A DNA stretch of 64,000 nt from Paracyclopina nana (lineage: Eukaryota; Arthropoda; Copepoda; Cyclopoida; Cyclopettidae), in NCBI GenBank assembly GCA_019096065.1, contig JAGUCH010000004.1, positions 6,448,001-6,512,000 of the forward strand, given 5' to 3'. Position numbers and translations under genes: made by a program. The notes under the pieces were generated by a model, which ran no database searches, was not told where the DNA came from, and worked only from the letters and a program-made list of their open reading frames with translations. This document shows, piece by piece, positions 1 through 64,000 of the stretch. Position 1 is the stretch's first letter. The number at the start of each line of letters is the position of its first letter.

Positions 1-365
1 TGGTAAATAAACTCGAGTTGCAGAATCAACAGCAGCTCATTTCGCCAAAAAATGTATAAAAGCGACAAAAATTACTTTTATTTGGCTGGAAAGCTACAGA
101 CTGTTTAACGATTTTTCTGAGGCCAACTTGTGTTTACTAATTTCTGTGAATCAAACTAAAACAGTGATTTCAGCGATGAAAATAGTTACAAAGCATAGTC
201 CATAAATTATTAAATTTTTGATAGACTTTTGAGTCACAATTATGAAATAAAGTGATACTTAAGAGTGACATGAGCTGAGATTGACTTAGATTGGCCTGTC
301 ATTGCTTCAAAAGTGTAAACAAATATCAGTGCGCCAAGAATAAAAGAAGAAAATCTTCCGGCAAA
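1..365. other. 5' flank of NUP58
   Basis: AT-rich non-coding stretch upstream of NUP58. The reading frame stays open from about 291 but has no ATG before 366. I see no TATA box or repeat that I would defend. It presumably holds the NUP58 promoter and 5' UTR. Confidence 0.4.
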
Positions 366-2320
366 ATGAGTTTCAATTTCGGTGCACAAAACACCGCGCA
401 GCCCCAAAAAGCTTTTAGCTTTGGAGCTCCTGCGGCCGGAGGCTCGAGCTTTTCATTCGGAGGATCCACTACGCTGCCAACTGCAGCAGTGCAACCTTCT
501 TCGGCCCCGTCTTCAACATCTTTTTCATTTGGAGCTTCGGCGGCTGCTCCAGCGACGAATTCCTCCTTTGGTTTTGGCACCACAAACTCGGTTGCGCCTC
601 TCTCTTTCGGAGCAGCAGCAACGACAACATCCACAGCCGGTTTTGGCCAGACTCAAACTTCCACGGGATTAAGTTTCGGTCAGCAGCCTCAAGTCTCATC
701 AGGTTTAAGTTTTGGCCAGCAGCCTCAAACATCGACAGGGTTGAGCTTTGGTCAGCAGCCTCAAACGTCCACAGCTTTGAGCTTTGGACAGCCTCAGACC
801 TCAACTGCCGGTCTGAGCTTTGGTCAACCTCAGACCTCCACGACAGGCTTAAGTTTTGGTCAACCTCAGACCTCAACTGGGCTCAGTTTTGGTCAGCCCC
901 AGACCTCAACTGGGCTCAGTTTTGGCCAACCCCAAACTTCGACTGGGCTCAGCTTTGGTCAGACACAACCTCAAGCTGCTACCAGTGGCCTCGGTGGAGG
1001 CTTTGGATTTGGTGCTCCCGCCACTTCGAAGCCAACCTCAAGCTTGTTCGGTCAGCCAGCAGCCTCCACCGCGCCCGCTTTTGGCCTCGGGACTCAACCC
1101 AATACGTCAATGCCTCCACCGTCTATGGGCTTTGGAGGTTTGGGAGGAACGAGCACTTCGGTGGCTTCAGTTGGTTTGGGCGGCACAACCGGTGGCTTGG
1201 GTGGTACATTGGCGGCCTCAACTGCCACGACTTCAGCATCAGATTCAAAATTAGGAGCTAACCAAAATGTGAAGGAAACTGCCATACCGAATGAGCTGCT
1301 TGAATCAGTGGAGGAATTTAAAAAGTTTGTTAAAGAGGAAAGGAGCACTTCCTCTGACATTGCCCACGTTTCCTCGAAAATGCACGAGAAAATCTCTGAG
1401 GAAATCGAAGGCATGAATCGTCTAGTGATTGGACTGATGACGGGGTTGTCAAGAAATTATGCCATACTTGACAAAATCAAATTGGAGGCCGCTCAGGAAA
1501 TCCTGAATGCAGAAATTGCTCAACGGACTAGGGATACGCCTCCTGGGCTCCAGTATGAGAACATTGCTCCATATGAGTACTTTTCGCGACTCTTGACCAA
1601 CTTTGAAGGTCAGATGCTTCACTACCGCCGTCAAATTGAGGAGACTGAGCAACATCTCCAATCTATGGCCTCTGGTCAGCCGTTCTCAACCGAGGATGTG
1701 GCGAAAGCCCTGCAAAAACTGCACACGGCCTTCATCAGCCTTGCAGGGCGTTATCAGGTGGTGCATGAAGCTGTGCTTGCTCAGGCTGAATCCTTCGTTC
1801 AGTGGCATCGGTAAAAGAACCCTTCCAAACTTTATTGAGCTTAAGCCGAAATCCTATCACTTTTTTAATTCTCAGCCAGCGGCATGGTACCACAGTGGAG
1901 GTTTTCGAACATCACCAGAAGGAGGACAAGGGACACTATCGATCTTTGCACGCCAAAGGTCCTTCACCCTTCAGTGGGCAAGATTTGTTCGCTAGCGTGA
2001 AATCCGCTCTGATTGCTAATCAGGGTCCCAATCATCTCCAACAGCAGCAGCAGCAACTGCAGCAGCCTCAAAGTGGCCTAGGTACATCAGGAATGGGACC
2101 TCCCACTTTCAATCTTGGCACTAGCGCTCCCTTTGGGTCGACAGCTCCTCCCTTGGGACAAGGAGTCGGAAATCCTTTTATGAGCCAGCAGCAGCAGCCC
2201 AATAATACCACATTTGGAGGCTTGGGTAGTGGTAATACTTCCCAAGGTCTTTTCGGCACGACGATGAGTCCGTTTGGCAGTTCGACTGTTCAAACCGGTG
2301 GAAAACGCGGAAAGCACTAA
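366..2320 (+). CDS. NUP58: Nucleoporin NUP58 (Nup62 complex, FG nucleoporin)
   Basis: Two exons, 366-1810 and 1876-2320, joined across a 65-bp GT-AG intron with phase agreement; about 629 residues (human NUP58 is about 600). The first ~300 residues are FG-rich with many SFGQ/LSFG units, the disordered permeability-barrier type. A helical, coiled-coil-prone segment follows (about 325-520), then a second FG/Q-rich tail ending GGKRGKH. NUP58 assembles with NUP54 and NUP62 in the central channel of the nuclear pore. ATG 366 is chosen because it starts the canonical MSFNFG; the frame is open upstream but lacks an ATG. The stop lies only 20 bp from the stop of the convergent F-box gene, so the 3' UTRs must overlap. 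Assignment rests on domain order and the conserved coiled-coil region. Confidence 0.9.
672..963 (+). repeat. Coding minisatellite of FG repeats in NUP58
   Basis: Tandem units of roughly 33-39 bp encode variants of LSFGQ(Q)PQTST. About eight units are consecutive. The last ones (around 850-960) are the most alike at the DNA level, indicating recent expansion by slippage or unequal exchange. Confidence 0.8.
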
Positions 2321-2340
2321 TGAATATAAAAGGAATGATA

Positions 2341-3866
2341 TCAGTGTCGTGCCGCTTTCTTTTTTGCTTCGGTGGCTGCCCAAAAGTCCTGCACTAGCAC
2401 CGTTTTATCGCGGCTCCCGCTCACAATTCTCCTCACGTTTACTTGGAGACAAACGACGTGACTTTTGTGGATTTGAGTATGATGGTATCGCTTGATGCGG
2501 ACCCTCCATTCGATGGCCTCCATTCGATCTCCCAGAGGTGAAGGTTGCCTCCGAAATCTCCTGACACTATGGTATTGCCAGAAAACCCAATGCACCGCAG
2601 GAGGTGAGCTGGCTCCTCGAAAACGGCTACACTTTGCCCCTCCACAGTCCACAATCGGACTGAGCCATCGTAGCTGGAGGAGGCAAAAAGTTGCCCATTC
2701 AGTTGAACTCCGGTTATGCCTCCCGTATGTCCGCTCACTTTCCGTATCAGATTGGCATCGTTTATGGTCCAGATGCCTATTAGGGAGTCCTCGAAGCCAG
2801 TGATGAGCAGATTTTCGTCAAAGTCAACCGCAGCCACCAAATCTTCGCATGCCTGCAATGATTGCAATACGCTCGTGTTGGTGACAGCTAATAATGATAT
2901 GCGGAATCCGACCTTGAATAAGTATCTCGTTTGAACTGTTCGGTTGGCAATGCTGAAAATGCCAATCACGCCATCGAGGCCACCCGTGACTAGCACAGAT
3001 CCTTTCAACCTCAAATCCCACACGCTGTCGTTATGAAGATTAATCACATGCACCAAACTCCAACTCTCCTCCCGGAGCCAAACTTTGGCAGTGCAATCAT
3101 AGCTCCCTGTGACAATGTACTCTTGGTCGACATCGAGAGACTGCAATAAGTTAAAAGCTTACAGTTGCATAGTAGTAAGGTTATTTCCTCATACCTTCAC
3201 CCCTTTGTCATGGACCTCCTTTTCTTGAATTTTAGATACCCCAGATGTGCCGTAAGTCAAGTCCCATAGTTGCAGGCAGCCGTTGTTGAGGCCACAATAA
3301 AGGTACCTGTCCTGATACACTTTCAAGCTTAGAACGAAGCTGTCACAAGAAAGTCTGCGAATCTTCGGTCGCTGGTTCTTCCAAACTTCCCTGAGCTGAT
3401 ACACTTGCCAGCAAATTTTGCTCGGATTAACGGATGCGATGTCATTCGACTCGTAAATGTCACGAATCGTGGGATCCCTACTCATCATTTTTTCGCCCCA
3501 GCGAGGGAACAAATGGTTGCTCAGGAATTCGTACCACAACCTTCTCACCCTCAGACATGACCATGTGTAAGGATAACCTACATACTCGAATATTTCTTCC
3601 ACCACGTGAATCAAATTATGCAGCAGTAGCTCTTCTATGAAGTCAAACTTTTTCAAGGGTCCCGTGTCGTCTGCTTCGGAAATCCAATCTCGTTTGCGGG
3701 TCGTAACCATTTGATCATTTGTCAAAATGTTGAACCGATTAACTCTGTAGATATTCAAACTAGGACACCATGACATTAGCCTGTCACTGCCAGAGCCTAA
3801 TAGCAGAGGAACTTCGGCCTTTTTAGAGAGAAGGCCTCCTGATGTACTAGTAGAGAAAACGGACAT
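2341..3866 (-). pseudogene. F-box/WD40-repeat protein (FBXW family), frame broken by a 14-bp duplication
   Basis: Exon 1 is 3195-3866 (ATG 3866), intron 3141-3194 (54 bp), exon 2 is 2341-3140; phase 0 at the junction. Residues about 75-140 resemble an F-box and its linker, and WD40 blades follow (GSYDCTAKVW, GGLDGVIGIF, SSSYDGSVRLW). These proteins recruit phosphorylated substrates to SCF ubiquitin ligases. The reading frame runs to a stop at 2439-2441, but the expected last blade (IVSGSRDKTVLVQDF) is in another frame that ends at 2341. The switch point coincides with a 14-bp tandem duplication at 2503-2528; discounting one unit would put the final blade in frame. This may be an assembly error, a segregating null allele or an early pseudogene. 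The exact FBXW subfamily is not resolved. Confidence 0.75.
2503..2528. repeat. 14-bp tandem duplication inside the FBXW gene
   Basis: The 14-mer CCTCCATTCGATGG at 2503-2516 is followed at once by a second copy matching 12 of 14 bases (2517-2528). Its length is not a multiple of three, and the coding frame of the F-box/WD40 gene changes exactly here. Confidence 0.85.
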
Positions 3867-4313
3867 GTTTTACGCTATAGAACTACAGTTACGCCGTTCG
3901 TTTGAAAGACTAGGTGAAAGCTACTGAGGAATTTCTTTTTAAGCTTGGAAATATGCCCAATCGACTTTCTAAGGAAGGAAGGAAGGTTACATATTTGTGC
4001 GCTTCCTTTTCAATGCAATAGCAAGTGGCTAAATTAGTGCCTATAATTAGGCCTGTCATCAAAAAATGAAAAAAGAGCATCTTTTTGCAGAGTGTTGAAA
4101 CCCAACTGAAGTTAAAACATTCATGCTTATACATTTATGAGGACATAATCGAATTAAGCAAAGAACAGTATCACATTTCCGGAGTAACTTGAATTTTTTA
4201 TAGCACATGAATTGCAATTCTTATGTAGTAATGAAGGCATGAAATAATTTGAAAGCCCTGCTAGCTCAAAATGGGTCTCGATATTAGTTTATTACAAAGT
4301 TTACTAAAAGTTT
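3867..4313. other. Intergenic, no gene seen
   Basis: AT-rich interval between the FBXW start and the 3' end of the small membrane-protein gene. It holds a short GGAA run near 3973-3985. No credible coding or RNA gene was found. Confidence 0.4.
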
Positions 4314-4826
4314 TCATTGCTGAAATAGGAAAGAGAGTGCCTCAGAGGCCAAGAAGGCAACTAGAATTAGCCCAAGAGCGACAGAAATATTGTATAGGAT
4401 TTGACTATGGTTTTCTGAAATGGCAGGTTGAGACGGAAGCAAACTTTTGAGCTTTTCAAGTCCTAATGGGGATTTTTTGGGCGGCGGTGTAGCCTTGAAG
4501 GACCAAGCTTGTTGACCAGATGCAGGCCAAGCAAAATATCCCAAGACCAAAGCTAGGATAAGTATTCCAAAACCAATTGCTCCTGACAGAATACGATTTC
4601 CTGAAATTATTGTCACCGCCGATGCCGCCTTCCTCCTCGGGGTCGCCTTTTTGCGAGGTGCATCTTCGACCTCAATAGGATTTTCCTCTTCTACAACTTC
4701 ATTGGCATCCTTGTTGGTTGCTCGAGCTTCTTTCTTGGCCATTTTATCTCGGATTTGAGTTCTACGTCCTCGTAATTTTCTCCTTTTACCAATTCGGGAT
4801 TTGGTATCGGGTTCTTTTTTCACCAT
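4314..4826 (-). CDS. Small basic protein with two predicted membrane helices, family unknown
   Basis: Single-exon ORF of 170 residues from ATG 4826. The first ~75 residues are very Lys/Arg-rich (KKEPDTKSRIGKRRK and similar) with an acidic patch around 42-53, so this part is probably cytosolic or nucleic-acid binding. Hydrophobic segments at about 78-98 (GAIGFGILILALVLGYFAWP) and 146-166 look membrane-spanning. A Pro/Lys-rich stretch lies between them. I do not recognise the family. The sharp basic/hydrophobic contrast and clean ATG context make it a likely real gene, but there is no homology evidence. It stands alone, followed upstream by 1.6 kb of gene-free DNA. Confidence 0.55.
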   Translation of the reverse strand: MVKKEPDTKSRIGKRRKLRGRRTQIRDKMAKKEARATNKDANEVVEEENPIEVEDAPRKKATPRRKAASAVTIISGNRILSGAIGFGILILALVLGYFAWPASGQQAWSFKATPPPKKSPLGLEKLKSLLPSQPAISENHSQILYNISVALGLILVAFLASEALSFLFQQ

Positions 4827-6431
4827 GATGATTTGACGATTTTTTCCTCTTCCTTTTTTGGTGCATTATTTCCAACAAAAAAACCGCAACGGAAATTAGC
4901 CAAATAAAGTGATACTTAATCTATTCACTCTTTTTTAATAATCATCTCACAATTTTTCCAAAAGGCTACGCTTCTTCAAATATGAATATGCAACATTGAA
5001 AGAGACATCTGATTTTGAAAAAGGAAACTTGGTTGATGTAATTTTACCAAATGAATAAGCGTATCTGATTCCAAATTAACTCGTCCGATGAAATAGTTTT
5101 AATTTAAATATGAAAATATTAATAGGATCATACCTATTCCATTTGAATGTATTTTCGAATTAAAGAAAAGTGACGAGCGATGAGTTTGCAATGAGTTTGC
5201 AAGTGACTATATATATTTTATGCTGTGTTCACCTACCAAGGAAATTTTTTCCTTCCGTTAAATTGCATTTTACTTAAGCTTTCTATTTCAGAACTGATCA
5301 TTTTTACTCACGTTTCATAGCTTCAATCAGACCACTTTTCCGACCTCTTTTGGTCATATGAGCTATAGGTGTTTTGATTCATCAGAAGTACGAAAACTTA
5401 AGCATTTCGTTTTAAAAGGCTGTCGTAAGATTTTAAGGAAAGGAGGTATAGATGAACACCCTATTAGAGCACTAGATTTTGATGAGAGCATCTCGCTGAC
5501 TGCGCTATGGTAAGCTTCTAGAAGAAAAGAATTAAGCCATAAATTGGTACAAAATGTCAGCTAAAGGTTGAGCTTGAATTTCTTTGAACAAATCTGGTCG
5601 CTCAATATTAAAAACGTGAGACCAGAGACTTATATTTTAAGAGCTCAAACTTCAGCTCCGATCGGAACGAAAACTTTCTCGGCACAATTACCAAATACCA
5701 AATAAAAAATAGCATAACATTTTAAAATAAACGGCGGAACAACGATGGGCAGATGTCATACCACCGTAAGCCGGCCGGCCACCGCCAAGCTGTTGTTGAG
5801 AACTCTACTCATCAAAATTTAATGCTCTTATATACAGTAATATGATTTCCTCGTGTTATAATTCATAATTGACAAAAGTGACATAACAATAACAAATGCA
5901 AGTAGCACGCCTAGCGGACGGAAAGTTGAAACTTTTGGGATTAGGGAGTAGTCGATTCAAAATTCAGTGCTACCAGATAAAATATTCACTGGTTTGTTTT
6001 GCTAAAAAAATACTGAGATGAATGCTTATTTTGAAAAAGAATGCCCGATTTTGCTGCTCGAAAGTGATAACTCTTTCTTGAATAAACAAACAAGTGCGCC
6101 GGAATTTTGGATCGTTTGCATCGTCTATCAGGAAAAGGATTAAAAAAGACCGATCTTAGGACAATTTTTGTTTTCATTAGCTATTTTTGTAGTTTCTTGT
6201 CGGCTACAAGTTCTCTTACATTTAGAAAATTTTGAAAAATAATAGAGCAAGTTTTTTGGCACGCTAAATGAGAAGTCTGCAGATTATTTTGATTCTTGGT
6301 TTTGTATTTAAGCCTCATAAAAAGTAGCACGGTTGTGTAAACAAATCCCAAGTATTGCTTCAGTGATGTCACTTGATGGCGTATCAATGTTATGATACTT
6401 TTGTCTATGTGCAAAATGGACTTGCACATCG
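4827..6431. other. Gene-free interval
   Basis: About 1.6 kb of AT-rich DNA. Only short ORFs without recognisable similarity occur (for example on the minus strand at 5986-6429). There is a GC-rich patch GGCCGGCC near 5774. The upstream edge should hold the promoter of the 4826 gene; otherwise I see nothing to annotate. Confidence 0.4.
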
Positions 6432-6613
6432 TGTCTTCCTACTTCCTTGCAACCTTTGATTCCGCATAGCAACCCTTCCACCATTGAGCTGACTTCATCT
6501 TTTCACTTCCCTGTTTGAGTCTATAAATATGCTTGGTCCTTCAAATAAAGTAACTAGTTATATTCAGAGATTCGCAGAGACTAGGCCATTTTGTACGGCG
6601 TTTCCAGGAGACA
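6432..6613 (+). repeat. 5' LTR of the Gypsy-type element
   Basis: A 182-bp segment starting TGTCTTCC and ending GGAGACA, a near-perfect short inverted terminus with TG...CA ends. It contains TATAAATA (6522-6529) followed by AATAAA (6544-6549), as in a compact LTR. No second copy was seen at the other end. Boundaries are inferred from these signals. Confidence 0.6.
6522..6549 (+). promoter_or_regulatory. LTR TATA box and poly(A) signal
   Basis: TATAAATA at 6522-6529 and AATAAA at 6544-6549 lie about 90 bp before the LTR end, the spacing expected for U3/R elements of a short LTR. Confidence 0.55.
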
Positions 6614-6618
6614 CTATT

Positions 6619-6640
6619 TGGTGGCAACGTTTATCGAACC
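6619..6640 (+). other. Primer-binding site of the Gypsy-type element
   Basis: Starts TGGTGGCAACG five bases after the LTR end and continues into TCGAACC. This is the expected complement of a tRNA 3' end: CCA, acceptor strand, then the T-loop TTCGA. The tRNA identity cannot be assigned here. Confidence 0.5.
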
Positions 6641-6718
6641 TACACGCCTGCCTACCCTGGGGAGGGGTATACTTAAGTATTTTTACCAACAGACAGAAAT
6701 TAATTAACTAGTTCCAAA

Positions 6719-7798
6719 ATGGCAACAAATGATCCCCAATCGCCTGCCCCTACGGCAATGGAGAGAAGAAGCATAAAAGGTATTGACATCCCCAATTGGA
6801 ATGGTGACCCTGACATTGATCAACTCGGCGCCAGAGGGTGGACTCAACGCATCGACATATGTAAGAAGATAGGAAACTGGGATTCCCAGCTAACGGCCCA
6901 ATATGCTGGCATGGCTCTGCGAGGGCCCGCGGGTGTTTGGTACCAAGGCCTATTAGAGCAAGTTCCACAACCCTTCGAAGCAACCAATTGGGATGACGAT
7001 GGAAACTCAAATAAAGGAATGAAATCGAGATTTTTGGCTTGGTTTGATTATGAAGTTACTTTGGCTGACAGAGCAGCAATCGTCCAAGACCTGACTCAAA
7101 AGGCAGACGAGAAGGTAAAAAGATTCTATGACAGGTGTGTTACAGGTAGCAAAAACCTAACAACCGGCCTGCCCGCCCTGCCAAAAGTGCCCAGTGTCAA
7201 CAGCGCCTAGGTAAACACAGACGTTGGACGTTTTATCCAAAGCATCAACAACGTCCATGTGAATGCAGTATACCAGTGGACACTGCAGAACACTTTTCTC
7301 CAAGGATTGAGGGACCACATTAAGCAAGCAGTTATTGCACAGGACCCCAAGAACCTTGACGAATTAGTTCAAAGCGCAATCAATGCGGAAAAGGCCAACG
7401 AAGCTGTCGACAAAAAGGTAAAACCTAAAGTTCCCCCACCAGAAATCCACTCTATTCAGGCTGGCCAAGACAACAAGGACGAAAAATTGGACAAGATGGA
7501 CTAATTGGTGAACCTTTTTCGAGGATTAAAATCATCCAGAAGAGGGTTTCGAGGCCGCGGTGGAGGAGCTCGTGGTCGAGGCCGTGGAGGAAATCGGCAG
7601 AACACCAGTGTTGTCTGTTACTATTGCAACAAGCCGAACCACATTTCATCTGAGTGCAGACAAAAGATAAGGGACAACCAACAAGGATTGAATCAACCTG
7701 CTCAAGGGAGCAAATGGTCCAGAGAAGCTCAGCAAAAGCAAATTTTAGCCTTGGATTATGAGCAGGATCAAGGGGAATCTTATTATTTAAACTTGTAG
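6719..7798 (+). pseudogene. Gypsy-type gag, broken
   Basis: One continuous frame from ATG 6719 to 7798 interrupted by TAG (7208-7210) and TAA (7502-7504). The C-terminal part has an Arg/Gly-rich stretch followed by a CX2CX4HX4C zinc knuckle at about 7616-7657, the nucleocapsid signature. The N-terminal part is the presumed matrix/capsid region. The two stops make it non-functional. Confidence 0.75.
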
Positions 7799-7881
7799 GC
7801 GGCTTCCAAACCCCTAAAAGCCGCTACTCACAAAGGGTAACCAATGTATATGAAGTAAGAAGCGGATCCAAGCGACCCTTT

Positions 7882-8531
7882 GTGACTCTCACATTATCCC
7901 CCACCAGAAAAATTTATCTATTATATGACACAGGTGCCACTATTAGCCTACTAGGAACAAGGGCTCTGAGACAACATTTACCCGAGGCCAGAATAACTCC
8001 ATGCACTCATCCAATGATTGCAAAATGTGCTTCTGGATCAAAACTCCACATCAAGGGTCTCCACAAACTGCAATTCAAACTTAAGGACAAGGACTTTGAA
8101 CATGAATTTTATGTGGCTGACAACCTCCAAGTGGATGGTATCATTGGAATGGACTTAATCAAAAAAGGCAAATTGGCTTATGATGCAGTGACTGATAAAG
8201 TGTTTATTTCTGAGCCTCAACAAGTGTGCCTCACCTCACGCATGATCTCTATGTACCTCAGAGGTCTGCGTCAATAACATCGATTAAGGCACCCCTTTAC
8301 TACTGTAAAAAGGACGTGGGAGTGGCCCTCCGAATACCAACAGAAACTATCTGTAATAATGACTTTGTAGTGACACCTGGTGAGGATGGAAAAGCTTGGA
8401 TCAATTTGGTAAACTACGGCCTGGAACCAGTACGATTGAAGAAAGGTACTATAATTGGCGAAGTGTTCCCCTGCGACAACCTTATGGAAGTTGACAATCT
8501 GCTAAGTGCCAGGGCCACAGCAAAACCCTAA
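7882..8531 (+). pseudogene. Gypsy-type aspartic protease and linker, frameshifted
   Basis: The frame covering 7882-8277 contains the retropepsin active-site motif LLYDTGATISLL and a downstream IIGMDLI, typical of Gypsy proteases. It is out of frame with gag and with the segment that follows (8226-8531), so at least one indel lies in the 8226-8277 overlap. The 8506-8531 overlap marks a further frame change into RT. Confidence 0.7.
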
Positions 8532-9957
8532 TGCAATTCCAGGCACCCAAGGGATAAGTCCTGGAGGAAGAAATGGGGATTCCAGCGTAAAGGTAAGACC
8601 ACAACAAAAAGTGGCACCGCTAGCCTATGAGGAAAAGGCACTTTTACAACTCATAGAAGACTCAAAATGTTTGAGAAATATTTGCGACGAGGACGTACGA
8701 AAAGCCTATGTTATGCTACTTTTGAAGAATGCTGATGTTATCTCTATGTCCGAATATGACTTGGGAAGAAGTACCTTTGGCAAGCACCATATCGAGCTGC
8801 TAAATGATTCACCAGTTTATCAAAAGCAATTTCCTATTCCCCAAGCTCATTTGGAAACTATTCAGGACAGTGTCAAACAGTGGTTAAAAGTCGGAGTAAT
8901 CGAGAAAAGCACCAGCGAATATTCATCGCCCATTTTTTGTGTCCCAAAGAAACTAGGAGACGGATCTACAGGTTATTGCCCAGTGGTGGACTATAGACAA
9001 ATTAACGCAATCACCAAACCTTCCAATTACCGTCTTCCCCTCATAAATGAATGCCTCGATGACATAGGCAGGTCAGGTACTAAGTTGTTTTCACAATTAG
9101 ACCTTAGGTGGGGATTTCACCAAATGGAAATGGCACCTGAGTCTAGACCAGTGACAGCTTTCAATGTGCCAGGCTTGGGGCACTATCAATTCAAAAGAGC
9201 ACCTTTTGGGCTTTCTGCAATGCCACTCAGCTTTCAAAAGATGATGAACAGAATTTTTGATGGACTCACACCAACTAGAGTGCTACTATACCTCGATGAT
9301 ATCCTGGTGAAAGCAACGGATCATAACGACATGCTACAAGGACTAAAGGAGTGTTTCAAAAGACTATGCCAAGCAAATCTCAAGCTCAACCTCTCAAAAT
9401 GTGAGTTTGGTACGCCAAAATGTACGTATCTAGGTTTTGAGCTTGGTCCTGATGGATATGGGCCCAACAAAAGAAAACTGGCGGCGATTAAGAACGCGAA
9501 ACCACCTCAAACTGTGAAGGACGTCAGGGCTTTTCTTGGTATGTGTCATTTCTTCCGCAGCTGTATTCCGCATTTCAACCAATTGGCGAAGCCATTGACT
9601 GCCTTAACCTGCAAAAATTCGGAATGGACAAGAGGAGCCTTACCTTCTGAGGCTCTAAAAGCTTTCAACTCATTAGTGAAAGCCTTGTGTGATCAACCAA
9701 TTCTAGGATATCCCAATCCAAAACTCCCTTACCATCTGTTTGTCGACGCAGCCCAAGGAAACATGGGGTTAAACAATGGAGGATTGGGAGCAGTTCTCAT
9801 GCAATACCAGAATGGAAAGCCTACAGCCATCAGCTATGCTTCAAGAAGCCTGCTAAAGCATGAAGCAAATTACACTCCTTACTTACTGGAATTACTGGCA
9901 GCCACTTAGGCCATCGATTATTACTCCACTTATCTAACTGGTAAGAAATTTATATTA
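8506..9957 (+). pseudogene. Gypsy-type reverse transcriptase and N-terminal RNase H
   Basis: The longest open block (8506-9909) has the RT palm motifs, including the catalytic YLDDILV and the fingers motif around VPKK, then the tether and start of RNase H (FVDAAQ at the first catalytic Asp). It ends at an in-frame TAG (9907-9909). RNase H similarity resumes for a few codons after the stop, until the nested insertion at about 9955 splits the domain. Confidence 0.8.
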
Positions 9958-10128
9958 CTATTAGCTGAGACGGCTGAGCAGTACATAAGTTCCGACCATA
10001 TAATTTCCATGATTTTTCACTGCTGTTTGATCTAGAGGAGGATAATGAACATTATGCATCTACAATTGGATAATGATCATTATACCTCACTTGATCCTTG
10101 CGCCATCTATTTTATTTGAATATCATAG

Positions 10129-10215
10129 AAAAAAAGGAAGGAGGCAGTAAGGATCGAACACCGGTCACCCGGGTAGCGAGCCAATGCTCTACCACTGAGC
10201 CACCAGTTTGATAAG
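10129..10215 (-). repeat. tRNA-derived SINE-like segment (Pol III promoter)
   Basis: On the minus strand an A-box-like TGGCTCAGTGG is followed about 35 bases on by a B-box-like GTGTTCGATCC, with D-arm-like sequence GCTCAGTGGTAGAGC. The T-stem and acceptor do not pair well, so this is a tRNA-derived repeat rather than a functional tRNA gene. Confidence 0.5.
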
Positions 10216-10252
10216 AAAATTTGTTCAGAAGCTGGCTTAAATACTTACAGCA

Positions 10253-10625
10253 CACAGTGGGACAAAAAGCGATTTTCACGCGCACGAGAAAATCCGCCAA
10301 ATCGCCCGAATTCTCATTTAACCACCAATTTACAACTTCTAATTGGGTTGACTTCTAGGCAATGAAATAAGCCAAAACTGGTTTGAATTGACAGATACAT
10401 TTTCAAATTTGACTTCGAAATCAAACTTTGCTTGAAAAAGTGTTCAGCAAGAAAAATGGTAGAAATCAATCAGACCCCATTTAATGATTATTCATCAAAA
10501 TTGGCTGCAGAAATTTGCGGACTTGGGAGCCCTGAATGTAAGCTTTCGGCCCTATGAAAATTGACTCCTACGATTTCGCGACTTTTTTTCCCGTGCGCGT
10601 CCAGAAGGCTTTTTGAGCCACTGTG
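10253..10625. mobile_element. Diverged copy of the CACGGTGGTTC MITE family
   Basis: Ends are CACAGTGG...AAAAAGC and GGCTTTTTGAGCCACTGTG, an imperfect terminal inverted repeat. Internal sequence matches, with many differences, the 456-bp elements at 50940-51395 and 55464-55918 (for example the shared stretch around the Asn-Asp-Tyr-Ser-like segment near 10480-10560). At about 373 bp it is an older, shortened copy. Confidence 0.6.
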
Positions 10626-10890
10626 CAGCAGTAAACTGGCGACTAGCGAGTGCTGAAGAAACATGGCCGAACAGGCTGGCGTGGCATGGTCGCAAGACGC
10701 AACAGCAACAAGTGCAAGCGCATGTTGAAGGCTAGCCCGCTGGGTCAGCTTTGATGAGCTCACGCTCGCTATCTGCAATAAAGCGAGCCGCAAAGTTTAA
10801 GGCATAACTTGAAAAAATCAAGCCAAAAATACTTTCATAAATTCAATTTTAGCCAATGCTTGAAATGTTGGGGGGCAGCTAATAGTAATA

Positions 10891-11007
10891 GGATTATACA
10901 CCTCTAGGCTGTCGGATAACACTCATTATTTTTTAGTGTCTCGTGCCAATCACTCTTGACACTAAAAAATAATTCGTGTTATCCTCCAGGCTAGAGGTGT
11001 ATAATCC
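10891..11007. mobile_element. Fold-back MITE (117 bp) inside the target duplication
   Basis: Two 50-nt arms beginning GGATTATACACCTCTAG and ending CTAGAGGTGTATAATCC pair almost completely (about five mismatches) around a 17-nt loop. TA flanks both sides (10889-10890 and 11008-11009), the duplication expected of Tc1/mariner-type MITEs. It landed within the TATA target duplication of the larger element, so it is the younger insertion. Confidence 0.75.
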
Positions 11008-11011
11008 TATA

Positions 11012-12464
11012 TTATACACGGATCACAAACCACTGGAAAATTTGGGGAAACAACACACCAGGACACTGAACAGGCTTCAATACCAAATGTGTCAATACGA
11101 CTTTGTAGTACGGCATTGGCCAGGTAAGGCTAACCCAGCAGATTACTTTTCCCGAAATGTACCAGAGCTCATGGAAAAGAGCAAAGCCCTCAGAAATGAA
11201 GAAGTTTACGCACATGAGGCAAAAGAAGACAATATGGATTTATTTGAACTGCAAAAAGATGATGGCTTATGCAATGCAATTATCAAATGGTTACGAAAAG
11301 AAGACATGGAGACAATGTCCAAGGAATTAAGGAAATTAGCTGAGAAAATTGGAGCACACTGCGAACTATTGGATGGAATATTATTTTACAAAGATGGACC
11401 CCTAGGAAAAAAGGTAATATTGGCTCCTGCTATCACACATGCCGATTTGGTAGCGTCTGCCCATGCTGCTGTGGGTCACAAGGCGATATACAAAACCCTG
11501 GAAAGACTAAAAGAAGAATTTTACTGGCCCAAAATGCTAAAGGATGTTGAGGATTACATAGCCCAATGTTGGAAATGCGACAAAAATAAACCCCGGCCAT
11601 ACAAAAACAATGCCAATTTGCGACCACACGAACAACCTCGAGGACCATTTGAGCGCGTTCATGCCGATTTGATGGGTCCATTACGTACAAGTGAGGAAAA
11701 CAAAAAGTTCATTTTAGTGATTACAGATGCATTCACCAAATTTGCTGAATTTGTGGCACTCCCGGACAAAACCCCAGAGACTGTAGCCCATGCATTGTTC
11801 AATCGGTGGATATGCAGATTTGGACCTCCTTTTGTATTTGTGACCGACCAAGGAAAAGAATTCACATCAAATTTAAGCAAGGCACTGTACGAATACCTGG
11901 AAATTGATAAGAGGCAAACATCGGCTTACCTCCCAGCATGTAATAGTGCAGCAGAAGTTATCAATAAGCTCATTGCCAATTATCTCAAGAAAATGGTTGA
12001 CTCTAATACACTGGAATGGGAAGCGATGTTACCAGCCATGCAATTAACTTACAATAGTGGTGTGTCTAAAGCCACTCGGTATTCACCCTACTATCTTATG
12101 TTTGGAGTACACCCCAGATCAAATTTGATGGACCCAAATTTGCCGGATCGAATCTATTATGGTGATGACTATGCATCAGAGATTAAACGACAGCTTATAT
12201 TGGCAAGAAAAGCAGCCAGGGAGTCTAATCTAAACTATAAAATTGACTACTCAGCACAATACAACAGAAATAGGTCTAACTTTTTTTACAGAAGGAATGC
12301 AAGTATGGCTACACCAACCAGAACTAAGAAAAATCAACCCAAAAATCTCAAGTGAATGGACCGGACCGCACCTAATTTTGGCCATGAGAGACGACACAAA
12401 TGCACTTATCCAAAATTATCTCACTAAGAAAACCCGAGGAGAGCAGCAGCAAAGGCCAACATAA
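11012..12464 (+). pseudogene. Gypsy-type RNase H end and integrase
   Basis: Begins with the tail of RNase H (YTDHKPL) after the nested insertion, then the integrase HHCC zinc domain (GHKAIYKTL...CWKCDK) and the D,D-35-E core (HADLMGP, VTDQGKEF, Glu in the SAAEV segment). The frame is open to 12355; the C-terminal region continues in another frame to about 12464, indicating an indel around 12243-12355. No chromodomain is visible. Confidence 0.8.
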
Positions 12465-12467
12465 ACA

Positions 12468-13300
12468 TTGAAGACCTACCACTACCAACCAGAGACCCTG
12501 CCTATAAGCCTTATACTAAGAAGAAGAAGTAACAAGAAGATGTCACCACTAAATTGGATCAGGTGCATAATGTTTTACTGCGCACTAAATCTATTTTACA
12601 CGCAGTGCCTTACGGATGATAACATTGTGACGGATGACACCGCTGGAGCTCAATACGGCTTTCACCATTTGGGGACAGCTGTCCTGTCACTAAATTATGC
12701 CCACATACTAACTCATGTAAATATCACGGACTTGGCTACGTACATACTTGGGGCAAAAAGACTGGCTTCCATACTACAGCGAGCAAGCGCAGCACACCCA
12801 ACCAATGCGGACCTAACACATTTGGCAGGAGCAACGATGGAAGAATATACTCAGCTTGAGTAAAAGTATATGGATGAGACCAACTACTACTTGAAAATAA
12901 CCGGCGCCAACCCAATTGCTACCAGAGAGAAACGATTCATTGGAATCCTGTTAGCAGGCCTTGCTGGTATGATTGGAGGAGCCACACTTTTTGGATTATT
13001 TGAAAATGGAAAACTACAAGCATTGGCAAATGGCATAGATGACTTAAGATTTAGACAGCAAAAGATGATCCATCTCATTGAGGGGCTCGACAACAATATC
13101 CGCACAAATAGTCACAACATTAAACAGATTACTAAGGTATTAGACAAAGTGGAATCAATGGTCTCTAGAAATGCACTGGCCATTGAAGCAAGCATTTTGG
13201 CAATATATACTCAGCATGTTATTTCCTCCCTAAACCAAAAAATTGATGTTTATGTATCAGCAGTACTTGGGTTAGGACCTTCTTCAAGTCAATGTGTGTT
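12468..13300 (+). pseudogene. Env-like fusion-protein gene, broken and truncated
   Basis: Two blocks share one frame: 12468-12863 and from 12870 on, separated by an in-frame TAA (12861-12863). The first has a hydrophobic signal-like segment near its start and possible N-glycosylation sites. The second has a furin-type site REKR at about 12924-12935 followed at once by a hydrophobic Gly/Ala-rich fusion-peptide-like stretch and a heptad-like helix. This is the layout of envelope fusion proteins of errantiviruses and related elements. No transmembrane anchor is present because the sequence runs into the 9-bp minisatellite. It cannot encode a functional envelope. Confidence 0.6.
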
Positions 13301-13575
13301 CAGTTTGTTCAGGATATCCAATTGTTCAGATTGTTTAGGATATTCAGGTTTGTTCTGGTTGCTCAGATTGATCATTATGTTCAGGTTGTTCAAATTGTTC
13401 AGGTTGTTCAGATTGTTCAGACTGTTCAGACTGTTCTGGTTGTTCAGATTGTTCAGGTTGTTCAGGTTATTCAGGTTGTTCAGGATATTCAGATTGTTGA
13501 GAATTTTCAGGCTATTCTGATTGTTCAGAATGTTGAGAATGTTCAAGTAGTTCAGATTGTTCAAAATTTTCACAT
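13296..13575 (+). repeat. 9-bp minisatellite (TTGTTCAGG)n
   Basis: Degenerate tandem copies of TTGTTCAGG/A fill about 280 bp, with interspersed variants such as ATATTCAGG. The apparent Leu-Phe-Arg repeats of this region are translations of the array. It replaces the 3' part of env and the 3' LTR of the Gypsy-type element. Confidence 0.85.
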
Positions 13576-15216
13576 TTTGAAGAAAAAAAAATATTTTTGA
13601 ATTTAAATAAAAGGTCCAGCAAGTTTTCTTTTGAAAGTCACTTTTCAGAACTTAAAGATCTAAAAAAACCAGTCAACTAAATTTTCAGAACTAGGAATAA
13701 AGATGTGATGTTTTTTAACGTAAATCTTAAAACTTAGATGGTTAGATCAAAACATCCATCTATTAGGCTTTAGCATCAAACCTTTAGATCATAAAATCCA
13801 GAGCCAAAAAAGTTTAGGCTTTAAAACCCACAAGATTTTAAATCCTAAAACCTACCCCCTATTTTAGGCCTTAATGACTTCCCCCCTATTTACATGGTCA
13901 ACTGCTGGTCACTCCTCGACACTATTCTTTGTGTCATAGTTACCTTTTTCATGAAACTCCAAAAATGACGATATTGGGCCTGGTCATTCTGTGTGTTCAA
14001 ATTTTTCTTTATTGATGTTTTTGGAGTGTCATTTAAAAGGTAACTTCATTGCACAAAGAATAGTGTCAGTGAGTTAGAGAAACTCCATGCAGTTCTCTAC
14101 AGTGAGTGACAAGTAGAGAAACTCCATAATAAGAGAGCGGCGAACACTCATCGCGCGCTTTTCAGTTAACCGCAAAGGGAAAACTTGGGCGGAATTTTGA
14201 GCGAAAATTCCCTCAACCCTTCACAATTTTACTGTCAACTGATAATGGCTCAATTAAGCACAATCGTTAGCTTCAATTCAAAGCCAATTTCTAATAAGTT
14301 TTGGTTCACTAAATGTAAGATGAACAAATTCACTAAGGCTTCAAAAACACAATCAATGAGGTTTAATGCTGTTTAAAGGGCAAATTGTTAATTTTTCCCT
14401 TCACTAAATGCCTTAAAAATATTTGGCTCACTTCATGATTCCCTTTAGCGATTTTCAAGAACACGGAAAATCTCAGTATTATTGTGTCCGCCGATCTCTT
14501 ACCATGCAGTTCTCTAGTGACAAGCATATGACCATGTCACTAATAACCAAAACAAATTTAACCAGATGACTCGATTAATTTTTCCACTTTTTATTACCAA
14601 AAAGAGCCCAAATTTGCCTCATGTTACTGCATGACTTTTTGGTAGCTCATGAAGCAAAGCAAACATTTTTCTTAGTGTCCGTATGAGTTGGACTGTGTTG
14701 CAATGTAACAAATTTTGGAAACTGCATTGCAGTATGTGTCGAGTTTTGGTGAAATAGTGCCAAAAATCCCTAGATGACCTTAACCCATAGATCATTTGAA
14801 AGAAAGCAGAAGATTAATTGTAGATTCACTTGAATTCTTCCGCTCTTTTTTCATCAGAGAGCGAGCTACAATATCTGAAGTCTACAAGCATTTATTACTA
14901 TTAAAGGATCATACCATAAGACAACAATATTTTTAAAAAATTTCCCCATTTACCTAACAAGCATTTGCAGTTGTGAAAAACACAATTTAAATTCAAGATA
15001 TTGAAGAAAGTATGATCTTTAAGCAAGTAAAAAAGAAGCGAGAGGTTTTACTCGGTCTGCCAATTGTGTGGGTGACGTGTGTGGCCGGTTCGTTCGTGAA
15101 TTTGTTGACAAATATAATCGTTACATTGTTCGTCAAACTGAAACGGGTTACAAACGAGGTCACGATTGAACTCTTACCTTTCCGCAATTTTCACCTAGTC
15201 AGCCAAGTCGCTAAAA
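13576..15216. other. Gene-free interval with low-complexity DNA
   Basis: Non-coding, AT-rich. Around 13720-13870 short motifs such as TTTAGG(C/A)TTTA recur imperfectly. A small inverted-repeat element sits at 13918-14067, and similar GCAGTTCTCT words occur near 14089 and 14508. The last few hundred bases should contain the EMC8/9 promoter. Confidence 0.4.
13918..14067. mobile_element. 150-bp MITE-like inverted-repeat element
   Basis: GACACTATTCTTTGTG at 13918-13933 is mirrored exactly by CACAAAGAATAGTGTC at 14052-14067. Further inner matches (TTACCTTTT / AAAAGGTAA and ACTCCAAAAA / TTTTTGGAGT) extend the arms imperfectly. Confidence 0.6.
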
Positions 15217-15933
15217 ATGAGCAAAGCGGAAATTTTGTGCTCTCCCGAGTCGCCGTCAAAAGTGAGCGAAATATCTCAAAGTTTGGAGCGGTTTGAGATA
15301 ATGCCACGGGCTTACTCGAAAATCATTCTCCATGCCGCAAAATACCCTCATGCCGCAGTGAATGGCCTGCTTCTTTCTTCGGCTCCTCTCGAAGGCCGAA
15401 AGATGCCCAGAACCCTGTGCATTTCTGACGCAATTCCACTCTTCCATTTGAACGAAGGCCTTACGCCAATGCTGGAAGTTGCATTGACCCAAATTGAAAC
15501 GAGGGCTGCTTCAGCCGGGCTTGCAATCACTGGATACTATCACGCAAGCCGAAGCCTTAAGAACACAGGTGTGGACATTTTCAGTCAGAGAATAGCTGAT
15601 CGCATAGCAGACCTTAGCCCCACTGGGATGGCAGCTTTGATCACCGTCAATAACAAGAGGCTGGGGTACGACTTGGACGAGCATTCCATGTCATCAGCAC
15701 TTAAGTGCAATTCAACGGGAAGATTCAGCAACAGTGTGGGAAAATGGGAAGAGAGTAGCATCGTTTATTTGAACAATCAAACTTTCGCTGCGACCACAGC
15801 CCTGCTTAAGAATCGCTGCCATAAAGAGTTGGTGGACTTTGACAACTACTTGGATGACGTGACGCAAGATTATCTCAACGTTGAAATCAACCGAAAAATC
15901 GATGATGAATTGGCACGCCCTGTCCCTTATTAA
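15217..15933 (+). CDS. EMC8: ER membrane protein complex subunit 8/9
   Basis: Intronless ORF of 238 residues. The region from MPRAYSKIILHAAKYPHAAV (ATG 15301) aligns with the start of EMC8/EMC9: AVNGLLL, IPLFH, PMLEVAL, ITGYYHA and the C-terminal LVDFDNYLDD are conserved family words. The fold is MPN/JAMM-like but without the metalloprotease JAMM triad, as in EMC8/9. The protein is a cytosolic subunit of the EMC insertase, which places tail-anchored and multipass proteins in the ER membrane. ATG 15217 would add 28 residues; 15301 gives the usual N-terminus, and both are plausible. AATAAA lies at 16049-16054. It converges on TIMMDC1. EMC8 and EMC9 are vertebrate paralogues, so the single invertebrate gene corresponds to both. 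Confidence 0.88.
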   Translation: MSKAEILCSPESPSKVSEISQSLERFEIMPRAYSKIILHAAKYPHAAVNGLLLSSAPLEGRKMPRTLCISDAIPLFHLNEGLTPMLEVALTQIETRAASAGLAITGYYHASRSLKNTGVDIFSQRIADRIADLSPTGMAALITVNNKRLGYDLDEHSMSSALKCNSTGRFSNSVGKWEESSIVYLNNQTFAATTALLKNRCHKELVDFDNYLDDVTQDYLNVEINRKIDDELARPVPY

Positions 15934-16088
15934 ATTGATGCACTACGCGTTACTTTCCCAGCATTCAACACTGATTTCACCTTTCTTTTGTCAACTAGTT
16001 GTTAATTACTTCCATGTAAGCGACCCCGTCGGTTTTCAAATCAAATGAAATAAATCATTATGTACTACATAGCAGAAAAACGTTTCGC

Positions 16089-16928
16089 TCAATCATTTCC
16101 ATGCACCATACGTCTGATGAAACTTGAAATTTTGTCCGCTAAGCTGATGGTTGACGAAGGCCCATTCTCCTCAGCACTTTCTTCGCTATTCCACTTGTCT
16201 CTAAGAGGACGGTACTTTTCTCTTTGGCTGGCTTGCAGCTCAATTGTCTTTCTGTTCTCTTCAAATTTCGATTTTATCCGTTCAGAATAAGTTTCGCCAG
16301 ACATCACTATGGCCAACTTTTGCAAACCTCCGCCTAATAGGCCGCAAACGAAGCCAACAGCTCCTCCTCCAACCATGGCTTTTGGTCCTCTGATGAAGCA
16401 GTAAGTACTTCCCAAGGCTGCTCCACAAGCTGCATGGTCAAGAGGGTTGACATCATTCCTGATAGCATTACAAGAATGAGTTGTGACAGAGTAAGCTAAG
16501 ACCATGGCACTCAGTTTTACTCCGACCTTGAGACCATGTAAAGCTCCGTGCCTCATCATGTCTTTCCTTATTGCATCCTGTGCATGCGAAGGGCTCTTGA
16601 ACATTTCGTGCTTGTTGTCTTTCACAAATTTGTGGTAAACAAACATGGACCGAGTCATAAATCCGTAAATGTTCGAGATAATGAAAGTCACTCCTGTCTG
16701 GATTTGGCATTCTTGCAACTCAGGGCTGTAATTGCCATGGGCATCTTTGCCCCACATGAGATTGAGCCTTTCTTCTGTGGTCAAGTTTGTTGGATTGGAA
16801 TAAGCCTGGGCAATGGCTTTTTCTCTTTCAATGTCACCTCTTTCGGTTGACTCAAACAATTTGAAAGGAAAGAATGAGGCAAAGGCGACGCCATTGCAGC
16901 GGGCAAAAGTCAAGCTCTTTTTTGACAT
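16089..16928 (-). CDS. TIMMDC1: TIMMDC1, complex I assembly factor (Tim17/22/23 family)
   Basis: Single exon. ATG 16928 gives 279 residues, close to the family (human 285); the frame is open to 17021 with another ATG, which would add a hydrophobic 31-residue leader. Recognisable features are RLNLMWGKD near the N-terminus, several hydrophobic Gly-rich helices typical of Tim17/22/23 proteins (for example VGGGAVGFVCGLLGGG), and the SGETYSERIKSKFEENRK segment after the last helix. TIMMDC1 resides in the mitochondrial inner membrane and helps build the membrane arm of respiratory complex I. It is head to head with VPS52, separated by about 330 bp, and tail to tail with EMC8/9. Confidence 0.82.
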   Translation of the reverse strand: MSKKSLTFARCNGVAFASFFPFKLFESTERGDIEREKAIAQAYSNPTNLTTEERLNLMWGKDAHGNYSPELQECQIQTGVTFIISNIYGFMTRSMFVYHKFVKDNKHEMFKSPSHAQDAIRKDMMRHGALHGLKVGVKLSAMVLAYSVTTHSCNAIRNDVNPLDHAACGAALGSTYCFIRGPKAMVGGGAVGFVCGLLGGGLQKLAIVMSGETYSERIKSKFEENRKTIELQASQREKYRPLRDKWNSEESAEENGPSSTISLADKISSFIRRMVHGND

Positions 16929-17257
16929 ATTTGTTCGCCAAATGAAATATGCTAATAAATGAAGTAAATAAATAAAGGCAATATAAGGTAGTACACCATG
17001 TAACTTTTTAAGGCATTTCAAATGAGATCAAGTTAAAGTTGATGGAAAAAAATAAAAATTATCTTGGTTCAGAAAGCTGATTTATCCGGGTTAAATAATC
17101 GCGTTTGAGTTCGTGCTTGCTTTTACCTTATTTGAGAGATAATGCTGATGTGAATAGAATTTGGCTTGGCTTGAGACTCTTTGGTCTGTCATCAAAAGCC
17201 TCAACGTCAACACAGCTGAAAAACTGAAAATCTGCCTTATGGTTTCGAGTTTTCAAC
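16929..17257. promoter_or_regulatory. Divergent promoter region TIMMDC1/VPS52
   Basis: About 330 bp of AT-rich DNA between two head-to-head starts. It must contain both promoters. No TATA box or other defined element stands out. Confidence 0.4.
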
Positions 17258-19427
17258 ATGCTGTCACTTTCTTCTGAAGATTACTTTCTTGAAGAGGTCG
17301 ATTCACATATACAGGCCAACTTGGAAGATGCCGTGGTGCAGGAAGCACTCAAAAATGGCGTGGATCTCCGTGAGTACTCGCGACAAGTGGAAGAAGAGCT
17401 CAAGAAGGCGGAGAACTCTTGCATTGGAGACTTCATCGGAGAGAGCCAGAACATTGCCTCGCTTCACCACCAAATTGTCGAATGTGACCATATCCTTGAG
17501 CGAATGGAAAACATGCTCAAGTCATTCCAGACCGATTTGGGCAGCATCAGCAATGAAATTTTGTCACTGCAGCAACAGTCCGTCCAAATGAATATCAAGC
17601 TTAAAAATAGGCAATCCATTCGAGGAGAGTTATCCCAGTTTGTCGATGACATGATTATACCTGAGGATATGATTCTAACCATTATGGACACGCCTGTCAG
17701 CGAGCCCATCTATCTAGAGCATTTGCAGAATCTTGAGCACAAACTCAATTTTCTGAAAGAGCAAAGTTTTAGAGGTGAAGCCGCTATCAAATGTTTATTT
17801 GTTTAAGATGCTGATCATCCTAGCTTTTTATTTTGTAGATGCTAGGTCTTGCAATGATGTCAAGGATGTGGTCGAAAAGCTGAAAATCAAAGCTGTTAGC
17901 AAGATTCGAGAGTACCTGTTGGAGAAGATCAATTCGTTCAAGAAGCCAATGACGAATTATCACATTCAGCAAAACACGATCCTCAAGTTTCGATTTTACT
18001 TCAAATTTCTGGCTGCCAACAATAGAGAGGTTGCAAAAGAGGTCAAAGACCACTACATCGATACCATGAGCAAAGTGACATTTTCCTACTTTAAATCTTA
18101 TTCTGGGCGTCTTTTGAAGCTGCAATTTGACGAGTTGCCATCGCCAGATGATTTACTGGGAGTTGATGATTCTCAGCCAAAGGGGTTCTTCTCGAAGCCA
18201 TCAATCAAATCAAAAGGCTCTGTGTTTAGCATGGGTCAAAGAGGAGAGGTGCTCTCCACTGATTTGGAAGGACCAATTTTGGTGCCGCATACTCTGGAAA
18301 AGAATAGCACCAAATGCCCTTATGAAAAACTATTTCGTAGCGAGCAATATGCTCTCCTTGAAAATGCCTGTCGAGAGTTTGTCTTCTTGTCGGAATTTTT
18401 CATGGTACAAGGTGGACCTGCAGATGATTTATTTTTTCAAGTCATGGGTAAAACTTTGGGCCTGCTCCAGAAAAACGTGGAGGACTACGTTGCCACCAGC
18501 TACGACTGCATTGCTCTGTTCTTGTGTGCCCATTTGACTGTGAAGTTTCGTGACATGTGTAGGGAAAAGGGAGTCCTTGCAATGGATAGATATTGGAGTA
18601 CAATCTTGGCATACTTATGGCCCAAGTTGCAGAAAGTCATTCAACTGAATGTGCAAAGTGTCAAAGAGTGCGACCCACAAAAGCTGAAATCTCTCGACTT
18701 GAGGCCACATTTTGTGATTAGGCGCTACGCGGAGCTGAGTGCTGCATTTGTGAGCATCAATGAAACATGCCAGGATGAAAGCTTCCATAAGCTATTGAGT
18801 GAGCTGCATATGGAGATTGACCATTTCATCATGAGAGTGGCCTCAGTGTTTCCTCGAAGGAAAGAGCAACTGATTTTTGCCATCAATAATTACGACTTGA
18901 TTTTGTCTGTGATGGGGGTAAGCTTAGTGAAATAATTAACTTCGAAGATGAAATTTCACTTCTCTGTCCCTCTTTTAAATTAGGAGAGAAGCAACATGGA
19001 GTCTAGAGATTCTGAAGACTTTAGGGCCCAGTTTGGCCAAAAGTCAACCGACTATGTTGAAGAAGTACTGGCTCCCCATTTTGGTGACCTGATCCAATTC
19101 TGCAAGGATTCTGAGGGCTTGGTTGAAAGAAACGAGGAGTCCAAATTGAGGTCCTACGAGCAGAAAGCAGGGCAAATAATTATGGCATTCAATGGACGAT
19201 GGAAGGCTGCGCTTGACGAGTTGAACAAAGAAGTTCTCAACTCATTTCCCAATTTCAAAAATGGAACCAATATCTTGCAGCAAGCGCTCACACAATTTGT
19301 TCAATATTATCATCGCTTCCACAAAATTATCAGTATGCCTGAGCTAAGTAACTGCGCACAGCAGTACCCACTGATCAATGTTCACCAGCTTATTGTTGAG
19401 GTGAAAAAGTATAAGCCGTCATTCTAG
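17258..19427 (+). CDS. VPS52: VPS52, subunit of the GARP/EARP tethering complexes
   Basis: Three exons, 17258-17792, 17839-18917 and 18984-19427; both introns (46 and 66 bp) are GT-AG with matching phases, giving 685 residues (human 723). The N-terminal coiled coil (about 55-135) is followed by the conserved FLKEQSFRGEAAI, KIREYLLEKI, KPMTNYHIQQN, GFFSKPSIKSK, ILVPHT and ALLENACREF words, and the C-terminus has NFKNGTNILQQALTQF and KYKPSF, all diagnostic of VPS52. GARP tethers endosome-derived vesicles at the trans-Golgi; EARP acts in endosomal recycling. AATAAA is at 19465-19470. The gene converges on the exonuclease gene, with 97 bp between stops. Confidence 0.93.
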
Positions 19428-19524
19428 AAATGTACTATGAATTTGTTTGCCTTTGCATCGTTTTAATAAAGTTTTCAAGCCTATTGAGTTAAATTGATCA
19501 CAAGCACTTTAAAGCTGGTAGGTG

Positions 19525-21594
19525 TTATATTATTTTCTTTTTTGAATTTTTCAAATTTTTTCCTGGATGACTCTGAATTAATTCATCAAGCTCCTTTTTG
19601 GACAATTTCTTTTTGAAGCTCTTAAATTCGGTTTGCTTATGAATGTCGGTCACTCTTACTAAACCATCATTGAGTCTAGTTTCCTTGTATATGACTTTCA
19701 TAGCATTTCTTGCATCTTTTTCATTCAAGGTTTGAACAATCATAGCGTAGTTGCTCGCAATAATTGTGCTGAATTCTATCGAAGCATTTATCAGCATCTC
19801 CTCAATCAATTCAGGTTCTAGATTGGAAGTGCAGCTCAAAATGTGAAGACACCCAATTTCATATTTAAGTTTGGCTTGCTTCTTTATGCCTCTTACGTCC
19901 AATCCGTCAGTGTTCAAGCTAATTTGCATCAATTCACTGACACGATCTTGCACTATGGCCTTTTCTTGCGAGCTAAAGGTTTTTATCAAGAAGTGATATA
20001 GGAGAAAACACCCTTTATAATTACACGAGGTGCTGATGCCAAACTGGGAAAACATGTCTTTCAAGCTTACGCAGGGAGAACGCAAAATGCTTGTACCAAG
20101 GCGCGAGTAGTCCAGCACTTTGACTCCTTGGTTTAGATCAAATATGTTCTCAAATGAGTATCCTAAAGCTGCAATTCTTTTGAAGCCATCTTGGCAATTC
20201 TTCACATCCAATCGTGCAGCCATCTTGACCACATTAGGATTTGCCATAATTTTTCCTATTTCATGGCAAATTTGGTCATCTGTTAGATCCAACTTGGTGG
20301 AGGAATCAATTCCATCATGGACCTCAATCGATGGAATGGCTTGATCCGGTATTTCAGAAAAGTTGATCAGAATCACAGCTGATTCACGATCGAGGATTCT
20401 CTTGACTAATTCTCTGCAATGTTCCAGTTGCGTAGGTTTGCCACCTTCATTTTTTCCCGTATCTGTACAAAATATTTGACTTGATATGCTATCGAGAAGG
20501 TTGGCTTGAAATCCAGAATCAAGCACTTTGGCAGCTTGATCAGAATTGAGGAATGAGTAGACCTTAGAGGCAATTTGAGGCGAATCCATGATGAGATGAG
20601 CAGTGTTTTTTGAGCTGCACATGAGCACTTTTTTGTTGCCATCAAATGGGGAGAGTATGCTGTATAGTTGAGCTTTGGATACACTTGGACTTAAACCACT
20701 CAGAAAAATGTCACAGCTCATAGCTTGTGACCGCAGCTTTTGCCGTAGGTTCACCAATGCTTTGTCAAATGGACGTATCAATTGGCACTCATTCATATCT
20801 AGCAAAAATGGCCTGAAATCTGCCTCAATCATTGCATCTGTTTTTTCATACAACTCAAGTAAAGGATCGACATCATGAGCACAATAAACCAACACTTCTC
20901 CACTCAATTTTTTTTCCTCGAAAAACTGTCCTTCGTGCTTTGTCCATGCAAAACCACTAAATTTGCTTTTGTAAGGGTTAGTGGGAACTCCATAAAGCCC
21001 ACACAAGTTGTTGAAGCTTATATTATTTGAAAGCAGGGATTTGCCGTGATATTGGTATTCCAGTAACTTGTGAGCGACAGAAGTATCGTACAACGGATAC
21101 AGAGCAGTGTCAGCCTTGAATAAACTTATGCAGTCAATTGTGGCGTCATGCATAACCTTCAGCACTTTTGGGTGCTCTAGCAAGTCTCTAAGCCCACCAT
21201 CTTGAAACATGGACTTGAACAGTCCAGTTCGAAAAAGGAACACTTGACGCTCACTTGAACTAACTTGCACTAATCCTGGAGACTCGCTAGTTGCTTCAAG
21301 GTCCACGCCAATAGGTTTTCCCAAAGCGATAAGCTTTTTTGTAATGACTTCACATTCAGAGACACTATTCACTTGTGTGACTCGAGCTAATAGCTCTGCG
21401 GCAGTATTGCCATGAAGAAATTTTTTCCCGTCTTTTGGACAGCTACTGCTATGTGCAAAAGCTAATTTCCTAAAAAACATGTCAAAATTAGCACTGCCGC
21501 TAGATCGGTGAGCAACAATTTGACAATTAGCAATTTTTAGTTGTTTACGCTGTTTTGACTCGTGTGGGATGAAATCTGCGAGTTTTGTTTCCAA
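19525..21594 (-). CDS. DEDD 3'-5' exonuclease with RRM-like middle and degenerate second exonuclease lobe
   Basis: About 690 residues. The first exonuclease domain (about 90-265) shows Exo I GVDLEATSESPGLVQV (D and E), Exo II VMHDATIDCISL (D) and Exo III YCAHDVDPL (D), closest in style to EXD1/Egalitarian-type RNase D domains. Residues about 300-365 (CDIFLSGLSPSVSKAQLY) look like an RRM. Residues about 400-580 follow an exonuclease layout again but lack the acidic residues in the corresponding places. The tail is Lys-rich. Probable roles are RNA 3' trimming or RNA binding; no specific substrate can be inferred. There is no ATG in the open frame: the first usable codon is near 21594, and translation may start in an 8-nt exon at 21687-21694 spliced to 21616. 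It converges on VPS52 and diverges from the TyrRS gene. Confidence 0.7.
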   Translation of the reverse strand: METKLADFIPHESKQRKQLKIANCQIVAHRSSGSANFDMFFRKLAFAHSSSCPKDGKKFLHGNTAAELLARVTQVNSVSECEVITKKLIALGKPIGVDLEATSESPGLVQVSSSERQVFLFRTGLFKSMFQDGGLRDLLEHPKVLKVMHDATIDCISLFKADTALYPLYDTSVAHKLLEYQYHGKSLLSNNISFNNLCGLYGVPTNPYKSKFSGFAWTKHEGQFFEEKKLSGEVLVYCAHDVDPLLELYEKTDAMIEADFRPFLLDMNECQLIRPFDKALVNLRQKLRSQAMSCDIFLSGLSPSVSKAQLYSILSPFDGNKKVLMCSSKNTAHLIMDSPQIASKVYSFLNSDQAAKVLDSGFQANLLDSISSQIFCTDTGKNEGGKPTQLEHCRELVKRILDRESAVILINFSEIPDQAIPSIEVHDGIDSSTKLDLTDDQICHEIGKIMANPNVVKMAARLDVKNCQDGFKRIAALGYSFENIFDLNQGVKVLDYSRLGTSILRSPCVSLKDMFSQFGISTSCNYKGCFLLYHFLIKTFSSQEKAIVQDRVSELMQISLNTDGLDVRGIKKQAKLKYEIGCLHILSCTSNLEPELIEEMLINASIEFSTIIASNYAMIVQTLNEKDARNAMKVIYKETRLNDGLVRVTDIHKQTEFKSFKKKLSKKELDELIQSHPGKNLKNSKKKII

Positions 21595-21616
21595 CTCAAA
21601 ATAATTTTCAATACAC

Positions 21617-22044
21617 CTTTCACAATATTTTGTAAGTCAGATATTTCTGTCAATAGTCAAGCTTTTTAGTGATTTGAATGTAACACTCGGCCATTTCGCA
21701 GCTTTTTTAAAAATGAACTGCATCTTTTACTCTTTTGTTGGCAAATGATCCAGAAAAAATAGGTCAATATGGGAGCAATAGCAATTATCAAACTCAAACC
21801 CAAAAAGCGACAATCTCAGAAAAAGACCCTTCAAATTTCAGAAATAATATTTCTAAATGTAACGTATTCCTTAAATGGGTAACCATGAGGTTTTTTGACG
21901 ATTGCATAGTTTTGCGTTGAGAATCGAGCTTTTTCGATTTGTCGTTAAAGCAACTCACTGTACTCACATGTGCTTGTTTTCCAACCGCTCGCCTTGATCG
22001 GGCAGCATACTGAGAAGGTGAAGGCGAGCGAGTTGCCGCGTGGC
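21617..22044. promoter_or_regulatory. Divergent promoter region of exonuclease and TyrRS genes
   Basis: Head-to-head interval of about 430 bp. It may include a short intron and 8-nt first coding exon of the exonuclease gene on the minus strand. No core element was identified with confidence. Confidence 0.35.
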
Positions 22045-23871
22045 ATGGATCCCGCCGGCGATTTCCACTCACTTGACGCAAAGTTGCATCAGTTCAGCTA
22101 CATCGGTGGATTCGCGCCGACTTCCGCAGATCGTGAATTGTGGGCCAAAGTCTCGCATTTGAGACCCTCACCTTCTACACATCCCAACCTTTATCGTTGG
22201 CACCTTCACTTGTCGTCCTTTTCTTCGTTGGAAATCGCCCAATTCCCCGACAAGAGCGGAACCATGGTCGTTGGAGACGCCAACAGCCTCACCAAAGAGG
22301 AGAAAAAGGCTCTGATCAAAAGGAACCTTCAGGAGGTCCTCGGCGATGACAGGATTGACAAAGTCCTCGAAACTCGCGACTTGAAGGTCTACTGGGGCAC
22401 AGCGACGACCGGCAAACCGCACATCGCCTATTTTGTGCCGATGTCAAAAATTGCGGATTTCCTCTCAGCTGGATGCGAAGTGACCATTCTCTTTGCTGAT
22501 CTCCATGCTTACCTTGACAACATGAAAGCACCGTGGGATCTGCTCAAATTGCGTACCGAATACTACGAGCATGCCATAAAAGCCATGCTTGAGAGCCTTG
22601 GTGTGCCTCTGGAAAAGCTGCGTTTCGTTAGGGGCTCCGAGTACCAATTGTCGGAAGCTTACACCATGGATGTGTACCGGCTGTCCTCCATTGTCACGGA
22701 GCATGACGCACGCAAGGCTGGTGCTGAGGTAGTCAAGCAGGTGCAACACCCTCTGCTCTCGGGCCTTCTGTACCCAGGCTTACAGGCTCTTGACGAGCAG
22801 TACTTGGGCTGTGATGCCCAATTCGGTGGCGTCGATCAAAGGAAAATATTCACCTATGCTGAAAAGTACTTGCCTGCCTTGGGATATGAGAAGCGATCGC
22901 ACTTGATGAATCCTATGGTGCCTGGATTGCAAGGGGCCAAAATGTCATCGTCGGATTTGGACAGCAAAATTGATTTGCTCGACACGCCGGCTGCTCTGAA
23001 AAAGAAGCTAAAGAAAGCTTTCTGCGAGCCGGGAAATATCACTGATAATGGCATCTTGTCGTTCTGCAAGTATGTCATCTTTCCTGTCGTTCTTAAAAAT
23101 GAGGAATTTCTGGTGGAGAGGAAGCCTGAGAACGGAGGAAGTGTGCACTACAAAATATTCGAAGACCTGGAGGCTGCCTTTGCCAAGGAGGAGGTTCATC
23201 CTGGAGACTTGAAAGCAGCTGTGGAAGTGTACCTCAACCGCTTGCTCGAGCCAGTGCGCAAGAGGTTTGATACTCCCGAGTTGAAAGCTTTGACCAACAG
23301 GGCTTACCCTGTTGAAAATCCGAAATCTCCTGCGAAAAAGGCAGTTGCTGCAGGTGGCAACACATCTGATGAAATCGTCCCCTCCAGGCTCAGCATTAAA
23401 GTTGGAAAGATTGTCGAGGTGTCGAATCACCCCGATGCCGAGGCTTTGTACATAGAAAAAATTGACCTAGGAGAAGCAGTGCCCAGAACCATTGTGTCGG
23501 GGCTTGTCAAGTTTGTCCCAATTGAGGAGATGAGAGACCGTATGGTGGTCGTCCTGTCTAACCTCAAGCCAGCCAAGCTGAAGGGTGTCGAGTCCCAAGG
23601 GATGGTTCTCTGTGCCTCCAGGGACGACCCTAAAGAAGTTGAACCTCTCAGTGTTCCCGAGGGCTGCCAACCTGGAGACGTCTGCTTCATCGAGGGCTAC
23701 GAGACTGGTGTCCCTGATGACCAACTGAACCCCAAAAAGAAGGTGTGGGAGAAGTTGGCGGAAGATTTCAAAACGTCCAGCGAATGTGTAGCTCAATGGC
23801 AGGGCAATAACTTGATGACCTCCAAGGGTCCAGTCACATGCAAGTCAGTTAAGAATGCTCCAGTCAAATGA
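22045..23871 (+). CDS. YARS1: Cytoplasmic tyrosyl-tRNA synthetase with N-terminal EF1B/GST-C-like domain
   Basis: Intronless, 608 residues from ATG 22045. Residues from about 75 match the metazoan enzyme: [16 protein letters not shown] (HIGH-equivalent), the Tyr-binding Rossmann core, [10 protein letters not shown] (KMSKS loop) and a C-terminal EMAPII/tRBD domain (about 430-600; [29 protein letters not shown]). It charges tRNA-Tyr in the cytosol. The odd part is residues 1-73: [20 protein letters not shown]...[21 protein letters not shown] has the pattern of the EF1B beta / aaRS GST-C-like interaction domain, which human TyrRS lacks. An internal ATG at 22264 would give a conventional enzyme, so two isoforms are possible. 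AATAAA is at 23954-23959. Core assignment is certain; the extension is inferred from motif similarity. Confidence 0.93.
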
Positions 23872-24096
23872 GTCACAAGTCGTTACGCATCAACAGTCAC
23901 CAAAGACACGTAATCGGTTATCATTTACAAGAAAGCACGTTGATTTGGCCCTCAATAAAAAATTTGTCCCAATTTGAATTTTCGCGCGCACGTTTTTGCC
24001 GACCACCACAGATGTCTACTATTTTTATAAACAAATGATGGATAGTCGTCAAATGAAATGACGGTAAAAATGTTGCTGAAGTAGAACGCCGTCAAA

Positions 24097-26936
24097 ATGA
24101 GTGTCATTCAAACTTGCCACGATACAAAGGACACGTTGGACTTGTTCCGGCCTCAAGGCCTATACTTGAAGCCGGTTGCAAGGCTCAATGTGTCCGTTCA
24201 GCTACCTCAGCTTAAGAAGTCCGGTGCCAAAATTTCCAACTGGGAGGTCATGGAACGCATCAAAGAAATGGCCCGACCTTTGGCCTTCCCCGTCTTCAAA
24301 GTTGCGAAATCATCCCTCGAGTTCATTCGGTTCGAGGCTGAAATCGACAATTATGGACTGATGGATACAGCGCTAGCTAAATTGGACATGAAAACGATCA
24401 AGCTGAGTGGATTTGAGGAGCAGCTCAAAGTGAGAGCTGCAGAGAGCAAAACACCATTTCCCACTCGTCATGATTGGGATTCATTCTTTGACAGCAAACA
24501 CATGAATGAGCTCAAAGCTGGCGAGAGGCCGGACACTATCCACTTGAAAAACCTTCCCACCAAATGGTTTGTGAACTATCATGACAAGTCCGGGGTTGCC
24601 AAGGATAAGCCGAGTGAATATGTGCTCAAAAAAGTGTTTCAAACATTTGGGGAGATTCGCGCTGTCGATATACCGATTCTCGATCCATACAGGTATTATT
24701 TAGCAAAGCTTCTGCTGCCATAGAAAATTGATTCAATGGTTGCTTTGTTGCAGGAATCAAATGAAGTCCAGTATTTCTGGAATCAACACATTTACGTTTG
24801 GCCAAGACCTTGTGTTTGAAGCATATGTGCAATTTAAAGAATACATTGGATTCGTCAAGGCCATGAACTCGTTGAAAGGGATGAAATTGCTGTACAAAGA
24901 CCGCCACGAAGACCGTGCATGGGTATCAAATATCATCGTAAGGTTGACAAGAGTAGCTAGTTGCATAAGTATTGACTTCCTTTTTGTCTGATTAGGTTGA
25001 TTTTGACAAGACTAAGCATTTGGCAGACTCGACTATAAAAAAGCGAAAGCAAGAACGTGACAAGCTCATCGAAAAGGAACGTGAAAAAGAGGATGCTGAA
25101 AGACGCAGAAAAGAACTGGAGAGAATGAAACGAGAGGAGGAATTGTAAGCTTGGCTATATGAAAGATAAACGCTTCTGGCGAACGGTATTTTCAGGCGCA
25201 ACATGAAGGAAAAGGAGAGAGATGAAATCCTAAGAAGAGAAGCTGAACGCGAGGAAAAAATTCGCCGTCGGATGGAACGTGAAGAGAGACGCAGGCAGCG
25301 GAAACTTACGCAAAAAAGTGCCGATAACGAGGAGGAAATGAATCATCGGATCGCTGTTGAAGAGCGAAAGTTGTTGGTTGCTCAAAGAAAACTAGAAAGC
25401 ATAAGGCTTCTTGATGAACTCTTAGAGCGTGTCAAGGTGATTTTTACGACTGCAACAGCATTTGTGGTGCAAACTTTAGTCTGCACCAGTGGGAAACAAG
25501 AGGTTATGATAACTTGAAATGGTGATGGCTTTCCCTAAAAATTAACTTATGATTTGTCAACGTAATGGGAGCGCGATAGAAAAATGCAATTTTACTTTCA
25601 CTGAAAGCCATCACCATTTCACACTTGATTCCAACTCCTCTAAGATGTGGCCGAGTGCTTGGAAGAAGCTATTCCACAAGCCAGTGATTTATGTGCGAGC
25701 ATGTAAGAATATGATGGTGGTTTGTGTGGCATCATTGCTAGCTGATCATAATCGAGTATTAATTATTACTTTTTCTCGCAGTGGGCGGGGCTGTCAAATT
25801 TAACACCTTTCAGCTAACAAATTGGGATCTATATTTAGGTGGTTCAAAATGCCAATAGGAATGTGAAAAGTCTCGAGAAAGATCTCCTGAAGGCGGCAAA
25901 AGCTGCCTCGTCAAAGCTGAGTAAAAAGTCTGCCGACATTACTAGCTTTATAGGCAACGACAAAGATGAAAAGGTGCTCAGGGACAAACTTGTGAGCAAA
26001 CTTAAGCAAAAGGAGATCGACAAGATGGAGTTGCATGGCGAAAAACTTCGCAACGCAAGGAAGTATTACTCCGATGATGACGAATCGATGGAGGACATTA
26101 GCGATGAAGCTTTGGATGTAGGCTTTTTCTCTCTGCAACTTTAGTTAGCTCGTTCTTGCAAATATTTTCTTACGCAGGAAATTGATCAAAGTTTGAGCGA
26201 GGGAGATGACAAATTGGACGAAATATCTGCTGATGATCTTCGTCTTACTTCCACTGACGATGGAGATGAAGAGGAGGAGGGAGAGGTACATGAGAGTGGG
26301 AAAAAGGCCAAAAAGAAGAAGAAAGAGAAGAAGAAAAAGAAGAAAAAAGAGAAGAAGCGCAAGAAAAAGGAGCTCGAGTCGCACATTTCTTTAGCTCAAA
26401 GGATCGCAGAGCGAGATCGCAGGTCACGTTCAAGGTCCAGGTCCAGGGACCGTCGACGCCCTTCAAGTCCTAGGTAAAAGCGCTGTCGAAATGTCTTGAT
26501 TTTTCTGTTGATGTTTATCATTTTTTTACTCTCAAGTCCCAAGAAGCTTTGGGAGCGTGGGCGAAGCAGCCGTGAAGATGCGATCTTGGAGCACAGAGCT
26601 TTAATTCGTGAACGCCAACTCAGATCTCGACTCGAGGCGAAGCAAAAGGAGCAGGCCAAGGAGGAGCTCTATGATAAAATGGTGAACCCTCACTTATATG
26701 GGGGTGGATCGGGTGGTTATCGCAAGCTGCGAAAGGGCGAGCATTACGAGGACGTTCAGAGGGAACTGCTAGAAAAGGAGATACGCATAAGGGAGCGTCG
26801 AGAACGGTACAAACATGAGTATCCTCCATCATCTCGAGGCCACCACACTCATCACAGTAATCACCGTCCTCGCGAGAGCGACTATGGCCGCAACGCGCAG
26901 AGCATACACGGCCGCCGAAGCTACAATCGGAGCTGA
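24097..26936 (+). CDS. AKAP17A: AKAP17A-like splicing-associated protein (XE7 family)
   Basis: Seven exons: 24097-24692, 24754-24937, 24996-25144, 25196-25436, 25839-26117, 26178-26473 and 26537-26936; phases agree at all junctions, giving 714 residues (human 695). The N-terminal CHDTKDTLDLFRPQGLYLKPVARLNVSV and the RRM-like segment around GERPDTIHLKNLPTKWF are the family hallmark. A long charged helix (KEREKEDAERRRKELER) follows, then an acidic Ser-rich stretch, a poly-Lys block and RS/RD dipeptides. AKAP17A is a nuclear-speckle protein that affects alternative splicing and anchors PKA in mammals; the PKA-binding helix is not verified here. Intron 4 is unusually long (402 bp) and holds an inverted-repeat element. 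AATAAA (26936-26941) overlaps the stop codon, and the DNAJB stop is only 67 bp away. Confidence 0.9.
25515..25621. mobile_element. 107-bp MITE-like element in AKAP17A intron 4
   Basis: TGAAATGGTGATGGCTTTC at 25515-25533 is the reverse complement of GAAAGCCATCACCATTTCA at 25603-25621. The 69-bp interior is AT-rich. This is the only long intron of the gene. Confidence 0.6.
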
Positions 26937-27003
26937 ATAAAATTGTGATAGTATTCTTTAAATAATGATGATCAGAAGGGATGTGTTAGTAGTAAGTAGT
27001 CGA

Positions 27004-30000
27004 TCATTTTCCTGGTAAGTGACTGCGAAACATGTCCCTTGTGGCTGTGGACAATCGCTCTGGGAAGACGATGTCGAAACTAATGATGAGGTCGCCCTTG
27101 CGAGTGGGGTCCTTGGGGAGTGGCAGGCCCTTTCCGACGATCCGTTTGACTGTGGAGGGCTTGACGATCTCGTCCTGGAGATTGACGACCATTCGGTCCC
27201 CGCCTAGGAGTGGCACCTCCACCCGAGTCCCGCACAATGCCTGAAAGAATGAGCGTCAATCAAACCTTTGCTGCCACATTTCCGCAAGCTTGACATGATA
27301 GACATGCAAAGTTATGCCTCGCGCGTGACCAAAATTATGGACAGATTTCTCCTGCTGCGAACCTCTTACAGGCATAATGGCATAGTGCCTTCAAGGAAGA
27401 AGCCTTTTCCACAGTTTTTACAGGTGGCATTTCAATTTTTGAGGCCTGACTGCTGGCAAGCTGTCGCAGTTGCGGGCAAGAGAAATTATTATTATCATAG
27501 TCGCTTTTCAAGTGCCTCCTTGCTAGCTGCATCCAAGATTTTTTGCCTGTATAGCAGGAATAGGTCATTCCCACCCTGAGCATTTTTCGCGAGAGCGGAG
27601 CGAATCGTGGACTGAATTACAGATCTCCCCCAGGTCAACGGCGAGAGGGTCACCCAACATGCACAATTCGTATTCAATTCTTATTCCACTTTCTACGCTC
27701 CGCGCATGGTGGACAAAAAGCTTTGAAAAATGCACTTGCTGCTGCTGCTGCTGGAGGATTAAGTTTCCACATAGAACATAATATGCGCTACTTTTACGCT
27801 TGCAGCAGCAAGGAGCCTTCATTCAAAATTTCGTCATTTCTCTAAATGTCGCTCTATAAACTATACGAGTGTGAGACCACCATAATGCTTTGGGAGAAAA
27901 AGGCACTGCATTCTTGCCATGGTCATCGACTGCAGCAGAGCTCGCGATGAAATCTCTTTGACTAATGACCCAGTCGCGAGCCAATCGCTAACGATGATCA
28001 TGGCTCAGATTTCTCGTGCAACAAGCGCACGTGATCATTGTAAGCTCAGGTGGGATATCTGCAAATCTACCCGTTTTCACCTACGATACGGCATAATATG
28101 TTGTTCCAAGCAGTTTCCACGATAGGATGGCCTAGTTTTGCGCGCTCAACGTCACTCATGAACCACAATGTCACCTTGGCTGCTGCTGCTATTATATTCC
28201 AACTTTTCCCAGCAAGCACTCAAGCCTGAATTGAGCAACCCCCTGTATGAAGAATCGCCTCTCACTAATCTGATCACGATGTAAACGAGTAAATAAACGT
28301 CACACATAAAAAGTACTGCTGAGGACTTTTGGTCCAAGTCGTTTATTTACGACCGAACGGTATAAAATCCAAGTAAGTACTAAGTAATCATAATAAAACA
28401 GATCGAAAAGTAGGACCAGCCAGATGCGCAACGCCGAGACATCAAAACAAGGGCGCACCCCCAAACAGTCCCCCTCGAGGCTTGTCACTGGTGGTCCTGA
28501 TCACTGGAATCTTGAATCCCGTCTCTTCTTAATCTTGCATGCAGACAACAGGCTTGATGTTACAATAAAAGTACGCTGCCATCAATGATCGCTCTCTCAG
28601 CAATGACCTCGCGGCGACCCTCTGGAAATATCGGTTGACTCTGTCCGCGGCAAGCAATTGCGGCAGAGATCTGCTAGCGTGATACGTAGCATCATGGCCG
28701 CGTAAGCCACAATCTTGACAGATCCACAACGCCTTGGCGCAGCACTCGGCTGCATGGCCAGCCTGGTCACAAATCGGGAGGCGGCACGACTTTTTCTCTC
28801 GACACAACGCTGGGTGGTGGTCAAATGATCCACAAATAGTGCACATGTGTGGCCATCGAGGAATATTTCTGCCCTGCTTAGCCACTGTGGTCAGCTCGCC
28901 CCACCGTGCAGTCAGAACCTCCGGCTCGTGCCACTCCTCTACGGGCCTGCCCACAACGAATTCCAGATTGTTCAACTTGGCGTCAGCAACCCATGACAAC
29001 ATTGGTCTCGCCAGAGGTATGATCGCGTCCAGAGATTTCAATGTGACAATGATCGCCGTGAATGAGTTGTAGAACTTCGACTCCCGCCTCAACAAGTCTG
29101 ACAATTGCCCCCGACAACCGCGATCGGGGAGCAAGCCAGCATACTCGTTGCGAAATGCATCCTTGTCATTCATTGGCACTCCTCGTAGCAAGGCCAGCAC
29201 AAAGATGGCCAGATGAAACACGTCATCTTTGTCTTCATAGCCCTCGCCCTGGCCCAGGAGCAATGCAATTTTGAAAAGTGCTGCTAGGGGAGCGAACTGG
29301 TCCACCCTGTCGTAGTACATCGTGTCCTCGGTGTATTCATCAGCAAATCCTCCGTATGGGTTGGACGACGCAAAGTTGGGTTTGACGACTGAGTGCTGGA
29401 CCTCCAACAGATCAAGGGTTGCAAATTTTCCAACCTTGGCCGTTCTTTTCAACAGCACATTGAGGTGACCAGCATCTACCCAGTTTTTAACTTTAATGCC
29501 CATTAGTTCAAACTTACGCACGTCCTCGCTGATGGCATAGCCCACTTTGAAGATGGCCTCAGACTCCAGGAGCTTCTTGATTTCCTCGGGGATGGCTTGC
29601 CCGGTGAACACTGGTCCAACCCAGCCAGTCCTGATGCCGCATGCGAGGCCCGTCACTGTGCCCATGTGCACATATGACACCATGCTATTGAGCTCTTCTT
29701 TGTTGGGGCCGTATTTTCGCGCGAAGGAGTCCCTGAACCTTGTTTGGTAGCCCTCAGTGTCTAGCGTCATAACCTTGAATCGTTTCACTGCTTCGAAGAA
29801 GCCTCCAGCCTGCAGCGCGTTTTTTGCTTCGGGCCAATGAGTAAAGGTGCGCTCGTTGTCGTTCTTGGTCAATCCATGAATGATGTACGATTTGACTTTT
29901 TTCGAGGACAGATCGAACGCCGTGTTTTTTGCCATCGACGCTTTTTCCCTCGCTTCTCGCAGTGACACTGTTGGCATCACATCCATCTCCGTCCCCAGTG

Positions 30001-33000
30001 ACTCCGCCCACGCAAATTCGGGCCGAGCAACACACGAAACCTCACCGCACTTTACTTTGCGCACGACCTCCGGAATGGTCAACATCAGCCCCGGCTTATA
30101 ATCAGCGCAGAGCGAGTCTCTCTTCCCATATCTCTTCAGATACTCCTCGTCCGTCTCTGGAAGCTCGACTGGTCTCGATTTGAGCTTGCTCAGATCAGCC
30201 GGGACATTACTTCTTGCTCCTCCGGTCCTTGGCTTGACCTCGACCATTTCGTCGTCCGAGTCCAGCAGCCCAAAATCTGCCTCCGCTCCTGCAGGGATGA
30301 CTATCCTGCTTGGCACCGCGCTTGATGTGGACGGCTGCGGCTCTCTTTCCATAAAAATGTCAGTTTGGCAGCTCGCATTGCTTGACTCCCTTGATTCTCC
30401 AGCCGTGGCCTGACACGCGGTGGTAACCTGCTCAATGCTCACCGTCTGGCTGGCCGTGTTGACTCGCTCATCTCTTCTGGCTGTTGCCACCGGAGGCCGA
30501 CAACCGCGATCGGCCCCCTCTTCAGTCTGCCCTGCTTTGTCATGCATGATCCGCAGGAATGGTTGTGAGTCAGCTTGCGCTGCTGCTTCCAATGCCTTTT
30601 GAATTGCCAGCAGCATGTCCTCGTTGTGTTTGGCCGTCAGCATCGGAAATTTTTTATAGCGTGCCGCGAACTCCTTCAGCTCGTCCTTTACCAGTGCTTG
30701 GCCCAGCTTGTCATAGATGACCACGTTAGTGATTTTGCCATCCTTGTAGGCCTTGACGACATCCGGAACTCTGGCCAAGCTTTGCGACGACTCCAGTGAC
30801 TGCAATAGTCCTCGCTCCCAGTTAATGTCGTCCTGGCTGCCGATGATGTAATCTCCTAAGTTCTTTGCGATCAGCCAGCACTTCGTCCTGTCAACCATGT
30901 CCATTGGCCTTTCCATTGCCGGGTCTCGTTCCTGTTGGTACATGTCAAATACTTCATGGAAATGATTACCGAATGCGAACATGATGACTTCGATGAGCGT
31001 GAGCCCTCTGGCTCGCAACACGTATGATCGATAGCATCGATGGATGTCCGCTCGCCTAGCTCGTCTCCGTTTGTCGCCATCTCGATCATCGCTTGGGAAT
31101 CTATCGCCCCAGTTATATTGGTCGCCCACGATGATGATCCCTGGGTTTTTTATCGTTTCCAGGAAAGTGAGCTTGAGCGAGTCCTTTGCTCTCACATACC
31201 AGTGGAGCTCTCTGCTGCCCGTGATCCTCATGATCTCCCTCGACTCGTCTTCTTGTCTCGCCGATACCGTGCTGGCGGGGCCCGTCGTCGCCGGCTGCCC
31301 CATCGAGTTTGCTATTTGCAATGGCCTTTCTTCCTGGTCAGAACGACGACCGCGGTCGTCCCTCCCAGGGGTGGCTCTTCTTGGCGACCTTGATCGCCCC
31401 GATCCTGACCGGCGCGAGCTTGATCCCCCGCTTTCGCGATGTCTTCTTCGATCGGCCATTTTCACCTTACGATTTGGCGGACTTTTCTTCGCTTTTTTAT
31501 TGTTTTGGCGCGTTGCTGAGATTTGCTGCTCGGCCAAACTAGTTGCAGCGTTATTGGGTATTTTCGGTGGGTGAAAGAGGTACCAGATGAAATTCTGGAT
31601 TTTGACTAGATTTGTGGTGGTTTTTGGAAATGTGGTTGGGAAAGTTGCTTTTCGCGTCATAAATTCAGTTAAGTTTGATGTAGGGCAAGTTGTGAGCGGG
31701 GATTAACTGTCTTACCCCTCTTTCAATGACTCCATGACGGTGCTTCACTACAACTTTCCTGACAAGGCCATCCGCACTTTTGATTGCCTTGACAACTTTA
31801 CCCACAGTCCAGTTTTTTCTCTTGATTTTGAGGTCCTCCTCGGCCACCACAACCAGGTCTCCCTCCTTGATGTTTTCTGTCACTACTTGAAATTTTGATC
31901 TCTGATGCATTTCTGCCAGATATTGGTCTCGCCATGTCCTCTCGAAGTCCGCTACAGCTTCCGCTGTCAGTTGAATTTGCGCGTCTAGGCTATCGTCTTC
32001 TGCAAACAGACCCGTGTCACCCACTCTGCCCACCAACAAATGATTTGGTGTGAGTACTAGAGTTTGGTCTCCTCTATTGACCGTGGCTATTGGTCTGGAA
32101 TTCACTATATTCTCTGCCATCGCCACCCAAGTCCTAAACACGTCAAAGTCCACTTTTCCTCCATCAATGTGGTCGCCGATCGCCCTCTTTGCCAGCTTGA
32201 CGAACGCTTCCACCTGTCCTGAGGCCTCATGATCCCTCGGTGCATTCATGACCCATTTCGTCACGAACTTCGCCGTTCTTATTCTCACGAGTTCCCAATC
32301 GACATGCTCGTCTTCATAGTCCAGTCTTTGATGCTGCTGCCTCTGCTCCGCAGACCACACTCTGCACGCCTTTTTGTATGCACCTTCATTGTCCGAGTAA
32401 ATGACCTCGATCGGTCCCCGCCTGGACTTCAGTCTCGACATCGCCAGCACCAGTGCCTCAGTGTTGCGACCCATTGTCACCTCTAGAGTGACTGCTTTCG
32501 TCTGCAGGCAGACTGCCACCAACACGTACACTGGAATGTTCTTTCTGAACATCGTTGTCCACTTGACACCCGTGAAGTCAATGGCTATTCTGGAGAATGG
32601 CTTTATGTTCGTTAGGTTCAAGTCCTTCTTTGATCCCATTAGCTGCGTTGGCAACGGCATGTGCAGCCTCCTACATTGGCTGCAGTCTCTTGAGATCAGC
32701 TTCGCTAGCTTTTTCATCTCCGGTCCTGCCATCGCCGCTGCCGCTTTGAACCAGAGGCTATCATTTCGTATGTGTCTTTCACTTGTGTGGAGGGTCCTGA
32801 AGTAAAGTCTGAAAGGCCACGTGTCGATCATTAAAATTGGGTACACCTGTGAATCAGGTAGTCCTTCTTGAGCGTAAAGTCTTGTCCTCACTCTGACGAG
32901 GCCGTCTGTTGCTAAGAATGGAGTCAACTTCGCCAAACCTTGCTTCCATTTTCCAGTCTTTTCGTAATGCAGGATGTCTTCTTCGAGTTTCAGCCACTGA

Positions 33001-36000
33001 GCATATATCAGAACTTTTTGGGTCATCTCGGCGATCAGTTCCAATGGAAGCTCCTCTCCCAGCTTCTCCTTTTTTCCGAACTGGGCTGCTCTCACTAGTC
33101 CTCTGATCATGATTGACCACCTGATCGCCACGCTCTTGTCTATGACTCTTTTCATTCGTTCGTATATTTCGTGGCTGGCTTTCACCTGTTCTTGTCCTCC
33201 TGCTTTCACCCTTTGCGGCTGCAACAGCCCCAGTTGATTTGTTCTCAATTGATCAAGACAACCGCGATCTTGACCAAGTAGAACCACCTCGCCTTTGCTT
33301 GCGAGATCCTCAAGGGTTACTTTCAAGTCAGTTAGAGTCCACTCCACTGATGGCTTTTGGAAATACTCTGGTCCTGTCCAATAGGTTTCGTGATTCATAA
33401 GTTGCGTGCCTGTGCACCCTCGCGTGGGCAAATCGGCTGGGTTAATGCCTGTGGGTATGTGGTTCCATCTGGTGACGTCAGTCGTGTCGGATATCTCGAT
33501 GGCTCTGTTTCGCACATACACAGTTCTATCCACACCCGCTTTTCTAATCCAGCATATCACAGGCTTGTTATCAACCCAATACCACACTGCGGCTCTCTTG
33601 ATTCCGAATAACTGCATGAGCCTTCCTGACAGCCTTGCACTCAATAATGCTCCTGCCAACTCAACTTCTGGAATTCTTCTCTGCTTCACACTCTGCAGCC
33701 TTCCTTTCGTGGTGAGCCATGCTGGCTTAATTTTGTTGTCTTCCGATGCCAAATATGCCACTGTCGCAAAGGCCAGATCCGAGCCGTCGCTGCACATGTG
33801 TAGCACTGTTTTTTCATTGATTTCTGGGGCTGCCATCCTCGGGTACGAGACTGCACTCATCTCATCGAATTCTTTGCGCCACTGCTTCCATAGCTTGACC
33901 GCTTCTCTTACTCGGTCATCGTCAACCTTCTCCAGGTTCTCGTCCCAGCTAATCTTCTTAGTCTTGTCTGCGCTGTGTGCTAACTGCAAAGCCTTTCTTG
34001 CTTTGAGTAGGCATGGTGCTAGTGCTCCTAGTGGATCGAAGATTGACGGTATTTGGCTTGCCATTATCCTCTTCGTGATGAGTTTTTGTTCCACTTTGTT
34101 AAGCTGATATCCAATCCTGTCCGTTGTTGGATCCCATTTCAGCCCCAGTGTGGAATGTATTGCCAATTCCCCTTTTTCTTCCATTGTCATGACCTTTCCC
34201 AGTCTTTCCTTGGGCAGGTTCTTGAGTGCGCCAGGCTTATTTGACACGAATTTCCTGAGCTCCATTCCACAGCTACTCATCAGTGGTACTAGCTCGTCGA
34301 TGATTTCTCTGGCTTCCTCTTCGGTCTTAAAGGCCATAATCGCGTCGTCCATGTAGATCTTGACCTTGCTCTGCAGCCTTTTTGATCCATGTTCTTTGAT
34401 GTGGTGCTTGACGACGAAGTTGGCCACGCTGGGAGCTGCTCTCAATCCAAACGGCCACCTGCAAAACTGCATTTGTCTACCATTCACTATTATCCGCACA
34501 TATTTCCTGTCAGCCTTTGGCAGTTCCACCATGAGGTACATCTTTTCTATGTCCCCCACTACTGCCACCTCGCCAACTCTGAACCTCAACATTGTGTCAT
34601 AAATATCTTCCAGGAAATTTGGTCCAGTGTGCATGGTTTCGTTGATTGCAATGCCGTTGAACTTTTGCTTGGCATTGTAGACAAATCTAAATTTGGTGGT
34701 CTCACTGCTTTCTCTGGCCACACAGAAGTAGAGCAGGAAATTCCCGTTGCCGGCATCCGCGGCCGGCACCGGTTCAATTATCCCCAGCCTCTCATACTCT
34801 GCCATCGTCTCCTCCACGGCCTTTTGCACTCTTGGGTCTCGTGCATGTTTTTTGTCTATGGTTTTCTGAATTGCCAGACATTGCACGTAATTGTTCGGCA
34901 CTCCCGGAATGTCGTCGAAGAATGGTATCGCAACCTCGTATCTTCCGGATTCTGTTCTTCTTATGGTTGATTTCATTTTGGCTAGCGCGATCTCTTCTGA
35001 CACATTCAATCGACTTATTGGTGTCTCGGCTCTGTCTATCCCAATGGATTCCAGTCCGTATTGCCTGTTCAACAGGTATTCCAATTGGTCATCCGTCATT
35101 GCTGATCTGTTGATCTCTTTCCACTCATTGACGAGGCCAGCGAAGTCCAGTCCCCCGGCTGCCGGGTGATTGAACATTGCCCACCCCAATGGTGTCTTCC
35201 TAGCAAGTGGGCCGTCCAGGATTGATATGTCTTCCTCGCTGCTCATCAAATGGGTATTGTTGAAGCCTACCAGCAAGCTCACCCCGCCTTCCGCCGGCCT
35301 TGGAAACTCTACGTCTTTCAACTGCTCATAGTCTCCTTTCATCTCGTTAGCATCAACTGGCGTTATGGTTACTGGCAGATTAAAGGTGTTGAAGTTGATC
35401 TCAAACACTCGTTCCTTTTCGTCTCTGGGTCTGATGTACAATTTCCCTCCAACTGATGGCTGTCGGACTAACTTGCCACCGACGACATGAACTGCCAGTT
35501 CCTGCCTTTTTCCCTTGACACCAATTTTCTTTGCTATTTCTGGCAGCAGCAGCGTGGTGCTGGAGCCTCCATCAATAAGTGCATTAATGACCTCGCACTT
35601 CTCGAATGATTTGCTCACTGAAATTTCAACCGGGACTGTCAGCCACGATCGAGCTGCCTGTTGGGCTAGCGCACATATTTCCACGTTCTCCATGTCATAA
35701 ATGTCTTCCTCACCAAGACAACCGCGGTCTTGGCTCAGAAGAGTTGTCTCCGTGAGCTTTTTAGCAATTTCCATTAGCATCGCTGCCACATCTTGGTTGC
35801 TCGTTTTCACTGCCTGCCCTTCTTTTTCTTTCCTTGGGTGTAGCTTCGTGTGGTGAGTCTTTGAATTGCAGAGGTTGCACTGATCTTTCCCTCGACAATC
35901 CTGGGCCTTATGCTTCCCTCTTAGGCACCTCTCGCAAAGACCTTCCTGCTTAATTTTCTCCCTGAGGTCTTTGATATCCAATTTGTCCCAGCTTGGGCAC

Positions 36001-39000
36001 TCGAAGCCTCTATGCCCGCTTTTTGTACACACAAAGCACTCTCTTGGACCTGCCAACGCGCAGGCTTCCTCTTCTTGATCGTAGTATGTTTCATCCATGC
36101 TGTACTCCTGGGCATCGTAGTCTTCTTCCTCCTCAGAAAAGTACCAGTTCTCATTCCCTTCATCTCGGGCATGAAAAGTTGCTTCTCTTTGGCGAAAGTT
36201 GCCCCCTTGCCTTTGGCCTCCTCTGTAGTATTGGCCTCCTCGAGGCCTGTTGAATCTCTGGGGTCGATCCTGATCTCTCCTCTGATTGCTGACAACATTG
36301 GACGGTGCTTGTCTCAAGTCTGTGCGATCATACATTCTGTTGATGTCTTCGCACATGTTATCCACTTTCCTGATCCTTTGATATTCTCTAATCCGAGCTC
36401 TGGCCCAGGTGATGAGCAGTCTTATGGAGTCGTCAGTCTGGTTCTTCTGCTCCTTGAAAGTTCTGTAGTCTCTTTTTGTCCTGGCCTCGTATCTCACGCT
36501 GGCTAGAACTAGCTGCTCGCCATCAAGAGGATCCAGCCCTGCTCGTCCATTGCAGTCGATTATTTCCTCGATAAGTGCCAGCACCGTCTCCACCGTTCTC
36601 ATTTGTCTCAAATCAATGGGGTCGTACTTCTGCAGTCTGATCGTGAGATCATGTACCATTTCTTTGGCCTCTCCAGGGTGCGACCCAAATCTGGCGTCCA
36701 GGTTTTCAAGGGCCTCCACAAAGCCCTCATAGTTGAGTGGGCATTTTCTGATCAAGGGGCCCAACTTGCAGTAGGATTTTAGCTTGGAGCACTTCTCGAA
36801 CCAGCTCATGTTTTGTTTCATCACTAGAGCTGAGTGTATGAACTCCTTGAAGTCTCTATAAGCTCCCACATTCGTGCCATCGAACACCATTGGCTTGACG
36901 TCGTCTCTGACCAAGTCCCTTGGCTTGGAAGGATCATAGAATTTGTGAAGATTCCTTCTCTGGAACAGTTCTCCCCAAGAGATGGTCTGGTTCTTTCGTC
37001 GTCTGACTTGGTCGATTATGGTGTTTTGATCCAGGAATTCCATTTCTCTTTTTATTTTCAGCTTCACTTGTTCATTTGTCAGGTTGACTGAGGGGACTCC
37101 CAGCTGCAGCGATCTGTCCATTTGACTCATGAGGTCATACATCTCGTCCATCCTCTCCGCCTCCCTCGCTTGCTGAGGTGGTGGTGGCTGCTCTTCCGCT
37201 CTGTCCTGAGCTGCCTGACTTTGTGCGCTGCGCTGAGTTTGAGGTTGCTTTTCTTTAATGCACTTGATGAGGTGCCCTATTTCCCTGTTGCACGTGACAA
37301 TTCTCTGCTTGTCAGCTGGACCTATTTCGTTTTCTGGCATTTTGCTCATGGTTGCCTCCAGCTCCAGTCTCCTTTCATTCATCTCTTCCATGCTTCTCTG
37401 CTGCTGCTCAAAGTCCAGCGTGCCTTGCTTCAGTCCTCTGAGGACTTTGTCGGCTTGCTTGATTTGTGTCACAATCGACAAGTAGTCCCCCAATAACTCA
37501 GTTCCAGACTGATCTTCCTCTTCGTCGTCCCCCAGTTGCGACGAGTCAGCCTCCTGATTTTGATCTGCTTTGTCAGCAGAGGCACCTGCAGCCTCCGCTG
37601 ACCATTCTGTGAAGGCTTCCAATTGCTGGACTGCTAACCTCCTGGCTTTGGCGCTCGCTCCTATGGTCTGCTTGACTATTTGAGCGTTCATAGCTGTGAC
37701 AATTGCCTTGAACTCTGCTTTGTCTTCTTGAGGAACTATCGGATCCAAGATCAACGCCTCATCCCTTAGCAGTCCCACCAGCTGGCCGCACTTGTCCCTG
37801 ATCGCACAAGCTTCTGCTGGTGAACTCGCCTTCTCTAGCATTTTTTCAATCTTTGCTAGATCGGCCGCAAAGGTGTCCCTTGAGGCTTGCCAACTCTCCT
37901 TCCAGGTTGCCATCGCCTCGTGTGCAGTGGCCATCAGTTGATCATTCATGGTTTCCTCCGCTGCTATTCTAGTCGTGTCATCGATCTCCAGGTGCAGTGA
38001 GTCAATATAATGCACATCTGGATGTCCTGATTGTACAATAGACTGATCTGTAGACAGACTTTGCTTGAATGCTTCAATGGCTCTTTTCGCCAGCTTGTCT
38101 TCTTCTCCTTCCCTGGCCTTCTCCAGCTGATTGGCGAGAACTTTCGTGCCTCTCGCCTGCTTGATTTGTAGATCGTACTCAGCTGAGTTGAACCTGGTGG
38201 ATTTTTTGATGCACTGCCTGAGGGTATAGTTGGTTCTTCCTCGCTTCGTTTTCCCTTCGAAGACTCGATCGTCTGATTCGGTTTCGCTACTTGACATCTG
38301 TCTAGGCCTGGTCCCCCGTTCGTCCCTGACGATGAGGTGGGCCCTCCAGCAGCCCTTTAGGCCTAGCCGGAGTTTTGGCGGTTTTCTGCCTCTGTCTCAG
38401 CTTTTCCACTCACAATCAATCCTATCCCGGTAACTGGTAGGTGAAACTCTGAATCTCGGTAGTGATGTTCTCACGCGTTGGTCGCCATGTATGAAAAATC
38501 GCCTCTCACTAATCTGATCACGATGTAAACGAGTAAATAAACGTCACACATAAAAAGTACTGCTGAGGACTTTTGGTCCAAGTCGTTTATTTACGACCGA
38601 ACGGTATAAAATCCAAGTAAGTACTAAGTAATCATAATAAAACAGATCGAAAAGTAGGACCAGCCAGATGCGCAACGCCGAGACATCAAAACAAGGGCGC
38701 ACCCCCAAACACCCCCTACATGTATAAAGGTACTTTCTGCTGGTCCAATTAGGCGCACCTTGCGCTTGAAGATGAGTTTGGCCACGGGGCAGACATAATA
38801 TTTGTGTCTGGCTTGTCCGAAGCTTAATTGCGCGATCCGAGTGGAAAAGAACAGGAAAACGACGACCACCCCAATACATGGCTGGTTTCTCTCGCATGCA
38901 AAGAAGGAATCATCATTTTAGCCTCCTCGTCATTTCATCCAGGAAGCGAACAGCCCACCTACGTAAAGTCTTGGCGAAGCAAAAAAGCATGGAGGCAATA

Positions 39001-41659
39001 TAACTTCCTTGCCTAATAGTGCTGCAATCAACATGTGACCATTAGGCCCAGAGCAAAGACGAGAACTGCAGACGAATTTCTTCTTGATGTTCCCACGATA
39101 AAAGTCTGAAGCGTACTTCCTTTTACGGCGACTACTCGAAAAGAGCGATCATCAGAGGAAGAAGCGAGCAAAAGATCAATCACCAATTGTTCAGTCTCCT
39201 CTCTCGCACCGTACTCGTGCGTAGCAAGCGGGAAAAATTTCACTCAAAGCATGTTCAAAATTCACCTTCTTCTTTGGGGGAGTTTATATAGCTGAAATTC
39301 TGCAAACCTTGAGCTAAAAGGGAGCTCATTACAACTGCTCGCTGTACGCTCAGGCAATCCAATAAAATCAAATTGCACTGCTACAATTGCCACAGCGAGA
39401 GAAACTGTTTCCCCTCCGGGCCTCTCGCTGTGCAATTGTAGTTAAGTCTTGGAAATACTCTTAATTTGAGGTTTGGAAATCAGACCTACCACAAAGGTCA
39501 TGACTGCCTCGAAAAACGATAGATGACTCATGTTTGACTGGCCATAAATAAGCGAGTCTTTTTTGGGCTGCGCAGAAAAGATGATATCGTACAAAGCTCG
39601 CGATTGTGTATGATACGACATATGAAAATAAAGAGGCAGATGGCCATGATCCAATTCTAGCCTATACACATTCCCCATGTAGCTTTCCAACGTCTATTTA
39701 GAAAGCAACACCTTGTTGTAGTACGTTGAAGTTGTAGTGTATAAGAAATCTCTCATATACAAAATCATTAGTGCAGCAGCTGCTGCTGCTCCAAAAAATG
39801 ACTAGGAATAAAGTAACTTGACGACTGAGAGGACTATTAATTTGGACTGCCTTAAAAAGAGCCTGAACTGGAATGGACGTATCGGAAAGCGACCCAAAAT
39901 GGTCATCACCAGCAGTCAGACAAATCAACACAGCATCAATAAGATTGGCCCCCTCCCAAATCTGTGCGAGCTCCTAGTAAGACTAGAAATAGCCCTAGCA
40001 TGATGTCATACCTATAAACGGTGCAGACGCAAACGAAGGCGGAGTCGGCAACTTTTGCACCACACTAGGAAGAAGCGTGACATAAAAAACGGAACTTCAC
40101 AGAAGCTGTTTGAAGCTTCGTGAAACAAAGACTTTCAGCTTTTTCAAGCAATTGACATTTTCTACGAGCTCATGCTCACACTGTGCTCATAGTCGCTTAG
40201 CTGACGTGAGTTGTATACACGTACTTCAATCACATCTGCATACCTCACGTGTTCTATTGCAAAATCGAGATTGTGCATGCTTGTATGCGTTAAGATGGTT
40301 CGTTCTAAGAAAATAAAGTTAACGATCCATGCCATCTGCGCGCAGCAAGATCAAAAGAGTTTATGCAAAGTCACACAAGGAACGCTCTGAAATTTAACAG
40401 AATGCAAAAGCCATTAAGGACTACTCCTCTACCTTGAGTGCAAATTTTTTCAAGTCGAATATGCTTGTACACATGCAGCACTTTAGCTCCCAGCTACGCA
40501 GAATCAAGACAAATGACCTCGTAACTCCTTGAGCATAAGTGATGGAGCTGACTTCTGTTCCAACGCTGTAGAAATACTACAAATCTTGTTCTAAAGCCTC
40601 TCTCTCTCTCTCTCTCTCTCTCATAAAAAGTCTTGGCAAGTAGGTCAGGCATGCAAGAGCGAAACACTATTCTTCATAGAAAATGGAATTCAATCAAGCC
40701 GCAAGCGAAATGCTTGATTAACGCAAGAGAAATCCTCTTACCTCTTTTAGGCTGATTTGGCACGAGTACTTAAGGTCAGAGCCTTCTCGCTTGAAATGGA
40801 GGTGTGGCTTGTCACGTATGATGAACACTATGTCTGCAGGAATCTTGTTTGGGGCTTGGTCACCCTCTCGCTGGAAAGTAATCTTGGTGCCCGACTTCCA
40901 TCCGGGCTTCACGTTTATGGTGAGGACCTTCTCCTCTTTACGAACAGTTCCATCGTTGGCCACCACTCGTCGAGATATTTTCATTCGCTTGGTCACCCCT
41001 TTATTGATGTCCTCGAGGGAGACGTACAAGTCATGCTCAATGGGCGGATCTTGAGGTTTTTCCTTTCGTGGTCCCACATTGAAGGAGTGCGATCGAAAGG
41101 GGGTTCGAGCAGCTGAGTGGCCAAAGCCAAGGCCACCACCGAGGCTGCTGAACGCAAAGGGGTCATCCATCGAGTCCATGCCTGAGTCTAGATTTTCCGA
41201 AAAGAGGCCAGTTGCAGAGCCGCCAGCGTGCATGTTGAAAAATGTTTCGAATGGGTTGTTGGTGCCAAAAAACTCGGCAAAAGTTGCCCGAGGGTCTCCG
41301 TGAAACGTGTAGGAAAAACTCGAGTTTTGATTGCCCATATTGTTGGAATTGTTGTTATTACCCATGTTTCCTGACGAGTATTTTAAATTAGCCCTGAGGG
41401 TAAACAAGCATATGCCACAAGCAAATTTACCTTTCAACCCTTCCTCACCATATTGGTCGTACACTTGACGTTTCTTGGGATCACTCAGCACTTCGTAAGC
41501 CTCGGCAATCTCCTTGAACTTTTCCTCAGCACCAGGACTCTTGTTCTTGTCGGGGTGGTATTTAAGGGCCATCTTCCGGTAGGCTTTTTTCACGTCGTCG
41601 TCCGTGACGGCCCCTCGGGTAAGGCCGAGGATTTTGTAATAGTCCTTGCCCATCCTCAT
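27004..41659 (-). CDS. Type II Hsp40, DNAJB1/4/5-like, with a 13.5-kb last intron
   Basis: Three coding exons: 41431-41659, 40742-41370 and 27004-27240, total 364 residues (human DNAJB1 340, DNAJB5 348). Exon 1 holds the J domain ([16 protein letters not shown] with HPD). Exon 2 has the Asn/Gly-rich linker, [18 protein letters not shown] and the first beta-sandwich domain up to QISLKE. Exon 3 completes the second client-binding and dimerisation domain ([32 protein letters not shown]). The split QISLKE|ALCG is phase 0 with GT and AG in place and rebuilds the family sequence. The protein delivers clients to Hsp70 and stimulates its ATPase. Intron 1 (41371-41430, 60 bp) is a multiple of three with no stop. 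Intron 2 spans 13,501 bp and contains a full BEL/Pao element in the same orientation. ATG 41659 or 41653 can start it. Confidence 0.88.
27241..28238. other. DNAJB intron, 3' portion
   Basis: Non-coding intronic DNA downstream of the BEL/Pao insertion relative to DNAJB transcription. It has a short CTG run (about 27738-27752). No gene recognised. Confidence 0.45.
28244..28467 (-). repeat. 3' LTR of the BEL/Pao element
   Basis: 224 bp with TG...CA ends in either strand (plus-strand start TGTATGA, end CAAACA). It contains TTTATT at 28342-28347, that is AATAAA in the element's sense, a candidate poly(A) signal. A G-rich tract on the minus strand (GAGGGGGAC at about 28468-28476) just before it is the likely polypurine primer. 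Confidence 0.9.
28529..31660 (-). CDS. BEL/Pao ORF2: DEDDy 3'-5' exonuclease-like protein with C-terminal Cys/His clusters
   Basis: ATG 31660 lies four bases after the ORF1 stop (31665-31667), in a different frame; 1043 residues. Residues about 68-110 are Arg/Ser-rich (RS and RD repeats). The middle is weakly conserved. About 628-800 carry a WRN/RNase-D-like exonuclease pattern: Exo I VMTLDTEG (D and E), Exo [16 protein letters not shown] (D), Exo [16 protein letters not shown] (Y-x3-D), that is DEDDy. Residues about 930-985 hold Cys/His clusters ([28 protein letters not shown]) like zinc knuckles. No transmembrane segment or env feature is seen. DEDDy exonuclease ORFs are known as extra ORF3s in bdelloid rotifer LTR elements; here one accompanies BEL/Pao. 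Possible roles are trimming RNA or cDNA 3' ends or countering host silencing, which is speculation. Two of the four loop-conserved hairpins lie in this ORF. Confidence 0.75.
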   Translation of the reverse strand: MTRKATFPTTFPKTTTNLVKIQNFIWYLFHPPKIPNNAATSLAEQQISATRQNNKKAKKSPPNRKVKMADRRRHRESGGSSSRRSGSGRSRSPRRATPGRDDRGRRSDQEERPLQIANSMGQPATTGPASTVSARQEDESREIMRITGSRELHWYVRAKDSLKLTFLETIKNPGIIIVGDQYNWGDRFPSDDRDGDKRRRARRADIHRCYRSYVLRARGLTLIEVIMFAFGNHFHEVFDMYQQERDPAMERPMDMVDRTKCWLIAKNLGDYIIGSQDDINWERGLLQSLESSQSLARVPDVVKAYKDGKITNVVIYDKLGQALVKDELKEFAARYKKFPMLTAKHNEDMLLAIQKALEAAAQADSQPFLRIMHDKAGQTEEGADRGCRPPVATARRDERVNTASQTVSIEQVTTACQATAGESRESSNASCQTDIFMEREPQPSTSSAVPSRIVIPAGAEADFGLLDSDDEMVEVKPRTGGARSNVPADLSKLKSRPVELPETDEEYLKRYGKRDSLCADYKPGLMLTIPEVVRKVKCGEVSCVARPEFAWAESLGTEMDVMPTVSLREAREKASMAKNTAFDLSSKKVKSYIIHGLTKNDNERTFTHWPEAKNALQAGGFFEAVKRFKVMTLDTEGYQTRFRDSFARKYGPNKEELNSMVSYVHMGTVTGLACGIRTGWVGPVFTGQAIPEEIKKLLESEAIFKVGYAISEDVRKFELMGIKVKNWVDAGHLNVLLKRTAKVGKFATLDLLEVQHSVVKPNFASSNPYGGFADEYTEDTMYYDRVDQFAPLAALFKIALLLGQGEGYEDKDDVFHLAIFVLALLRGVPMNDKDAFRNEYAGLLPDRGCRGQLSDLLRRESKFYNSFTAIIVTLKSLDAIIPLARPMLSWVADAKLNNLEFVVGRPVEEWHEPEVLTARWGELTTVAKQGRNIPRWPHMCTICGSFDHHPALCREKKSCRLPICDQAGHAAECCAKALWICQDCGLRGHDATYHASRSLPQLLAADRVNRYFQRVAARSLLRERSLMAAYFYCNIKPVVCMQD
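29109..29129 (-). promoter_or_regulatory. Conserved-loop hairpin 1 (BEL ORF2)
   Basis: Plus strand: stem CCCCGA, loop CAACCGCGA, stem TCGGGG; six pairs, nine-base loop. In the sense (minus) strand it encodes Asp-Arg-Gly-Cys (residues about 844-850 of ORF2). Same loop as hairpins 2 and 3, different outer stem. Confidence 0.65.
30495..30515 (-). promoter_or_regulatory. Conserved-loop hairpin 2 (BEL ORF2)
   Basis: Plus strand: stem GGCCGA, loop CAACCGCGA, stem TCGGCC. Sense strand encodes Asp-Arg-Gly-Cys near residue 382 of ORF2. The loop is identical to hairpins 1 and 3. Confidence 0.65.
31665..38297 (-). CDS. BEL/Pao ORF1: gag-protease-RT-RNase H-integrase polyprotein
   Basis: Uninterrupted 2210-residue frame from ATG 38297. 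Order: coiled-coil-prone N-terminus (1-430), DUF1759-like gag core (about 460-640, [15 protein letters not shown]), zinc knuckles (about 750-815; [14 protein letters not shown] and [14 protein letters not shown]), aspartic protease ([12 protein letters not shown], about 905-920), RT with catalytic YMDD (IYMDDAI, about 1313), RNase H (about 1480-1620, CSDGSD start), and integrase (about 1780-2100) with a Cys/His pair region and D,D,E core (IDFTG, YSDNEG, Glu in SGQVEAF). The domain order and gag type mark BEL/Pao. All catalytic motifs are present, so the protein looks functional. Two conserved-loop hairpins fall at domain borders: between knuckles and protease, and between RNase H and integrase. 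Confidence 0.93.
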   Translation of the reverse strand: MSSSETESDDRVFEGKTKRGRTNYTLRQCIKKSTRFNSAEYDLQIKQARGTKVLANQLEKAREGEEDKLAKRAIEAFKQSLSTDQSIVQSGHPDVHYIDSLHLEIDDTTRIAAEETMNDQLMATAHEAMATWKESWQASRDTFAADLAKIEKMLEKASSPAEACAIRDKCGQLVGLLRDEALILDPIVPQEDKAEFKAIVTAMNAQIVKQTIGASAKARRLAVQQLEAFTEWSAEAAGASADKADQNQEADSSQLGDDEEEDQSGTELLGDYLSIVTQIKQADKVLRGLKQGTLDFEQQQRSMEEMNERRLELEATMSKMPENEIGPADKQRIVTCNREIGHLIKCIKEKQPQTQRSAQSQAAQDRAEEQPPPPQQAREAERMDEMYDLMSQMDRSLQLGVPSVNLTNEQVKLKIKREMEFLDQNTIIDQVRRRKNQTISWGELFQRRNLHKFYDPSKPRDLVRDDVKPMVFDGTNVGAYRDFKEFIHSALVMKQNMSWFEKCSKLKSYCKLGPLIRKCPLNYEGFVEALENLDARFGSHPGEAKEMVHDLTIRLQKYDPIDLRQMRTVETVLALIEEIIDCNGRAGLDPLDGEQLVLASVRYEARTKRDYRTFKEQKNQTDDSIRLLITWARARIREYQRIRKVDNMCEDINRMYDRTDLRQAPSNVVSNQRRDQDRPQRFNRPRGGQYYRGGQRQGGNFRQREATFHARDEGNENWYFSEEEEDYDAQEYSMDETYYDQEEEACALAGPRECFVCTKSGHRGFECPSWDKLDIKDLREKIKQEGLCERCLRGKHKAQDCRGKDQCNLCNSKTHHTKLHPRKEKEGQAVKTSNQDVAAMLMEIAKKLTETTLLSQDRGCLGEEDIYDMENVEICALAQQAARSWLTVPVEISVSKSFEKCEVINALIDGGSSTTLLLPEIAKKIGVKGKRQELAVHVVGGKLVRQPSVGGKLYIRPRDEKERVFEINFNTFNLPVTITPVDANEMKGDYEQLKDVEFPRPAEGGVSLLVGFNNTHLMSSEEDISILDGPLARKTPLGWAMFNHPAAGGLDFAGLVNEWKEINRSAMTDDQLEYLLNRQYGLESIGIDRAETPISRLNVSEEIALAKMKSTIRRTESGRYEVAIPFFDDIPGVPNNYVQCLAIQKTIDKKHARDPRVQKAVEETMAEYERLGIIEPVPAADAGNGNFLLYFCVARESSETTKFRFVYNAKQKFNGIAINETMHTGPNFLEDIYDTMLRFRVGEVAVVGDIEKMYLMVELPKADRKYVRIIVNGRQMQFCRWPFGLRAAPSVANFVVKHHIKEHGSKRLQSKVKIYMDDAIMAFKTEEEAREIIDELVPLMSSCGMELRKFVSNKPGALKNLPKERLGKVMTMEEKGELAIHSTLGLKWDPTTDRIGYQLNKVEQKLITKRIMASQIPSIFDPLGALAPCLLKARKALQLAHSADKTKKISWDENLEKVDDDRVREAVKLWKQWRKEFDEMSAVSYPRMAAPEINEKTVLHMCSDGSDLAFATVAYLASEDNKIKPAWLTTKGRLQSVKQRRIPEVELAGALLSARLSGRLMQLFGIKRAAVWYWVDNKPVICWIRKAGVDRTVYVRNRAIEISDTTDVTRWNHIPTGINPADLPTRGCTGTQLMNHETYWTGPEYFQKPSVEWTLTDLKVTLEDLASKGEVVLLGQDRGCLDQLRTNQLGLLQPQRVKAGGQEQVKASHEIYERMKRVIDKSVAIRWSIMIRGLVRAAQFGKKEKLGEELPLELIAEMTQKVLIYAQWLKLEEDILHYEKTGKWKQGLAKLTPFLATDGLVRVRTRLYAQEGLPDSQVYPILMIDTWPFRLYFRTLHTSERHIRNDSLWFKAAAAMAGPEMKKLAKLISRDCSQCRRLHMPLPTQLMGSKKDLNLTNIKPFSRIAIDFTGVKWTTMFRKNIPVYVLVAVCLQTKAVTLEVTMGRNTEALVLAMSRLKSRRGPIEVIYSDNEGAYKKACRVWSAEQRQQHQRLDYEDEHVDWELVRIRTAKFVTKWVMNAPRDHEASGQVEAFVKLAKRAIGDHIDGGKVDFDVFRTWVAMAENIVNSRPIATVNRGDQTLVLTPNHLLVGRVGDTGLFAEDDSLDAQIQLTAEAVADFERTWRDQYLAEMHQRSKFQVVTENIKEGDLVVVAEEDLKIKRKNWTVGKVVKAIKSADGLVRKVVVKHRHGVIERGVRQLIPAHNLPYIKLN
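33253..33273 (-). promoter_or_regulatory. Conserved-loop hairpin 3 (BEL ORF1, RNase H/integrase border)
   Basis: Plus strand: stem TCAAGA, loop CAACCGCGA, stem TCTTGA. Sense strand encodes Gln-Asp-Arg-Gly-Cys-Leu near residue 1675 of ORF1. Confidence 0.65.
35713..35733 (-). promoter_or_regulatory. Conserved-loop hairpin 4 (BEL ORF1, knuckle/protease border)
   Basis: Plus strand: stem CCAAGA, loop CAACCGCGG (one change from the others), stem TCTTGG. Sense strand encodes Gln-Asp-Arg-Gly-Cys-Leu near residue 856 of ORF1. Confidence 0.65.
38465..38487 (-). other. BEL/Pao primer-binding site
   Basis: Immediately inside the 5' LTR the minus strand reads TGGCGACCAACGCG. The TGG start complements a tRNA CCA end; CGACC would fit an acceptor strand ending GGTCG, as in some Arg tRNAs. 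tRNA identity is not established. Confidence 0.5.
38488..38711 (-). repeat. 5' LTR of the BEL/Pao element
   Basis: 224 bp, identical to 28244-28467 except for one A/G difference near the plus-strand left end (TGTATGAAAAATC versus TGTATGAAGAATC). Flanked outside by CCCCC. Confidence 0.9.
39381..39441. ncRNA. Pre-miRNA-like hairpin in the DNAJB intron (candidate)
   Basis: CTACAATTGCCACAGCGAGAG (39381-39401) pairs with CTCTCGCTGTGCAATTGTAG (39422-39441): 20 pairs with one bulged base, around a 20-nt loop. Size and pairing fit a microRNA precursor on either strand. On the minus strand (DNAJB sense) the 5' arm contains AATTGCAC, the seed of the miR-92 family, but the rest does not match and the arm is the opposite one. 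A small palindromic MITE is the main alternative. Confidence 0.3.
40598..40622. repeat. (CT)n microsatellite
   Basis: About 12 uninterrupted CT units in the DNAJB intron. Confidence 0.9.
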
Positions 41660-42380
41660 TGGCGAAGCAATAAGTCTTTTTATCACAGCAAGCGAAGGCC
41701 GCAGAAATGCCAACGACGTTCCCCTATTTGCAGCTCAATGTTGACAATGCCGAAACCTCCCCCAGAACAGGTTCGCCATCATCCACCCTGAGTTCCAGGC
41801 ACAAACTCCCCAAACTGACTGTCCATCACGATGACGCGATTCGGCGGCGACGCGACGTGGGCGACTTCAAGATTGTGTGCATGTGTGTATCCTGGCTCAT
41901 GAACTATCTCGGCATGGATCAGGTGATGTGTCTTGCGCCCAATGCTGTGATTTGGCTGCGCAGTGCGCGCGCCACCTGAAAAGCTACACATAGCAGTTTG
42001 CCGACCGTCATTTGCTCGACGAAATGCGGTTTGACGAGTTTTTTTGTTTACATTAAATCATAGCAAGATCGAGTTGGAAACTTTAAGGCTCAACATTCAT
42101 CGACTTTTCGCTTGATTTTTGCGCCAAATTGTCTCGACATACTCTGCTTTCAATTGTTTTCGTTAGAATTAAATATACTAATGTATTTCTTCTTTTTAGT
42201 TTGGCTGTTAATGAAAAACTCGCAAAAATAGGCAGCTAAACGATCAACCTGACTCTTTGATCGAAAAGATTCGTATTTTGTACTGCTTTTCTGCTTCAAG
42301 TTTAGGGATCGATAGTTCTGTTTGGTAGCGCTTCCAAACTGTCTTGATATTTCAGCTTTTTTCAAGCTTCGTTGGTAACC
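41660..42380. promoter_or_regulatory. Divergent promoter region DNAJB/TECR
   Basis: About 720 bp between head-to-head genes, GC-richer near 41830-41900. Short ORFs on both strands lack similarity. No clear heat-shock element array was found by eye, although one might be expected for a stress-inducible Hsp40. Confidence 0.4.
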
Positions 42381-43625
42381 ATGGAGGTAAGACTGTATTC
42401 TTTATGGAGGCTCTCGCGGAAATCTATTCTGTTTGAAGGCCGACACTTTGCTTAGCAACAATATCACCATGTCAACCTTTGATCCTAGATTGAGATTTGC
42501 CACGCAAAGTCCAACCGGCATCTCGTGTCACTGAGTGAGGTAAGAGCCACATGATCGTTACCAATTCACAATCCTCATTGGTGTGTTCCTTTAGATCGCC
42601 AAATCGAGCACTGTCAAGGATGTGAAGGAAGCAATTGGAGTTGTCAAGAGGCAATACAAGGACCTCAATAGGCAAGAGCTCCGTGTCGAGCCCAAAGGAA
42701 AAGCGCTTAAGGATGAAACTACATTGTCTGAGCTAGGGCTAAATACAGGAGCAATGCTCTACTTTAAAGATCGCGGCTACCAAATTGGATGGAGCACTGT
42801 TTTCCTTGTGGAGTATGCTGGTCCTTTAATCGTGTATTTGTGGATAGCAACTAGACCTTGGCTGTTCTATGGAGACATTCCTGCTTCAGCTTCTGGAATC
42901 AAGCCAGTCGTCAAAATTGCTGCAGCCTGCTGGGGATTCCACTATGTGAAACGATTGCTTGAAACTCTTTTCGTTCACCGCTTTTCCAATGCAACCATGC
43001 CCATTATGAACTTGTTCAAGAACTCGGCTTATTACTGGGGCTTTGCAGCATACGTTTCCTATCATGTCAACCATCCTTTATACACGGCCCCATCTGACAC
43101 CCAAGTCTATGCAAGTCTTGCTGCATTTGCTGTGAGTTACTTTTTGCTGTACTTCATTATTCACTCGCGGTTATATGATTTAATTGTAGCTCTGCGAGTT
43201 GGGCAATTTCAGCATTCACTGGGCATTGCGCTGCTTGAGGCCCCCAGGCACTAAAGGTGAGAGCTAGTATATGATGTCTTATGAGCAGTTTATATGTGAT
43301 TGCTTTTTGCAGTTCGTAAAATCCCCGTGCCTACTGGAAATCCGTTTACTGCTCTGTTTAGTCTGGTCTCGTGTCCTAATTACACTTACGAAATAGGGGC
43401 GTGGATCTCTTTCACGGTGATGACCCAATGTCTGCCTGGTAAATAACCTTTCATTATTCAACTTTTCGGAAGCTCACCAACACCCATTTTTGCCTAGCTG
43501 GCCTATTTATGTTTGCTGGAGCTTATCAAATGACACTCTGGGCTTTGGGCAAACACAAGAACTACAGAAAGGAGTTTGACAAGTACCCTAAATCGAGGAG
43601 GGCAATTTTCCCTTTCATCCTTTAA
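42381..43625 (+). CDS. TECR: Very-long-chain trans-2-enoyl-CoA reductase
   Basis: Six exons: 42381-42386 (only ATGGAG), 42489-42539, 42595-43131, 43190-43256, 43313-43438 and 43498-43625. All introns are GT-AG (53-102 bp) and phases agree; 304 residues (human 308). The N-terminus is ubiquitin-like ([24 protein letters not shown]). Four to six membrane helices follow, then the steroid-5-alpha-reductase-type C-terminus with [28 protein letters not shown] and [13 protein letters not shown]. It catalyses the last step of fatty-acid elongation in the ER, reducing trans-2-enoyl-CoA with NADPH. The two-codon first exon is notable but well supported by the Kozak-like ATG and strong donor. AATAAA is at 43759-43764. 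Confidence 0.92.
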
Positions 43626-43848
43626 AGAGTCAATTTTCCCAAAAACATGCTTTTCCTTAATGTACTCAATTTGATTTTGTAAAGGGTCAAAGCCCATACT
43701 TTATTCATCTATTAGGTTAAGCCTCTGCTTCAGGTACAATTTGGCCTAAATCTGAGTGAATAAATCATATTTGAAAGCTTGGTGGCAAAAATAGTTACAA
43801 CATTCTGACATACTTTGCTAGTCTCATGGCTTAAAAAAAGTGAGCTCT

Positions 43849-45423
43849 TCACATCCTTTGATATTGAGCCGCTTGAAGTTCAACTCGTTTCCTCCACTTC
43901 TTGACAGCACATACAACACTGGCTGTAATGGCCACAATGACAACAGCTCCAATCATGGCTGTTACGACCAACACAATGATTGGCGAAAGCCCGTTTCTTA
44001 TCGGTTGCCCGACGCCAAAGGTGAAAGTCCTGTAGTAAAGAGGATACAGAAAAGCTAGCTAAAAAAGATGCATGACGATTTACCATGCATTGTAGTGAGT
44101 TTTCTTGTAAAATCCATCCTCAGGCGATCCAAATGTGACATTGAACCTTCGCACAAGATAGTTACGTATATCCTCTCCATACATAGCATAAAGTACAGAT
44201 TTCTTGACCAAGTCGTCAATGTCATCAACTACAGCTATCTTGCTAACATTAATGCCAGTCGACTCTGACAAGTCACGAGCAATTGTTGTATAGACAACAG
44301 GCCTCCACTGCAAGTAGGACTGGTAGTTGGTCTTGTTTTCAACATTTCCTGGCATTATCAGTTCTTCAGTCCTAAAGATTCCTGGCGTGTGTTCGTCATC
44401 AAGAGTGGTTGAGACTTGTCTTGTGACAATTGAGTTTCGGTCCGTCTCGCTGACAACATACATTTCTATGGCAAACCTTGAGTGGTTAAACCTTGACGAG
44501 GAGTTGAGATGTTCCAATTGTATATCTATTTGGCAAGTCTTGGAGCTATGTGACAAGTGGGGCAACCAATGACCGAATCCTTCACTTGCATAAGCCGAGA
44601 GCTAAAATGAAATAAATGCATTAAAATCATAATAAGAAAAGCAACTCATTAAAAAACAAGCATACTGTCAAGTTGATTCTTCCACTGAGATTTGTATCGT
44701 TGGTGACAGAAGTGAAGTTGGTGCCAAGAAATTGGATTGCAATGCGCTCATTGTTATCTTCTAGGATGCGACGAGTCCAATGGAAATTTTTAATAGGATA
44801 CACCACAGGACTGGACGGACTCTTGCTAATTGAGGCCTTGTCGTCTGGGTCGTCAAATTCAATCAACTGAAACAATTGCAAGTAAGTACAATGAAAATAA
44901 AGCACGTGACAACGACCTACATTCATAAGCATGACAGCAGCAGAGTACAGCGGACGGTTCAAGTAAAAAATGCTGTCTCCAATGTCATTTTTGTCAAAAA
45001 TGGACGTCCAGTTGACGGCAGAGTAATCTCCAGGCTTGGTTATGGCAGCCTGCACGGTTGGCCTGCCGATGACACTCCAAAGCCAGTGCTGCTCTTCATC
45101 TTGAACAGGAGTGTCAGTGACTGTCACATTCACAATGGAAACTTCAATTCCATTGGCCAAAGTGCAATTATTGAAAAAACACCCAGTGTTGATCGACATA
45201 TTCATCTATGCAGAAAAATATATGAAGCGTTTTTACAGCAAAAATAGGACATTTTTACCGAGCTCTCGAATTCAGGGAGGTCCATAAAGTCCATTTTGAA
45301 CATGTTGACATCAATTTCTGACGAGACTTCCAGGACATCTCTAGCACACTGGGTAAGCTTAACGGAAGAAATATAAAGAAGGAGCACTGCTTTGAAAAAC
45401 GCCATAACGGCAAAATTCAGCAT
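43849..45423 (-). CDS. GLMP: Glycosylated lysosomal membrane protein (GLMP/NCU-G1)
   Basis: Five exons on the minus strand: 45259-45423, 44921-45205, 44666-44866, 44084-44601 and 43849-44029, phases consistent, about 449 residues (human 406). A signal peptide (MAFFKAVLLLYISS) is followed by a lumenal region rich in N-x-S/T sites. Family words are LIEFDDPDDKA, HSSKTCQIDIQLEH, TLDDEHTPGIF, QWRPVVYT and FTFGVGQPIRNGLSPIIV, followed by one transmembrane helix and a short tail. GLMP is a lysosomal membrane glycoprotein that partners the transporter MFSD1 in vertebrates. The tail ends QAAQYQRM; a YxxM-like motif may act as the lysosomal sorting signal. ATG could also be 45405. Confidence 0.88.
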
Positions 45424-45970
45424 AAAAAAGAAGAATCAAAATGGGAGAGTACTTTCTGTTCCCCTCACAAAATGAGGACAAGTTTTTGACAAAGCAATCA
45501 TGTACTGCGCTGACTCGCGACTGCGCACGCCCCTAGTTGAGCATCATAGTTTTATGTTAATTTTTGTTTAAATTAGCCATTTTATGAACAAAAATGCCGT
45601 TTTCAAGGCCTTCTTACGTGTTGTTGTGGAGGAAACTTTGCAAACGTATATATCTGTGGAATTCAAACCAGCTGAACTCTAAGGTAGCGTTACATTAAAT
45701 TTGAGGCCAAATATACTCTCAATTTTTAATTTAGATGCCGGAAGGTAATGTTTGATGATTTAAGATTCAACAAGAAGCCTCTTTAAAAAGTTTTTTTCCG
45801 TTAACGCTGTTCTTATTACCTACTGAAAAGTAATATAAAATTATTCGAGCCAACAACTTTGTGCGATATTTAGATCCGAGCCAAAATTTCGTTAAAGCAC
45901 CGTAAACGACAACAAGGAAGGAAACACGTGAAATTTTGCTGCTAGGGCAAAATTTTCCATATTATTGAAG
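45424..45970. promoter_or_regulatory. Divergent promoter region GLMP/NOP10-NGDN
   Basis: About 550 bp between head-to-head starts, AT-rich. The first promoter on the plus side would serve both NOP10 and NGDN if they are bicistronic. No defined element seen. Confidence 0.4.
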
Positions 45971-46165
45971 ATGTACTTGATGTACTACTTGAATCCCGAG
46001 GGTAACCGTGTGTATACCTTGAACAAGGTCGACCCCAGCGGCAAGCCAACTTTTTCGGCTCACCCTGCTCGATTCTCCCCTGAGGATCAGTATTCTCGCC
46101 AGCGTATTACAGTTAAGAGAAGATTCGGCTTGCTGCCAACTCAACTGGCTCCTCTCAAATATTAA
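45971..46165 (+). CDS. NOP10: NOP10, H/ACA snoRNP core protein
   Basis: Intronless 64-residue ORF, exactly the family length. [19 protein letters not shown] is the short zinc-less ribbon of eukaryotic Nop10, and [24 protein letters not shown] is its most conserved segment. With dyskerin, GAR1 and NHP2 it forms H/ACA RNPs that pseudouridylate rRNA and snRNA and stabilise telomerase RNA. The stop is followed 13 bp later by the NGDN ATG, with no poly(A) signal between, so the two probably share one transcript. Confidence 0.95.
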
Positions 46166-46178
46166 ATAATTCACCATC

Positions 46179-47099
46179 ATGCCTGCGCCTAAACAAGTCG
46201 ATGAGTTCTCCAAACTCCTTGAAGAGGTCAAGAATCGTTCAGACGAAGCCAGTAATGTGGCTCAGGGTCTCGTAGCTAAAGTTGACAAGGACAATTTTCA
46301 AACCAAAGATGGCTTGAGCTTCCTCGAGCTCAAGAATCATGTCATGCTTGACTACTTGACTAACTTGGCGTATGTCATGCTACGCAAGTGTTCAGGCAAG
46401 TCGATCAATGGCGAAAAAGCTGTTGAACGAATTGGCGAAGACCGAACTGTTCTTGAGAAAATGAGACCCATCGAAAAGAAGCTCAAGTATCAAATTGACA
46501 AGGCTATCAAAGTGGCCGAAAGTGGCGAGCTATCCGCTGATGACCCGTTGAACTTCCGACCAAATCTTGGTGCTTTGAAGGCTGCCAATGAGGACGAGGA
46601 TGAGGACGATAACTCGGATGATAGCGAGGACGAAGATGGCTTGCCCAAGTCTGCTAAGGCTGGCGGCAAGGGAAAATATGTTCCTCCCAGAAACGTCCCT
46701 GCATTCATTGATGACGAGGAGACCCTTGAGAAAAATGAAGAGGACCGTATGAAAAAGCGTAGCCTCAGCAAGAACATCATGGAGGACTTGCGTAGGCAGC
46801 ATTTAGATCTCCCAGAGGAAGAGCACAGCCACGTGGACACCATGAAGGCGCAACACATTGCCAAAATGAAAGAGCGAGTGCGATATGAGGAGGAGCACTT
46901 CATGAGGCTTCCTTTGACGAAAAAGGATAAGCATAAGCGAAGGCAAATGACCACCATGGGCACTTTGGGCGATGAACTCACCTATTTCGGAGAAAACAAC
47001 TTCTTCAACGAATCCTCGGCTTCTGGCAAGAAAAGAAAGGGGAGCAACAATCGACGACCGAGCAAAGGCGCAGCTCGCAAAAAGTTCAAAAAGCACTGA
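46179..47099 (+). CDS. NGDN: Neuroguidin (LCP5/SAS10-C1D family)
   Basis: Intronless, 306 residues (human 315). The N-terminal SAS10/Utp3/C1D helical domain (about 10-110; GLSFLELKNHVMLDYLTNLAYVML) is followed by the conserved LNFRPNLGAL, an acidic stretch, KYVPPRNVPAFIDDEE and a basic C-terminus ending KKFKKH. Neuroguidin/Lcp5 is part of the small-subunit processome in the nucleolus and binds eIF4E in vertebrates. ATG 46179 begins 13 bp after NOP10; both genes act in nucleolar RNP biogenesis, which supports a functional bicistron. AATAAA is at 47101-47106. It converges on the ankyrin gene. Confidence 0.92.
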   Translation: MPAPKQVDEFSKLLEEVKNRSDEASNVAQGLVAKVDKDNFQTKDGLSFLELKNHVMLDYLTNLAYVMLRKCSGKSINGEKAVERIGEDRTVLEKMRPIEKKLKYQIDKAIKVAESGELSADDPLNFRPNLGALKAANEDEDEDDNSDDSEDEDGLPKSAKAGGKGKYVPPRNVPAFIDDEETLEKNEEDRMKKRSLSKNIMEDLRRQHLDLPEEEHSHVDTMKAQHIAKMKERVRYEEEHFMRLPLTKKDKHKRRQMTTMGTLGDELTYFGENNFFNESSASGKKRKGSNNRRPSKGAARKKFKKH

Positions 47100-47258
47100 A
47101 AATAAAACTTCCGATTGCAAGCTGCCTATTCATAATTTATTTGATAGAAGATTTTCTAGGAGCTAACAGCATAATTGTAATGTTGGGAACTGCTAGATAG
47201 TACGTTTTAGAAAGCATAATTGCATATACTTTTAGCATAGAAAACAGTGTAGTTCCAC

Positions 47259-50200
47259 TCAAATCCCCTCGTGATTTGACTCTTCGTCGTCCGTATCAGA
47301 TTCGGTGGAGAGATCAAAGCTATCAGCTACCATTTGCTGCATATAACGGCTGATTGTTTCGTGCTCATTCAGAGCACCGAAGTGGAAAAAATCGGTTGCT
47401 GAACTGCTGGCGGCTCCATTTTCGGAGGCTGCTGGTTGGTCTGTGATTCCAAACCTGGAAAGCTCTCTGGTAATAAAGTCTGGGCTAAAGTCAGGGCTAG
47501 AGGCCGAGCTGCTCGAGGATAGGATTCTCGGCATTTCTGGGACAGCTGGAACAAATGCAGTTCGGGCATCATCGGCGTCAGCGCCTCCAGCAGCACCTTC
47601 TTCCTCCTCTGCTGATGTCAAGGAAGAGCTGTCAGAGCCTTGATTGCTTGACAAAGGCTGTGACAACGAGTTGTCACTTTCGTCCTCATCATCGCTAGTG
47701 GTGAAATCACTCTCACTTTCATAGTAGCCCTCGCAGCCTCTGTCACATTTCATTGAGGAGTAGTGGAAGATGGAAGCCCCTAATTGCAACCGAGCTACTT
47801 CCAGCTCCAGATAGGGCAGCAATCCTCGAGGTAGGCCCAACCTGACCCTAAGATTATCCACAAGCCTTGGAGATAGCTGTCTGACCACCATTTCATCGAA
47901 TCGAGGATCGTTTTCGTTCTTGACGCGAACTTTCGGGGTGATTTTGCCACGTTGATTGAACTCCACACTACGACGATATGGATTGGTGCTACTAGGCAGT
48001 TTGAACTTTGTGCCAGAAACTCTGTCTGGATCACCGTCACTCTCATCTGTGTCCAGAATGAATGGGCGTCTAGGTCGAGGACCAACAATGCATGGCATCC
48101 AGCCGTTCAAGGCGAGCTCATTGGTGGTGCTACTGTCATCGTCATCACTATCTTCACTATTGAGAGGGTTTTCGGTACTGATGTCGGCACACGGTTGAGC
48201 GCATTCGCTTTCGATTGGCGATGATGAAGAAGGGCAAGTTGGTGATGCAGGGGTCACTCCATTGACCTCGGATTGCAGCCTTTCCAGCCTGTCATCAGTT
48301 TCCTGCAGAAGCCTTTGGAGCCTTGTGACAGTGCTTCTACCACTTTCATGGCTGATTTCAAGCTCGATTCCATCCAACGAAGACTCGAGGACAGTTCGCC
48401 CACTCGTATCAGGCGACATTGGGGATGGTGATCGCTTGCTGTACTGGGGAGTTTCGCGTAAGTACCAATTGCCTCCAATGGACCTGGCTGAGGCGCCAAC
48501 GTCATCATCAGCAGATCTTGGCTGGGAATCTCGTCCCAAGTACCTTGTTCTCAAGGGGAAAGGTGTGGATGATCTGGCAGCAGACATGTCCGGTTCTGAC
48601 AATGTGACACGACCCATATTCAAGTCTGAGGCGTCTGAAAAGTCACTGAGCACTGCTGACACCACACTGGCTGCACTGTCCCTTGTGGTAATATCCTTGC
48701 ACTGCCTAAGCATCATAGACCTGATGGCAGAATTGGCCGCTTTTACTATGAGGTCCTGAGCGACCAAAGGATTGACGTAGCCTTTTAGCTCTCCAGTGAG
48801 TTCAACCAAGTCATCGACGGTTTTTTCAAACAGGGCCTTGTTGAGAATCCGTCTGATGGCAAGCTGACTCAGCCGGTTACCCAAAAGCAATGTGGGCAAG
48901 TCGCAAATTTGGAACATCTCTTTGTTGATCAAATGGCTGTAGTCGGTGAAGTTTTTGATGAGATTGGCCAAAATTTGCCCCAGCTCCTCGGTAGCAACTG
49001 CACCATTTTTGTACTCTACGACTGGCGTAATGTAAGCGCCAACAACTTGGTTGAACGCTTTCACACTGAACTTATCCACCATTGAACAGGGAAATTTGCA
49101 CCTACTGCGCGAAACGAGCAGGCACGGTGAGTCGAAAAGCAGAGGGGCTAGTACAGCAGGTAAAGGCTTCATGCTTGGCCTTCTTTTTAACGCAGATGGG
49201 TGAAGTCCAAAAGGCCTGAAGCCAATGGTACCAGCAAACTAAAAATGAAAGTGTGTCAATAAATTCTCAATAGGCTGATGAAGCTAATCCAAACTTACAA
49301 AATCGGCAGAAGACTCTGTAACCCGAGTAACCAAGGCGAAGTTGACATTTTCGTCAATAAGCATTTGTGAGCATCCCAATTTCCCATAGAACATGGATCG
49401 CCACAACGCCGTTTCTCCAATGCAATTTTGAGCATCGATCAAGACTCTCTGAAAAAAAAGATTCATTTTTGCATGAAGTAATAGTAAGTATAGCCGATTC
49501 TACCTTTCCATTTTCACGAAAGGCCGTGAAGATGTTTTCAACACTTCTGTTGTTGTGGCAGATGACGTCCATAAAGGGTGTGGTTCCATGCATGTCAGTC
49601 AGGTTAACCAAGGCACCAAGTGAGATCATTCTGTCTACCAGCAAACGATCTGTGACCTGACTGGCAATAACTTCATGGAAAATGGTACGACCACAATTAG
49701 TGGTTTGAAGGTTGAAATTAGCACCATGATCTAGAACGACAAAATTCAATGAAAGTAACTTGATGGGCGAAAAAATAAAAGTCATTTACCCAGAAAGATG
49801 TGAATGAGCTGTTTGGTTTGGATAATGACGCTTGCAACAGAGTTGTTCAACTCCTCGCCTTCGAAACCAATAGCGTTCAATAGCTCGTACTCGCCATACC
49901 GAAAGCCAGCCATGAATGGTAAGCTATTTTGGTACTTGAGGAGTTGGAGGTAATAATTGATGGCAATCTCAAAAGGAGAAGAGGGCAAATCCAGAAGGCT
50001 GTGTTGATTCGGGCTAGCGCCCTTTTCTAGAAGCAATTTGACAATCCTAAAGTTCCTTGGCCGCAATCGATACGAGCCTTTTCCTGGGGTTAAAGCATGG
50101 CCCATTGACCCGTCATTCAGAGATTCTGGGTTGGTTGAGGCGGAGATGAGCTTCTCTGCAAGATCGAACTTTCCCTCTAGTATAGCACGATTCAGCGGGG

Positions 50201-50468
50201 TACGATTGACACCAAAAAGTCCCCATACGTCAGGGTCAGGATTGTGGGCCCCGACATCGAAGTGATTATGCGCCATTCCTGCTAAGGTGTTAAAAGGGTC
50301 ACTGTTGGGTGCAGGGACCTCTTCAAGCCCCATAAATAACCTATGCAGGCTGGGGTGTTCTTCGTCAGCAGAGCTTGACTCGGCGCGAATGACAAGCCCG
50401 TCGAGTTGCTCTAGATCAATGATATCAGCGATGTGAAGCAATCGGTCCCGGAAGCTTCGATCCGACAT
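47259..50468 (-). CDS. Large ankyrin-repeat protein with disordered acidic Ser-rich tail, family unknown
   Basis: Four exons: 49790-50468, 49504-49730, 49299-49448 and 47259-49238; phases agree, about 1011 residues. Ankyrin-like repeats lie at about 95-350 (RTPLNRAILEGKFDLAEKLI, RIVKLLLEKGASPNQ, DHGANFNLQTTNCGRTIFHE, MISLGALVNLTDMHGTTPFMD, CIGETALWRSMFYGKLGCSQML). A helical segment follows (about 390-500: KAFNQVVGAYITPVVEY, AIRRILNKALFEKTVDDLVELT). The rest is low complexity with Ser/Asp/Glu runs, including TSDDEDESDNS and STESDTDDEESNHEG. It resembles adaptor or scaffold proteins, but I cannot name an orthologue. The last intron separates the repeats from the tail. Confidence 0.7.
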
Positions 50469-50836
50469 ATCTTCTTCTGCGTCACATCATCTTTGGCTTG
50501 GCTCGAAAAGGGGCGGAGACCTCCTCCCGATATGATGGCGCGTAACTGGCCCAAATAATCTCAGCTTCCGTTCTCAGCTAAGAATTCGACGAGATGGCGA
50601 GTCAATTTCAGCGGTTAACGCAGAGCGTTGAGAAGGAGCGTAAGAAAGCTGAAGGTGCAAAAAACGCTACAAGATAGCAGCTGATTGAGCAATCCAAGGT
50701 GAAAAGTTACTGAGCGTAAAGATAATTTTACCCCACAATATTGCCAGAAAATGCCAAAAATGATTAAGCGTTGAGGATTTGGCTATGGTAACTCTGTAAT
50801 TTTTTGATGTCAACAAAGCATTTGACGGAAAATCAA
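50469..50836. other. Intergenic between the ankyrin gene and the inverted repeat
   Basis: About 370 bp holding the ankyrin-gene promoter on the minus side and a short plus-strand ORF at 50594-50677. Nothing else recognised. Confidence 0.35.
50594..50677 (+). CDS. Short ORF, possible remnant first exon
   Basis: A 27-codon ORF beginning MASQFQRL in a fair start context (GAGATGG), with a charged helix-like end. It stops 160 bp before the left inverted-repeat arm. It faintly recalls the start of V-ATPase subunit G proteins, but too little remains to say. It may be a first exon cut off by the repeat, or chance. Confidence 0.15.
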   Translation: MASQFQRLTQSVEKERKKAEGAKNATR

Positions 50837-52130
50837 AACTAGATTTAGGCGTCCACAATGTGGACAGCATGGAGCGGGCGTTTCAAAAGTCCTTACCTTG
50901 CTTGGCTTAAAGAACTCCATATTGGCTGAAATTCGTATTCACGGTGGTTCAAAATCCCTTCTTGATGCGCACGGGGAAAAAACTCGCGAAATCGTTGGAG
51001 TCAATTTTCATAGGGCTGTAAGCTAAAAATTGACTTTCAGAGCTCCCAATTCCGCACATTTCCGCAGCCAATTTTGCTGAATAATCATTAAATGGGGTCT
51101 GATTTTCATCATAATCATAATAGCTAAATGTCATTCGATGTCAAACAAAAGTTAAAGAATTCTGAAAGTAGTCAAACTTGACTGTTCTACTGGAAACTCA
51201 CCTACCTACTGTTTCAGACAAATTTTCATTTTTAAGATGAATTTCAACCTTTTTCTATAATTTCTCACTAATTTGAGCTATTTTCATGGCTAAGAAGTTC
51301 TCCCAAAAAGAAGGTGAAAGTTGGTGGCAAAATGAGATTTTTGCGACTTGGTGGAATTTCTTATGCGCGTGAAAACGGCTTTTTGAACCACCGTGATGTA
51401 TTTTAATTCAATCCCATATTCCCATTGAAGCAAAGGTCAAAACGGACAAATATCTGTAGGCAGTACGTACATGCAGCCAGTTTAGCACTATTTCAGCTAT
51501 TCATCTCTACAAAGTCAATAGCTTTGCTAGGTAGTTATGGTGGACAAGCACTTCTCCCCAGTCCCAATAAAAAAATTTAAGATGTCAATTTATACAATTA
51601 AGTACACAGCATTTCCCGCCAGATTTTCATAATAAATTAAGTGACCAATTTAGGCCAAACACTGCACTACCTTAAAAGACTTGGTATAAGAAAAAATGAC
51701 ATTTCATTACTAAATTTGGTGAGTTTTGGCCATTTTTAGAGGTTGGGTAGGTAGTCCGAAAAGGGCAGTTGTGTTTTTAATATGGTCTGAAAAATTGTGG
51801 ATGCAAAAATTATTATTTTGGGCCCAAACAAAGGTGGTAAGAAGTTTAAAATTCTGTTGATAAATATGCTTCTAATTCACCATAAGAATACTACTTTTTA
51901 TGTTTAGAATTAAGTTAACAATTTCACCTATCAACTACTAGTCAACTTTGCTACTTAAAGAGGTTAAAACTCGCAGTCAGTATGCAACTTGTCACCCGAA
52001 ACTTCTATTGATAAGATCAATTTTCATTGGGCCTTAATTCTCAAATCTGATTGGTTCCGTCAATTTTTGCCTTTTGCCCGTGTCAGAATGATTTGTGGGA
52101 GCGAGCGCGCTACGCGCGCCCGCTCCCAAT
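50837..52130. repeat. Left arm of 1.29-kb inverted repeat
   Basis: Runs as the reverse complement of 54729-56021. By eye the arms differ at about five positions (for example GACATTTC versus GAAATTTC context near 51691, and one extra A in the AAAAAA run near 50980), so identity exceeds 99%. The inner end has a GC-rich near-palindrome starting GGGAGCGAGCGCGC. It holds a 456-bp MITE and the upstream DNA of MFSD3. Confidence 0.9.
50940..51395. mobile_element. MITE with CACGGTGGTTCAAAA ends (left arm)
   Basis: CACGGTGGTTCAAAA at 50940-50954 and TTTTGAACCACCGTG at 51381-51395 are exact inverted repeats. The next bases are also partly inverted (TGCGCACGGGG / GCGCGTGAAAACGG). No transposase. A diverged relative lies at 10253-10625. 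Confidence 0.75.
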
Positions 52131-52188
52131 AATTGATAGGAGCGTGGAAAAGGAAAAGTACGCCAATGAAAGGGGTGAAACGAAAAAG

Positions 52189-53498
52189 ATGTTGTCCAAA
52201 AAATTATCAACGTTGGCATTGCTCTATTTTGTCCAAGGTGCCCCATACGGATTTCAATCAGCATGTCTTCCTATAATTTTGAGGTCCCAAGGCCTTTCAT
52301 TTACTGCAATAGGCATCATGAAATTACTTTTTCTTCCATGGGTTCTGAAGCCTCTTTATGCTCCCCTCGTTGATAGATATTTCACAAAAAAATGGTGGCT
52401 GCAAAAGGTAAATGGGGTAATGCTTCATGAACTACATCATAAGTATTTTTTTCGATTACGTAGAGTATAGTGGCTCTAGGATTAACCTGCTTAGTCACAA
52501 GCATCCTGTCTGGTGAATCTCAAATTTGGTACCTGTCATGTCTGCTCCTTATGCTCAATTTATTTTCTGCTGTGCAAGACATCGCTGTGGACTGCTTGGC
52601 CGTGACAATTTTGGACCCTAATGAGCTCGGGGCTGGAAATACGATTCAAGTTGTAGCTTACAAGGCAGGCTCAATGTTTGCTGGAGGGCTGCTACTTATG
52701 GTACGAGAAGCCTTTGGATGGCAAGCGATGTTCATGTCATTTGGCTCAATTTACTTCATAACTGTATGGTTGACTAGTCAGTTTGAAATGGTTGAAGAAA
52801 GGGAACAGTCAATCAAAATTGAAAAATCGGGTGATGCAAGCAGGGACATAAGGAGCATATTTAAGATTGAAGGAACAATCTGGATGACGGGTTTTGTGCT
52901 GTTTTACAAGCTGTGCGAGAGAGGTGAACAAACCTTTGCGCTCTACTTGGTGGATAAAAAAGTTCCCAGGGAGGAGCTGGCTATTTTGTCAACATTTATC
53001 AGAGCTTTTTCAATCATTGGATCAACAGCTAGCGGATTAGCACTTACCAAAGGCTGCATGACTTGTCAAAATCTTATTGCGCTATTTTCAATCACTAGAG
53101 CAATAACAATAGCAGGCCTGACATTTGTCGTGATATCATGGGGATTGGAGCCGACAGAATTTGCTCATGCATCAGATTACTTTTATAAGTATGCAGGGTT
53201 CCTATTCATATGTCTCACTTCAATTGGAGCAGGTGGAATTACAACAGCCACATTCACCATGATGATGCAATTGAGTCAAAGAGCAGGGGCTAAAATTCAA
53301 GGGACGCATTACTCCTTACTAGCTACCTGCGAAGTGCTTGGAAAGTTAATTTTTGCTGCCATAGCTGGATGGCTTTCAGATTTGTTAGGCTTACCCGCTA
53401 TGTTTATGTCATTTACTGTACTCGCATGTTTGGTCTACCCATTTATTCGATCAGCCCCACATTATGTTAATTTACCTAAAGATAAATTGAGATCATGA
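52189..53498 (+). CDS. MFSD3: MFSD3-like transporter (acetyl-CoA transporter-like MFS family)
   Basis: Two exons, 52189-52407 and 52464-53498 (56-bp intron; the acceptor at 52463 keeps frame, the next AG would not). 417 residues (human MFSD3 412). About 12 hydrophobic helices. Family words are YFVQGAPYGFQSACLPIILRSQGLS, WVLKPLYAPLVDRYF, FSAVQDIAVDCLAV, LGAGNTIQVVAYKAGSMFAGG, LYKLCERGEQ-like FYKLCERGEQTFALYLVD and GTHYSLLATCEVLGKL. Substrate is not firmly known; mitochondrial acetyl-CoA transport has been proposed for the family. The upstream DNA beyond 58 bp lies in the inverted repeat. The stop TGA (53496-53498) overlaps the TCATGA shared with SFSWAP. Confidence 0.88.
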
Positions 53499-54677
53499 TT
53501 GCCTGAAAAATCCTTTGAGTAACGGGAAACTTTTGGTCGAGTCTTGCAGAGCTGCAGTTGCGGCGTTGGCATTCGCCACTGCCTTTGCCTTTTGCTCTCT
53601 GTGTCTTTCAGTCCTCATTTCATGATAAAGGGCAACTTTGAACTGATAGTATGTGTTGTACTTATTGTCCGATCGAAGGAAGCCAAATTTCTCCGGCATC
53701 CTCTTCCTCAAAATACCCAGCTTTTCACCGCCTAATCTGCAGACATAGGATGCAGTTTTATCAATCAAGATTTGTTCCTCATAGGGCGGGACTTGAACTG
53801 TGCATGTGTTGTCGTCTGCTGGTTTTTCTGCTAGAGGAGGTTGAGGTGGCTCTACTTTATCCAATACAGGTTGAGCCACAGGAGGTGGTGGTGGAGGAGG
53901 AGGCAAACTTCCTCTCATTTTCTCCACTAGCTTTGAATATGAGTCCAGAGGGGCGGACGACTGAGAGGTGAGCCCTGGAGCTGCACTAGGTAAATTACGA
54001 GCCAGATTTTTCAATGACTGTTCAACCTCCTCAAGGGTGGGAACTTCTGGCAAATTAGGCATCATTCTCCCAGCAAGCCGTGCCTTTTTCTTCTCGAGGA
54101 CTTGCTTGTAGATTGGATGGTATGGGTTGCCCGGGTTGAGAAACTGGAATTTTGGATTATGAGCTTCTTTTGCTCTCATTAGGATTTCCATTTGTGCGCC
54201 TTGTGAGGCAATGAATTCGGACGTTTTTTCGATGACAGTGGCGATTTGTCGTAGCGTGATTTCCGCACTAGCTGGCTCTTGACTCTTTGGAGGGGCCCTG
54301 CTCTCTTGCTGGTAATTGAAGCCAATTTCAGCTCCATGAGGTTCGATTCTTTTATCAATTTCCTCTTGAGCAAATTTGGCTTCAGCCTCATCGGAAATTT
54401 TGATAGATCTGTAGCGCTCATCATCGCACATTTCCTCAACGAGAATCTCTTCCGACGACAAATATTCTTCCCGCCGTAACTCCTGTTGAGGTGCTTCGCA
54501 TGGCTGTAGGTCAGACAAGATTCCACGAGCATCAAATCTGTCGATTTTCAAATTGGAGTCACCCATCCAAGGGACCAAGAAGTCTCCTCTGTCAACTTGT
54601 TGGGCTCTCTCATCATCACGAAAAATCTTGCACGCATAGCCAAACACCAGGAGATCATCTTCCCCACTCGCAGCCAT
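53493..54677 (-). CDS. SFSWAP: SFSWAP-like splicing regulator without RS tail
   Basis: Intronless, 394 residues from ATG 54677. Residues about 8-100 form the DRY_EERY domain (LLVFGYACKIFRDDERA, ISDEAEAKF). SURP1 lies at about 140-190 (IATVIEKTSEFIASQGAQMEILMRAKEAHNPKFQFL...YHPIYKQVL) and SURP2 at about 315-365 (ILIDKTASYVCRLGGEKLGILRKRMPEKFGFL...YYQFKVAL). A proline-rich linker separates them. SFSWAP regulates alternative splicing of its own and other mRNAs. Vertebrate and fly proteins continue with an RS domain; this one stops about 30 residues after SURP2, overlapping the MFSD3 stop. Upstream DNA beyond 51 bp is inside the inverted repeat. Confidence 0.85.
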   Translation of the reverse strand: MAASGEDDLLVFGYACKIFRDDERAQQVDRGDFLVPWMGDSNLKIDRFDARGILSDLQPCEAPQQELRREEYLSSEEILVEEMCDDERYRSIKISDEAEAKFAQEEIDKRIEPHGAEIGFNYQQESRAPPKSQEPASAEITLRQIATVIEKTSEFIASQGAQMEILMRAKEAHNPKFQFLNPGNPYHPIYKQVLEKKKARLAGRMMPNLPEVPTLEEVEQSLKNLARNLPSAAPGLTSQSSAPLDSYSKLVEKMRGSLPPPPPPPPVAQPVLDKVEPPQPPLAEKPADDNTCTVQVPPYEEQILIDKTASYVCRLGGEKLGILRKRMPEKFGFLRSDNKYNTYYQFKVALYHEMRTERHREQKAKAVANANAATAALQDSTKSFPLLKGFFRQS

Positions 54678-54728
54678 CACGGAATTTTACCTTGAGAAAG
54701 GACAATACACAGTGTTTTGAATCTTTTG

Positions 54729-56021
54729 ATTGGGAGCGGGCGCGCGTAGCGCGCTCGCTCCCACAAATCATTCTGACACGGGCAAAAGGCAAAAATTGAC
54801 GGAACCAATCAGATTTGAGAATTAAGGCCCAATGAAAATTGATCTTATCAATAGAAGTTTCGGGTGACAAGTTGCATACTGACTGCGAGTTTTAACCTCT
54901 TTAAGTAGCAAAGTTGACTAGTAGTTGATAGGTGAAATTGTTAACTTAATTCTAAACATAAAAAGTAGTATTCTTATGGTGAATTAGAAGCATATTTATC
55001 AACAGAATTTTAAACTTCTTACCACCTTTGTTTGGGCCCAAAATAATAATTTTTGCATCCACAATTTTTCAGACCATATTAAAAACACAACTGCCCTTTT
55101 CGGACTACCTACCCAACCTCTAAAAATGGCCAAAACTCACCAAATTTAGTAATGAAATTTCATTTTTTCTTATACCAAGTCTTTTAAGGTAGTGCAGTGT
55201 TTGGCCTAAATTGGTCTCTTAATTTATTATGAAAATCTGGCGGGAAATGCCGTGTACTTAATTGTATAAATTGACATCTTAAATTTTTTTATTGGGACTG
55301 GGGAGAAGTGCTTGTCCACCATAACTACCTAGCAAAGCTATTGACTTTGTAGAGATGAATAGCTGAAATAGTGCTAAACTGGCTGCATGTACGTACTGCC
55401 TACAGATATTTGTTCGTTTTGACCTTTGCTTCAATGGGAATATGGGATTGAATTAAAATACATCACGGTGGTTCAAAAAGCCGTTTTCACGCGCATAAGA
55501 AATTCCACCAAGTCGCAAAAATCTCATTTTGCCACCAACTTTCACCTTCTTTTTGGGAGAACTTCTTAGCCATGAAAATAGCTCAAATTAGTGAGAAATT
55601 ATAGAAAAAGGTTGAAATTCATCTTAAAAATGAAAATTTGTCTGAAACAGTAGGTAGGTGAGTTTCCAGTAGAACAGTCAAGTTTGACTACTTTCAGAAT
55701 TCTTTAACTTTTGTTTGACATCGAATGACATTTAGCTATTATGATTATGATGAAAATCAGACCCCATTTAATGATTATTCAGCAAAATTGGCTGCGGAAA
55801 TGTGCGGAATTGGGAGCTCTGAAAGTCAATTTTTAGCTTACAGCCCTATGAAAATTGACTCCAACGATTTCGCGAGTTTTTCCCCGTGCGCATCAAGAAG
55901 GGATTTTGAACCACCGTGAATACGAATTTCAGCCAATATGGAGTTCTTTAAGCCAAGCAAGGTAAGGACTTTTGAAACGCCCGCTCCATGCTGTCCACAT
56001 TGTGGACGCCTAAATCTAGTT
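54729..56021. repeat. Right arm of 1.29-kb inverted repeat
   Basis: Reverse complement of 50837-52130. The spacer between the arms (52131-54728) contains the whole coding regions of MFSD3 and SFSWAP and little else. The arm provides the upstream DNA of SFSWAP and carries a MITE at 55464-55918. Confidence 0.9.
55464..55918. mobile_element. MITE with CACGGTGGTTCAAAA ends (right arm)
   Basis: Mirror copy of 50940-51395, with CACGGTGGTTCAAAA at 55464-55478 and TTTTGAACCACCGTG at 55904-55918. Confidence 0.75.
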
Positions 56022-56451
56022 GTTTTCAATGTTTCTAAGCTTTTTCTGCCTTACTCCCCGCAAGTGAATTTTACCGGAAAATATGACGTCAGGTTTTGCA
56101 TCTCTACTGAGCACAATTTCGTTTTGTGACGTCATCAATACTTTTTCTGCCAATCTAGGGGTGTGAACTAAGTGCAACTGAGTAAGCAAAAGTAAGGCAC
56201 GAAAGAATCTTTTGAACGGGCTCCAGCTTCTTTGCTCCTTTTCTCGTCAAGCAATTTCGCTGGCTCAATGATGGAAAAAGAAGCTGTATCTCAATGTTTG
56301 AATAAGGAATGCTCCCGATCAATGAGAAAGCTGCTTGCCGTTGCATCAGCAAAGTATTGAGGACTCAAAAACCGATCAATTTGTAAATATACAGGTTTTA
56401 AAGAGCTCCATATTTATTCTGGTTAGATCGTGCTTCACCCAGAAATGGAAA
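56022..56451. other. 5' flank of CIAO2B-PIGO
   Basis: Unique DNA of about 430 bp after the right repeat arm. It presumably holds the promoter of the CIAO2B-PIGO unit. The frame is open from 56335 but without family similarity before 56452. Confidence 0.4.
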
Positions 56452-57016
56452 ATGATGCGAATGCCTGATGCCAGCAGTGAGTCTGCTCAAGAGCGCCTAG
56501 AGAACGTCAACCCCAAATTGCACGAGGTCGCTGGGGAGCGTGAAATCAAGGATTCTGATTGGGAGGACGCCATTCCCGATCCGGTCGACGATCGCGAAAT
56601 TTTCGACCTTGTTCGTAACATCAACGACCCAGAGCACCCGCTAACACTTGAACAACTGGATGTGGTGAAGCTTGATGACATCAACGTTGACGATGCGGGC
56701 AACCATGTCAAAGTTGCGTTCACCCCAACCATCCCCCATTGCAGCATGGCGACGATCATAGGGTTGTCGATCAGGGTGAAGCTTCTGCGGTCTTTGCCTC
56801 CTAGGTTTAAGGTGGACGTCATCATTGCTCCCGGGACTCACGCGAGCGAGGCGGCTGTTAATAAACAGTTGGCTGATAAGGTAAAAAAGGAAGGATACCA
56901 AAGGTCATGCCAAAGTCACATTCACTTAATTTTTTTTGTAGGAACGTGTTGCTGCTGCCTTGGAGAATTCTCACCTATTGGATGTAGTGAATCAGTGTTT
57001 GACCGAAGAAGCCTAG
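56452..57016 (+). CDS. CIAO2B: CIAO2B (MIP18/FAM96B), cytosolic Fe-S targeting factor
   Basis: Exon 1 is 56452-56880 and exon 2 is 56942-57016 (61-bp intron, phase 0); 167 residues (human 163). DREIFDLVRNINDPEHPLTLEQL, AFTPTIPHCSMATIIGLSIRVKLL and INKQLADKERVAAALEN-type sequence across the junction are diagnostic of the MIP18 family (DUF59). The reactive Cys in the PHCSMAT loop is present. The protein works with MMS19 and CIAO1 to insert Fe-S clusters into nuclear and cytosolic enzymes. Upstream ATGs at 56452, 56455 and 56461 are alternatives. The stop TAG (57014-57016) is two bases before the PIGO ATG. Without splicing, exon 1 would read through in the PIGO frame. Confidence 0.93.
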
Positions 57017-57018
57017 AA

Positions 57019-60000
57019 ATGGACCGCTACTTTGCTTTCCTGTTCTGGTCGAATGTGATATTCTGCATCACTGTGTTCCTTTTCCAAAAAGGCTTCCTCC
57101 TGAACAGGGAATCATTGCCGGACAAAACAGAGTGTTTTTCTAAAATGAACAATAATGACTCGTGTAATCGACTCCCCAAGCAATATTCCAAAGCAGTAGT
57201 GGTCATCATAGACGCCCTCAAATATGATTTCACTCTTTATGACAAGGACCTCCAGAATGCTCGCCCTTACCAAAATGCAATGCCCATCATATCAGAGCTT
57301 GTTCGGTCGGGCCACGGAAAGCTATTCGAGAGCTATGCTGACCCTCCGACCACAACCATGCAAAGGCTCAAGGGAATGGTGACGGGAAGTATTCCAACGT
57401 TCATCGACATGTCAGCCAACTTTGCGTCCTACGAAATCGACGAGGACAACATCATTGATCAGTTGGTAGATAATGGCCAAAGAGTTGTTTTTGCTGGAGA
57501 CAACACGTGGCTCAGCCTATTTCCAAATCGGTTCACGCGCACCTTTGCATTTCCCTCCTTCAACGTGTGGGACCTTGACACAGTTGACCGAGGTGTGGAA
57601 AAGCACCTTTTTGAAGAGTTGTCTCGGCCTCAAAGCTGGGATGTCCTCATTGCTCATTTCCTTGGCGTCGACCATGCTGGTCACAAGTATGGGCCAGATC
57701 ATCCTGAGATGCGACGAAAGCTGACAGAAATGAATACGGTGGTCGCAAGGCTCGTGAAGGAGATTCCAAGGGACTGTGTTCTGTTTGTCATGGGAGACCA
57801 TGGAATGACAATGACAGGCGACCATGGTGGAGATTCGGAGGATGAGCTGAAAGCAGCCCTATTCATCTACTCGAACTCCAGCAAGGCGAGCGTAAATGCT
57901 CAGCAGGCCCATGAAAGCCACCGAATTAGCCAAATCGACTTTGTGCCAACATTCTCGCTTTTGATGGGCTTGCCGATCCCCTTCAGCAACATTGGCAAGG
58001 TCATCAATGAAGTGTTTATCCCCAACGGAATGCGCCAGCTCCAATTTCTCAAGATCAACGTGGAACAAGTTTTCACATACTTGTCCAAATATCGCCATTT
58101 GCACTCAGATGCTCTCTCCAAGTCGGTGATGGACTCGATCGAAGTGCAGAAATCGAGTTTCATGAACAAGACCGCCATCAACCCGAATGAAGTGACCGAG
58201 ATGCTCGAGATGGGCACGAAGCTGCTATCATCAGCCAAAAAGATCTGCGAAGCAACTTTTGTCGAGTTTGACCTCTTGCACATTTGGATGGGGCTAACGT
58301 TCAGCAGCTTGCATATCAGTCTCATGGTTGTGCTCAGCCTCGACAAAATCTTCCTCAAGAGTGTAGTCAGCCCCAAGCTGATTGTAGCCTTGCTGATTTC
58401 CTTTGCGGTCGGCACTGGGCTCAACTGCGCAATGACCAATTCTTCCCTGATGACGAAATTGCCATATTTAGCAGCCATGTTTGTTGGCGTGACATTACCT
58501 GTTTGTGGCCTCACAGTGCTTTGGCGGATCAGGTACTCTGTGGGCCAGGCTCTCACCAACGTTGTTGCACAAGGACAGATGTTCAGCCTTTACTTTTTCG
58601 GAGCAATGCTCTTTATGTGCGCGTGCCTATTCTCCAACTCGTATGTGGTAGAAGAAGCTCATGTCACACAGTATGTGGTGATGTCAGTATTCCTTGCTCA
58701 CATGCTGAAAGGGAACTTTATGTTCAAGTCGACCAGGAACCTGATATTGAGTGTGACTGTCTTGACCGCTCTCGCTGGTGTCAAGGTGTATTTTCGCTGC
58801 CGCGAAGAGCAGCAGGAGCACTGCAGTCCCAGTGACTTCCACAAGTCGATTGGGACGCTGAACGCGGCCGAGTCAAAATCCTATGCACAGTGGAGGTTCT
58901 TCTCCACGATGCTGTCACTTCTGGTGTTAGTCATGCTACCCAACTATTGGCTGTCACGGTGTGGAAATCTCAACGGAATGTCCCTTCCAGTCATCATTAC
59001 TAGTTATCTCCCAAGCATGGTTGGGGTGACCCTTGTCGTACATTGGGCCTTGCAAGCACTCCCTCAAGAAATGGCCTCGAAGCTGCTCCTGTGGCAACAC
59101 AACTTTTTGGCTCTTTTTGTGTATGCCATCTGCCTCATCTGTATCATCGCACTGATGGCCAAGCCGCACCTTATCTACTGCGAAAAGGAGTCGAGAAGAT
59201 TTGGCAAGGAAATGCCCAAACTCTACGATGGAGTCTCATCCTACTACCGAATGATGAAGAGCAACTGGAAAGAGCACTTCAGTGTCTCGAATACGCAGGG
59301 CAAAACTCCCACTGTGTATGGCATCGGCACTGCTATCAGCGCAGCCTTTGTGGCCATGGGCATTTTCATGTCTCTTTTGTCTATCCTTATTTTGGGCGAC
59401 GGTCTCAGTCCCTCCATCGTGTTGGCATTCTTGGCCATCGTCATGTACCTCTATCTCACGTCCACCCAGAGGCTGACCGAGGCTGCCAATATCACCGAGC
59501 TTATGCACGTGCCTTGGTCTTCAGTGATCGGGTATGACCTGTTGTGCTCCCTCTTTTTCTATGCTACGAGCCATCAGCCGACGTTCCCCACGATTCAATG
59601 GGGAGCTGCCTTTGTTGGCTTCTCGGGCGCCAATTATGGGGGCACTGAAGGCCTTGGCCTCAACTACTGGTTGCCTGCCCTGCTCATTGGCTGGAATACC
59701 TACGCAGCGAGAATTGTGTTCGGCTTTTTCATGCCACTTCTCATGGTGGCGCCATTCACCTTTTTCATGACTCAGGACGACATGAAAAAGTTATGTGCGA
59801 AAATGCCCTCGCCAGTGACCGAGCTACTCTCTCAGGGAGAAACTGTGCTACTGGAGCAGCGAGACGAGGCCAAGTCGCACATGTTCAGGCTTTGTGTCAA
59901 GTACAGCGTGATTCTCGGCCTCAGAATGCTGAGCTCTATGCTGGCTGCTGCCCTCCATCGAAGGCACCTCATGGTGTGGAAGATATTTGCCCCGAGGTTC

Positions 60001-60126
60001 ATTTTCGAGGCTGTGGGCTTTGGTGTGAGCCTTTTGGCTATGTGCCTCAGCTATCTGACCTTCATTCGTGTGCAGAATTCGTTGTCGCTCTACCTGAGTG
60101 AGCTGTCATCGAAGAAAGACAAATAA
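57019..60126 (+). CDS. PIGO: PIGO, GPI ethanolamine-phosphate transferase 3
   Basis: Intronless, 1035 residues (human 1089). It begins MDRYFAFLFWSNVIFC, a signal anchor. The lumenal alkaline-phosphatase-like domain shows VVVIIDALKYDF (metal-binding Asp), DPPTTTMQRLKGM (Thr nucleophile), FLGVDHAGHKYGP and MGDHGMTMTGDHGGDS (metal ligands). About a dozen membrane helices follow from about residue 420. The enzyme adds ethanolamine phosphate to the third mannose of the GPI precursor in the ER, the bridge to the anchored protein. It starts two bases after the CIAO2B stop. AATAAA overlaps the stop codon (60122-60127). Confidence 0.93.
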   Translation: MDRYFAFLFWSNVIFCITVFLFQKGFLLNRESLPDKTECFSKMNNNDSCNRLPKQYSKAVVVIIDALKYDFTLYDKDLQNARPYQNAMPIISELVRSGHGKLFESYADPPTTTMQRLKGMVTGSIPTFIDMSANFASYEIDEDNIIDQLVDNGQRVVFAGDNTWLSLFPNRFTRTFAFPSFNVWDLDTVDRGVEKHLFEELSRPQSWDVLIAHFLGVDHAGHKYGPDHPEMRRKLTEMNTVVARLVKEIPRDCVLFVMGDHGMTMTGDHGGDSEDELKAALFIYSNSSKASVNAQQAHESHRISQIDFVPTFSLLMGLPIPFSNIGKVINEVFIPNGMRQLQFLKINVEQVFTYLSKYRHLHSDALSKSVMDSIEVQKSSFMNKTAINPNEVTEMLEMGTKLLSSAKKICEATFVEFDLLHIWMGLTFSSLHISLMVVLSLDKIFLKSVVSPKLIVALLISFAVGTGLNCAMTNSSLMTKLPYLAAMFVGVTLPVCGLTVLWRIRYSVGQALTNVVAQGQMFSLYFFGAMLFMCACLFSNSYVVEEAHVTQYVVMSVFLAHMLKGNFMFKSTRNLILSVTVLTALAGVKVYFRCREEQQEHCSPSDFHKSIGTLNAAESKSYAQWRFFSTMLSLLVLVMLPNYWLSRCGNLNGMSLPVIITSYLPSMVGVTLVVHWALQALPQEMASKLLLWQHNFLALFVYAICLICIIALMAKPHLIYCEKESRRFGKEMPKLYDGVSSYYRMMKSNWKEHFSVSNTQGKTPTVYGIGTAISAAFVAMGIFMSLLSILILGDGLSPSIVLAFLAIVMYLYLTSTQRLTEAANITELMHVPWSSVIGYDLLCSLFFYATSHQPTFPTIQWGAAFVGFSGANYGGTEGLGLNYWLPALLIGWNTYAARIVFGFFMPLLMVAPFTFFMTQDDMKKLCAKMPSPVTELLSQGETVLLEQRDEAKSHMFRLCVKYSVILGLRMLSSMLAAALHRRHLMVWKIFAPRFIFEAVGFGVSLLAMCLSYLTFIRVQNSLSLYLSELSSKKDK

Positions 60127-60355
60127 AAGAGCGGATTTGAAAGGTTAATTATGAAAGCAGTTCGGCGGTACCTGACTCCTTTCTCAATTAAAGATATGTG
60201 GATCAAGGCGCATTACATGCATGCAAGTTGATAAGCTTGCCATACCTGCTTTCCACTAGTTGGTAGAAAAATTGGTTTAATGCTGGTGATGCCGCTGTAG
60301 TGAAAAGTTTAATCGATATGCTTCGTCATCGTATCCTCTTTGGCATTCTTGCATC

Positions 60356-60826
60356 ATGGATACACCTGGTTTGAGTGACAGGCTTACCAACTACGGAATC
60401 CACGTGGATGACCTCAGTAGGTTGAGGGTTCTGGAGGAGGCGGCTGCCAGTCACGCCCACGACCTCAGGGACAATTGTGGGGACTTTGTCGGTGACATTT
60501 CGCACCTGACCGAAATAGCTGACGGATTTCTGGAAGTCATCGACGCCATAGCCAGCGAAGTGGACAAGGAAAAAGTGAAAGCTATAGGAGCTCGTAATCG
60601 CCTGCAAACGATCTCGAAAGAGCGTGAGGCCCAGGTAAATGGCAAACGTGCCTTACTTTAGATTGCCACGTAAAAATGGGAGTATTATTTTTAGATGACT
60701 CAATTGTCTGCGCTCATCAGAGAAAAGCAGGTGGCTCATGAGAGGCTGGCAGCAGAGTACACATCCTTGAAGAAAGTATACTCCGAGCAGAACGATTTCA
60801 TTGAACAATTCATGTTGAGAAAGTAG
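60356..60826 (+). CDS. IFT20: IFT20, intraflagellar transport B subunit
   Basis: Exon 1 60356-60634, exon 2 60695-60826 (60-bp intron, phase 0); 136 residues (human 132). LTNYGIHVDDLSRLRVLE, the coiled coil GDISHLTEIADGFLEVIDAIASEVDKEKVKAIGARNRL and LQTISKEREAQ...ALIREKQVAHERLAAEYTSL are the IFT20 signature. It links Golgi-derived vesicles to ciliary transport and binds IFT54 and others in the IFT-B complex. Its presence shows the animal has cilia, at least sensory ones. The stop is 17 nt before the next ATG. Confidence 0.92.
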
Positions 60827-60843
60827 ACATATCATTTGCCATT

Positions 60844-63800
60844 ATGGAAGATCACCGCAAAAACAATATGAGTAGAAGTAGTGAGGAGAAAACTAGACAT
60901 TTACTACGAGAACTAGATGTAATCGAGAAGAAATCACAGGCCATGCGCAAAGAAACCGAACGCCTCCGAAAGCTCAAGGAAGAAGCGAAGCATGCGCTGA
61001 CTTTGAGGTATCCAGACTTGTTTGCCAATGCCTCTGGCCGTGATCATCACTCGGAAATCGCCAACTGTGAGTAACAACTGATTTACACGCTTAAAAAGGC
61101 CTTGGCATCCAATTGGCCAGCATATTTGGCTAGAATGGGCTGCACTTCCTCCAGTATAAATTCATCCACTTGCTCTGGCGCTCTACCCACAAATGTTTTG
61201 GGGTCCAAAAGCTGGTCGATTTCGGGTAGAATCGGCGCAAAGTAGGCATCACTTCTGATTCTTTCTACCAGATCGTTATCCTTTCCTTCCTTTTTAACCA
61301 CAAATCCAGCTTCGTGGGACAAAACACGTAGCTTTTCATGGCACTCTTGCCGGTCTGCACCATGGCAGGTCACCATAGCCATGATGAAGTTTTCAGTAGC
61401 CATAAAAGGCAGCTCCCTCGCGATATTTTTTTCAATGACTTTCTCATTGACTACAAGCCCTTCAGTGACATTTTGCAAAGTCTCGAGGACTGCATCCGCG
61501 CACAGAAATGATTCGGCCAAGGTCAGACGTCTGGAAAATTAATTTTGCATCGATTACATTTTTTTTTGGAAAAGCCTGGTACATACCTATTTGCGCTATC
61601 ATCAAGGGTCCGTTCCAGCCATTGATTTGCGTGAGTGTGCAACGCATTAGTACCGAGAGACATCAAATGTCTGGCTAGAGCACAAATTCTCTCGCATCTC
61701 ATGGGGTTCCTTTTGTAAGGCATTGCTGATGAGCCAATTTGCATTGACTCGAAAGGCTCCTCGATCTCCTTGTCATGGGCTAGAAGGCGAATATCGGTGG
61801 CAATTTTCGTAGCAGTTGCACCCAAAGAGCACAGTGCTTGAATAATAGCAGTGTCGGCTTTCCTGGAGTAAGTCTGTCCGGCCACAGGGAAGGACTTGTT
61901 GAAACCAGCCATTTTTGTGACAGCTTGATCTAGCTTCTTCACCTTCTCATGAGCCTCCTCAGGAGGGAAAAGCTGCATGAAGCTGGCTTGCGTTCCCGTA
62001 GCACCTTTGATGCCTCGAAACCTGAGTTTGGCCAAGTTATCAGAAAATGCAGCCTCGTCCATCAGCAGGTCTAATATCCAAAGACAAGCTCTCTTGCCAA
62101 CTGTGGTGAGTTGGGCGGGCTGATAGTGAGTAAATCCAAGAGTTGGCAGATCTCTGTACGTTTGTGCGAACTTCGACAATCGGTCAATACACCGGGCAAC
62201 TTTGGGCAGTAGAATGTTCAGCCCATCCTTGATTACGATCAAGTCAGCATTGTCTGTCACAAAGCAAGATGTTGCTCCCAAATGTATGATAGCCCTGAAT
62301 AGTTAACTTGTCATAAAAAAGGGTAATTTTGACATAAGTCAATACATTACTTGGCTTTTGGAGCTGCTATTCCAAAGGCATGAACATGAGCCATGACATC
62401 GTGTCTCCTTTTTCGCTCTTCTTCGGCGGCAAGCTCAAAGTCAATATTCTCAACGTTGGCCTCCATATCAGCGATTTGATCATCCCCAATGTCATGTTCC
62501 CCATCAACTTTCACCCCCATCTGCTGTTCACCTTTTGCCAGCCACGTCCACAATTGCCTCCATGTGCTGAACTTTTTCTGCTCCGAAAAGTTGTATTTCA
62601 TATCCTTGGACGCATATCTCGAGTTCAACGGCGTCTGGTAGGTTAGTCTTGATTCAGCCATCGTGAAAAGTCCCTTGGGAGTCTAGCCAGGTACTCTTTG
62701 AAAAGGCTCACCTGACTTTGTTTACGTTTCTGTTGCGTTCTCCCGAGTTCCCAGACTTTTTAATGCTAGGCTCTAATTTATATTTTTTATTACAGCTACT
62801 TCGGTGGCAACTCAGAGTGATGAGAGCAGCCTGGTCAATGATGACATTGGCCTAAACAGGTTAAGCCTGTCCAAAGACCTTCAAGATGTGTATGACACCT
62901 TGATGAACTTTCAGAAAAGAGACTCGTCGAATCTAGAAAGCTTTCCTTTGCATTTGCCTTCATTTGCAGAAAGGGCGAAATCTCCTAATAGTGGTTTAAG
63001 GACTGACATCATTTTCCATCATCAGCAAAGTGTTCATAGCAGTGATAATTTGAGTGAAATGATGGCTGCTTATGGGGTTGCGACGACTACGTCGAAGAGA
63101 ATGGAAGAGGCCCAGTATCAACCCACGCAAAAAGGACAGCAGCCTCAAGAAGGCTACTTTATACCTGTAGACTTTGAGACATTCACTAAATGGCAAGCTA
63201 GACTACAAAATAACGATAAAAAACAGAATGATCAGACCTTGTCTCCCATAATTCAGCCACAGAAAGTAGAGGAACCAATCAAGTGTAGAGATGTTCCACC
63301 TGTTAAGGAACAACCTGAGCACCATGCTTCGATTGATGACATTGATGGAGGAGATGACACAAGTCAGGATGCAGCAGACCTTGTAAGCCAGGATTCGAAG
63401 GAAAATGGTCATAAAGTTGAACCTGAGCCTGACGAAACGGAGCCTAAAGTCATAGAGAAGGAACCACCAAAAAAGGCAATTGGAAGCCCTGAGAAACCAA
63501 GGGCACCAGTACGTAAAATCACAGAATCTGAGCCTGATGAAGAACGAGATGAGAATTTTGTCATTGAGTCTGACAATGTTGATGAAAAACTATACTCGAG
63601 TGAAAGTGACAGCTCGAAGCCAATTCAGCAAAAGATACAGCCCAAATCAAGTGTGAAATTCGAGAAAAAGCCGCTGAATAATTTATCGTTATCAACATCC
63701 TCGTCAACGAAAGAACGTCCTAATGTGATTCAACCATCGAAAAAAGCTCCTCAGGTGCTTACCCTTCAATTGCAAACAGAGTCAGAAGATTCGGAAAAAT

Positions 63801-63880
63801 CGAAACCCGCCGGCAAAAGTAACAACGAGGAAGACATTTCTGGCCCTGAAATGGACAACGATGACGATTTCTGGAACTGA
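60844..63880 (+). CDS. Coiled-coil protein with acidic C-terminus, family unknown; host of nested ADSL
   Basis: Exon 1 60844-61066 joins exon 2 62796-63880 across a 1,729-bp intron (donor GTGAGT, acceptor TTATTACAG after a pyrimidine run; the one-base phase matches, giving Ser at the junction); 435 residues. Residues 10-58 form a charged coiled coil ([21 protein letters not shown]). The rest is Ser/Glu/Lys-rich and probably disordered, ending [13 protein letters not shown] do not recognise the family. It starts 17 nt after IFT20, so a shared transcript and a ciliary or centrosomal role are plausible but unproven. The intron contains the entire ADSL gene on the other strand. Confidence 0.7.
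61083..62661 (-). CDS. ADSL: Adenylosuccinate lyase, nested in an intron
   Basis: Exons 62351-62661, 61587-62294 and 61083-61530; phases agree across 56-bp introns; 488 residues (human 484). The N-terminus matches [12 protein letters not shown], the fumarase-superfamily signature [16 protein letters not shown] is intact, and [17 protein letters not shown] and TLDDSANR are conserved, including the catalytic His/Ser regions. ADSL cleaves SAICAR and adenylosuccinate in purine synthesis in the cytosol. The whole gene lies antisense inside the only intron of the coiled-coil gene, whose flanking exons end 17 bp from the stop and 135 bp from the ATG. Confidence 0.95.
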
Positions 63881-64000
63881 ATTGCTATTTTGTTCGAAAT
63901 ACATGCGATGTGGCACCATAACTGGCGTTTTTCGAAACTATTCCCTTTAAAGGATTTTTCTGGTAGCTCTGTCGCAGAGATCTTCTGTTAAAATGTCACG

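Follow-up and report, generated by a model that had tools for sequence, protein, structure and literature searches.

Results

A BEL/Pao retrotransposon with two open reading frames

The window, by which we mean the whole stretch of 64,000 nucleotides of Paracyclopina nana DNA that was analysed, contains an LTR retrotransposon with the following features:

38488..38711, minus strand: 5' LTR (TG...CA), with GGGGG outside
Directly after the 5' LTR, minus strand: primer-binding-site-like sequence TGGCGACCAACGCG
31665..38396, minus strand: ORF1, 2243 aa stop-to-stop, Gag and BEL/Pao Pol
35838..36038, minus strand: three Gag zinc knuckles (CFVC..., CERC..., CNLC...)
28529..31702, minus strand: ORF2, 1057 aa stop-to-stop
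28679..28843, minus strand: two ORF2 zinc knuckles
28244..28467, minus strand: 3' LTR, flanked by GGGGG

Domain searches of ORF1, carried out in pieces, gave matches above the cut-off for RVT_1, Peptidase_A17 and DUF5641, and matches below it for Asp_protease_2 and rve; the integrase match scored 26.5 bits against a Pfam cut-off of 32.6. The element was assigned to BEL/Pao by the presence of Peptidase_A17, reverse transcriptase (RT) and the below-cut-off integrase in one ORF, together with LTRs, which are 98% alike. These parts, DUF5641 and the GGGGG flanks of the LTRs are shared with described BEL/Pao elements; the hairpin system reported below and a second ORF that combines an exonuclease-like part with zinc knuckles are points of difference. 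In the C-terminal half of ORF2 a weak similarity to 3'-5' exonucleases accompanies the two knuckles; ORF2 lacks a strong hydrophobic span (top 19-residue mean, 1.57), and an NCBIfam search with it returned no matches. Most of the related RT loci also carry Gag zinc knuckles. A DNA-level search found this family in only two copies, the second of them on C8, with ORF2 99% alike; related families therefore had to be used for the pairing test.

Hairpins of the window element

In the preliminary description, four 21-mers starting at 29109, 30495, 33253 and 35713 were proposed to form hairpins with 9-nt loops. All four were exact as claimed and lie in one codon frame, encoding D-R-G-C with the codons CGC GGT TGT. 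The stems were also confirmed and reach 7-11 bp when G.U is allowed, but the loop in the sense RNA is the 7-nt CGCGGUU, since the base preceding it forms a C-G pair or a U.G wobble with the G that follows. The count of four proved too low, as two further hairpins and a probable third were added:

35712..35734, minus strand: hairpin 1, CCAAGAC-[CGCGGUU]-GUCUUGG, ORF1, model score 27.7 bits
34747..34769, minus strand: hairpin 2 (newly added), UGCCGGC-[CGCGGAU]-GCCGGCA, 25.4 bits
33252..33274, minus strand: hairpin 3, UUGGUCAAGAU-[CGCGGUU]-GUCUUGAUCAA, 23.2 bits
31340..31362, minus strand: hairpin 4 (newly added, weaker), GGACGAC-[CGCGGUC]-GUCGUUC, 15.6 bits, E 0.15
30494..30516, minus strand: hairpin 5, GGCCGAU-[CGCGGUU]-GUCGGCC, ORF2, 24.6 bits
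29108..29130, minus strand: hairpin 6, CCCCGAU-[CGCGGUU]-GUCGGGG, ORF2, 23.9 bits
37572..37602, minus strand: probable hairpin 7, 12-bp stem with loop UGCAGGU, Gag region

Hairpin 1 is flanked by the Gag zinc knuckles on one side and the weak protease match on the other, at a site (S1) that is also used in other families; hairpin 3 (site S2), whose 11-bp stem includes 2 G.U, is flanked by the A17 match and the integrase match. Both thus lie at domain borders, as had been stated; borders are not the rule, given that hairpin 2 is placed at the start of the RT region, in codon phase 2. Its loop in the C8 copy is UGCGGAU. Hairpin 4 belongs to the 5' part of ORF2, and the stem of hairpin 5 extends to 10 bp if G.U is counted.

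With the covariance model, hairpins 1, 2, 3, 5 and 6 scored 23-28 bits (E 9e-5 to 1.4e-3), which is high by construction because these five were among the hairpins used to build the model; the best match outside the element reached 13.1 bits (E 0.71), and probable hairpin 7 was not reported by this search of the window. Allowing up to 2 mismatches, the 13-mer core gave 6 listings in the window, whereas window shuffles averaged 1.54 and reached 6 in 1 of 100 cases; four of the listings are exact, and the other two are the two strands of a single near-palindromic place. Genome-wide, GAYCGCGGTTGTC occurred at 14 places, compared with 2 for the reversed control, and 8 of the 14 were the four window sites and the same four in the C8 copy. 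No hairpin with a 7-nt CNYGG loop was found in the rest of the window, a Gypsy-type element included, at a stem of at least 7 and at most one G.U, and Rfam 15 gave no match in the window at the gathering threshold.

Spread across related elements

This BEL/Pao clade carries multiple short hairpins scattered over ORF1 and ORF2, with stems of 6-11 bp that end in C-G or U.G next to a 7-nt loop, C-N-Y-G-G-N-N; the stems vary yet remain paired. Within one genome of 92 Mb, and for the part of each element that was covered, such a CNYGG hairpin was found in 22 of 30 related BEL/Pao elements. The other 8 had no CNYGG form within the covered part, and 7 of them had a related 7-nt loop (UGCAGYU, CUCAGUU or CCUAGUU), in many cases as part of a stem with a short upper segment and an internal loop; the loop of probable hairpin 7 resembles the UGCAGYU of a sister clade. 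In the remaining element, C4_843, neither type was seen. The motif was also absent from two elements of a distant BEL clade, despite their Gag knuckles. A GGAA-type pattern was not enriched genome-wide (13 places, control 10). For relatives outside this genome, an IMG/VR scan gave none, and a search returned 9 distant proteins. A TyrRS search for the host gave at least 120 hits; among those listed, the seven with a species name are all crustaceans (52-62% identity over 54-70% of the query), which suggests a host that is probably crustacean-like.

Selection on pairing

That these BEL/Pao elements contain a paired hairpin structure is, in our view, nearly certain. On the sense strand, stems of at least 6 bp were present at 53 of 196 unique [CT]CNYGGNWG sites; they were rare at five altered motifs (0/41, 0/96, 2/348, 3/210 and 0/160), at any C-N7-G (110/9104) and at antisense motif sites (6/75). 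Chance or base composition as the source of the stems was rejected on these altered-motif controls and on slid and shuffled pairing. Pairing was also kept at sites picked without regard to it: in the 30 unique rows of S1 and S2, chosen by peptide, pairs 1 to 8 were formed in 30, 30, 29, 28, 27, 24, 18 and 24 rows. Synonymous third codon positions were biased in the same direction, with 102 of 122 pairs formed against 39.4 +- 4.8 expected from codon usage, in a test that left out C8a, along with peptides in which D is followed by G, N or S, and missed the S1 row of C2_592 (frame offset).

In a set of 45 hairpins (1 of 46, the weak one of C9_502, was dropped), 91.4% of cells were paired versus 56.4% after shuffling, with a covariation score of 0.903 versus 0.223; this set was selected for pairing and is biased upward, the peptide-chosen sites, the third-position test and the altered-motif controls being less biased. 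The hairpin rows are related, hence the counts overstate independence. In a 167-nt context, 50 of 66 hairpins, chosen for their loop and for having 6 or more of 8 Watson-Crick pairs, had a predicted pairing of at least 0.8, and 6 were predicted to be mostly unpaired, one of them at 0.04.

The preliminary description had argued for selection on structure beyond any peptide, and these results bear it out. The contrary explanation, a D-x-G-C/S peptide under selection (e.g. as a protease site) with accidental pairing, could draw on the phase 0 units, which in many families specify D-x-G-C or D-x-G-S at the S1 and S2 sites. However, the same hairpin also occurs in codon phases 1 and 2, so that all three phases of ORF1 are used and a peptide motif is insufficient, and the pairing of third bases contradicts a peptide-only reading, to which we give almost no credence. 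Another explanation is that short mobile palindromes were inserted into coding sequence, or that a mutational process perfected inverted repeats. The ORF2 hairpin sites do sit in badly aligned segments, and one lineage has both hairpin orientations; against this, S1 and S2 are common to several families, their D-x-G-C segment aligns across families (64-67% RT identity) despite different stems, the S2 alignment is gap-free save for one broken copy, and a mutational process alone should not preserve CNYGG. As judged from the S1 and S2 alignments, the inserted-palindrome reading appears largely contradicted by site conservation, and we consider this whole explanation very improbable.

Lineage-specific loops

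The variable loop bases are common within an element and distinct between lineages. The mean loop difference was 0.60 within elements and 2.32 between them, and 0 of 10,000 permutations were as extreme, in a test that kept 15 of 22 elements after near-identical copies, C4_652 and C9_502 were dropped. Loop types group by clade on the RT tree, built without C9_502. The hairpin set thus looks like a self-recognition signal. We also considered a link between loop and primer-binding site, as PBS-like sequences were TGGCGACCAACGCG in the window element, TGGCGACCAACTCGG in the CUCGGUU family and TGGCGATCAACGTT in a CUUGGUU family; the link was suggestive in two of these three families and absent in the third, and was rejected.

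Alternatively, the loop might be read by a host RNA-binding protein or a host small RNA acting in decay, translation or silencing, since a loop-plus-stem motif of such size is typical of cellular hairpin-binding proteins. We regard this as improbable: the loops differ among families that share one host, and the 13-mer has few places outside BEL elements (7 of 43), close to the 4 of the control. Known hairpins do not match either. The Smaug/Vts1 recognition element has a loop starting with CNGG, whereas the loop here is C-N-Y-G-G with a pyrimidine as third base; the IRE1 splice hairpin (CNGCNGN) agrees in its 7-nt length, not in its consensus. Loop positions 3-5 spell YGG, the proline anticodons, but mimicry of the tRNA anticodon arm, which has a 7-nt loop with U at position 2 (U33), was rejected as all four bases (G, U, C and A) occur at position 2.

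Strand and orientation

Orientation was mostly sense overall: GACCTYGGTTGTC was in sense orientation at 36 of 36 BEL-located places (7 more places lie elsewhere), and model matches at E<=0.05 were sense in 47 of 51 cases in 18 RT loci and in 36 of 36 in 14 overlapping ORF2 loci. Reversed hairpins were found at four ORF1 sites of the CUUGGUU lineage. Outside that lineage, C9_566 and its copy C9_567 (relative position 2342) contain a weak antisense-motif hairpin of 6 bp with 2 G.U, which we take as chance.

Wobble asymmetry was rejected as proof of sense-strand function, as the search pattern itself forced the first pair to be C-G or U.G; in loop-only rows G.U exceeded A.C by 21 to 13 over eight pairs and by 7 to 6 over pairs 2-6. 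This near-even symmetric count led us to weight the favoured function, recognition of genomic RNA, down and a DNA-level role up. In the reversed hairpins the wobbles are mostly on the antisense side, which is no more than suggestive, as the model that found these hairpins rewards G.U on the motif strand. For 12 rows of the reversed hairpins, sense pairing was predicted at 0.66-1.00 in 11 and at 0.06 in the other, and antisense pairing at 0.44-1.00. The reversed hairpins and the neutral wobble counts leave room for DNA-level or loop-loop roles.

Loop-loop (kissing) contacts could dimerise or compact the genomic RNA, and the need for partners to match would make the loop bases change in concert. 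Taken with the closing C, CGCGGUU contains the palindrome CCGCGG, UGCAGUU contains CUGCAG, and the reversed hairpins, mostly well paired in sense by the prediction above, give AACCAAG-type sense loops complementary to CUUGGUU. On the other hand, the CUCGGUU, CUCGGGU and CNYGGAA loops lack self-complementarity and have no partner hairpin in the covered element parts, an AACCGCG loop is absent from the window element, and the antisense-side wobbles speak against it, though detection favours that side; we judge such contacts unlikely. A hairpin or cruciform in cDNA or integrated DNA, acting on either strand, would accommodate the four reversed sites, the neutral wobbles and the weak exonuclease signature of ORF2. 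The recogniser would be integrase, the ORF2 protein with its exonuclease-like part or a recombination factor of the host. We hold this DNA-level role to be rather unlikely, in view of the sense bias elsewhere and because a double-stranded DNA site does not need a covarying stem.

Discussion

We tentatively favour, at somewhat less than even confidence, scattered recognition hairpins in the genomic RNA, through which a zinc-knuckle protein encoded by the element itself, either Gag or ORF2, would achieve self-selection. The hairpins would be exposed in the genomic RNA and gripped by the loop, chiefly its GG, by a putative binder, for which the nucleocapsid part of Gag (three knuckles) and ORF2 (two knuckles) are candidates. 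Multiple sites per RNA would provide avidity, so that in packaging and assembly a family could select its own RNA from those of the many BEL families present together, and the lineage-specific loops may reflect co-evolution with the candidate binding protein. A broader version, possible although we doubt it, is a strand-flexible identity code, in which the loop is a lineage badge read by the element's own zinc-knuckle protein, so that many related elements in one cell would avoid each other's RNA or cDNA; with the same reservation, the marked nucleic acid may be the genomic RNA, joined in one lineage by the opposite strand.

Literature searches found no comparable hairpin system described for BEL/Pao or other LTR retrotransposons. 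The alphavirus packaging signal is located in nsP1 (or nsP2), whereas the window hairpins span both ORFs of a retrotransposon and the variable bases of the BEL/Pao 7-nt loop change together between families. The Psi elements of retroviruses and LTR retrotransposons such as Ty1 are compact regions near the 5' end; the BEL/Pao hairpins, in contrast, run through ORF1 and ORF2. MS2 and other ssRNA viruses have multiple dispersed stem-loops of varying sequence with a common recognition motif, as described in an extract of PMC6281560, and the BEL/Pao elements likewise have several stem-loops with a common loop motif. The viral signals bind coat protein at varying affinity, whereas the BEL/Pao loop hardly varies inside one element and its binder is putative. 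In Ty1 and retroviruses, Gag prefers RNA holding a packaging signal (PMC8396678, in extract).

If the proposed function is true, dispersed packaging signals would extend from RNA viruses to retrotransposons, and if the reverse-oriented copies are functional, they would represent a new kind of hairpin signal. With their lineage-specific loops and their varying but paired stems, about 30 related elements in one genome make it directly testable how an LTR retrotransposon recognises its own RNA among the RNAs of its relatives.

Hairpins in the window element

The window spans C4:6448001-6512000 of the genome. The four 21-nt sequences of the preliminary description, at 29109, 30495, 33253 and 35713 of the window, were exact at every place. 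Their reading as hairpins stood, but the proposed 9-nt loop did not: on the sense strand the best reading is a loop of 7 nt, CGCGGUU, with a C-G or U.G closing pair. We found two more hairpins in the same BEL/Pao element, one with the loop CGCGGAU and a weaker one with CGCGGUC, as well as a probable one with a 12-bp stem and the loop UGCAGGU. The element is flanked by GGGGG at both ends and is organized as follows.

38488-38711, minus strand, 5' LTR (repeat pair 98% alike)
28244-28467, minus strand, 3' LTR, partner of the 5' LTR
ORF1, minus strand, BEL/Pao Pol domains
28532-30022, minus strand, C-terminal half of ORF2, weak exonuclease-like signature and two zinc knuckles

Gag carries three zinc knuckles. 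PF01612 (3'-5' exonuclease) matched ORF2 with an E-value of 0.0047, too weak for the cut-off, and matched two of eight aligned members at E<=0.1 (best 8.7e-4); weak PDB matches of ORF2 included chains of WRN (E 0.014) and EXD2 (E 0.13). The exonuclease-like and zinc-knuckle part of ORF2 is common to related elements, and an envelope identity of this second ORF is not obvious. About 7 kb away from the element, a 703-aa open frame (19525-21636, minus strand) has a clear DNA_pol_A_exo1 domain (E 2.5e-16).

In the remaining window, no C-N-Y-G-G loop was present among hairpins with 7-nt loops, stems of at least 7 bp and at most one G.U pair, nor were such hairpins found in the Gypsy-type element at 8506-12355 (plus strand; RVT_1, RNase H, Integrase_H2C2 and rve). 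A single open frame at 56326-60126 (plus strand), with FeS_assembly_P and phosphodiesterase or weak PIGO_PIGG matches, may comprise two genes or include an intron that is read through.

Distribution in related elements

A 600-aa RT piece gave at least 73 matches in the genome (92 Mb, 10 contigs; 73 scored of 269 candidates). Of these, 30 elements, among them that of the window, were covered over the RT with 1.5 kb on either side; stretches of ORF2 came from 14 elements. At least one such hairpin (stem of at least 6 bp) was present in the covered part of 22 of the 30, with loops characteristic of lineages: CGCGGUU, CUCGGUU, CUCGGGU, CUUGGUU/CCUGGUU and C-N-Y-GGAA. A sister clade (55-57% identity) has the loop UGCAGYU, in places on a 4-bp upper stem that an internal loop separates from a lower stem, and a further clade (48-49%) has CUCAGUU or CCUAGUU in a similar architecture. 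No such hairpin was found in one element of the latter clade, C4_843, or, over 4.5 kb each, in two members of a distant clade (31-35%). In the second copy of the window family (loci L012 and L014, C8:4762000-4769500), the ORF2 frames are broken and the RT piece has one stop; all four reported hairpins are kept.

Relative to the RT start, the hairpins recur at -930, +35, about 950, 1530 and 2585 in ORF1 and at about 3400, 4300, 4820 and 5600 in ORF2, the full set being found in no single element. Since the codon phases of the five ORF1 places differ (0, 2, 1, 0 and 2), no single peptide accounts for the hairpins.

Evidence for paired structure

On the sense strand, stems of at least 6 bp were present at 53 of 196 loop-motif sites, in comparison to 0/41, 0/96, 2/348, 3/210 and 0/160 for five altered motifs. 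At two ORF1 sites, S1 (35712..35734) and S2 (33252..33274), rows were picked for encoding D-x-[GS]-[CSY], without regard to pairing; pairs 1-8 were formed in 30, 30, 29, 28, 27, 24, 18 and 24 of 30 rows. Where pairing hangs on a synonymous third base, 102 of 122 pairs were formed, the expectation being 39.4 +- 4.8. In a set of 45 selected for pairing, both sides had changed in seven of eight pairs, and the covariation score was 0.903 versus 0.223 for shuffled and 0.099-0.182 for slid alignments. ViennaRNA folding in 167-nt context of 66 hairpins, picked by loop and at least six of eight Watson-Crick pairs, predicted a mean pair probability of 0.8 or higher in 50 and below 0.2 in six. As the rows in all these tests are related by ancestry, the figures are not strict probabilities. 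A chance origin of the stems is untenable, as the effect is large and the stems are many and different. The earlier proposal of selection on structure is thus borne out: stems track the loop motif, third bases favour pairing, and codon phases vary.

The loop as a possible lineage mark

Among 49 loops of 15 elements, the mean loop difference was 0.60 within and 2.32 between elements (0 of 10,000 permutations). The same held for UU-type lineages alone (0.49 versus 1.56; 0/10,000) and AA-type alone (0.79 versus 1.28; 64/10,000), and loop types were grouped by clade in the RT tree. Genome-wide, GACCTYGGTTGTC occurred at 43 places versus four for the reversed control; 36 had a BEL match no more than 6 kb away and lay without exception on the sense strand of that match, and seven were elsewhere. 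GAYCGCGGTTGTC occurred at 14 places versus two, and outside both window-family copies, five of its six places fell inside or next to members of the 55-57% clade, in the sense orientation and with interrupted stems. GACCMYGGAAGTC was not enriched (13 versus 10).

A PBS-like TGGCGACCAA lies at 38440-38487 (minus strand) and also in loci L069 and L070. In the CGCGGUU family the next bases are CGCG and in the CUCGGUU family CTCGG, in each case an echo of the loop; the echo was absent in one CUUGGUU family examined.

Orientation of the hairpins

Matches to a covariance model were in the sense orientation in 47 of 51 cases (E<=0.05) in 18 RT loci and in 36 of 36 in 14 ORF2 loci, where orientation was judged by eye against ORF strands and overlapping loci led to some sites being counted twice. 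Wobbles did not settle the acting strand: when 53 rows were selected by their loop and a minimum of six Watson-Crick pairs out of eight, with the closing pair free, G.U and A.C numbered 21 and 13 over eight pairs, 10 and 6 in the inner six, and 7 and 6 in pairs 2-6. Antisense motif sites had stems in 6 of 75 cases overall. Reversed hairpins were found in the CUUGGUU lineage at about -2490, -1330, 708 and 1072, each in at least one element, and those at -2490 covary (stems CCCCCGUC/GGCGGGGG, CCGCAGCC/GGCUGUGG and UCGCGGCC/GGCCGUGG). Folding is predicted for either of their strands, and recognition at the DNA level is a live alternative. As sense RNA they would carry loops of the AACCAAG type, the complement of CUUGGUU, and kissing loops are likewise a live explanation.

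Possible role of the hairpins

Among the papers listed by a search of largely open-access journal literature, we found no description of such hairpins for BEL/Pao or LTR elements; a match for hairpins in LTR elements concerned retrozymes. Recognition by a host factor is a live possibility. The simplest reading of the sequences is that an RNA-binding protein encoded by the element would recognise the hairpins, by which the element may select its own RNA, since this covers the freedom of the stems, the conservation of the loop, the multiple copies, the sense bias and the lineage-specific loops in one host. Zinc knuckles of retroviral nucleocapsid bind exposed G residues of hairpin loops, and the candidate binder for such self-selection would be the zinc-knuckle part of Gag or of ORF2, each having knuckles.
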